The translations under genes were made by a program, and so were the position numbers. A stretch of DNA of 34,220 bases from Muribaculaceae bacterium. Lineage in GTDB: Bacteria; Bacteroidota; Bacteroidia; Bacteroidales; Muribaculaceae. Positions 1 to 34,220 of this stretch are shown one piece after another (positions within the stretch are counted from its first letter, which is position 1; each line of letters starts with the position of its first letter). Location: NCBI GenBank assembly GCA_017454355.1, contig JAFTDD010000055.1, positions 1-34,220 on the forward strand, written 5' to 3'. The notes under the pieces were generated by a model. The model searched no databases. It was not told where the DNA came from and saw nothing but the letters and a program-made list of their open reading frames with translations.

Positions 1-310
1 GGGCAGAATTTATTCTGCCCGATTGCCGATGGGCGGGCAGAATAAATTCTGCCCCTACAAGTAACCAAAGCCCCGTAGGGGCGACAGTCTCTACACGTTT
101 CTGTCGCCCTTACAGGGCTTTGTTTGAGAAAAAACTCTCACCATAGTCACGGGGGCTAGCGCCCCCGCCTAGGAACTGTCGCCCCTGACGGGGCTCACAT
201 TTGTCGCCGCTTGCGGCCACGCCAAGGCGAGGCCCTATAGTCTTTGACAATCCTAATGGATTTTACCGAACAGCAATAGTTGTGTATTGCGAGACGAAGT
301 CTCGTACCCA
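1..310. repeat. Hairpin-rich intergenic spacer
   Basis: No credible gene is seen here. The stretch is a series of palindromes. Two related ones lie at 1-20 and 35-54 (GGGCAGAA, short loop, TTCTGCCC). A long hairpin has arms at 66-87 and 101-122 with two mismatches and a 13-nt loop. A GC-only hairpin has arms 151-156 and 161-166. Positions 279-307 match, in reverse complement, the core of the 129-bp elements at 24463 and 26430. The TTCTGCCCCTACAAG string also occurs in the large repeats around 30260 and 31060. Function is unknown; these are likely dispersed non-coding elements. Confidence 0.7.
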
Positions 311-346
311 AAAACCGGCCGGTGCCTCAATCAAGAAGCACCGGCC
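311..346 (-). terminator. Intrinsic terminator after the EEP-family gene
   Basis: Perfect 9-bp arms GGCCGGTGC (317-325) and GCACCGGCC (338-346) enclose a 12-nt loop. Read on the minus strand the hairpin is followed by GGTTTTTGGG. It lies about 47 nt beyond the stop codon of the leftward gene that ends at 393, so it is a good rho-independent terminator for that gene. Confidence 0.7.
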
Positions 347-392
347 AATTATCGCAATTAGGACGCCCTAATTATGTATTACTAATTGTGAA

Positions 393-1496
393 TTATTTCA
401 CTTCCTTCACCAGATAGACAATCGTGGGGAAGTGGTCGCTGTAACCATTGAGGAACACGCCACCCGAGAACGTACGGAACGGGTAGCCCTGACGGTCGCC
501 CTCCTCGCTCTTGAGGAAGTAGCGGTTCAACACCTCGGCTCGGCTGAAGGTGAGCTGAGGCTTCTCCTTCGAGTCGTAGTGGCGGAAGAAGTAGCCGTTG
601 AACAGGATTTGGTCAAACAGGTTCCAGTTGCCACGATAGCCCAGCGTGCCGATGCCCTTGTCGAGCAATTTCCACCACGGGTTGTACAGGTCGTTGACCG
701 TCTTGCAGTCATCCAGGTCACGGTGACCGCCCAGCGTGACGGCACAGGCGCGGTCTTGCGGGTCATCGTTAAGGTCACCCATAAAGAAGATGCCCTGGTT
801 GGGGTCGTCGAGCAGCAGCGAGTCAATCGTGTGGCGAGCCATCGCGCCCGTGGCCTCGCGCAGCCAACTGCTCTTCTCCTGGCCACCCAAGCGCGACGGC
901 CAGTGGTTGACAATCACACTCACCTTCTCGCCGGCCAGCAGACCGGTGACGCACAACTGGTCACGGGTGCGGAAGGCGCGGCTATCGGGCTTCTCATAGG
1001 TCTCCTCGTACTTCTCCTCGTAACCGGCCATCTCAAAGTGTTCCTTGGTCAAGCGCTGGTTGGTGACGTTCAGCACCTTGAACACGCGCGGGTTGTAGAG
1101 CAAACCCACGTCCACGCCACGGCGGTCGGGACCGTCATGGTGCACAATCTGGTAGCGGCGGCTCTTGAGTTCGGGCTGGCGCACCAGATCCTCAAGAACA
1201 GTAATATTCTCAATCTCGCTCACGCCAATCAACGCCGGACCGTCGGGGGTGCCGGGCGTCACAATTTGGCTGATGGCGTAGGCCATATTGTGCTGCTTCT
1301 TCCAGTACTTTTCAGAGTTCCACTGGCGCGCGCCGTTGGGCGAGAACTCCAAGTCATACACGCCATTGTTGTTGATCGTGTCGAACAAGTTCTCGAGGTT
1401 GTAGAACATCACGCCATACATCTGGTAACGGCGTTCTTGAGCCAAAGCAGGCAGCACAAGCAATGCCGCCAAGGCAATCATTAGCAATTTTTTCAT
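393..1496 (-). CDS. Endonuclease/exonuclease/phosphatase family protein, exported
   Basis: A 367-aa protein of the EEP (DNase I-like) fold, which hydrolyses phosphodiester or phosphomonoester bonds using a divalent metal. A signal peptide is visible (MKKLLMIALAALLVLPALAQ), so it probably acts in the periplasm or outside the cell. Family motifs are in order: FYNLENLFD near residue 31, the metal-binding Glu in GVSEIEN (about 92), VNHWPSR (about 197), GDLNDDP (about 240) and SDHFP near the C terminus. This set is typical of Bacteroidetes secreted EEP proteins of about 340-370 aa. The substrate cannot be told from sequence; nucleic acid, phosphoinositide or sugar phosphate are all possible. It stands alone, with its own terminator. 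Confidence 0.88.
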   Translation of the reverse strand: MKKLLMIALAALLVLPALAQERRYQMYGVMFYNLENLFDTINNNGVYDLEFSPNGARQWNSEKYWKKQHNMAYAISQIVTPGTPDGPALIGVSEIENITVLEDLVRQPELKSRRYQIVHHDGPDRRGVDVGLLYNPRVFKVLNVTNQRLTKEHFEMAGYEEKYEETYEKPDSRAFRTRDQLCVTGLLAGEKVSVIVNHWPSRLGGQEKSSWLREATGAMARHTIDSLLLDDPNQGIFFMGDLNDDPQDRACAVTLGGHRDLDDCKTVNDLYNPWWKLLDKGIGTLGYRGNWNLFDQILFNGYFFRHYDSKEKPQLTFSRAEVLNRYFLKSEEGDRQGYPFRTFSGGVFLNGYSDHFPTIVYLVKEVK

Positions 1497-1631
1497 CTCG
1501 GTTGTGGTATTCGTTTGTAAAAATTATGATTAGCACTTTTGGTGAGAACACTATATGCTATCCTCACAATGCGCAAATTTACAACAAAAAGTTGAATTGG
1601 CAAAATATCTTAAAAAAAAGTTAAACTTTCA

Positions 1632-1661
1632 TTGTCGTATGGCACATTTTTACTACCTTTG
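1632..1661 (+). promoter_or_regulatory. Promoter for tRNA-Ser
   Basis: A Bacteroidetes-type -7 box TACCTTTG lies at 1654-1661, with a TTG -33 element at 1632-1634 and 19 bp between them. The tRNA begins 38 nt downstream. Confidence 0.6.
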
Positions 1662-1698
1662 CACCCGCGTTTGGACCAAGAACGGTCAACCTTTTATT

Positions 1699-1786
1699 GG
1701 AGTGATGCTCGAGCGGTTGAAGAGGCACGCCTGGAAAGCGTGTAAACGTCAAAAGCGTTTCGGGGGTTCGAATCCCCCTCACTCCG
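1699..1786 (+). tRNA. tRNA-Ser(GGA)
   Basis: An 88-nt cloverleaf. Acceptor GGAGTGA (1699-1705) pairs with TCACTCC (1779-1785) and the discriminator base is G. The anticodon stem CACGC/GCGTG encloses CTGGAAA, giving anticodon GGA (reads UCC/UCU). A long variable arm follows, as expected for a class II tRNA-Ser, then a T arm with GGTTCGAATCC. The 3' CCA is not encoded, as is common in Bacteroidales. Confidence 0.95.
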
Positions 1787-1887
1787 CACTTCCCCGTTCT
1801 CGGGGAAAATGCTTGCCGCGTGGTTAGGGTCCGGCCTTGGCCCGGACGCTTGCCACGCCGGTTGATTGTGCGACAGGAGCAGACCTT

Positions 1888-2661
1888 ATGTCACTGGGCA
1901 ACGACATACTGCAACTTGCCGACGACACAACGTGTGCCGTTGAGCGTCAGTGGCTCGACCGGGCAATGGCCGAGGCACCCTACTGCACATTGCCGATGCT
2001 ACTCTACCTCGAGCGCAACGGCACAACCGGCAACGACGACCTGCTGGCACGACTGGCAATCCTCTCGCCCGATAGGCAAGCGCTCGCGCTCAGGCTCGGA
2101 CGCGATGTCGAGAAGTTCCACAACTTCTATCCCGCCGCGCCACAAACGCCCACGCCGGCCACCGACGACGCCATCGACCGCTTCCTCGACAACTACGGCA
2201 CAGGCACAAGCCAACGGGAAATCGAAGTGCTCAGCCAGGCAATCTTCAACCCGCAGCCCGACTATGCCGACATACTCGCCGCACAGGAGAAGAACGACAA
2301 GCAACCTCACGGCGACAACAGCAGCGGTGACGCTCAAGACCGGCTCATCGACAACTTCATCGCCGATGCCCAAGAACGCGAGCAACGCCTCGCCGACGAA
2401 GCGACACAGCAGCACGTCGACAGCATCGAGGCCGCCGCGGTGGCAACAACACCCGTCAACGAGCCCGACCAGCCAAAGGCCGGAATGCTCACCGAGGGAC
2501 TGGCGCAACTCTACATCGCGCGAGGCAAATATGACCGCGCGCTGGAAATTATCAAGGCTCTGAACTTGAAATTTCCGGAAAAAAGTGTTTACTTTGCAAC
2601 TCAAATCCGTTTCTTAAAGAAACTGATGCTCAACGAAAAATATTTAAACAACAATAAATAA
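1888..2661 (+). CDS. TPR-like protein of unknown function, upstream of secG
   Basis: A 257-aa protein with no enzymatic motif that I recognise. The N-terminal third is helical. The middle is rich in Ala, Asp, Glu and Gln and looks like a flexible linker. The last 60 residues (LAQLYIARGKYDRALEIIKA and following) look like a single tetratricopeptide-type helical pair. The start chosen is ATG 1888, preceded by AGGAG at 1875-1879 (8-nt spacing); an upstream in-frame TTG at 1837 would add 17 residues lying in GC-rich leader and is less likely. Only 9 nt separate it from secG, so the two are probably cotranscribed. From memory, similar TPR-tailed proteins sit next to secG in other Bacteroidales, so a link to secretion or envelope function is possible but unproven. 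Confidence 0.75.
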   Translation: MSLGNDILQLADDTTCAVERQWLDRAMAEAPYCTLPMLLYLERNGTTGNDDLLARLAILSPDRQALALRLGRDVEKFHNFYPAAPQTPTPATDDAIDRFLDNYGTGTSQREIEVLSQAIFNPQPDYADILAAQEKNDKQPHGDNSSGDAQDRLIDNFIADAQEREQRLADEATQQHVDSIEAAAVATTPVNEPDQPKAGMLTEGLAQLYIARGKYDRALEIIKALNLKFPEKSVYFATQIRFLKKLMLNEKYLNNNK

Positions 2662-2670
2662 AGAGATTAA

Positions 2671-3042
2671 ATGTACACTCTACTTGCAATTCTCATCGCA
2701 CTGGCATCGCTGCTGCTCATCGGCGCGGTGCTCATCCAGAAGTCCAAGGGTGGCGGTCTGGCTCAGAACGTGGGCGGCTACAACCAATATATGGGCGTGC
2801 GTAAAACCACCGAGTTTATCGAGAAGGTGACCTGGGGACTCGCCATCTTTATCTGCGTCCTCAGCATTGCCACCGCTTTCCTCGGCTCCAGCACCACCGC
2901 CACGGCCGACCAGCCCCAAATCAAGGAGCTCAAGGTGAACGACACTCAGGCACCGGCATTTGAGACACCCGCCGCTCCGGCCGCCGATGCCCAGCAGGCT
3001 GCTCCCGCCGCTCCCGCCGCTCCCGCTCCCGAGGCAAAGTAA
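2671..3042 (+). CDS. secG: Preprotein translocase subunit SecG
   Basis: A 123-aa membrane subunit of the SecYEG channel that aids protein export across the inner membrane. There are two hydrophobic segments, residues 2-21 and about 50-70. The SecG loop between them has the family signature LIQKSKGGGLAQNVGG (residues 21-36), followed by GVRKTTEFIEKVTW. The C-terminal 45 residues are a low-complexity Ala/Pro tail (APAAPAAPAPEAK), a common extension in Bacteroidetes SecG. ATG 2671 follows the upstream stop by 9 nt. Confidence 0.93.
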   Translation: MYTLLAILIALASLLLIGAVLIQKSKGGGLAQNVGGYNQYMGVRKTTEFIEKVTWGLAIFICVLSIATAFLGSSTTATADQPQIKELKVNDTQAPAFETPAAPAADAQQAAPAAPAAPAPEAK

Positions 3043-3158
3043 CAATCACTACCCCTCCACGCGCCGCAACCATCGCGGCCGTGACCGCACACAGCACGCC
3101 CCGTCATCGGCTCCTCGTCGATGAGGTGCGTGCTATTGTGGTTTCCATTCTCATCAAT

Positions 3159-4148
3159 ATGAACAACTCCCTCCTCAACAAACTTGCCGCTGCCGCACTT
3201 GCCGTGACCCTGGCCACCTCATGTGGCGCGTCAACAGCCGATAGCGGCGACAATAACGCCAAGGCGCAGGCCGTCACCGCAGCCCTGCCACAATGCAGCG
3301 GCGACAGCGCCATGGTGCTCGTGGTGAAGCAGTGTGACATGGGGCCGCGGGTGCCCGGCACCGAGGCCCACGCGCGTTGTGCCACGTGGCTCAAAGACCG
3401 CTTGGCCTCGCTCGCCGACACCGTCATCGAGCAGCAGGCGCCGGTCACCACATTTGACGGCACGCGCCTCACCGCGCGCAACATCATCGCCGCCTTCAAT
3501 CCCGAGGCCGCGCAAAGAATACTCCTACTCTCCCACTACGACTGCCGCCCCTGGGCCGACCACGACCCCGACGCGGCACGACGTCGCGACCCCGTCATGG
3601 GAGCCAACGATGGCGCAAGCGGCACTGCAGTGCTGCTCGAACTCGCGCGCGTGATGCGTGACAAAAAGCCGTCCATCGGCATCGACATCCTTCTGGTGGA
3701 CGTCGAGGACTGGGGAGACAGCGACAGTGACGCCCCCGACAGTTGGGCACTGGGCACACAATACTGGGCAGAGCATCCCCACGTGGCCGGATACAAACCG
3801 ATGATGGCAATCCTCCTCGACATGGTAGGCGCAAAGGGAGCGACATTCATGCGCGAGCAGTTCAGCGACTATTATGCCGGCGACATCGTCAATCTGGTGT
3901 GGCGCAAGGCCCGGGCGGCCGGCGCCGGCAACCTCTTTGTCAACAGTGTGGGCGGTGCTGTCAACGACGACCACGTGCCATTGCTGCAAGCCGGCATCCC
4001 GGCCATCGACATCATCGACCTCCGCCCCGGCAGCGACCACGGCTTCTTCCCCCATTGGCACACCACCGCCGACACCCCCGACAAACTCGACCCCGCCACC
4101 CTCCAAGCCGTGGGCAACACCCTGCTCGCCGTCATCTACAACCAATAA
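3159..4148 (+). CDS. M28-family peptidase / glutaminyl-cyclase-like lipoprotein
   Basis: A 329-aa predicted zinc-dependent lipoprotein. The start chosen is ATG 3159 because it opens a lipoprotein signal with lipobox LATSC; an upstream GTG at 3081 would place 26 polar residues ahead of it. The M28 metal-ligand pattern is visible: SHYDCRPWAD, then GANDGASG, then VDVEDWG, then DMVG, then DDHVPL, and a final SDHGFFPHWHT. This arrangement (SHYD-RPWAD plus DVEDWG) is closer to the glutaminyl-peptide cyclotransferase branch than to classical aminopeptidases. The likely role is N-terminal pyroglutamate formation on exported proteins, or aminopeptidase activity. The next gene starts 14 nt downstream. 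Confidence 0.88.
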   Translation: MNNSLLNKLAAAALAVTLATSCGASTADSGDNNAKAQAVTAALPQCSGDSAMVLVVKQCDMGPRVPGTEAHARCATWLKDRLASLADTVIEQQAPVTTFDGTRLTARNIIAAFNPEAAQRILLLSHYDCRPWADHDPDAARRRDPVMGANDGASGTAVLLELARVMRDKKPSIGIDILLVDVEDWGDSDSDAPDSWALGTQYWAEHPHVAGYKPMMAILLDMVGAKGATFMREQFSDYYAGDIVNLVWRKARAAGAGNLFVNSVGGAVNDDHVPLLQAGIPAIDIIDLRPGSDHGFFPHWHTTADTPDKLDPATLQAVGNTLLAVIYNQ

Positions 4149-4162
4149 ACATTCCCCATCAC

Positions 4163-5116
4163 ATGAAACCAATGATAAAGTATAGGGGCGGTAAGTCCAG
4201 AGAGTTACCTCAATTACTGGGCTTTATACCCCGTTTTAAGGGAAGATATATAGAACCTTTTTTCGGTGGAGGCGCATTATTCTTCCATCTTGAGCCTCGT
4301 ATGTCCATCATTAGCGACATCAATGCCAAACTAATGAAATTCTACATTGGTGTCCGTGATGACTATATGCGATTAAGAGAAGAGCTTGATGAAATAGAAA
4401 GCATCTATCGCCAGAACCGGCTGGAATTTGAGCACGAGAAAGCAGAGCGTCCCACAGAGCGCGTCATGGATAACAATGAAACGCTTTATTATAGGCTTCG
4501 CGCTCAGTTCAATGACTTGGAGCCAAAGGTGTATTCAGAGGCTGCCTTATATTTTTACATAAACAAGACAGCCTATTCCGGCATGATAAGATATAATTCC
4601 AAAGGCGAGTTCAATGTCCCATTCGGACGTTATCCAAATCTCAATACGGATGTAATAACCGCCGGACACAGTTTACTGCTTCAACGGGCCACAATCATGT
4701 GTGCCGATTATAGCGAAGTCTTCGCGATGTGCAATGAGGACGATTTTATATTTCTTGACCCACCCTACGACTGCACTTTCTCTGACTATGGAAATCAAGA
4801 GTATCGCGATGGGTTTAACAGCGATGAGCACCACCGATTGGCAAAAGCCTTCTACGACTTACCGTGCAAGGCCCTGATGGTGATTGGCCGCACTCCATTG
4901 ATTGAGGAACTTTACGGAAATGATATCATTTACGAGTATCCTAAACAATACGCCGTCAACATCAGGAATCGTTTCAAGTCAAGCGCCAATCATGTGCTGA
5001 TAGCCAACTATCGGAAAGAGGAGTTATTGCAAGATACTATAAGTTATCCCGAAAAGATAGAGATTCTTCAACCCACATTATTTGAGCCCAAGACGAAATA
5101 TGGCAAAAAAGATTGA
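4163..5116 (+). CDS. D12-class DNA adenine N6-methyltransferase (Dam-like)
   Basis: A 317-aa SAM-dependent enzyme that would methylate adenine in its recognition site. KYRGGKSRELP at residues 6-16 is the N-terminal SAM-binding motif, EPFFGGGALFF (about 31-41) is the FxGxG-type motif, and DPPYD (199-203) is the catalytic motif IV of alpha-group (D12/Dam) methyltransferases. Between these is a Glu/Arg-rich helical stretch (about residues 70-110), then the target-recognition part. It overlaps the endonuclease gene by 17 nt and sits only 14 nt after the M28 gene, with no promoter of its own seen. Base composition is clearly more AT-rich than the flanking peptidase genes, which suggests transfer. 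It is most likely the protective half of the R-M pair. Confidence 0.92.
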   Translation: MKPMIKYRGGKSRELPQLLGFIPRFKGRYIEPFFGGGALFFHLEPRMSIISDINAKLMKFYIGVRDDYMRLREELDEIESIYRQNRLEFEHEKAERPTERVMDNNETLYYRLRAQFNDLEPKVYSEAALYFYINKTAYSGMIRYNSKGEFNVPFGRYPNLNTDVITAGHSLLLQRATIMCADYSEVFAMCNEDDFIFLDPPYDCTFSDYGNQEYRDGFNSDEHHRLAKAFYDLPCKALMVIGRTPLIEELYGNDIIYEYPKQYAVNIRNRFKSSANHVLIANYRKEELLQDTISYPEKIEILQPTLFEPKTKYGKKD

Positions 5117-6806
5117 CAGTCAGGTGCTATTCATCACCACATCACCGCGCTCGCCGCTAAAAATGATACCGGAGATTGAATTACTTGTCTCAAAATTTAA
5201 GGGACAAGTCTGGAACCATGAAACACAAACGCGCTTCATGAACTTGTTGAGCGAAGAAGACTACTTTCATGGTAAGGGAGAGAACGACCCTGCCTTCAGC
5301 GCAAGAGACCGCATCAACCGGGCTCCCAAGTCCTTGGGATTTATTAATCTGAAACCCACCATCCAACTTACGCCTGCCGGTGACAGATTGCTGAATTCCA
5401 AATTTCAAGGTGAAGTTCTGTTAAGGCAACTGCTCAAATTTCAGATTCCCTCCCCATTCCATAAGCCATCAGAAAAAGCGGCTCATTTTCATATCAAGCC
5501 ATATCTTGAAATTCTACGCCTTATTTATACTATTGGAAAGTTGAAGTTTGATGAGCTGCAAATATTCGGCATGCAACTCACAGATTACAGGGAATTTGAT
5601 AAAATTGTTGAGAAAATCAAAGTTTTCCGTAACGATGCCGCTGCACATAATGGAAGTTATCGAACGTTTGTCGCCAAAGTTATAGAGTGCGAGTTAACGC
5701 TGCTTTTTCGTTCAAGGATATCAGGAGGAAACACAAAAACCCGTGAATCATCAGACAAATCGTTGGCAAAATTCCTTAAAACACAACGCAATAATATGCG
5801 TGATTATGCCGATGCCTGCGTGCGCTACTTGAGAGCCACCGGCCTCGTTGATGTTTCAAATGTGGGAAAAACGCTATCTATTGCTTCCTCAAGAATGGCC
5901 GATGTGGAATATATTCTCACCAACGTTGAGCGAGAACCGGCATGTTTTGAAGATGATACTTCTTATATCAATTATCTCGGCAACGCGACTTTGCCTCGAT
6001 TGCTCACTGATAACAAAGAATTACTGTTCAAAAATATCAAATCTCAATTTCCAAACGCAATAATAAGTGACAACTTTTCTCTTGAGCAACTAAAAGAAAT
6101 GTTACTCGACTTGGTTGAGGAGCGAAAAAACAACGCTATTAAAACTGAAGTCACTAGCATCAAAGAATATAAGAGATATAATGACATTCAACAAATGTTT
6201 GGTCTTATTACCGATGGGGAAGTATATGATGCCCCATTGATGATGGAATGGAACACGTGGCGGGCTATGACGATGCTTGACGGAGGCAACATAATCGCAA
6301 ATTTAAGTTTTGACGACTTTGGGCAGCCTCTTTCCACAGCCGGCGGCAACTTGCCGGATATTATCTGCGACTATGGCGACTTCATGGTCTGCGTTGAAGT
6401 CACACTATCATCAGGGCAACGACAGTATGATATGGAAGGAGAATCCGTTACCCGTCACATAGGAAAACTTAACAAAAGTGCCAATAGACCTTGTTTCGGC
6501 CTATTTGTGGCACCAACAATAAACGAGGCGGTTGTGGGACATTTTTACATTCTGCAACATATCAACCTCGTTATGTACGGAGGCAAACTCAATATTATCC
6601 CATTACCACTCAATATTTTCATGAAATTGTTGGAGGCTTCTTTTAACGCTCAAGAGAAACCACGCCCGGAACAGATACTTAGTCTATTCAAAACATCAGA
6701 GCAGATTATCGCGCAATGTGACAACGAGCAGGAATGGTACAACAGTCTCCTTAATAATATATCTATATGGCCTAATGAAACTAACTTTAATCAAAAAATG
6801 ATATGA
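5100..6806 (+). CDS. AlwI-family type II restriction endonuclease
   Basis: A 568-aa endonuclease. Family signatures near the N terminus are TTSPRSPLKMIPEIELL, DPAFSARDRINRAPKSLGF, KPTIQLTPAGDRLL and LLRQLLKFQIPSPFHKP, which I recognise as the AlwI/MlyI/nicking-enzyme family (AlwI cuts outside GGATC). The C-terminal nuclease domain has LPDIICDYGDF and then CVEVTLSSGQRQYDMEGES, with Glu near residue 433; this fits a PD-(D/E)xK core in which Thr replaces the usual Lys, as in that family. The start ATG 5100 is preferred over TTG 5082 because the family region begins right after it. It overlaps the methyltransferase by 17 nt and its TGA overlaps the next ATG. It looks intact. The exact recognition site is inferred. 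Confidence 0.88.
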   Translation: MAKKIDSQVLFITTSPRSPLKMIPEIELLVSKFKGQVWNHETQTRFMNLLSEEDYFHGKGENDPAFSARDRINRAPKSLGFINLKPTIQLTPAGDRLLNSKFQGEVLLRQLLKFQIPSPFHKPSEKAAHFHIKPYLEILRLIYTIGKLKFDELQIFGMQLTDYREFDKIVEKIKVFRNDAAAHNGSYRTFVAKVIECELTLLFRSRISGGNTKTRESSDKSLAKFLKTQRNNMRDYADACVRYLRATGLVDVSNVGKTLSIASSRMADVEYILTNVEREPACFEDDTSYINYLGNATLPRLLTDNKELLFKNIKSQFPNAIISDNFSLEQLKEMLLDLVEERKNNAIKTEVTSIKEYKRYNDIQQMFGLITDGEVYDAPLMMEWNTWRAMTMLDGGNIIANLSFDDFGQPLSTAGGNLPDIICDYGDFMVCVEVTLSSGQRQYDMEGESVTRHIGKLNKSANRPCFGLFVAPTINEAVVGHFYILQHINLVMYGGKLNIIPLPLNIFMKLLEASFNAQEKPRPEQILSLFKTSEQIIAQCDNEQEWYNSLLNNISIWPNETNFNQKMI

Positions 6807-8899
6807 GAACAATAACCACATTAATGCTTATGGGCATCATCACGGCATCGGCGGCCAAGCCGCTGAACTATCCCGTCGCGGCACGCGTCGACACCGTCGA
6901 CCACTACTTCGGCACCGCCGTGCCCGACCCTTACCGCTGGCTTGAGGACGACAACAGCGAGCAAACGGCCGCTTGGGTCAAGGCCGAGAACGCCGTCACA
7001 CGCGCCTATCTCGACCGCCTGCCACAGCGCAAGGCCATCCACAAGCGCCTCACCGAACTCGCCAACTACGCCAAGATGGGCGCGCCGTCGATCCACAACG
7101 GCAAGTATTACTTCTTCCGCAACAACGGCCTGCAGAACCAGAGCGTGCTCATGGCAGCCGACCGTCTGGGAGGCGAGGAGCGCGTCGTGCTTGACCCCAA
7201 CACGCTCAGCACAGACGGCACAGTCGCCTTGCAGCAACTCAACTTCTCGGACGACGGGCGATATCTGGCCTACGTCATCACCCGCAACGGCAGCGACTGG
7301 AACGAAATCTACGTGCTCGACCTCAACACCGGCAAGACGCTTGACGACCACATCATGTGGGCCAAGTTCACCGACGCGCAATGGCTGGGCGACGGCTTTT
7401 TCTACAGCGCCTACGACGCGCCGGAGGACGCCAAGTCGAGCAAAAACGAGTACCACAAGGTGATGTACCACCGCCTGGGCACACCCCAGAGCGAGGACTA
7501 TGTTGAGTATCGCAGCCACACCAACCCGCTGCTGTTCTATCAGGCACAAGTGGTGGGCGACCAGCGCTACGTGGTCATGTGGGAGAGCGATGGCGATGGC
7601 AACGCCCTCTACGTCAAGGACCTCAAAGACCGCAATCCGCATTACGTGAAGTTGGCCGACGGCATGAAGTACACCCGCAACGTCGTTGGTGTGCAGGACG
7701 GCCGCCTCATCGTGATGACCAACGAGGGCGCTCCGCGCTGGAAACTCGTGGCCTACGATGCCGAGCGCCTCTCCCCCGCCAATGTCAGCGAGTTCGTGCC
7801 AGAGCGAGAGTGGGTGCTCAGCGACGTCTCGATGGCCGGCGGACAGTTTATCCTCACCTACGACCGCGATGCCTCGTCCCACCCCTACCTCTTTGACAAG
7901 AACGGCAAGGAGATACGCGAGATTGCCCTGCCCACCTTTGGCAGCGTGGGCTTCAGCAGCCGGCAGAAGGAGAAAGAGGTCTTTTACACATTCTCCAGTT
8001 ACGTCTACCCCTCCACAATCTACCGCTACGACATGGCAACCGGCGAGAGCTCCCAAGTTTTCGCGCCCAAAGTAGCCCTCAAGAGTGCCGACTACGTCAC
8101 CGAGCAGGTGTTCTTCCCCAGCAAGGACGGCACACGCATTCCCATGTTCCTTATATATAAGAAAGGCCTCAAGAAAGACGGCAAGCGGCCGACGTTTGTC
8201 TACGGCTACGGCGGCTTCAACATCAGCATGAACCCCGTGTTCACTTACACGCGCACCCCGTTCACCATGCTCGACAAGGGCGGCATCTGTGCCTACGTCA
8301 ACCTGCGTGGCGGCGGCGAGTATGGCGAGCAGTGGCACGAGGCCGGCACCAAACTGCAGAAGCAGAACGTCTTTGACGACTTCATCGCCGCCGCCGAGTG
8401 GCTCATCGCTCAGGGCTACACATGTCCGGCAAAACTCGCCTGCAACGGCGGCAGCAACGGCGGACTGCTCGTGGGCGCCGTCGTCAACCAGCGACCTGAC
8501 CTCTGGGCCGCCGCAGTGCCGCAGGTGGGCGTGATGGACATGCTGCGCTACCACGAGTTCACCATCGGCTGGAACTGGGCTCATGACTACGGCCGCAGCG
8601 ACGACAACCCCGAGATGTTCCGCTACTTGCTCGGATACTCGCCGTTGCACAACATCAAGAACGACGGCACGCGCTATCCGGCCATCCTCGTCACCACCGG
8701 CGACCATGACGACCGCGTGGTGCCCGCCCACTCGTTCAAGTATGCCGCCACACTACAGGCCAGCGACACCGGCGACGCGCCCAAACTCATCCGCATCGAC
8801 ACCAATGCCGGCCACGGCCACAGCAAGCCGTTGAGCAAAATCATCGACGAGTACACCGACATCCAAGCCTTCATCATGGCCAACCTCGGCGTCAAGTAA
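6803..8899 (+). CDS. Prolyl oligopeptidase (S9A family serine peptidase), exported
   Basis: A 698-aa serine peptidase that cleaves short peptides after proline. A signal peptide precedes the mature start near LNYPVAARVDTVDHYFG. The canonical S9A opening DPYRWLEDDNSEQTAAWV is present, followed by a seven-bladed propeller region (about 70-410) and the alpha/beta-hydrolase domain with YGYGGFNISMNP, LRGGGEYGEQWH and the nucleophile motif GGSNGG. The Asp (GDHDDRV) and His (NAGHGHSKP) of the triad are also visible. Length is normal for the family. ATG 6803 overlaps the endonuclease stop in ATGA form, so translation may be coupled; an in-frame ATG at residue 8 or 10 could be the pre-insertion start. 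It is probably periplasmic. Confidence 0.93.
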   Translation: MRTITTLMLMGIITASAAKPLNYPVAARVDTVDHYFGTAVPDPYRWLEDDNSEQTAAWVKAENAVTRAYLDRLPQRKAIHKRLTELANYAKMGAPSIHNGKYYFFRNNGLQNQSVLMAADRLGGEERVVLDPNTLSTDGTVALQQLNFSDDGRYLAYVITRNGSDWNEIYVLDLNTGKTLDDHIMWAKFTDAQWLGDGFFYSAYDAPEDAKSSKNEYHKVMYHRLGTPQSEDYVEYRSHTNPLLFYQAQVVGDQRYVVMWESDGDGNALYVKDLKDRNPHYVKLADGMKYTRNVVGVQDGRLIVMTNEGAPRWKLVAYDAERLSPANVSEFVPEREWVLSDVSMAGGQFILTYDRDASSHPYLFDKNGKEIREIALPTFGSVGFSSRQKEKEVFYTFSSYVYPSTIYRYDMATGESSQVFAPKVALKSADYVTEQVFFPSKDGTRIPMFLIYKKGLKKDGKRPTFVYGYGGFNISMNPVFTYTRTPFTMLDKGGICAYVNLRGGGEYGEQWHEAGTKLQKQNVFDDFIAAAEWLIAQGYTCPAKLACNGGSNGGLLVGAVVNQRPDLWAAAVPQVGVMDMLRYHEFTIGWNWAHDYGRSDDNPEMFRYLLGYSPLHNIKNDGTRYPAILVTTGDHDDRVVPAHSFKYAATLQASDTGDAPKLIRIDTNAGHGHSKPLSKIIDEYTDIQAFIMANLGVK

Positions 8900-8927
8900 G
8901 CCTCTCCTGCCGAAGAGACCGAACAAA

Positions 8928-8978
8928 GTGAAACTTGGCTATAAGTCCTCCAAAAAATGACTTATAGCCAAGTTTCGC
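8928..8978. terminator. 20-bp-stem hairpin, copy 1 (bidirectional terminator-like)
   Basis: Arms at 8928-8947 and 8959-8978 (GACTTATAGCCAAGTTTCGC) pair over 20 bp with one mismatch around an 11-nt A-rich loop. CTTTTA follows on the plus strand. It lies between the convergent S9 peptidase and ATPase genes and could terminate both. A near-identical copy lies at 10438-10488, upstream of the same ATPase gene. Confidence 0.7.
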
Positions 8979-8986
8979 TTTTACAA

Positions 8987-10396
8987 TTACGCAAACAAGT
9001 CGTTCATTGTGAGCACATTCTGCACGTCATCATAATACTCATTCTTCACCAAACCCATCGAAGACACCAATGCCAAATGAATGGCCTTGGAAGTGCGTGT
9101 CTCCTCACGAAAGCGTTCTATTTTGTTCTGTAAAACCATATCATACTCTTCATCGATCGCAAACGGCTTCTTGCTATACTTCATCTCACATAATGTTATC
9201 ACCTGATCATTGCGGTCAATCAGCATATCAACCTGAGCCCCACGACTTGACTCCCGCCTTGAACGCCATGAATAGACACTACTCAGCACACCGGCAATGC
9301 CCAACGCCCGCTTTATTTGAGGCACATGCTCAAAGCACACTCGCTCAAAAGCCAAACCACACCATGAGTAGTAGGTCGGCGTTCCCTGACTCAGACTCCA
9401 ATATCGCTCATCGACACCGCTTTTACCATGCAGAAACTTAAAGTAAAAGAGTGTGTAGAAATCTACCAATTGATAAATCGCGTCACGCTCCTTCTTGCCT
9501 ATTGACACATACTTGCGGATAAAACCACAGCTCTCCAAGTCATTGAGCACGGCGGTGAGATTGCCGTTATTTGCGATACCGATCTCTTTAATCAACTCGG
9601 CACGGCTCATTCCGGCATGCTTCACGCTCAGTGCCGTCACTACATCTATATATCGTTCAGGCCTGTGGAACAATGACGCATATAACTCGTCAAACTCACC
9701 ATATAGCATTCCTGATGGATTGAAAAACAGAGCATCAATATTCTGAGCCAAACTGAGACTTCTTTTCAGGAACGACCAGTAGAACGGCACACCACCCATA
9801 ATCATGTAGCATTCGAGAACCTGCTTGCGCTGGAAACGGAGACCCAAAGAGGACGCGTACGCCTCGCACTCACGCAACGTGAACGGCTTTACATTTATCC
9901 GGCACGTCACCCTGTTGTGCAGGCCGCCATGATTCTTGATGACATTATTTATAATCCACGATGTGGCCGAACCGCAAATGACTAACATAATATCTTTGCG
10001 AGCCGATGCCCAACTATTCCAAAAAAATTCCAACGCGGTCACAAAACCGGAGCGGGGGGTGTCCAGCCATGGCATCTCGTCAATAAAAATGACTTTCTTT
10101 TTTGCTCTACTGCGACGGACAACCTCTTTCAAAGCACTAAAGGCATCAATCCACGTCTGTACGCTCGGCAACTCTTTTAGTCCGTAATCCTTGAGCGAGT
10201 CACACCACGCCGCTAACTGGCTCTTTCGGTCGGCATTGGCAAGGCCCGCATGAGAGAACGTGAACTTTGCACCCAACGTTTCTCTCACAAGATAGGTCTT
10301 GCCCACACGCCGACGGCCATAAACGGCAACAAACTCCGACTGTGTCGAGGAATAGGCATCATGCAACAACTGTTGCTCTAAATCACGTCCAATCAT
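8987..10396 (-). CDS. P-loop ATPase with DUF234-like nuclease-fold domain (paralogue 1)
   Basis: A 469-aa protein of the archaeal-type ATPase / DUF234 family. Near the N terminus is IGRDLEQQLL, then Walker A GRRRVGKT (about residues 27-34) and Walker B VIFIDEMPW (about 102-110). A GSATSW sensor-like motif and a winged-helix-like region (ELIKEIGIANNGNLTAVLND) follow. The C-terminal domain has AQVDMLIDRNDQVITLCEMK, an Asp plus ExK arrangement expected of a PD-(D/E)xK fold. The start ATG 10396 is chosen over TTG 10402. It is about half identical by eye to the gene at 19853. The family is abundant in Bacteroidales and Archaea, and its function is not established; defence, toxin or mobile-element roles are guesses. 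More AT-rich than its neighbours. Confidence 0.85.
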   Translation of the reverse strand: MIGRDLEQQLLHDAYSSTQSEFVAVYGRRRVGKTYLVRETLGAKFTFSHAGLANADRKSQLAAWCDSLKDYGLKELPSVQTWIDAFSALKEVVRRSRAKKKVIFIDEMPWLDTPRSGFVTALEFFWNSWASARKDIMLVICGSATSWIINNVIKNHGGLHNRVTCRINVKPFTLRECEAYASSLGLRFQRKQVLECYMIMGGVPFYWSFLKRSLSLAQNIDALFFNPSGMLYGEFDELYASLFHRPERYIDVVTALSVKHAGMSRAELIKEIGIANNGNLTAVLNDLESCGFIRKYVSIGKKERDAIYQLVDFYTLFYFKFLHGKSGVDERYWSLSQGTPTYYSWCGLAFERVCFEHVPQIKRALGIAGVLSSVYSWRSRRESSRGAQVDMLIDRNDQVITLCEMKYSKKPFAIDEEYDMVLQNKIERFREETRTSKAIHLALVSSMGLVKNEYYDDVQNVLTMNDLFA

Positions 10397-10419
10397 AAAC
10401 AATTCTTAGTTTGATGCTG

Positions 10420-10488
10420 CAAAAATAATAAAAAAAAGCGAAACTTGGCTATAAGTCCTCCAAAAAATGACTTATAGCCAAGTTTCGC
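10420..10488 (-). promoter_or_regulatory. Promoter plus 20-bp-stem hairpin (copy 2) of the ATPase gene
   Basis: On the minus strand a -7-like box TATTTTTG (10420-10427) lies 24 nt before the ATG. The hairpin arms are perfect over 20 bp (10438-10457 and 10469-10488, 11-nt loop), and the nearer arm covers where the -33 element should be. The hairpin could be an operator or an upstream terminator. Its sequence matches the hairpin at 8928-8978 in all but one base. Confidence 0.5.
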
Positions 10489-10540
10489 TTTTACCCCTGC
10501 GCAAACAAGTCGTTCATCGTGAGCACATTCTGCACGCCAT
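10489..10540 (-). pseudogene. Remnant of the 3' end of a second ATPase gene copy
   Basis: On the minus strand this segment reads MGVQNVLTMNDLFAQG then stop. It matches the C-terminal end of the intact ATPase gene (DVQNVLTMNDLFA) with about six base changes in 46, and it is followed, as in the intact copy, by the same hairpin. Upstream of it the similarity ends abruptly at the tRNA-Ala terminator. It therefore looks like a leftover from a tandem copy that lost all but its last 14 codons. Confidence 0.75.
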
Positions 10541-10587
10541 AAAAATAGACGACCCGCGACTGCTGTTGAGCAAGTCACGGGTCGTCT
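10541..10587 (-). terminator. Intrinsic terminator after tRNA-Ala(CGC)
   Basis: Arms at 10547-10561 and 10573-10587 pair over 15 bp with one G-T-type mismatch around an 11-nt loop; on the minus strand the stem is followed by ATTTTT. The stem begins 8 nt after the tRNA end. Confidence 0.8.
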
Positions 10588-10594
10588 CGCCGCG

Positions 10595-10667
10595 TGGAGC
10601 ATAGCGGACTCGAACCGCCTACCTCTACAATGCGAATGTAGCGCTCTACCAGATGAGCTAATGCCCC
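10595..10667 (-). tRNA. tRNA-Ala(CGC)
   Basis: A 73-nt cloverleaf on the minus strand. Acceptor GGGGCAT pairs with ATGCTCC and includes the G3-U70 wobble pair that defines alanine identity. The anticodon stem CTACA/TGTAG encloses TTCGCAT, giving anticodon CGC (reads GCG). The T loop has GGTTCGAGTCC and the discriminator is A. CCA is not encoded. It pairs with a second Ala tRNA 76 nt upstream. Confidence 0.93.
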
Positions 10668-10707
10668 AAATTAAGTACAAAGTACAAAGTACGAAGATTA
10701 AAATAAA

Positions 10708-10741
10708 TAACGAACCGCCTCACACGTGGGGCGGTCCGTTG
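10708..10741 (-). terminator. Hairpin between the two tRNA-Ala genes
   Basis: On the minus strand CGGACCGCC pairs with GGCGGTTCG (one G-U pair), followed by TTATTTATTTT. It lies directly after tRNA-Ala(GGC) and is a reasonable intrinsic terminator, which would imply that the downstream tRNA depends on readthrough or on its own promoter. Confidence 0.55.
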
Positions 10742-10743
10742 TG

Positions 10744-10816
10744 TGGAGCATAGCGGACTCGAACCGCTTACCTCAACACTGCCAGTGTTGCGCTCTACCA
10801 GATGAGCTAATGCCCC
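10744..10816 (-). tRNA. tRNA-Ala(GGC)
   Basis: A 73-nt cloverleaf on the minus strand. The acceptor and D-arm are identical to those of the neighbouring tRNA-Ala(CGC), including G3-U70. The anticodon stem CAACA/TGTTG encloses CTGGCAG, giving anticodon GGC (reads GCC). The shared body with a changed anticodon arm suggests the two arose by duplication. Confidence 0.94.
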
Positions 10817-10828
10817 GAATTGCGAGTG

Positions 10829-10860
10829 CAAAGGTACTGCCTTTTTTTGACATGACCAAA
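10829..10860 (-). promoter_or_regulatory. Promoter for the tRNA-Ala pair
   Basis: On the minus strand TTTG (10857-10860), 20 bp, then TACCTTTG (10829-10836) make a textbook Bacteroidetes promoter, 12 nt before the first tRNA base. Confidence 0.75.
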
Positions 10861-10927
10861 TTTTTTCGCAACTTTTTTCAAAAAAAATTAATCGTCAGAA
10901 TAATTGCGTCTTTCTAGTGAAACATAA

Positions 10928-10992
10928 AATGCCCATATAATAACCATTAATTGCCTGTGTAATCAGTACTTAATGGATATTATATGGACATT
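10928..10992 (-). terminator. Long-stem terminator after the OmpA-like gene
   Basis: Arms of 23 nt at 10928-10950 and 10970-10992 pair with two mismatches around a 19-nt loop; on the minus strand the stem is followed by TTATGTTTC. It begins 18 nt after the ompA-like stop codon. The AT-rich, near-symmetric stem could serve both strands. Confidence 0.65.
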
Positions 10993-11009
10993 CATGTTAG
11001 AAAACAAGG

Positions 11010-12251
11010 TTACTTAGCCTTCGGAGCAATAATGTAGCACACGCTCACGCGGTTCCAGTCGGGCTCGCTGAACATGTCGCCAACACCCATACCCTCGGCT
11101 TCGATGCGGCTCGCCGAAATCTTGTACTTCTTCACCAGCAGGTCACGCACGGCCTCGGCACGCTGGCGGGCGATGCGCTCGTTAATCTCCTTGCTGCCCT
11201 CGGGCGAAGCGTAACCGCGAATCTTCACGGTGGCGTCCTTGTGGTTCTTCAAGAACGTAGCCACGCGCTCCACATTCGGCATCTGAGCGGCAGTCACGAC
11301 GCTCTTGCCCTGAGCGAAGAACACGTTGGTCTCAATCGACTCCATGCTGTTGTCAATCAGCAGCGGGTTAACCGGACGGCTCATGCAGTCATCGAGATCC
11401 TTCTGCAACTGAGCGTTCTTGGCGTTGGCGGCATCCAGGTCGCGACGGGCCTGAGCCATCAAGTCGGCACTCTGGGCCGACACCTCTTCCAAAGCGCCGC
11501 GCAACTCGTTCACACGCTTGTTCAATGCGTCAAACTCGGCCTGGGGCACACCGCGCTCAACAAGAGCGAAGTGGTGGGTGCCGTTGCTGTTCTTGAAGTG
11601 ATAGGTGATACCCAACTGCAACTCAACCATCGCGTGGTTGGCGTTGAAAGCGCTGTGGTTGCTCTTGCTCGCCTTGCGGTCAACATCGTTGGCGCTGCCG
11701 TTCATGTCCCACACGATACCCGGCTTGAAGGCGGCCGTCCACTGCTTGGCGCTGCCAAAGTTCACGTTGAAGTTCAAGCCCACGCGGGTGTACCACGAGT
11801 TCTCGGCCGGCATCCAGCCACAGTCACCGTGCTTGTAGCCATGCCACCAGCCGGCGCCGAGCACCGCCTCGAGTTCAAAGGGACGCGGCGTGCCTTTGTA
11901 GCCGCCAAACAGGTTCATCATGTTCACCGTACCGAACATGCCCACCAACTGGTGGTCAACGATGTTGCAACTGTAAGGTCCCCACACCGAGCCGGGCTTG
12001 TTCCAGTTGCTCGTGCCAAAGGTCCACTCGCCCTCAATACCGAGGCCGAACACCGGAGTGATTTGCTTGCGCAACTCAATACCGGCGGCACCGCGCATGT
12101 TGCCAAAGAAGGCGTAGTGCTTCATCGCCGACACGCCACCACCCTTGAGGGTGATTGAGAAGTTGTCGGTAAACTTGCTGTCCTCGACAGCCTGAGCCAT
12201 CGCCGTGGCACCCATCACCACCAGCACGGCCGCAATCAAAAACTTTTTCAT
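11010..12251 (-). CDS. OmpA-family outer membrane protein with coiled coil
   Basis: A 413-aa protein linking outer membrane and peptidoglycan. Signal peptide MKKFLIAAVLVVMGATAMAQ, then a beta-rich, Gly/aromatic-rich region (about 22-225) that looks like a membrane barrel. A heptad-rich coiled coil (about 235-290, DALNKRVNELRGALEEVSAQ) follows. The OmpA-like peptidoglycan-binding domain is at about 305-413, with FFAQGKSVVTAAQ, KIRGYASPEGSKEINERIA, RQRAEAVRDLLV and GVGDMFSEPDWNRVSV. The conserved Asp and Arg that contact meso-DAP are consistent with these motifs. It lies 31 nt downstream of queC on the same strand, so readthrough from the queuosine genes is possible, but a product this abundant usually has its own promoter; no clear TAnnTTTG was seen in the gap. 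Confidence 0.9.
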   Translation of the reverse strand: MKKFLIAAVLVVMGATAMAQAVEDSKFTDNFSITLKGGGVSAMKHYAFFGNMRGAAGIELRKQITPVFGLGIEGEWTFGTSNWNKPGSVWGPYSCNIVDHQLVGMFGTVNMMNLFGGYKGTPRPFELEAVLGAGWWHGYKHGDCGWMPAENSWYTRVGLNFNVNFGSAKQWTAAFKPGIVWDMNGSANDVDRKASKSNHSAFNANHAMVELQLGITYHFKNSNGTHHFALVERGVPQAEFDALNKRVNELRGALEEVSAQSADLMAQARRDLDAANAKNAQLQKDLDDCMSRPVNPLLIDNSMESIETNVFFAQGKSVVTAAQMPNVERVATFLKNHKDATVKIRGYASPEGSKEINERIARQRAEAVRDLLVKKYKISASRIEAEGMGVGDMFSEPDWNRVSVCYIIAPKAK

Positions 12252-12282
12252 AAAACTTTTTTTAGTTGGTATTTATTGGTTG

Positions 12283-12957
12283 TTAATTGTTATGGGGTAC
12301 TTCATAAACCGTGGGGTCATCGATGCCGGCGGCGGCGAGGGCTTCGCGCCGCTCGGTGCAGGTTCCACACGTGCCACAATGCGTTTGGCCGCCCTTGTAG
12401 CATGAGTAGGTGGTTGAGTAGTCGATACCCAAGGCCTTGCCGTGGCGCGCTATCTCGGCCTTGTCGATATCGGTGTAAGGCGCAAACAGGGTCACGCCCT
12501 CGTAGGTGCCCGCGGCAATCGCGCCACCCATCGCCTCGACAAATGCCGGACGGCAGTCGGGGTAGATCGCGTGGTCGCCGCTATGGTTGGCAATCATCAC
12601 GCGGCGCAAGCCGTTACTCTCGGCCATACCGGCCGCGATGGCCAGCATGATGCCGTTGCGGAACGGCACCACCGTCGAGCGCATCGACTCGTCGTCATAG
12701 CGTCCATCAGGCACCGCCTCGGCGTTCTCCAAAAGCGCGCTCTTGAAGTGCTCGCGCATGAAGCCCAGCGGCACCACGATGTGACGGATGCCCAGGTCAC
12801 GACAATGACGGGCCGCGCACGGTATCTCGCGAGCGTTCTGCAGCGAGCCGTAGTCAAACGTCACCGCCAACGCTATCTCGTCGGCAAACTCGTGCAGCAT
12901 CGTCACCGAGTCCATTCCGCCCGAAACTACTATCAACGCATCCTTGTTACAATGCAT
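12283..12957 (-). CDS. queC: 7-cyano-7-deazaguanine (preQ0) synthase QueC
   Basis: A 224-aa ATP-dependent enzyme that converts 7-carboxy-7-deazaguanine to preQ0 in queuosine synthesis, in the cytoplasm. The PP-loop motif VSGGMDSVTML is at residues 11-21. RNGIMLAIAAGMAESNG and HSGDHAIYPDCRPAF follow, as in the family. The C-terminal zinc site CYKGGQTHCGTCGTC supplies four cysteines. Length is normal (about 220 aa). The start codon overlaps a short run of CATAATT repeats (12952-12976). queF lies 41 nt upstream on the same strand, so the two are probably cotranscribed. queD and queE are not in the window. Confidence 0.96.
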   Translation of the reverse strand: MHCNKDALIVVSGGMDSVTMLHEFADEIALAVTFDYGSLQNAREIPCAARHCRDLGIRHIVVPLGFMREHFKSALLENAEAVPDGRYDDESMRSTVVPFRNGIMLAIAAGMAESNGLRRVMIANHSGDHAIYPDCRPAFVEAMGGAIAAGTYEGVTLFAPYTDIDKAEIARHGKALGIDYSTTYSCYKGGQTHCGTCGTCTERREALAAAGIDDPTVYEVPHNN

Positions 12958-12976
12958 AATTCATAATTCATAATTC
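12952..12976. repeat. Short CATAATT-type repeat (solo copy)
   Basis: Three iterations of an 8-bp ATTCATA unit lie between queF and queC. The same unit forms the inverted repeats around the four-helix-bundle gene at 14287-14319 and 14714-14746. It may be a remnant or a preferred site of that element. Confidence 0.6.
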
Positions 12977-12998
12977 CACTTCATCCACATGCTACGCG

Positions 12999-13466
12999 CT
13001 ACAAACTGAACATTGCCAGCAACCGGGCCTGCACCATCGCCTGATGGGCCTCGTCGCCGTGGTTGGCAAACGGATGTATCGCGATGCCTCCACGCGCGTT
13101 AAAGCGACCCTCAACCTCAATGTATCGGGGACGCATCAAAGCCTGCAAATCTTTCATGATGATATTCACACAATCCTCATGAAAGTCGCCGTGGTTGCGG
13201 AAACTAAACAGATACAGTTTCAAACTCTTGCTCTCGACCATCAGTTTGTCGGGGATATAACGGATAATGATGCGGCCAAAGTCAGGCTGACCCGTCACCG
13301 GGCACAGTGACGTGAATTCCGGACAGTCAAGTTTGACCAAGTAATCCTCATCGGGGTGCAGGTTCTCAAAAGCCTCCAACAGTTGCGGCGAATAGTCAAG
13401 ACCGTAGTTATTGTCCTTGTCGCCAAGGTGGGTAACGCCCTGCAGTTGTTCTTTATTTCGTGACAT
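12999..13466 (-). CDS. queF: NADPH-dependent preQ0 reductase QueF
   Basis: A 155-aa enzyme that reduces the nitrile of preQ0 to the amine of preQ1, using [19 protein letters not shown] carries the catalytic Cys (SLCP), and [24 protein letters not shown] holds the QueF signature with the Glu and His that bind substrate. The length matches the short single-domain (YkvM-like) type I form. The start is ATG 13466, with a TAATTTTG promoter box on the minus strand at 13494-13501. It precedes queC by 41 nt, so it is the first gene of a queF-queC unit. Confidence 0.96.
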
Positions 13467-13493
13467 TTGATGCTATTATTGTCAATTTCAGTG

Positions 13494-13531
13494 CAAAATT
13501 ACTAATTTACCGTTGATTTTTAGTAATTTTG
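13494..13531. promoter_or_regulatory. Mirror-image divergent promoters for queF and the mgtC-like gene
   Basis: CAAAATTACTAA (13494-13505) and TTAGTAATTTTG (13520-13531) are a perfect 12-bp inverted repeat with a 14-bp spacer. Each arm contains a TAATTTTG -7 box, one reading left to queF and one right to mgtC. Upstream TTTG elements at the usual distance are not convincing on either side, so a regulator could be needed. Confidence 0.6.
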
Positions 13532-13570
13532 TGCCGTTTTTTTCATCTATCACCATTTTTTATTCAGCAA

Positions 13571-14284
13571 ATGGAATCTTTCGTTGAACAACTCGTCTCG
13601 CAGGACGTCACCCTGATTAACGCCGTGGCAAAGTTGCTGCTCAGCCTCATGCTTGGCGCGTTGATTGGCCTGGAACGCCGCCGCAAGGGGCAAATCGCCG
13701 GCCTGCGCACCTTCGCTCTCATCTCGATGGGCGCCACCCTAGCAATGCTCATCTCGATATATATCCCTCAAGAATTCTTTATGGTCAAGAACGGCGACCC
13801 TGGGCGCGTGGCGGCGCAAGTCATCAGCGGTGTGGGCTTCCTTGGCGCCGGCGCCATCATCCAGATGAAAGGCTCGGTGCGCGGTCTCACCACCGCCGCC
13901 GGCATTTGGATTGCGGCATGCATCGGCCTGGCGGTGGGCTGCGGCATGTACCTTATCGCGGTCATCGCCACGCTGCTAATCATCTTTATCCTCGTCAACA
14001 TCGAGCGCATCGAGCAGCGAGTGGGCTTCCTTTGGGAGGCCAAAATCGTCCGCCTCAGGCTACACGGCATCGTCACCGACCTGCAACCGGCACGCGATGT
14101 GATGAAGGCCCACGGCGTCCACTCCAGCGACGAGTATGTCAAATATGACTACGACTCCAAGCAGACCATCGTCAACTTTATGGTGCGCACGCGCGACGCC
14201 ATGGACCCCTCGGCAATGTTTGCCGACATGAGCAACCACCTCGACCTGGCCAGCGCAACCCTCACCAACGAACTCAACCTTTAA
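13571..14284 (+). CDS. MgtC/SapB family membrane protein
   Basis: A 237-aa inner-membrane protein. The family signature LMLGALIGLERRRKGQIAGLRTFALISMGATLAML lies at about residues 25-60, followed by VISGVGFLGAGAIIQ and GLTTAAGIWIAACIGLAVGCGMY, giving four or five membrane segments. The C-terminal 80 residues are a soluble, ACT-like domain. MgtC proteins are linked to survival in low magnesium and to control of ATP synthase in some bacteria; the role here is inferred only from family. The start ATG 13571 is chosen because the family alignment begins there; a start at 13529 would overlap the promoter box. A KefB-like antiporter follows after the IVS-type insert. Confidence 0.9.
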   Translation: MESFVEQLVSQDVTLINAVAKLLLSLMLGALIGLERRRKGQIAGLRTFALISMGATLAMLISIYIPQEFFMVKNGDPGRVAAQVISGVGFLGAGAIIQMKGSVRGLTTAAGIWIAACIGLAVGCGMYLIAVIATLLIIFILVNIERIEQRVGFLWEAKIVRLRLHGIVTDLQPARDVMKAHGVHSSDEYVKYDYDSKQTIVNFMVRTRDAMDPSAMFADMSNHLDLASATLTNELNL

Positions 14285-14286
14285 AC

Positions 14287-14319
14287 AATTCATAATGCAT
14301 AATGCATAATGCATAATTA
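14287..14319 (+). repeat. Left inverted repeat around the four-helix-bundle gene
   Basis: A 33-nt run of ATAATGC units begins 2 nt after the mgtC stop. It is complementary to 14714-14746 over 33 nt with two mismatches. Confidence 0.85.
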
Positions 14320-14341
14320 TCCTTTAGAAATCAGAATTCGC

Positions 14342-14716
14342 ATGAAGACGGTTGATGAGAATTTAGTTGCGGCCAAAAGCAAGGCTTTTGCCATCCGATG
14401 CATTAGATTATATGACTATTTAAGAGAGAGAAGGGCTAACTATGTTCTAAACCTCCAACTTTTGAAATCTGGGACAAGCGTTGGAGCCAATGTCAAGGAA
14501 GCAATCCGCGGCCAGTCTCGCCCAGACTTTGGATCGAAAATGAATTTGGCTCTCAAAGAGGCAAGCGAATCCGAATATTGGCTTGAACTAATGCTGGAAA
14601 CAGGCATTTTAACCGAAGAGCAGGCAATAAGCATCTTGAATGACTGTCGTGAATTATTGCGGTTACTGACATCTATCGTTAAAACCACCTTTCAGAATCA
14701 ACCAAGTAATGCCTAA
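14342..14716 (+). CDS. Four-helix-bundle protein, 23S rRNA intervening-sequence (S23/IVP) family
   Basis: A 124-aa all-helical protein. Signatures are LRERRANYVLNLQLLKSGTSVGANVKEAIRGQSRPDFGSKM (about 27-68) and ALKEASESEYWLELM with a C-terminal NDCRELLRLLTSIV, which I recognise as the S23/IVP four-helix-bundle family, related to the Avd accessory protein of diversity-generating retroelements. Members are encoded in insertions of 23S rRNA genes, and free-standing copies are common in Bacteroidetes; their function is unclear. The start ATG 14342 is chosen over 14309, which lies in the repeat. It is enclosed by complementary 33-nt repeats and its stop codon TAA is the first base triplet of the right repeat. 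No reverse transcriptase or variable-repeat gene is nearby. It is more AT-rich than mgtC and the antiporter on either side. Confidence 0.87.
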   Translation: MKTVDENLVAAKSKAFAIRCIRLYDYLRERRANYVLNLQLLKSGTSVGANVKEAIRGQSRPDFGSKMNLALKEASESEYWLELMLETGILTEEQAISILNDCRELLRLLTSIVKTTFQNQPSNA

Positions 14717-14746
14717 TTATGAATTATGCATTATGAATTATGAATT
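14714..14746 (-). repeat. Right inverted repeat around the four-helix-bundle gene
   Basis: The reverse complement of 14287-14319 with two differences. It starts at the stop codon of the four-helix-bundle gene and ends 6 nt before the antiporter start. Confidence 0.85.
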
Positions 14747-14752
14747 AATAAA

Positions 14753-16990
14753 ATGACTGACTTAATACAAGACCTCGCTCTTATCCTTATTTTGGCGGCC
14801 GTGTCGACCGTCGTCTTCCGCCGGCTGAAGTTGCCGGTGGTGCTCGGATATATCCTCGCCGGCTTCCTGGCCAGCCCCTACTTCTCTTTTCTGCCTAATA
14901 TAGTCAACGAGGAGAACATCGAGTTCTGGGCAGAAATCGGTGTCATCTTCCTCCTCTTCTCCATCGGACTGGAATTCAGCCTCAAGAAACTCTTGCAGGC
15001 CGGCGGCGGAGCGTTTGTCACCACGCTGATTATGGTCTGCGGCATGCTCGGGCTCGGTTTCAGCGTCGGGCACTATATCATGGGCTTTGACAACACCAAC
15101 AGCATCTTCCTCGGGGGAATGCTCTGCACATCGTCCACATCAATCATCCTCAAGACGCTCACCGACCTCAAGATGATGCACCGCCGCTATGTCCCCGTCA
15201 TGTTTGCTGTGCTCATCATCGAGGACCTCGTCGCCGTCGTGCTTCTCGTCATTCTCTCCAGCGTGGCCGAGGGCAACGTCAGCAGCCACCGCATCGTGGG
15301 CAGCGTGCTCAAGTTGTCGTTCTTCCTCATCATTTGGTTTGTCGTGGGCATCTTCTTGATGCCCAGCATCTTCAAGCGCTTCCGGCGTGTCATCAGCGAC
15401 GAGTCGATGCTCATCCTCGTCATCGGCCTCTGCTTCATGATGGCTCTTACCGCCGACGAACTATTCGGCAGTGCCGAACTTGGCGCATTTGTCATGGGCT
15501 CAATCCTGGCCGGCACATTTGAGGTGAGACGCATCGAGCGCATCACCGCGCCAATCAAGGACCTCTTTGCCGCCGTCTTCTTCATCTCAATCGGCATGAT
15601 GGTCAACCCCAGCGTTATCCTGGCCAACTGGAGCACAATCCTCCTGCTGGCCGTCGTGGTAATTCTGGGCATGATCATCTTTGGCACCTTTGGCATGCTC
15701 GTCACCGGGCAACCGCTCAAACTCGCCATCGAAGCCGGTTTCACCCTCACCCAAATCGGCGAGTTCTCGTTCATCATCGCCAAGTTTGGCAAGGCGCGCG
15801 GCGTGCTCAGCGACGACATCCTGCCAATCATCGTGGGCGTGAGCGTTATCACCATCTTCACCACTCAGTATTTCATCAAAGCGGCCGAACCGTTCTACAA
15901 CTTCGTCAACGCCCGCTTGCCTCAGCGCGTCAAGGACACCCTTGACAAATACAGCCGCAGTGCCGACAAGGGCGACCGCGGCGAGGCACGGCAAATCTGG
16001 GGAACAATCATCAAGCGATACCTCTCACGCCTGGCAATCTACGGCTCCATCACCGTTGCTGCCATCTGGACTATCACCCAGTATCTGCTGCCGGTCATCG
16101 TTCAGCATTTGGGGCACAAATGGGGCGAACCGCTCTGCGCCGTCATCACCCTGTTTGTCATCTCGCCGTTCCTCTACGCCATCTTCTCGGCCGGCGCGCG
16201 ACGCAACGAGGTGGACCGCCTGGTCAACATCAGCGGTAAGGTCTCCTACGTGCCGATGGTGGTCATGACAGTCATCAGCATGCTCGTCTCACTCGGCTTT
16301 ATCCTCGCCACAATGGGACGCATCTTCCCGGGCAACATCGCCATCCTCGTCTCTATCGGCGTCTTCCTCGCCGGACTGTTCATTTTCAGACCCGTGCTCA
16401 AGCAACGCCTCCAGAACATCGAGCAGCGCTTTATGGGCAACGTCAACGTCACCGAGAACCGACGCACCGGACGCGACAACAACCTCGTCAGCGACCTCCA
16501 TCTGGCTTACATGACCGTGGGATATGGCTGCGAGTTCATCGGCATGCGCCTGCGCAAAGCCGACTTGCGGCGACGCTTCAACATCAACCTGGTGAATATC
16601 GAGCGCGACGGCACCCTCTACCCCGTGCCCAGCGGCGACACACGCATCTTGCCGGGCGACATCCTGGGCGTTATCGGCACCGACGACCAAATCATGGCAT
16701 TTCTGCCGCTCGTCGAGGCCGAAGCCGTGCCCGCCGCCAGCGCCGGCGAGGCCAAGTTTATCCACTTTGAACTCCCGGACGGATCTCCCATTGTGGGCAA
16801 ACTCCTGCGAGACGCCAGGCTGCGAGAAGACTACGGCGCACTGCTCGTCGCCGTTGAACGCGACACAGACAACACCCCCGACACCGACGCCGAATACCTC
16901 CAACCGACACCCGAACTCGACTTCCGCCCGGGCGACATCCTCTGGATTGTGGGCGACCCGGACCGCCTCAAACCGTTACACAACAAATAA
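14753..16990 (+). CDS. KefB-like cation:proton antiporter (CPA2) with two TrkA-C domains
   Basis: A 745-aa inner-membrane transporter expected to exchange monovalent cations (K+ or Na+) for protons. The N-terminal 390 residues hold about 12 membrane segments with family motifs PVVLGYILAGFLASPY, EIGVIFLLFSIGLEFS, LCTSSTSIILKTL and ADELFGSAELGAFVMGSILAG. A further hydrophobic block at about 420-560 gives several more segments. The C-terminal 190 residues carry two RCK_C/TrkA-C modules: RRFNINLVNIERDGTLYPVP with ILPGDILGVIG, and a second ending FRPGDILWIVGDPDRL. The full nucleotide-binding RCK_N fold is not apparent. Located 36 nt past the IVS-type gene and 7 nt ahead of the DUF486 gene; the original unit was probably mgtC-antiporter-DUF486. 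Confidence 0.9.
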   Translation: MTDLIQDLALILILAAVSTVVFRRLKLPVVLGYILAGFLASPYFSFLPNIVNEENIEFWAEIGVIFLLFSIGLEFSLKKLLQAGGGAFVTTLIMVCGMLGLGFSVGHYIMGFDNTNSIFLGGMLCTSSTSIILKTLTDLKMMHRRYVPVMFAVLIIEDLVAVVLLVILSSVAEGNVSSHRIVGSVLKLSFFLIIWFVVGIFLMPSIFKRFRRVISDESMLILVIGLCFMMALTADELFGSAELGAFVMGSILAGTFEVRRIERITAPIKDLFAAVFFISIGMMVNPSVILANWSTILLLAVVVILGMIIFGTFGMLVTGQPLKLAIEAGFTLTQIGEFSFIIAKFGKARGVLSDDILPIIVGVSVITIFTTQYFIKAAEPFYNFVNARLPQRVKDTLDKYSRSADKGDRGEARQIWGTIIKRYLSRLAIYGSITVAAIWTITQYLLPVIVQHLGHKWGEPLCAVITLFVISPFLYAIFSAGARRNEVDRLVNISGKVSYVPMVVMTVISMLVSLGFILATMGRIFPGNIAILVSIGVFLAGLFIFRPVLKQRLQNIEQRFMGNVNVTENRRTGRDNNLVSDLHLAYMTVGYGCEFIGMRLRKADLRRRFNINLVNIERDGTLYPVPSGDTRILPGDILGVIGTDDQIMAFLPLVEAEAVPAASAGEAKFIHFELPDGSPIVGKLLRDARLREDYGALLVAVERDTDNTPDTDAEYLQPTPELDFRPGDILWIVGDPDRLKPLHNK

Positions 16991-16997
16991 CAGAAAA

Positions 16998-17369
16998 ATG
17001 ACAGTCAAAGCAATAACGACAATCCTCATGCTCGTGGTGAGCAACATCTTCATGACGTGCGCATGGTATGGCAACCTCAAACTCCAGGACATGAAAGTCC
17101 TCAACGACCCGCCACTTATCGTCGTCATCCTCCTCAGTTGGGCTCTCGCCTTCTTTGAGTACAGCGTCATGATTCCGGCCAACCGCCTCGGCTATAGCGG
17201 CACCGGTGGCCCGTTCAGCCTCGTTCAACTCAAGGTCATTCAAGAGGTCGTCACCCTAATGGTGTTCACCGTGTTTGCCATGCTGCTCTTCAAGGGCGAG
17301 CAGTTCCATTGGAACCACGCCGCCTCCTTTGCCTGCCTGGTGGCCGCCGTCTATTTCGCCTTCCGCTAA
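16998..17369 (+). CDS. DUF486 family small membrane protein (DMT-like)
   Basis: A 123-aa protein with four membrane segments and the DUF486 features ILMLVVSNIFMTCAWYGNLK, LLSWALAFFEYSVMIPANRLGY, GPFSLVQLKVIQEVVTL and a final ASFACLVAAVYFAFR. The family resembles a half-size drug/metabolite transporter, but its substrate is unknown. The start ATG 16998 is the first Met after the antiporter stop, with only 7 nt between, so cotranscription is likely. The last 4 nt overlap the tail of the convergent Fic gene. Confidence 0.9.
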   Translation: MTVKAITTILMLVVSNIFMTCAWYGNLKLQDMKVLNDPPLIVVILLSWALAFFEYSVMIPANRLGYSGTGGPFSLVQLKVIQEVVTLMVFTVFAMLLFKGEQFHWNHAASFACLVAAVYFAFR

Positions 17370-18355
17370 CTGTTTGTGTCAGTCAAGCGCCACGAGCCAC
17401 CCTTGTTGGGGCCAATGCGTTGGATAATGCCGGCACGCTTCAGTTTGGCCAACAACCGTTCACACTGCCGCTCAGTAACGCCCAGCATTGCCGACAGCTG
17501 CCGTGCCGTCACGGCAGCATCGCGAGCAATCGCTTCTAGCACCTTACGCTCGCTTATACCGACATTTATTCCGACATTTACACCGACATCCTTCTTTTGA
17601 TGCGCCTTCAACGAGGCACTTATCTCGCCGAGCATAAAGTCAATGAACGGGCCACAGTCAGCCAAAGCGCCACTCTGCATTATCGCGTCATAGTAACGTT
17701 GCTGATTTGCATGTACCATATTCTCGACTGGCAAGAATTCAAAGACAGGATTCAGTTTTCCCAAAATCAGCGACTGCCACAACCGTCCCATTCGGCCGTT
17801 GCCGTCCAAGAAAGGATGAATAAATTCAAACTCATAGTGGAAAACACAAGAACGGATTAAAAGGTGATCCTCAGAATTCTTTAGCCATCCGAACAGATTT
17901 CCCATCAACTGTGGCACCATGGCGTGAGGAGGAGCCATATGTACCAATCCTTGCTCTCCAAACACACCCACACCTTGTGACCTGTAGTGACCCGCCTCCG
18001 GCACCAAAGCCTCCATCATCACGCTGTGAGCCTTTAGCAAGTCTTTCTCCTTAAAAGCATCTAACTTGGGGTATAGATCGTAGGCGCGTATCGCATTGCG
18101 CACCTCTTGCAACTGGCGCATTGGAGCAATCACAGTCTTACCATTGATTACGTCTCTCACCTCATCTTCGCTCAGAGTATTGCCCTCGATTGCAAGTGAG
18201 CTATAGATAGTCTTGATACGGTTAGCCTTGCGCAACTTTAGACCATCCGCCTGCTCAAGCCTGATTACATAACGCTCAATCAAACCCGAAATCTCAGCAA
18301 TCAGGTTAATGGCAGCCGTTGACACGGTGAATGGTGGTCGATATTCTGAACCCAT
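17366..18355 (-). CDS. Fic family protein with N-terminal inhibitory helix and winged-helix tail
   Basis: A 329-aa predicted AMP-transferase (AMPylator). The Fic catalytic motif HPFLDGNGRMGR is at residues 180-191 with every key residue present. An inhibitory motif SSLAIEGN (52-59) places it among class II Fic proteins, whose N-terminal helix blocks ATP binding by its Glu. A Fic_N-like region occupies about 1-90. The C-terminal 70 residues form a winged helix (ARQLSAMLGVTERQCERLLAKLKRAGIIQRI), and just before it is a VGVNVGINVGISE run. It may bind DNA and control its own expression. The promoter box TATCTTTG is at 18388-18395 (minus). The substrate is unknown; it could be a housekeeping regulator or toxin-like. 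More AT-rich than its neighbours. Confidence 0.92.
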   Translation of the reverse strand: MGSEYRPPFTVSTAAINLIAEISGLIERYVIRLEQADGLKLRKANRIKTIYSSLAIEGNTLSEDEVRDVINGKTVIAPMRQLQEVRNAIRAYDLYPKLDAFKEKDLLKAHSVMMEALVPEAGHYRSQGVGVFGEQGLVHMAPPHAMVPQLMGNLFGWLKNSEDHLLIRSCVFHYEFEFIHPFLDGNGRMGRLWQSLILGKLNPVFEFLPVENMVHANQQRYYDAIMQSGALADCGPFIDFMLGEISASLKAHQKKDVGVNVGINVGISERKVLEAIARDAAVTARQLSAMLGVTERQCERLLAKLKRAGIIQRIGPNKGGSWRLTDTNS

Positions 18356-18387
18356 AATTGAATCAACTCTCTAATCAAACACTTTTA

Positions 18388-18395
18388 CAAAGATA
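18388..18395 (-). promoter_or_regulatory. -7 promoter box of the Fic gene
   Basis: TATCTTTG on the minus strand, 32 nt before the Fic start codon. No clear TTTG partner was found at the usual distance upstream. Confidence 0.45.
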
Positions 18396-18511
18396 ATCAT
18401 TTTTCGCGACATATCACCTCTCTTAATCGAATATTTAGCCACCTCGACAAAAATTCCTTAGATTGTGCATGTGATACCAACCACGACACCATCTTTAGAA
18501 ATTAATTTGTC

Positions 18512-18661
18512 TTGCTGTATCTTTTTTGAACATGAGTTTCGCGTCTATTTTCGTCTATAACAACGTCTATTTTCGTCAATTTTTTACTTTTGACGTGAAT
18601 AGACGTTGTCATAGACGTGAATTGACGCTAACCTCTAAAAAATGCTTAATCGAGAGGAGAT
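18512..18661 (-). repeat. 150-bp palindromic element, copy A
   Basis: Reverse-complement copy of 29653-29803; the two differ only by one A in a poly-A run. Internally it is a large hairpin: about 40-nt arms built of CGTCTATT / CGTGAATT-type units spaced about 10-11 bp, around a T-rich loop. It sits in the Fic-deoD divergent gap. No ORF. Confidence 0.9.
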
Positions 18662-18683
18662 ATTGACCTTATTGTCTTTAAGT

Positions 18684-18715
18684 TTTGCTCTTCCGAAAAA
18701 AAATTGCTATCTTTG
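18684..18715 (+). promoter_or_regulatory. deoD promoter
   Basis: TTTG (18684-18687), 20 bp, TATCTTTG (18708-18715): a full Bacteroidetes promoter, about 35 nt ahead of the deoD start and starting 23 nt past the 150-bp repeat. Confidence 0.75.
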
Positions 18716-18750
18716 CATAAATTCTAACAACTAAATAACCTTACAAAACT

Positions 18751-19467
18751 ATGGCAACTCCCCACATTTCGGCGCCCGAAGGCGCCTTCGCCAAGACCGT
18801 GCTTATGCCCGGCGACCCCCTGCGCGCTCAATTTGTAGCAGAGAACTTCCTCGACGACTACGCCTTGGTCACCAGCGTGCGCAACATGTTTGGCTTCACC
18901 GGCACCTACCACGGCAAGCCCATCTCCATCATGGCCAGCGGCATGGGCCAACCTAGCATTGGCATCTACAGCCACGAACTTTATGCCTTCTATGGCGTGG
19001 AGAACATCATCCGCATCGGCAGCGCCGGCAGTTATGTGCCGCGCCTCGAGGTGCAGGACGTCGTCGTGGCCAGTTCGGCCTACAGCGACTCTTCCTACGC
19101 CCTGGTGCACAACGGCGACGACACCCACGAACTGCTGCCCAGCGCCCACATCAACGACGTAATTCTCGCCAAGGCCGCCGAACTCGGCATCAAGTGTACA
19201 CCGTGCAAGGTGCACAGCAGCGACGTCTTCTACGGCGGACCTAACAAAGAGACATGGCAGGACACCGTGGCCCGCACCGGCGTCGAGTGTGTCGAGATGG
19301 AAAGTTTCGCCCTTTTCCAAAACGCCAACGTGCTCGGCAAGAACGCCGCCTGCCTGCTTACCATCAGCGACTCCTTTGTCAGCAAAATCGAACTCAGCGC
19401 CGAAGACCGCCAGAACTCCTTCCGCAACATGATGCGCCTCGCCCTCGAGGCCGCCATCGCCCTCTAA
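18751..19467 (+). CDS. deoD: Purine-nucleoside phosphorylase DeoD
   Basis: A 238-aa hexameric-type phosphorylase that cleaves purine (deoxy)ribonucleosides with phosphate to the free base and sugar 1-phosphate, in purine salvage. Family motifs are intact: HISAPEGAFAKTVLMPGDPLRAQ near the N terminus (phosphate site GDPLR), MGQPSIGIYSHELY, RIGSAGSY with DVVVASSAYSDS, VHSSDVFYG, and ECVEMESFALF with the sugar-binding Met-Glu. ISDSF holds the catalytic Asp. Length matches the Escherichia coli enzyme. It has its own promoter and no linked pathway genes. Confidence 0.97.
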   Translation: MATPHISAPEGAFAKTVLMPGDPLRAQFVAENFLDDYALVTSVRNMFGFTGTYHGKPISIMASGMGQPSIGIYSHELYAFYGVENIIRIGSAGSYVPRLEVQDVVVASSAYSDSSYALVHNGDDTHELLPSAHINDVILAKAAELGIKCTPCKVHSSDVFYGGPNKETWQDTVARTGVECVEMESFALFQNANVLGKNAACLLTISDSFVSKIELSAEDRQNSFRNMMRLALEAAIAL

Positions 19468-19485
19468 CCCCCTGCCCGCTTTTTT

Positions 19486-19618
19486 AGACACAAATACATA
19501 AGAACTAAAGACAGGAGAACAAGAGGAAAAAGACGGCAATAGTTAACGCTTTTGTCTTGAAAATCTTCTTGTTCTCCTGTCTAAAATTTATGGATAATTT
19601 ATGGTAATTCGTGTTTAA
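19486..19618. repeat. Hairpin element after deoD
   Basis: Perfect 16-bp arms at 19509-19524 and 19567-19582 (TCTTGTTCTCCTGTCT) enclose 42 nt. A conserved tail AATTTATGGTAATTCGTG at 19596-19613 recurs next to the 129-bp elements (24597 and 26577). The left end (about 19487-19505) resembles the inverse of that tail. It may act as a deoD terminator, but the tail marks it as one of a dispersed family. Confidence 0.7.
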
Positions 19619-19685
19619 GTAATCAGCGACTTTCTACAGTGGACTCATTCATCATGTATCTTATGTCCTTTATCTAAAAAAATCT

Positions 19686-19799
19686 CTGCCAAAACGGGGT
19701 TAAAAATACGTGTTTTGGCAGAATTACGGCCGGTTTTCCGCCAAAATCGAGTAAAAATTATGTATTTTGGCAGAATTTAGGCATTTTTCCTGCCAAAAT
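19686..19799 (+). promoter_or_regulatory. Five regularly spaced, alternating half-sites before the second ATPase gene
   Basis: The motif TGCCAAAA or its reverse TTTTGGCA occurs at 19686-19695, 19712-19721, 19740-19747, 19764-19771 and 19791-19799, alternating in orientation. Centres are 24-27 bp apart. The last arm covers the expected -33 region of the promoter. This looks like an operator array, or the binding site of the ATPase itself. Confidence 0.65.
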
Positions 19800-19813
19800 T
19801 CATAAAAAAGTTG

Positions 19814-19821
19814 TATCTTTG
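19814..19821 (+). promoter_or_regulatory. -7 box of the second ATPase gene
   Basis: TATCTTTG, 31 nt before the start codon. A normal TTTG is not present at -33; the half-site 19791-19799 lies there instead. Confidence 0.65.
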
Positions 19822-19852
19822 CTCTGTCAAATAATATAATTGATAATACGCT

Positions 19853-21286
19853 ATGGCAGACTTTTTCGGACGACAGGCGGAACGTGACGAACTGTTGCGA
19901 TGTCTCAACTCCAATCGTTCGGAGTTCGTGATTATTTACGGACGCCGACGCATCGGCAAGACATACCTTGTCAATAATGTGCTCGGCAACAGGCTCACCT
20001 TTTCATTCACAGGTTCACACACGGCGCCAACCGAACGTGAATTGATGCGATTTGCAATGACACTCGCCAACTGTGGACTCGACAATGGCGACGTTCCCAC
20101 CCTTAACAATTGGTATGACGCTTTTGATGCCATACAGCGACTATTGGAATCCGCTCCATCAGGCAAGAAAGTCATTTTCATAGACGAGATGCCGTGGATT
20201 GACAAGCGTGGCAATCAGTTCGTGTCGGCATTGGAGGACTTTTGGAACACATGGGCTGCCTTAAGAGGAGACATAATGCTGGTGGCATGTGGTTCAGCGA
20301 CATCTTGGATGAACAACCACCTGGTTGAGAACCAGGGAGGTCTGCACGGACGTATAACATCACGCATACGCTTGCGGCCGTTCTCTCTTCACGAATGCGA
20401 ACAATACTTGCGAGCGATGGGATGCGAATGGGACCGTTACCAGATTGTGCAGTGTTATATGACCGTTGGCGGGATACCTTACTACCTCAGTTTGCTTGCC
20501 CCCAACAAGAGCCTGGAGCAAAACATCGATAATTTGTTCTTTGACAGCACAAGCAGGCTAAGTGGTGAATTCAGTGAGCTGTACAATGTGTTATTTAACG
20601 ATGCCGCAAAATATGTGGATATTGTCAAGTTGCTGGCCGCGCACCCCGAAGGTTTGACGCGGCAGGAGATTTTAAAATTGCTGAAACTCAATAGTGGAGG
20701 TGGCATCACACAACGTCTTGCCAATCTCGAGGCGTGCGACTTCATAACCTCCTATCAACAGTCAGGCAAGAAGACTTCTAACAGCATCTATCGTCTGACG
20801 GATTTCTACACCTTGTTCTATTATAAGTTTATAGAGGGTATCAACACACTTGGCGAGCAATATTGGGTGTATCGTGCCAATGATAGAGACGTGATGGTGT
20901 GGCAGGGCACTACTTTTGAACTGGTATGCATGCAGCACATCAATCAGATCAAGCAGGCTCTCGGAATAATTGGCATACGCACAACAGCGTCTGCATGGCG
21001 CAATTCCGGTGAAGACAAGGCGCAAATTGACTTGGTTATTGAGCGGGCTGACCGTATGACGCACCTCTGCGAAATGAAGTTCTCCACCGAGAAGTTCGTA
21101 GTCACTAAGCAATATGCCGACCGACTGCGTGAACGCATGGCCATCTACAGGCAGCATACGGGCTATCGTCATGCATTGATCAATACGCTTGTCACGACAG
21201 TAGGGCTGGCGAATGGCATTCACAGTGGTGTGTTTGCCAACTGCGTCACGCTCGATGACCTTTTCGTTGCTCGACGACTGATATAA
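19853..21286 (+). CDS. P-loop ATPase with DUF234-like nuclease-fold domain (paralogue 2)
   Basis: A 477-aa paralogue of the gene at 8987. Walker A GRRRIGKT is at residues 30-37, Walker B VIFIDEMPW at about 107-115, GSATSWM follows, then LRPFSLHECEQYLRAMG. A winged-helix-like stretch EGLTRQEILKLLKLNSGGG lies at about 262-280. The C-terminal nuclease-fold domain has AQIDLVIERADRMTHLCEMK, again Asp plus ExK, so a PD-(D/E)xK site looks intact. Function of the family is not established. It has its own promoter with a repeat array unlike that of paralogue 1, yet placed at a similar position, which suggests each copy has its own cognate operator. Confidence 0.85.
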   Translation: MADFFGRQAERDELLRCLNSNRSEFVIIYGRRRIGKTYLVNNVLGNRLTFSFTGSHTAPTERELMRFAMTLANCGLDNGDVPTLNNWYDAFDAIQRLLESAPSGKKVIFIDEMPWIDKRGNQFVSALEDFWNTWAALRGDIMLVACGSATSWMNNHLVENQGGLHGRITSRIRLRPFSLHECEQYLRAMGCEWDRYQIVQCYMTVGGIPYYLSLLAPNKSLEQNIDNLFFDSTSRLSGEFSELYNVLFNDAAKYVDIVKLLAAHPEGLTRQEILKLLKLNSGGGITQRLANLEACDFITSYQQSGKKTSNSIYRLTDFYTLFYYKFIEGINTLGEQYWVYRANDRDVMVWQGTTFELVCMQHINQIKQALGIIGIRTTASAWRNSGEDKAQIDLVIERADRMTHLCEMKFSTEKFVVTKQYADRLRERMAIYRQHTGYRHALINTLVTTVGLANGIHSGVFANCVTLDDLFVARRLI

Positions 21287-21330
21287 AGGTGTAGCATCGA
21301 CTTGCCGGCCGCATGTTTTGTGCGGGTTGG

Positions 21331-21361
21331 TTGCACATGCCGGGGATTATTCGTAACTTTG
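21331..21361 (+). promoter_or_regulatory. Promoter of the BspA-like gene
   Basis: TTG at 21331-21333, 20 bp, TAACTTTG at 21354-21361. The start codon at 21430 is 69 nt downstream. Confidence 0.6.
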
Positions 21362-21429
21362 CGACCGCATTTGGGCACATCATGGGTGACGCGCCTTTCT
21401 GTGTTAATCTTAAATTTATCATTACCAAC

Positions 21430-24416
21430 ATGTTACACCATTTGATAAACAAATCGGCCATTTTCCGCTGCCTGCTGATGTTGCTGGCAGTGGCGATGCT
21501 GTCGGCAACCGCCAGTGCCTACGACTTCTCGTCGGGCGTACTGTGCTACAACATCAACAGCGACGGCAAGAGCGTGAGCGTAGTGAGCCACCTGTCGGCC
21601 AGCGGCGCCGTCACGATTCCCGCGACCGTGAAAAACGGCAGCAAGACCTATTCGGTGACAGCCATCGGCGAATCAGCCTTCAGCGAGTGCACCGGCTTGA
21701 CCAAGATCACATTCCCCACATCGTTGACAGCGATAGAAGCCTTCGCGTTCAGCGAGTGCACCGGCTTGACCGAGGTGACCATCCCCGCCACGTTGAAATC
21801 GTTGGGTCATCATTCATTCTACGCATGTACCGGAATGGCCAAGGTGGTATGGAACGCGCCCAACTTCGGACCTGTCGATAACAACGCCGCAAGCCCGTGC
21901 CATTTTCTGAATTGCACAAACATCAAGTCGTTTGTGTTCGGCAACAATGTGACCTCAATCCCAAATTACCTTTGCTACGGCCTCACCGGCTTGACCACGG
22001 TGACCATCCCCGCCACGGTCACCGCAATCGGCAGAGACGCGTTCCAGAGTTGCTACAACTTGACTACAGTCAACTGGAATGCGGTTAATTGTCAGGACAC
22101 GCCCAACGGGTTCTCGCCATTTGGTAGTTGCCAAAAACTCAAGACAATAACCTTTGCCAGCAACATCAAGAGGATTCCCACTTCATTGTGTCGCCACCTG
22201 ACGGCCTTGACATCGGTGACCATTCCCGCCACGGTGACCGAAATCGGCACATACGCCTTTGATGACACCGGGCTGACAAGCGTGACCATTCCCGCAGCGG
22301 TGACGACAGTGGGTAATTATGCTTTTCAGAATTGCGCCAACCTGACCAAGGTGATCTAGAACGCGACAAACTGCAAGGACAATGAGAGTTCCTGGGGCAG
22401 ATTCTACAGTTGCCCGAAACTCACCACGCTTCAATTCGGCACAACCGTGACGAGGATTCCCGCCGCCTTATGCCGTTATACCGAAAACCTGAAATCGGTG
22501 ACTCTCCCCAACTCGTTGACCGAAATCGGCGAAGAAGCGTTCAAAAATTGCAAAGCATTGACGGAGGTGACTGCATGCACCGGACTGAAGACCGTCAAAG
22601 ATAACGCCTTCGATGAATGCACGGCACTGACCAAGGTCAACATCACCAACCTCGCCGCATGGTGCGGCATCGACTTCAGCACGGCAAAGAGCAACCCGCT
22701 GTATTACGCCAAGAAACTGTACGTCAACGGCACCTTGGTTACCAGTCTGACCATCCCGAATGTCACCGTCGTCAAGAACTACACGTTCTACAACTGCACG
22801 TCAATCACCGAACTCACCGTCCCCAAGACGGTGACCAGTTTCAGCGGCAGCGGTATGTTCACCGGCTGCACCGGACTGAAGAAGGTTGTATGGAACTCGC
22901 CATTCTATACAGAATATCGTTTCCAGCCGTTCAACGGTTTGGATGGCATCCAGACAATCTCGTTTGCCGGCAGCGTGACAAAAATCTGCCCCTATATGTG
23001 CTACTACCTCCAGGGGCTCACCACGTTGACCATTCCCGCCTCGGTGACGACGGTTGGCAAGAACGCCTTTGCCAACTGCACCAGCCTCGCAACAGTCTAC
23101 TGGAATGCCGCCAACTGCGCCGACTTCACGTCAAGCGACACGCCGTTCACCGGCTCGACAAGCATCTCCACGTTCATCTTCGGCAACACGGTTAAGAGCA
23201 TTCCCGACTACCTGTGCTACGACATGACCAGTTTGAAAACCGTCACCATCGGCACCGGCGTGACCCAGATAGGGTATTACTGCTTCAACAAATGCACAGG
23301 CTTGTCACGGGTCAACATCAGCGACCTCGCCAAGTGGTGCGGCATCGTCTTCGGCCTCAATGCCGGCAACCCTCTCGGCAACCCTTTGTATCATGCCAAA
23401 AACCTCTATCTCAACGACGCTCTGGTGACCGACCTCACCATTCCCGCCACGGTGACCGAAATCAAGAAGTTCGCCTTTTCTAACGCCACCTGCTTGAAGA
23501 GCGTGACCATCCCCGCGTCGGTGACCACCATCGGCTATGATGCGTTTTCGGGATGCACTGGCTTGACACGGGTCAACATCAGCGACCTCGCCAAGTGGTG
23601 CGGCATTGAATTCGCTTCCTACATCAGCAATCCCCTCCGTTTTGCCACAGACCTGTATCTCAACGGCGCGAAGGTTACCGACCTCATCATCCCCAACACC
23701 GTCACCACCATCAATAAATACGCTTTCAATTACTGCGAGAACTTGTTGAGCGTCACCATTCCCCATCGGTGAAAACAATCAATTCCGACGCATTCAATGT
23801 CTGCACGGGCTTGACACGTGTCCACATCAGCGACCTCGAGGCGTGGTGCGGCATTGACTTCGGCACGACAAGGAGCAACCCGCTCTTTTACGCCCATCAC
23901 CTATACCTCAATGGCGAGAAAGTGACAGATCTGGAGATTCCGTCAACGATGGAAACCGTGAAGAGTTATGCGTTTATCGGTTGCGGCATGGCCTCGCTCA
24001 CCATCCCCGCCACGGTGCGGACCATCGGCACCTACGCGTTCAACTACTGCGACAACCTCACCGAGATTGTCGCCAAGGGAGAGCCCGCAGAGGTCAAATT
24101 CCGCACGTTCACCGACGCCCACTTCAGCGGAGCGAAGTTACACGTCAGGGAGCAGTATGCCGAGGCCTACCACGCAGCGACTTATTGGAAACAGTTCACG
24201 AATATCATCGCCGATGTTGTGGACAAACTGGATCCGGCATTCCCCGACGTGAACCACGACGGCGCGGTTGACGTGGGCGACGTGAACACCGTGCTCGACG
24301 ACATCCTCGCCACGGGCGGCACGACGCTGACGCTTGACGTGAACGGCGACGGAGTCGTCGACGTGGGCGACGTCAACACCATCCTGGAAAGAATCCTGGC
24401 CCTGAGCAATCCCTAA
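21430..24416 (+). pseudogene. BspA-like leucine-rich repeat surface protein with dockerin-like tail, broken by two mutations
   Basis: A secreted protein of about 995 aa if restored. ATG 21430 opens a signal peptide (LLMLLAVAMLSATASA). Then come many BspA/TpLRR repeats of about 23 aa (LTSVTIPATVTEIGTYAF type) alternating with longer inserts (LAKWCGI...NPL...LYLNG). The last 60 residues hold two dockerin-like calcium loops: DVNHDGAVDVGDVNTVL and DVNGDGVVDVGDVNTIL. Two defects break it. The first is a TAG at 22357-22359 where repeats elsewhere have Trp (KVVWNAP, TVNWNA), so TGG became TAG. The second is a one-base loss near 23762-23766, where the repeat wording TIPASV is read as TIPHR and a stop; the frame resumes as SVKTINSDAF. 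Host-surface or matrix binding is the usual role of the family. Confidence 0.88.
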
Positions 24417-24420
24417 CCTC

Positions 24421-24456
24421 TCGTCTATTTACGTCTATTTACGTCTATCTATATCT
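24421..24456. repeat. Tandem 10-bp CGTCTATTT repeat
   Basis: Three iterations of TACGTCTATT-like units with 10-bp period, directly after the BspA-like gene and before the 129-bp element. The unit is the same as in the 150-bp palindromes. Confidence 0.7.
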
Positions 24457-24462
24457 TTATAT

Positions 24463-24591
24463 CTCCCGTGAATTAACGTGAATTCCCGTGAATAAATAAT
24501 CTTGATGATGAGTACAAGACTTCGTCTTGAAATACACAACCATTTTTTGTGAAATAAAGTATTTACGAAAATTCACGTTAATTCACGGGAG
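24463..24591 (+). repeat. 129-bp element with perfect 21-bp terminal inverted repeats, copy 1
   Basis: The ends 24463-24483 and 24571-24591 are perfectly complementary over 21 bp (starting CTCCCGTGAATTAACG). The middle holds a small hairpin CAAGAC-TTC-GTCTTG within a 29-nt core (24512-24540) that is also found at 26479-26507 and, inverted, at 279-307. A conserved tail AATTTATGGTAATTC (24597) follows. There is no ORF; this is MITE-like or an RNA structure. It lies just past the ABC-F stop codon. Confidence 0.88.
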
Positions 24592-24621
24592 ACATAAATT
24601 TATGGTAATTCATGTTCAATA

Positions 24622-26391
24622 TCAGATGTCGCTGAGTTCGAGCCAGCGGGTCTCTTTCTCGTCGAGCAGGGTCTGCAGTTCGGCGTAGCGGCGCGCCAGC
24701 GCGTCGGCGTCGGGCAGCGGCTCGCCTGAGGCAAAGCGCGCGTCAAGGCTCTCCTTCTCGGCGGTGAGAGCCTCAATCTCGGCCGTCAGCGTCTCCAACT
24801 CCCGCTTCTCCTTGTAGGTGAGCCGGCGTGGCTGTTCGGCGCGGTAACGCTGCCGAGGCGCGGCCGCGCGGGAATCGGCCAGGCCAAGGCCAGGCCCTAC
24901 AGAATGGGCCCGCTGCCAGGCGCGATACTCGCTGTAGTTGCCCGGGAAATCCTTTATCACGCCATCGCCCAGCATCACAAATGTGTGGTCCACCGTGCGA
25001 TCCATAAAAAAGCGGTCGTGACTCACGATAATCACACACCCCTTGAACGAGGCCAGATATTGCTCGAGCACCTCAAGCGTCTGAATATCCAAATCGTTGG
25101 TCGGCTCGTCAAGCACCAGAAAGTTGGGTTTGCCCATCAGCGTCACCGCCAGGCACAGCCGCCTACGCTCGCCGCCACTCAGCGTCTCGATAAACTTCTG
25201 CTGGTCGCGTGCGTCAAAGAGGAACAGATTCAGCAACTGCGAGGCCGTGTAGTGGGTCTTCTCATCAAAGTACACCTCCTCGGCCACGTCGCTCACCGCG
25301 TCAATCACCCGTTTGCCGGGCTTGAACTCCATTCCCTGCTGGCTGTAATAGCCCCAGCGCACCGTCTGCCCCACCTCAAACCGGCCGGCGGTGGGTTGCA
25401 GTTCGCCAAGCAACAGCCGCAGCAACGTTGTCTTGCCCACGCCGTTGTCACCCACAATGCCCAGTTTCTCATAGCGTGCAAACGTGTAATTCAAGTGGTT
25501 GACAATCACCTTGTCGCCATAAGAGAAGCACACGTCGTGGGCCGTGAATATCTTGTTGCCCAGATAGGCCGCCTTGCCCACCTCGAGCCGCACGTCCTCG
25601 TCACCCTCGCGGCGCACGTTTGCACGCTCCTGCAGGTCATAGAACGCGTCAATGCGGTACTGCGCCTTGTGGGCGCGCGCCTGCGGCTGGCGACGCATCC
25701 ACTCCAGTTCGGTGCGCAATAGGTTGCGCGCACGCTCCACCGCCACACTCACGGCCTCAAGCCGCTCGGCGCGCCGCTCAAGGTATCGGGCATAGTTGCC
25801 CTCGTAGGCATAGAGGCGCCGCTGGTCCAGTTCCACAATGCGGTTGCACACGTTGTCAAGGAAGTAGCGGTCGTGAGTCACCATCAGCAGCGTGAGTGAC
25901 GGCCGCTTGAGCCACCCCTCCATCCACTCGATAATGTCGATGTCAAGATGGTTGGTCGGCTCATCGAGTATCAGCACTTGCGGCTCGCGAGCCAGAATGC
26001 CCGCCAGCGCCACACGCTTCACCTGGCCACCGCTCAGTTGTCCGACAGGCTGCGACAGGTCCGTTATTTTGAGGCGCGTCAAGAACTCACGGCACGCCTG
26101 CTCAGGCGCCTTGTCACCACCGGTGGACGCCTCAAGCACCGTCAGCGACCCCTCGAAGCGCGGCGACTGCGGCAGATAACCCACACGCAGGTCGCCACGC
26201 CACACCACCGAGCCATCGTCCGGAGGCCCAACGCCGGCCACGATGTCGAGCAGCGAACTCTTGCCGGTGCCGTTTTTCGCGATAAGTCCAATCTTGTCGC
26301 CTTCGGCGATGTCCAGGCTCAAATCCTCAAACAGCACATCGGCTCCATAACGCCGCGCCACCCCCTCAATCTGTATCAAACTCGCCGCCAT
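24622..26391 (-). CDS. ABC-F family ATPase (Uup-like)
   Basis: A 589-aa soluble protein with two ATP-binding cassettes and no membrane segments. ABC-F proteins bind the ribosome and help relieve stalling. Cassette 1 has Walker A AKNGTGKSS, signature LSGGQVKRVAL and Walker B LILDEPTNHLDI; cassette 2 has GDNGVGKTT, LSGGERRRLCL and FLVLDEPTNDLDI. The inter-cassette linker (RRLYAYEGNYARYLERRAER...) is typical. A C-terminal coiled coil (LTAEIEALTAEKESLDARF) resembles Uup. The start ATG 26391 is chosen; TTG 26403 would lie inside the -7 box TATCTTTG (26401-26408), which also means the leader is only a few nt long. Directly repeated 129-bp elements lie on both sides. Confidence 0.93.
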   Translation of the reverse strand: MAASLIQIEGVARRYGADVLFEDLSLDIAEGDKIGLIAKNGTGKSSLLDIVAGVGPPDDGSVVWRGDLRVGYLPQSPRFEGSLTVLEASTGGDKAPEQACREFLTRLKITDLSQPVGQLSGGQVKRVALAGILAREPQVLILDEPTNHLDIDIIEWMEGWLKRPSLTLLMVTHDRYFLDNVCNRIVELDQRRLYAYEGNYARYLERRAERLEAVSVAVERARNLLRTELEWMRRQPQARAHKAQYRIDAFYDLQERANVRREGDEDVRLEVGKAAYLGNKIFTAHDVCFSYGDKVIVNHLNYTFARYEKLGIVGDNGVGKTTLLRLLLGELQPTAGRFEVGQTVRWGYYSQQGMEFKPGKRVIDAVSDVAEEVYFDEKTHYTASQLLNLFLFDARDQQKFIETLSGGERRRLCLAVTLMGKPNFLVLDEPTNDLDIQTLEVLEQYLASFKGCVIIVSHDRFFMDRTVDHTFVMLGDGVIKDFPGNYSEYRAWQRAHSVGPGLGLADSRAAAPRQRYRAEQPRRLTYKEKRELETLTAEIEALTAEKESLDARFASGEPLPDADALARRYAELQTLLDEKETRWLELSDI

Positions 26392-26400
26392 CTTGCTTAG

Positions 26401-26408
26401 CAAAGATA
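26401..26408 (-). promoter_or_regulatory. -7 box of the ABC-F gene
   Basis: TATCTTTG on the minus strand ends 9 nt before the chosen start codon, so transcription should begin at or just before the ATG. The -33 region falls at the edge of the 129-bp element copy 2. Confidence 0.6.
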
Positions 26409-26429
26409 AAATTATCCATTAATTTAAGC

Positions 26430-26558
26430 CTCCCGTGAATTAACGTGAATATCCGTGAATAAATAATCTTGATGATGAGTACAAGACTTCGTCTTGCAAT
26501 ACACAACCATTTTTTGTGAAATAAAAAATTCACGAGAATTCACGGAAATTCACGGGAG
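26430..26558 (+). repeat. 129-bp element, copy 2
   Basis: Same length and orientation as copy 1 at 24463, with the 29-nt core at 26479-26507 differing by one base. The terminal repeats are less perfect (CTCCCGTGAATTAACG at the left, AAATTCACGGGAG at the right). The conserved tail AATTTATGGTAATTCGTG starts at 26577. It fills most of the gap between the ABC-F and MBOAT genes. Confidence 0.88.
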
Positions 26559-26611
26559 AAAAAATAATTCATGGATAATTTATGGTAATTCGTGTTTATT
26601 TAAACTTACTC

Positions 26612-28054
26612 TCAGAATGAGGCGTAGAGGAACGGTTGCACGTCTTCGCCGGCAAACTGCAACACCAGTTGCACCACTGCCACGATCACCGCCAGACGCC
26701 ACCACCACCGAGCCTCGACAAACCACCCCTTGGCCGCTTCCAGCCACCTCACCGGCATATAGTGACTCGCAATGGCAAGCACAATCACCGTCAGCAATAG
26801 CGGCCTCACACTCGCCATCACAGGAATATAGGCCCAGTCCCAACGACTGAACACACCGCCCAGCACGTCACCGGCAGTGGCCATATCGGCCGTGGCAAAC
26901 GGCACCCACAGCACCGCAACCACAACACACGTCGCCACCACACTCGCCACGGTCACCCATCGCGTGTCTTCAATCGCCTTAAGCCTGGGCATCAGCAGTT
27001 TGTGAACACACAGCGCCACGCCGTGACCCGCTCCCCAGAGCACAAAGTTCCAACTCGCGCCATGCCACAGTCCGCCCACGAGCATCGTCGCCAACAGGTT
27101 CAAGTGCTGGCGCGCCTTGCCCTTGCGGTTACCGCCTAAGGAAATGTAGATATAGTCACGCAGCCAGAACGACAACGAGATGTGCCACCGGCGCCAGAAC
27201 TCGGTCACATTCCTTGACCGGTAAGGCAAATCGAAGTTCACACCCAGGTCAAACCCCATCACGCGTCCCAAGCCGATAGCCATGTCGCTATAGCCCGAGA
27301 AGTCCATATAGATTTGCACCGCATAGCCCACCACGGCCACCAGCAGTTCCACACCGCTATAGCCTGTTGTGTTGCCGTACACAATTGCCGTGTACTGCGC
27401 TATATAATCGGCCACGACAGCCTTCTTCACCAAGCCCACGAGGAACTGCCACACGCCGTCCCACACGTCGCGCTCCACGGCCGGACGCCATTGCTCCAAC
27501 TGCGGCATGAAGTCGCGTGCCCTCACAATCGGGCCGGCGACCATACACGGAAAGAACGTCAGATAAAACACATAGTCCAGCAGACTGTCAACAGGCTGCA
27601 TCTTGCCCTTGTACACGTCCACCACATAACTTATCGTGCGGAACGTGTAGAACGAGATGCCCACCGGCAACACCAAGTCCAGCGGCGAGAAATTGCCGCC
27701 CACAATGTCGTGCCATGTCGCCAAAGCGAAGTTAGCGTATTTGAAGTAAGCCAGCAAGCCCACCGAGCACGCGATACTCGTCCACAACATCACACGCTTG
27801 CGGACCGGGTCGTCAGTCTTTGACATCGCGTGGGCCGTCATCCAGTCCATCGCCGCCGTGAGCAGCATCAGCATCGCCAGCGCGCCGCTGCCCTTGATGG
27901 CCATCAGCACACTCACCGCCGTCACCCACACCGTCATCAGCCGCCGACGGCGCCCCACCAATGCCAGCGCCGGCAGGAAAACTATCATCACCAGCCAAAA
28001 CGCACCGCTCGACATCATCAGCGGCTGTCCGGGTGTTATAAATTCAAAATCCAT
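26612..28054 (-). CDS. MBOAT family membrane O-acyltransferase (DltB/AlgI-like)
   Basis: A 480-aa polytopic inner-membrane enzyme that moves an acyl group to an extracellular polymer. Family motifs include ILPVGISF-like LDLVLPVGISFYTFRTISYV, FPCMVAGPIVRARDFMPQ, DFSGYSDMAIGLGRVMGF, and RSRNVTEFWRRWHISLSFWLRDYIYISLGG. The catalytic His lies in LVGGLWHGASWNFVLWGAGHG. About 10-12 membrane segments. The start ATG 28054 is the first Met followed by a membrane-type N terminus; the longer reading frame up to 28168 runs into the SGNH gene. Only 5 nt lie between it and the SGNH gene, so the two form a unit. The acceptor, perhaps a surface polysaccharide, is not evident. Confidence 0.93.
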   Translation of the reverse strand: MDFEFITPGQPLMMSSGAFWLVMIVFLPALALVGRRRRLMTVWVTAVSVLMAIKGSGALAMLMLLTAAMDWMTAHAMSKTDDPVRKRVMLWTSIACSVGLLAYFKYANFALATWHDIVGGNFSPLDLVLPVGISFYTFRTISYVVDVYKGKMQPVDSLLDYVFYLTFFPCMVAGPIVRARDFMPQLEQWRPAVERDVWDGVWQFLVGLVKKAVVADYIAQYTAIVYGNTTGYSGVELLVAVVGYAVQIYMDFSGYSDMAIGLGRVMGFDLGVNFDLPYRSRNVTEFWRRWHISLSFWLRDYIYISLGGNRKGKARQHLNLLATMLVGGLWHGASWNFVLWGAGHGVALCVHKLLMPRLKAIEDTRWVTVASVVATCVVVAVLWVPFATADMATAGDVLGGVFSRWDWAYIPVMASVRPLLLTVIVLAIASHYMPVRWLEAAKGWFVEARWWWRLAVIVAVVQLVLQFAGEDVQPFLYASF

Positions 28055-28059
28055 AATCT

Positions 28060-28878
28060 TTACTTCTCGTTGGGCTGCAAGATGTCGGTCTTGGTGCTGT
28101 TGGCATACTTCTTCTTGGGCAAATCGAGCCGGATGGGATGGGCACTCTCGGCCACAATCCAACGGCACACGCGGTCACACCACTGCGCCGCACTCTCGCG
28201 CGTGGGATGCGCGCCGTCCTTGCCACGCTCAAACTTGTCGTTCTTGCTCAAGTAGAACGTCCCGCGCGGCAACGTCGCCTCCAGCATCTCGTTGATGCCG
28301 GTGTCGGCCTTCCAGTTTGGCGGACCAATCCACACCATCGGCAGCGAGCCAATCTGGCGCAACATCTCGTCGAGATAACGCTGCCGCTTCTCCTTGATGT
28401 CTCTCACAAACAGTTCGTTTGCTCCCAGGCAAACAATCACATAGTCGGGCTTATACTGCTTGATAAAGCCGGCCAACCGTTGGCTGGAGCCCCACACCTG
28501 CGTCGTGCTGCTGTACCAGCGCACGCCGTATAGTTTGTGGCCGTTATGCTCGGCATAGGCCGCCATGCGCGGCTGCAACCCGTCGAGCATCGAGTCGCCG
28601 ACAAACAGGATTGTCTTCGCCGTCGTGTCGGGCTGCGCCGGTCGTGCCGCGGCGGGTGCGGCAGGCGCGGCGGCGGCACTGTCAACGGCAGCGACCGTGG
28701 AGATTGCAGTTGTGTCTGACGGGGAATCAGACGCAAACAAGCGACCCAGGCCACACGTCTTCAATGACGCGTCGCCCCATAGAGGCACTCCGTCACACCA
28801 CAAAATCGACAACACACCGAATATCAGCAAAGCGGCGAGCAACACGCCTGTCAAGCGCATTAATGGCATTCGTGACAT
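28060..28878 (-). CDS. SGNH/GDSL hydrolase, membrane-anchored partner of the MBOAT protein
   Basis: A 272-aa protein with an N-terminal membrane anchor (LTGVLLAALLIFGVLSILW), an Ala/Pro-rich linker (about 65-90), then an SGNH domain. Block I is ILFVGDSMLDGL with the nucleophile Ser, block III is CLGANELF, and block V is GAHPTRESA with the catalytic Asp/His pair nearby. The anchor places the domain outside the membrane. MBOAT genes are often followed or preceded by an SGNH partner (as with AlgX/DltD/PatB) that completes the acyl transfer on the far side; the 5-nt spacing supports this. It is the first gene of the pair. Confidence 0.9.
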   Translation of the reverse strand: MSRMPLMRLTGVLLAALLIFGVLSILWCDGVPLWGDASLKTCGLGRLFASDSPSDTTAISTVAAVDSAAAAPAAPAAARPAQPDTTAKTILFVGDSMLDGLQPRMAAYAEHNGHKLYGVRWYSSTTQVWGSSQRLAGFIKQYKPDYVIVCLGANELFVRDIKEKRQRYLDEMLRQIGSLPMVWIGPPNWKADTGINEMLEATLPRGTFYLSKNDKFERGKDGAHPTRESAAQWCDRVCRWIVAESAHPIRLDLPKKKYANSTKTDILQPNEK

Positions 28879-28908
28879 TTATCTTACATTTTTTTGAATT
28901 TAACTCTG

Positions 28909-28939
28909 CAAAGTTAACAATTTGGCACCATTCCACAAA
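28909..28939 (-). promoter_or_regulatory. Promoter of the SGNH-MBOAT pair
   Basis: On the minus strand TTTG (28936-28939), 19 bp, TAACTTTG (28909-28916), about 30 nt before the SGNH start. Confidence 0.75.
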
Positions 28940-29038
28940 ATATTTCTTATCGAGGTGTTTATTTATTACAGATATATTACATCTTATTTCATAAGCGTTA
29001 ATTTTCTTGAAAAAACTTATCTTCTTTGGTAGTGCAGT

Positions 29039-29069
29039 TTTGCCATTAAAAAAAAACAACGTAATTTTG
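29039..29069 (+). promoter_or_regulatory. greA promoter
   Basis: TTTG (29039-29042), 19 bp, TAATTTTG (29062-29069). The leader to the greA start is about 105 nt and has no clear ORF. Confidence 0.7.
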
Positions 29070-29182
29070 CACCGCATTTCAATAACAACTGCTCGGGGGA
29101 TCTCACGTCTATCACGATGGGGTTCTTCAATTTTTTGATATTTTCTCAACACGATTACTAACTTTCTAACAGCAATACTACC

Positions 29183-29653
29183 ATGGCTATTATCTACATG
29201 ACTCAGGAGGGCTACAACAAGAAGATGGAAGAACTGGCCCACTTGGAGAACGTTGAGCGACCGGACGTAATACGCGCTATATCAGAGGCTCGCGACAAGG
29301 GCGACCTGAGCGAGAACGCAGAGTATGATGCCGCTAAGGAGCGCCAGGGTCTGCTCGAGGCCAAGATTGCCCAACTGCGCGCAATCGTGGCCGGCGCACG
29401 CATTATCGACGAGAGCAAAGTCAACACCGACGAGGTCCAACTCCTCACACGCGTCACCATCAAGAACGTGGGCAACGGCGCACAGATGACCTACACCCTC
29501 GTCACCGAAACCGAGTCAAACCTGCGAGAGGGCAAAATCTCAATCACAACACCCATCGCCAAGGGCCTGCTCGGACACAAGGTGGGCGACGTGGTAGATG
29601 TCAAGGTTCCCGCCGGAGTGATGAAGTTTGAGATCCTCAATATCGCCGTCTAA
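29183..29653 (+). CDS. greA: Transcription elongation factor GreA
   Basis: A 156-aa factor that enters the secondary channel of RNA polymerase and triggers cleavage of backtracked RNA. The N-terminal coiled coil starts MTQEGYNKKMEELAHLE and includes AISEARDKGDLSENAEYDAAKERQ, whose tip acidic residues (Asp, Glu) coordinate Mg. The C-terminal FKBP-like part has the TPIAKGLLGHKVGDVVDVKVPAG signature. Length is standard (about 157). Its TAA is immediately followed by the 150-bp palindromic element, which reaches exactly to the next start codon. Confidence 0.97.
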   Translation: MAIIYMTQEGYNKKMEELAHLENVERPDVIRAISEARDKGDLSENAEYDAAKERQGLLEAKIAQLRAIVAGARIIDESKVNTDEVQLLTRVTIKNVGNGAQMTYTLVTETESNLREGKISITTPIAKGLLGHKVGDVVDVKVPAGVMKFEILNIAV

Positions 29654-29803
29654 TCTCCTCTCGATTAAGCATTTTTTAGAGGTTAGCGTCAATTCACGTC
29701 TATGACAACGTCTATTCACGTCAAAAGTAAAAAATTGACGAAAATAGACGTTGTTATAGACGAAAATAGACGCGAAACTCATGTTCAAAAAAAGATACAG
29801 CAA
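29653..29803 (+). repeat. 150-bp palindromic element, copy B
   Basis: Inverted copy of 18512-18661 with a single extra A in a poly-A run. It begins at the last base of the greA stop codon and ends at the first base of the HIT start codon, so it accounts for the whole gap. The internal hairpin is formed by about 40-nt arms. Confidence 0.9.
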
Positions 29804-30195
29804 TGACGATATTCAGCAAAATCGTGGCCGGCGAAATCCCCAGTTACAAGATTGCCGAGGACGAGAACTACTACGCCTTCCTCGACATCAACCCCGTCGC
29901 CCCGGGCCACACTCTGGTCATCCCCAAGCGTGAGGTGAGTTACATCTTTGACCTCACTCCCGACGAGTACGCCGGCCTCTGGGCCTTTGCCCGCCGTGTC
30001 GCCGCCGCGCTTGAGCAAGCCGTGCCGTGCCGCCGCATCGGCATCGCCGTCATCGGCCTTGAGGTGCCCCATGCCCACATCCACCTCGTGCCACTCAACA
30101 AGGAGGGCGATATGGATTTTGCCCACAAGCAGCAACTCCCGCCGGAACAGATGGAGCAAATCCGCCAAGCCGTCTGTGAACAGTTGAGAGGTTGA
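29803..30195 (+). CDS. HIT family nucleotide-binding protein
   Basis: A 130-aa protein of the histidine-triad group, which hydrolyse nucleotide phosphoramidates and similar bonds (Hint branch). The opening TIFSKIVAGEIPSYKIAEDE and the mid-part FLDINPVAPGHTLVIPKREV are typical. The triad itself is HAHIHLVPL at about residues 90-98. Length matches the Hint branch. The start ATG 29803 touches the end of the 150-bp element, so its 5' leader is made of that repeat. Cotranscription with greA is likely. Confidence 0.95.
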   Translation: MTIFSKIVAGEIPSYKIAEDENYYAFLDINPVAPGHTLVIPKREVSYIFDLTPDEYAGLWAFARRVAAALEQAVPCRRIGIAVIGLEVPHAHIHLVPLNKEGDMDFAHKQQLPPEQMEQIRQAVCEQLRG

Positions 30196-30330
30196 GCGTT
30201 GAGAGGTTTCCCCATTTGCTAACGCAAATGGGGAAAATGTATTATCCCGAGCGCTTGTAGGGGCAGAATTATTCTGCCCACTTCGAGGCTCAACCTCTCA
30301 ACCACTCAACCCCTCACCCCCTCAACCTTT
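30184..30330 (+). repeat. Large palindromic repeat left of the GYF gene
   Basis: Composed of GAGGTTGAG-type units at the left, their complement CTCAACCTC at the right, and two inner hairpins: CCCCATTTGC/GCAAATGGGG (30210-30233) and GGGCAGAA/TTCTGCCC (30261-30279). It is the reverse complement of the repeat at 31001-31157, with scattered differences, and overlaps the last codons of the HIT gene. Confidence 0.85.
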
Positions 30331-30343
30331 CATCCAACCAATT

Positions 30344-30994
30344 ATGCAGTACTTCATCTCTGAGAACGGCAAACCGGCCGGACCATTTGAGCCACAGGAA
30401 CTTCTCCAGCACGGGCTCACCGTCAACTCGCTCGTTTGGGCCAAGGGCATGACGCAGTGGCAGCACGCGATGGACGTACCCGAGGTGATGGCCGTTATCA
30501 ACGCGCAACGGCAACAACAGCCGCAACCGCAGCCGCAGCCACAACCGCAGTACTACCAGCCGCAACAGCCGCAGCCGCAGTACTACCAGCCGCAACAGCC
30601 ACAGCCACAGTACTACCAGCAGCCGCAGTACTACCAGCCACAGCAGCCGCAAGGTTTCCCTCAGCAGCCTGCCAGCTTCGGCGTCGAGCCGCCAAACGAC
30701 TACAAGAGCCTCAACATGATGCTATTGCTCTTCAACATCTTCTGCTGCTGTTGCGGCAACATCTTCGCGCTCATCTCGGCAATCATCGGCGTCATCTACA
30801 GCAACAAGACGGCCACCGCCATCAAGTACGGCGCCATCAATCAGGCGATCTCCTACAGCGACACCGCGCGCATGATGGCCATCATCACCGCCATCATCAT
30901 GCTGCTTGGTCTGGGAGTGGGTGGTTACTATGGCCACACCATGTCGCCCGTCATCGAGCAATATATCAATACCTACACCCAAGGGCTGCAGTAA
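30344..30994 (+). CDS. GYF_2-domain protein with Gln/Pro repeats and CD225-like membrane domain
   Basis: A 216-aa protein in three parts. Residues 1-50 are a GYF_2-type domain (MQYFISENGKPAGPFEPQEL, then TLVWAKGMTQW-like SLVWAKGMTQWQHA), a module that usually binds Pro-rich peptides. Residues 55-110 are Gln/Pro/Tyr repeats (QPQPQYYQPQQ). Residues 122-210 are a CD225/dispanin-like two-helix membrane domain with NMMLLLFNIFCCCCGNIFAL, YSNKTATAIKYG and a second helix. The function in bacteria is unknown. It is bracketed by inverted copies of a large repeat. It shares the domain plan (module, Gln/Pro linker, membrane tail) with the next gene. Confidence 0.8.
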   Translation: MQYFISENGKPAGPFEPQELLQHGLTVNSLVWAKGMTQWQHAMDVPEVMAVINAQRQQQPQPQPQPQPQYYQPQQPQPQYYQPQQPQPQYYQQPQYYQPQQPQGFPQQPASFGVEPPNDYKSLNMMLLLFNIFCCCCGNIFALISAIIGVIYSNKTATAIKYGAINQAISYSDTARMMAIITAIIMLLGLGVGGYYGHTMSPVIEQYINTYTQGLQ

Positions 30995-31000
30995 CAAAAT

Positions 31001-31157
31001 TGAAAGGTTTATGGTTTAGAGGTTGAGAAGTTGAGCGGTTGAGCCTCAAAGTGGGCAGAATAATTCTGCCCCTACAAGCGCTCGAGGATAATACATTTCT
31101 TCCCATTTGCGTTAGCAAATGGCTCAACCTCTCAACCCTCAACCTCTAAACCTTTTA
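31001..31157 (-). repeat. Large palindromic repeat right of the GYF gene
   Basis: Reverse-complement copy of 30184-30330. The inner hairpins are GGGCAGAA/TTCTGCCC at 31053-31071 and CCATTTGC/GCAAATGG at 31103-31122. It ends 2 nt before the next start codon, as the left copy ends close to the GYF start. Confidence 0.85.
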
Positions 31158-31159
31158 TC

Positions 31160-32467
31160 ATGACAATAGACAACCCGACGTTTAACGTCTTTATCGCTCT
31201 CGGCATCAACCCCATCAAGGGATATAACGCCGCGCAGGTCGCCACAGCCGTCACAGCACGGGTGCGCGACCTCAATCGTCGCATCAACTACCTCACCGCC
31301 AACCAGAAGGCCGAACTCGCCGACTTCAAACGCGTTGACAACGCCATCAAGAGCGGACAGGGCGACACCCTGCTCGCCACCCACGCCCGCGCCTACGCCA
31401 CAATGATGCAGGCCGAGCGCACTCGCCAAGCCAACGAGGTGAAGCGCGACGGCGCTTTCTACGCCCCCGGCGGAACCATCGACCCAAAGGTGCTCCACGA
31501 CCTCGACGAGAAGTACGACATGCTCTCGGACGTCGACATCCTCACCATCCTCGGCGTCAAGCAGGACTCCGCACCGTCGGAGTCCACATCACCCGCCGAC
31601 GACAACGTCCAACCGCTCGACAACGCCTTGTGGACACGCATCACCGGCCATCTGGCAACCGTCGGACACCGCGACCTCTACGACCTGCTCGGCGTGAACG
31701 ACAGCGCAAGTGACGCCACAATCCGCGCCGCCCATCAGCGCCTCTACACCGAGTGGTCACCGCGAGCCAACAACGACCGCAAGGTCGCTATGGTCGACCT
31801 GCTGGGCTTCTGCGGCACCTTGCTGCTCGACCCGGCGCAGCGACAGCGATACGACAAGTCACTACTGCAACAGCGTTTCGCCGGCGTTGATGAGAAAATC
31901 AGCCGTCTCGCCCTCAGCGCCAACAAAGTAATCCTCGCCGAGCAAAACGATATCCTCCTTGACGAATGTCGCGCGGCAGGCATCGACGCCGGCCGTGCCC
32001 AGAGCCTCATCAACGCCGCGGCCCACCGCAACGGCCTTGTTATCGTCCGCTCACAGCCACAACCACAGCCGCAACAACCGCAGCCACAGCCCAAGCAGCG
32101 GCAGCGGCGACAACGACAACCACAGCCGCAGCCACAGCCGCAACCGCAGCAATGGCAACAGCAACCCCAGCCGAACCAATGGCAACAGCAACCGCAACCG
32201 CGACAACCATTCGGCAACACCCAGCCCGACAACTACCGCAAGGCCTGCTTCACAATGCTGTTCGCCTCATTAGTTTGCTGCTCGGTCTTCTCGCTGCCAA
32301 CAGCAATCTACAGCCTCTATTGCAGTTACAAGGTCGACTCTTACTATCGCGACGGCTTCCCGGCCCTCGCCCAAAAGTACAGCGAACGCACCAACAAACT
32401 CAACTCCTATTCCCTGCTCATCCTCATCGGCTCCTGGACCATCCTCGGCTCGGCCTATGGCAAATAA
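31160..32467 (+). CDS. Degenerate J-domain-like protein with Gln/Pro linker and CD225-like tail
   Basis: A 435-aa protein. The first 110 residues (FIALGINPIKGYNAAQVATAV) are helical and not assigned. At about 172-235 is a J-domain-like stretch DLYDLLGVNDSASDATIRAAHQ...LLLDPAQRQRYD, but the HPD motif that stimulates Hsp70 is replaced by a WSP-type sequence (LYTEWSPRAN), so it should not activate DnaK. Residues 300-350 are Gln/Pro repeats. The tail (NYRKACFTMLFASLVCCSVFSLPTAIYSLYCSYKVDSYYRDG) is CD225-like with two hydrophobic segments. The function is unknown. The matching architecture of the preceding gene suggests they act together or share a membrane-targeting module. Confidence 0.75.
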   Translation: MTIDNPTFNVFIALGINPIKGYNAAQVATAVTARVRDLNRRINYLTANQKAELADFKRVDNAIKSGQGDTLLATHARAYATMMQAERTRQANEVKRDGAFYAPGGTIDPKVLHDLDEKYDMLSDVDILTILGVKQDSAPSESTSPADDNVQPLDNALWTRITGHLATVGHRDLYDLLGVNDSASDATIRAAHQRLYTEWSPRANNDRKVAMVDLLGFCGTLLLDPAQRQRYDKSLLQQRFAGVDEKISRLALSANKVILAEQNDILLDECRAAGIDAGRAQSLINAAAHRNGLVIVRSQPQPQPQQPQPQPKQRQRRQRQPQPQPQPQPQQWQQQPQPNQWQQQPQPRQPFGNTQPDNYRKACFTMLFASLVCCSVFSLPTAIYSLYCSYKVDSYYRDGFPALAQKYSERTNKLNSYSLLILIGSWTILGSAYGK

Positions 32468-32497
32468 CACTTGAAGGGGACGTCCCCTCCAAGTGTT
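32466..32497. terminator. Hairpin between convergent genes
   Basis: AACACTTGAAGGGGAC pairs with GTCCCCTCCAAGTGTT with one mismatch and no real loop. It overlaps the stop of the J-like gene. There is no strong T-run on either strand; it probably still acts as a bidirectional end. A second small hairpin TGCAAAGCGGC/GCCGTTTTGCA is at 32519-32542. Confidence 0.5.
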
Positions 32498-32545
32498 AAT
32501 CCATTATAAAGAGTGGTGTGCAAAGCGGCCTCGCCGTTTTGCAAT

Positions 32546-33826
32546 TTACCAGGCGAACATCGGCCGCTCGGCCATCATCGCGTTCACCTCGCCACGCACG
32601 GCCGCAATCACCGCCTCGTCCTCGGGCGCGTGTAGCACGCGGTCAATCAGCGCAGCAATCTCGGGCATCGCGTCCTCTTTCAATCCACGGGTGGTTATTG
32701 CCGGCGTACCGAGCCTCAAGCCGCTCGTCTGGAACGCGCTGCGGTCATCAAAGGGCACCATATTCTTGTTGGCCGTGATGTCGGCCGCCACAAGCGCCGC
32801 CTCGGCTACCTTGCCGGTCAGTTCGGGCAGGTTCTGCCGCAAGTCAACCAGGATGCAGTGGTTGTCGGTGCCGCCGCTGCAAATCTTGTAGCCACGCTCT
32901 ATCAGTGCCGCCGCCAGCGCGCGGGCGTTGGCGCGCACCTGCAGCGCATACTCTTTCCACTCGGGCTGCAGCACCTCGCCAAAGGCAACCGCCTTGGCCG
33001 CGATCACGTGCTCCAACGGACCGCCCTGCACACCCGGAAACACCGCGCTGTCGAGCAGCGAACTCATCATGCGCGTCACGCCCTTCTTGGTCGTCTTGCC
33101 CCACGGGTTCTCGAAGTCCTTGCCAAGCAGGATGATACCGCCGCGCGGACCGCGCAGCGTCTTGTGGGTCGTGCTGGTCACGATGTGGGCATAGCGCAGC
33201 GGGTTCTCGAGCAGACCGGCGGCTATCAGGCCGGCCGGATGAGCCATATCAATCATCAGGATGGCTCCCACATCGTCGGCTATAGCGCGCATGCGGGCGT
33301 AGTCCCACTCGCGGCTGTAGGCGCTCGCGCCGCCCACAATCAGCCGCGGCTTCTCGCGCTTGGCCACAGCCTCCATCATGTCGTAGTCCACCAGGCCGTC
33401 CTCGGCACGCACGTTATACTCCACCTGACGGTAGATAATGCCAGAGAAGTTCACGGGGCTGCCGTGGCTCAGGTGACCGCCGTGAGCCAGGTTCAGGCCC
33501 ATAAACGTGTCGCCCGGATTCAGGCAAGCCATAAACACGGCCATATTGGCCTGCGCGCCGCTGTGAGGCTGCACGTTGGCCCACTCGGCGCCGAAAATCT
33601 TCTTCACACGCTCGATGGCAAGCGTCTCGGCCTCGTCGACGTGTTGGCAACCGCCGTAGTAGCGGTGGCCGGGATAGCCCTCGGCATACTTGTTGGTCAG
33701 GCAACTGCCCATAGCGCGCATCACCTGCTCACTCACAAAGTTCTCGCTGGCAATCAACTCGATGCCCACGCGCTGACGGCGCTCCTCGCGCCCGATAATC
33801 TCAAACAGTTCGCTGTCAGGTTTCAT
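32546..33826 (-). CDS. glyA: Serine hydroxymethyltransferase GlyA
   Basis: A 426-aa PLP enzyme that interconverts serine and tetrahydrofolate with glycine and methylene-tetrahydrofolate; the main source of one-carbon units. Motifs include [81 protein letters not shown] and [14 protein letters not shown], in which the Lys binds PLP. The start ATG 33826 is chosen because family similarity starts there ([15 protein letters not shown]); a longer frame to 33898 crosses the promoter. Length is standard. Confidence 0.97.
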
Positions 33827-33855
33827 AGTAAAGGTTTTATCGTTGAATGATGCTG

Positions 33856-33884
33856 CAAATTTACTAAAAAAGTCCGAACCGCAA
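33856..33884 (-). promoter_or_regulatory. glyA promoter
   Basis: On the minus strand TTG (33882-33884), 18 bp, TAAATTTG (33856-33863), 29 nt before the start codon. Fits the Bacteroidetes pattern apart from slightly short spacing. Confidence 0.6.
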
Positions 33885-33968
33885 TGTATCACCGACAAAC
33901 TATTTCCGGTTTCTTTGTTTTTTATTTATGTCTCTAAAGTATGCCTTTCCCTTTCTGTGTCGCTCATC

Positions 33969-34220
33969 GGTTAGCGTCTATATCGTCAATGACAACGTCT
34001 ATTTGCGTCAATTCTTTTACTTTACCTAAAATCCGCAACCTTGAATATGCTCACGAAAATTTCCGAAAATTATCGAAATTTCCCGAAAAAATATTATATC
34101 TCGTAAATTTTCGTAAATCCACGTAAATTAATTTTAGTAATAATTTTCTGTGAATAAAATATTTACGAAAATTTACGCAAATTTACGAGAGATCTATTTT
34201 CGATAATTTTCGAGAGAGAA
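33969..34220. repeat. Intergenic repeats: degenerate 150-bp type and a third 129-bp type copy
   Basis: No gene seen. Positions 33969-34027 resemble one half of the 150-bp palindrome (TTAGCGTCTATATCGTCAAT, GACAACGTCTATTTGCG). Positions 34097-34192 form a hairpin element with arms 34097-34118 and 34171-34192 (ATTTACGCAAATTTACGAGA) with two mismatches. The stretch TGTGAATAAAATATTTACG at 34150-34168 is close to the right part of the 129-bp elements. The window ends with GATAATTTTCGAGAGAGAA, possibly a start of another repeat. Confidence 0.7.

Follow-up and report, generated by a model that had tools for sequence, protein, structure and literature searches.

An IVP gene enclosed by inverted heptamer arrays

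The window, by which we mean the whole 34,220-nt stretch of DNA that was analysed, carries on its forward strand an mgtC gene (13,571–14,284, assigned by its MgtC match) and, downstream, a gene for a Na+/H+ exchanger with TrkA-C (14,753–16,990, assigned by family match). Between the two lies a short cassette whose loop holds one gene only (14,342–14,716, forward strand), encoding a protein of 124 amino acids. This gene had been read from the letters alone as being of the S23/IVP type and it does match PF05635 (6.5e-23) and TIGR02436 (5.6e-26). Structure prediction gives a four-helix bundle (mean pLDDT 92.3) for which the best match in the PDB is 2RLD, a Bacteroides S23 protein (TM 0.81–0.88, identity 48–51%), with 2GSC also among the closest structures. 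A relative of this protein in Xanthomonas is described, in passages of PMC4990558, as a homopentamer.

The gene is enclosed by two arms. The left arm (14,287–14,318, forward strand) begins 2 nt past the mgtC stop codon and reads as tandem heptamers, AATTCAT followed by three copies of AATGCAT and a partial AATT. The right arm (14,715–14,746, reverse strand) carries the same heptamers inverted; it begins within the IVP stop codon (14,714–14,716) and ends 6 nt short of the antiporter ATG at 14,753, so that the placement of both arms is as first described. The arms had been given as 33 nt long and complementary except at two positions, a description that holds at 32 nt (two mismatches) but not at 33 nt, where there are three. 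Tandem Repeats Finder (TRF) reports both as (AATKCAT)n with a period of 7. Their inverted-match score is 27, where none of 500 shuffles exceeds 12, and the predicted RNA fold of the cassette has a z of −3.07, none of 100 shuffles being as stable. A terminator or a chance palindrome was ruled out as an account of the arms, which exceed both the shuffles and the control ORFs described below.

Paired arms around IVP genes of the genus

PF05635 is present in 56 of 61 genomes of the genus. We examined 138 IVP loci, 134 of which were usable in having at least 200 nt on either side (L091, L094, L144 and L199 were omitted for having less on one side); loci L004 and L005 of the window's own genome, long ORFs that fall below the Pfam cut-off, were left out together with other weak, partial or unlisted matches. 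At an inverted score of at least 12, which was our criterion for arms, 112 of the 134 loci have inverted arms, 10 have direct ones at the same score, and 22 fall below the arm threshold. Control ORFs of at least 100 aa, drawn from 20 pieces of 20 kb, reach this score in 9 of 255 cases inverted and 16 of 255 direct, and in the subset of 100–200 aa none of 54 does so inverted. Other free-standing IVP genes had been proposed as a check on the reading of this locus, and with the window locus and its ortholog in the sister G016 excluded the arms are found in 110 of 132. The IVS-like layout outside rRNA claimed in the original prediction is therefore supported, and is general across IVP loci.

Within the first 109 loci, tandem arrays have a period of 7 in 59 left and 72 right flanks, while periods of 3–6 and 8–13 each yield 0–4 and shuffles give almost none. 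In these same loci the left and right arms belonging to an element match in 92 of 109 cases but arms taken from different elements do so in only 64 of 646 (Mann-Whitney p 1e-43). Among 103 elements with an inverted score of at least 14, the arms are separated by a median of 436 nt, a length taken up almost wholly by the gene, and they lie close to the start and stop codons (median distances 14 and 21 nt).

The idea that these loci sit inside rRNA was rejected: in a scan with six short rRNA motifs, allowing up to one mismatch, none of the 138 genus loci and the best 80 of at least 590 loci from elsewhere had two of the six motifs, and four had one.

A second gene family in the same 61 genomes also lies between inverted short repeats, namely the PDDEXK_3/GxxExxY genes, represented by 30 PF13366 loci (L346–L375). 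Inverted arms are found in 27 of the 30 and direct ones in 5, and arms match between elements in 61 of 231 comparisons. When the score is relaxed to 10, the period of these arms is mostly 9 (4 left and 12 right flanks), with a few of 8 or 10 and none of 7. The window itself has 10-nt arrays similar to CGTAAATTTT at 34,054–34,188, which by eye resemble the arms of L361, a GxxExxY gene of the same genome.

Other phyla and plasmids

Beyond the genus, we took the best 80 of at least 590 matching loci, one genome per species; 75 were usable and five had less than 200 nt on one side. Inverted arms occur in 60 of these 75 and direct ones in 15, arms match between elements in 18 of 442 comparisons, and period-7 arrays are found in 31 left and 43 right flanks as against 0–3 at the other periods from 4 to 12. 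Six loci identical to genus loci were kept among the 75; once they are removed the figures become 54 of 69 inverted and 13 of 69 direct, with 15 of the 69 below the arm threshold, a sample that is non-random since its loci are the best 80 of at least 590. Within these 69 non-duplicate loci at least one armed locus occurs in 15 of 17 phyla, and Bacillota are lower, with inverted arms at 10 of 17 loci. The sequence motif of the heptamers outside the genus is approximately AG followed by five looser bases; the motif is weaker within the genus and lies above a permutation null, and we offer it as a description only.

On plasmids (16 of 35 records sampled) 15 of 16 IVP loci have inverted arms and 2 of 16 direct ones, compared to matches in 10 of 144 comparisons between elements. 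The armed loci comprise 13 of the 14 cyanobacterial ones plus those of Azospirillum and Gemmatirosa, and the period is 8 rather than 7 in the Gemmatirosa and Picosynechococcus arms. In phages one query gave no IVP match at E 1e-6.

In four cyanobacterial plasmid loci (L426, L431, L429 and L425) armed IVP genes interrupt gene pairs. The order is cas6-IVP-cas4 in two cases and cas10-IVP-cmr3 in a third, and in the remaining one the IVP gene lies between two ribonucleotide reductase subunit genes.

The heptamer follows the IVP protein

The heptamer unit is highly variable among elements (AGTTTAG, TTAGTCC, AATGCAC, GATTAGT, GTAGCAT and others). We compared pairs of elements from different genomes, taken from 118 elements with a called heptamer and lacking a detected shared flank. 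A common heptamer is found in 1.1% of 3144 pairs below 30% IVP identity, 1.9% of 1328 at 30–40% and 1.1% of 1153 at 40–50%; the proportion is then 7.8% of 554 pairs at 50–60%, 38% of 301 at 60–70%, 73% of 60 at 70–80% and ten of ten above 80%. The correlation of IVP identity with heptamer sharing is 0.35, the permutation maximum being 0.05. A shared flank here means one detected by BLAST within 900 nt, and some heptamer-sharing pairs may therefore share a site that has diverged.

Heptamer arrays away from IVP genes

A solitary AATKCAT array lies at 12,951–12,976 of the window (forward strand), where queC begins and ahead of queF. It had been noted, at 12,952–12,976, as the same repeat unit without the gene and possibly an empty or decayed site. 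The array is there, but the empty-site reading is not supported: the 17-mer AATKCATAATKCATAAT has 120 matches in the window's own 2.7 Mb genome, compared to 5 for a reversed control, which makes this array one of many dispersed ones. We examined 31 distinct AATKCAT arrays of this genome away from its five IVP places; eight are accompanied by an inverted array no more than 700 nt away, and the other 23 stand alone.

Such arrays go together with IVPs across genomes. All 12 genomes with the corresponding IVP type have at least ten AATKCAY array matches (median 95.5), as do 4 of the 49 others (median 0); the association is weaker for AGRGTTT (8 of 10 versus 7 of 51 genomes). G016, a carrier of the corresponding IVP, has 44 matches to a TTGACCG pattern; the window's own genome, which lacks this IVP, has 5. 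In the 20 pieces of 20 kb we found 25 period-7 arrays, as against 0–3 at periods 4–6 and 8–12; 13 of the 25 match a heptamer of an IVP in their own genome where 3.7 would be expected (0 of 2000 permutations), and for the other 12 no matching own-genome IVP was found. The arms of locus L001 had no dispersed copies in two genomes.

In G005, G011, G030 and G034 AATKCAY arrays occur with no matching IVP found. On the rpoB tree (49 of the 61 genomes, the window's own being absent) G011, G030 and G034 fall within IVP-bearing clades and G005 does not; for the first three, loss of the IVP after spread of the arrays would fit. Loci L197–L221 were retrieved when the array counts were already known, and the expectation itself was recorded only afterwards; those in G008, G028, G045 and G048 matched what the arrays led us to expect and those in G011 and G030 did not. 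Seven independent pairs on the tree are informative for AATKCAY: 4.4 change the same way as the IVP, 0 the opposite way and 2.6 show no difference (sign test p 0.06–0.25). For AGRGTTT two supported pairs are available, which is uninformative. Since the rpoB pairs are too few for significance, shared ancestry may explain the co-occurrence of arrays and IVPs.

Presence, absence and inversion

We found mgtC in 40 of the 61 genus genomes and read its junction with the antiporter gene in 30, the window's own included. At 28 of these the junction has no IVP gene and a spacing of 25–195 nt; the cassette is present only in the window's genome and in its sister G016. The comparison of this junction among relatives, which had been suggested together with the original prediction, thus speaks for presence and absence and against a gene fixed in all relatives, and a vertically fixed gene at the mgtC junction is ruled out. 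The 28 IVP-free junctions hold no AATKCAT arrays, whereas ten hold period-7 arrays of other sequence and one an array of another period.

In the sister species G016 the L001 site has no IVP but retains about 17 nt of the heptamer together with another palindrome, so that gain and decay are indistinguishable there. Where G016 carries the element L202, the window's genome has a PDDEXK_3 gene within other inverted repeats. Two loci of sister species, L160 and L162, share 94% identity in the gene and 93 and 86% in the flanks, but the flanks are swapped, which is a clean inversion, and both orientations of the loop are found in 4 of 26 shared contexts. Neither an exact empty site nor, in its absence, a target-site duplication was observed, the closest relative G016 carrying the mgtC cassette too and the L001 site retaining remnants. 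The suggestion that the cassette may be a mobile element is nonetheless supported indirectly, at the level of sequence, by presence and absence, by related IVPs at sites with no detected shared flank, and by the flips. The further suggestion, that it may fold out of mRNA, was examined as far as the predicted RNA fold given above.

Alignment of the window with contig C11 of G016 revealed further differences. Window blocks 4,142–6,840, 9,038–10,431, 17,394–18,660 and 19,472–21,343 are missing from the G016 contig; they hold a Dam methylase gene and its neighbor, a Fic gene, and two P-loop-like genes with no NCBIfam match. A 52-nt tandem repeat of about 2.3 copies (19,686–19,821) lies inside one of these blocks. 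At the place of 17,394–18,660 the G016 contig has a nested palindrome, in which CGTCTATT arms surround CGTAAATT arms, as might result from insertion of one element into another's loop. Intergenic palindromic elements made of short tandem units (10-mers and 8-mers) at 26,406–26,621, 30,171–30,343 and 30,989–31,180 are absent or replaced in one of the two contigs, and at the place of the first of these G016 has a TTGACCG-like heptamer array instead.

Interpretation and alternatives

The paired arms, the period of 7, the heptamer that follows the IVP, presence and absence, flips and dispersed arrays are all documented as features of sequence. We consider that the cassette probably belongs to a widespread class of selfish hairpins, in which two inverted tandem-heptamer arrays surround one IVP gene. 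Against this reading count the loci below the arm threshold, those with direct matches, the arrays with no matching IVP found and the few informative pairs on the rpoB tree. The IVP, possibly as a ring of five like its Xanthomonas relative, would recognise its own heptamers where single-stranded DNA or RNA folds into a hairpin. Such recognition would help the element, and bare arrays in trans, to reach further intergenic sites; the arms would stay alike, even as their sequence drifts, through fold-back copying of one from the other. We know of no catalytic site in IVPs; candidates for the cutting, copying and joining would be a reverse transcriptase paired with an Avd-like protein, or else enzymes of the host that act on replication-fork hairpins.

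We put forward a broader reading more tentatively. IVPs may be the specificity factors of a class of mobile hairpins that creates and spreads heptamer arrays in many phyla, its products including the S23-bearing intervening sequences (IVSs) of rRNA and the cyanobacterial, Beggiatoaceae and xanthomonad G-rich heptamers; the PDDEXK_3/GxxExxY family would do likewise with units of about 9 nt, each protein family setting the length of its unit. If true, this would join two old puzzles, the source of bacterial heptamer repeats and the S23 gene and origin of rRNA IVSs. It would also name a protein with a predicted ligand, its own heptamers, and so a direct binding test; it would explain why the two arms of an element agree although elements differ in arm sequence; and it would describe a kind of element whose sole gene is no known recombinase.

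Three other accounts deserve weighing. The heptamer palindromes could themselves be the mobile or self-generating part, through slippage and hairpin repair, with IVP genes as passengers in their loops that have no role in the repeats. The AATKCAT arrays that stand away from IVP genes, most of them single, count in favor of this account, as do the period-7 arrays of other sequence at ten of the IVP-free mgtC junctions. A passenger, however, would have no need to track the repeat, and the heptamer can be predicted from IVP identity even in the absence of a detected shared flank, and the arms around a different family, PDDEXK_3/GxxExxY, have a period of 9 and not 7. We regard this account as unlikely.

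Distinctly less probable is a regulatory or RNA-processing module, in which a stem in the mRNA is cut or blocks read-through from mgtC to the antiporter gene, the IVP binds the stem and controls itself, and the other arrays are operators. Heptamers ahead of start codons in Beggiatoaceae have been proposed as translational regulators (passages of PMC4679880), and the predicted RNA fold of the cassette and the closeness of arms to start and stop codons would both suit such a role. Against it, the IVP family adjoins many different neighbors and most relatives do without the cassette at the mgtC junction, and regulation leaves unexplained both the flips and the cassettes found within cas and nrd gene pairs. 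Finally, it is highly improbable that a conventional transposase encoded elsewhere in the genome moves the cassette as an ordinary MITE-like element. Although hairpin shape, presence and absence, and intergenic sites would suit such an element, conventional transposons have ends of fixed sequence recognised by the transposase, and the ends of IVP elements vary widely and follow the IVP.

Comparison with known systems

The selfish hairpin class that we favor can be set beside several known systems. As regards insertion sequences and MITEs, with their fixed terminal sequence and target-site duplication, what was observed is an end sequence that changes from element to element. The RAYT/REPIN system, as described in PMC3116915, is similar in combining a gene with inverted repeats, in its many dispersed cognate copies and in a repeat type that follows the protein; in contrast, the IVP folds as a four-helix bundle (best match 2RLD) and is no HUH tyrosine transposase, and the ends of its elements are variable tandem heptamers, not REPs. 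The Avd protein of diversity-generating retroelements (4DWL, 8UB7) has a fold that appears distantly similar to the IVP model (TM 0.68–0.71, Foldseek E 0.16–0.31, with unrelated helical bundles ranking equal or higher), and PF05635 has been remarked on as Avd-like in a passage of PMC10053308. Unlike those retroelements, the cassette consists of the IVP alone, and at its locus there is no reverse transcriptase, template or variable repeat.

Tandem heptamers are reported to be over-represented in many bacterial genomes. Published examples, as far as the matching passages describe them, are TAACTGA (PMC4679880), GGGAATC and GGGGAYT (PMC4692102, which reports 70 convergent cases in Xanthomonas campestris and calls the role of its set yet to be elucidated) and the P6b repeats of Nostoc trnL (PMC4476775). 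They resemble the arms described here in being 7-nt tandem units that are intergenic or in a stem and often form inverted pairs. In the searchable text of these papers the term 'four helix' is absent from all three and 'S23' from PMC4679880 and PMC4692102, and among the matches listed in open PMC full text we found no link of IVPs to flanking intergenic heptamer arrays. The arms of locus L084 contain TCAGTTA units, the complement of the TAACTGA of Beggiatoaceae. We infer that TAACTGA, GGGAATC and the Nostoc trnL heptamers may be products of the IVP element class.

The closest likeness is to the IVSs of 23S rRNA, which share with the window cassette an S23/IVP ORF in the loop (here PF05635 at 6.5e-23) and terminal repeats forming a long stem (here 32 nt with two mismatches). 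The window cassette lies between mgtC and the antiporter gene and, being outside rRNA, is not itself an IVS. RNase III excises IVSs from their transcript, and the window cassette, with its predicted stem, may undergo the same. The 23S IVS of Coxiella, in passages of PMC4990558 that also call the origin of rRNA intervening sequences unclear, is 428 nt long with a 28-bp stem and has tandem GACAGAT heptamers ahead of its S23 gene; these passages describe none in its 3' arm and place the 5' cut in the middle of the stem, at the start of the first repeat. Because this anatomy is much the same as that of the window cassette, S23-bearing rRNA IVSs look like copies of the class that would have landed in rRNA helices.
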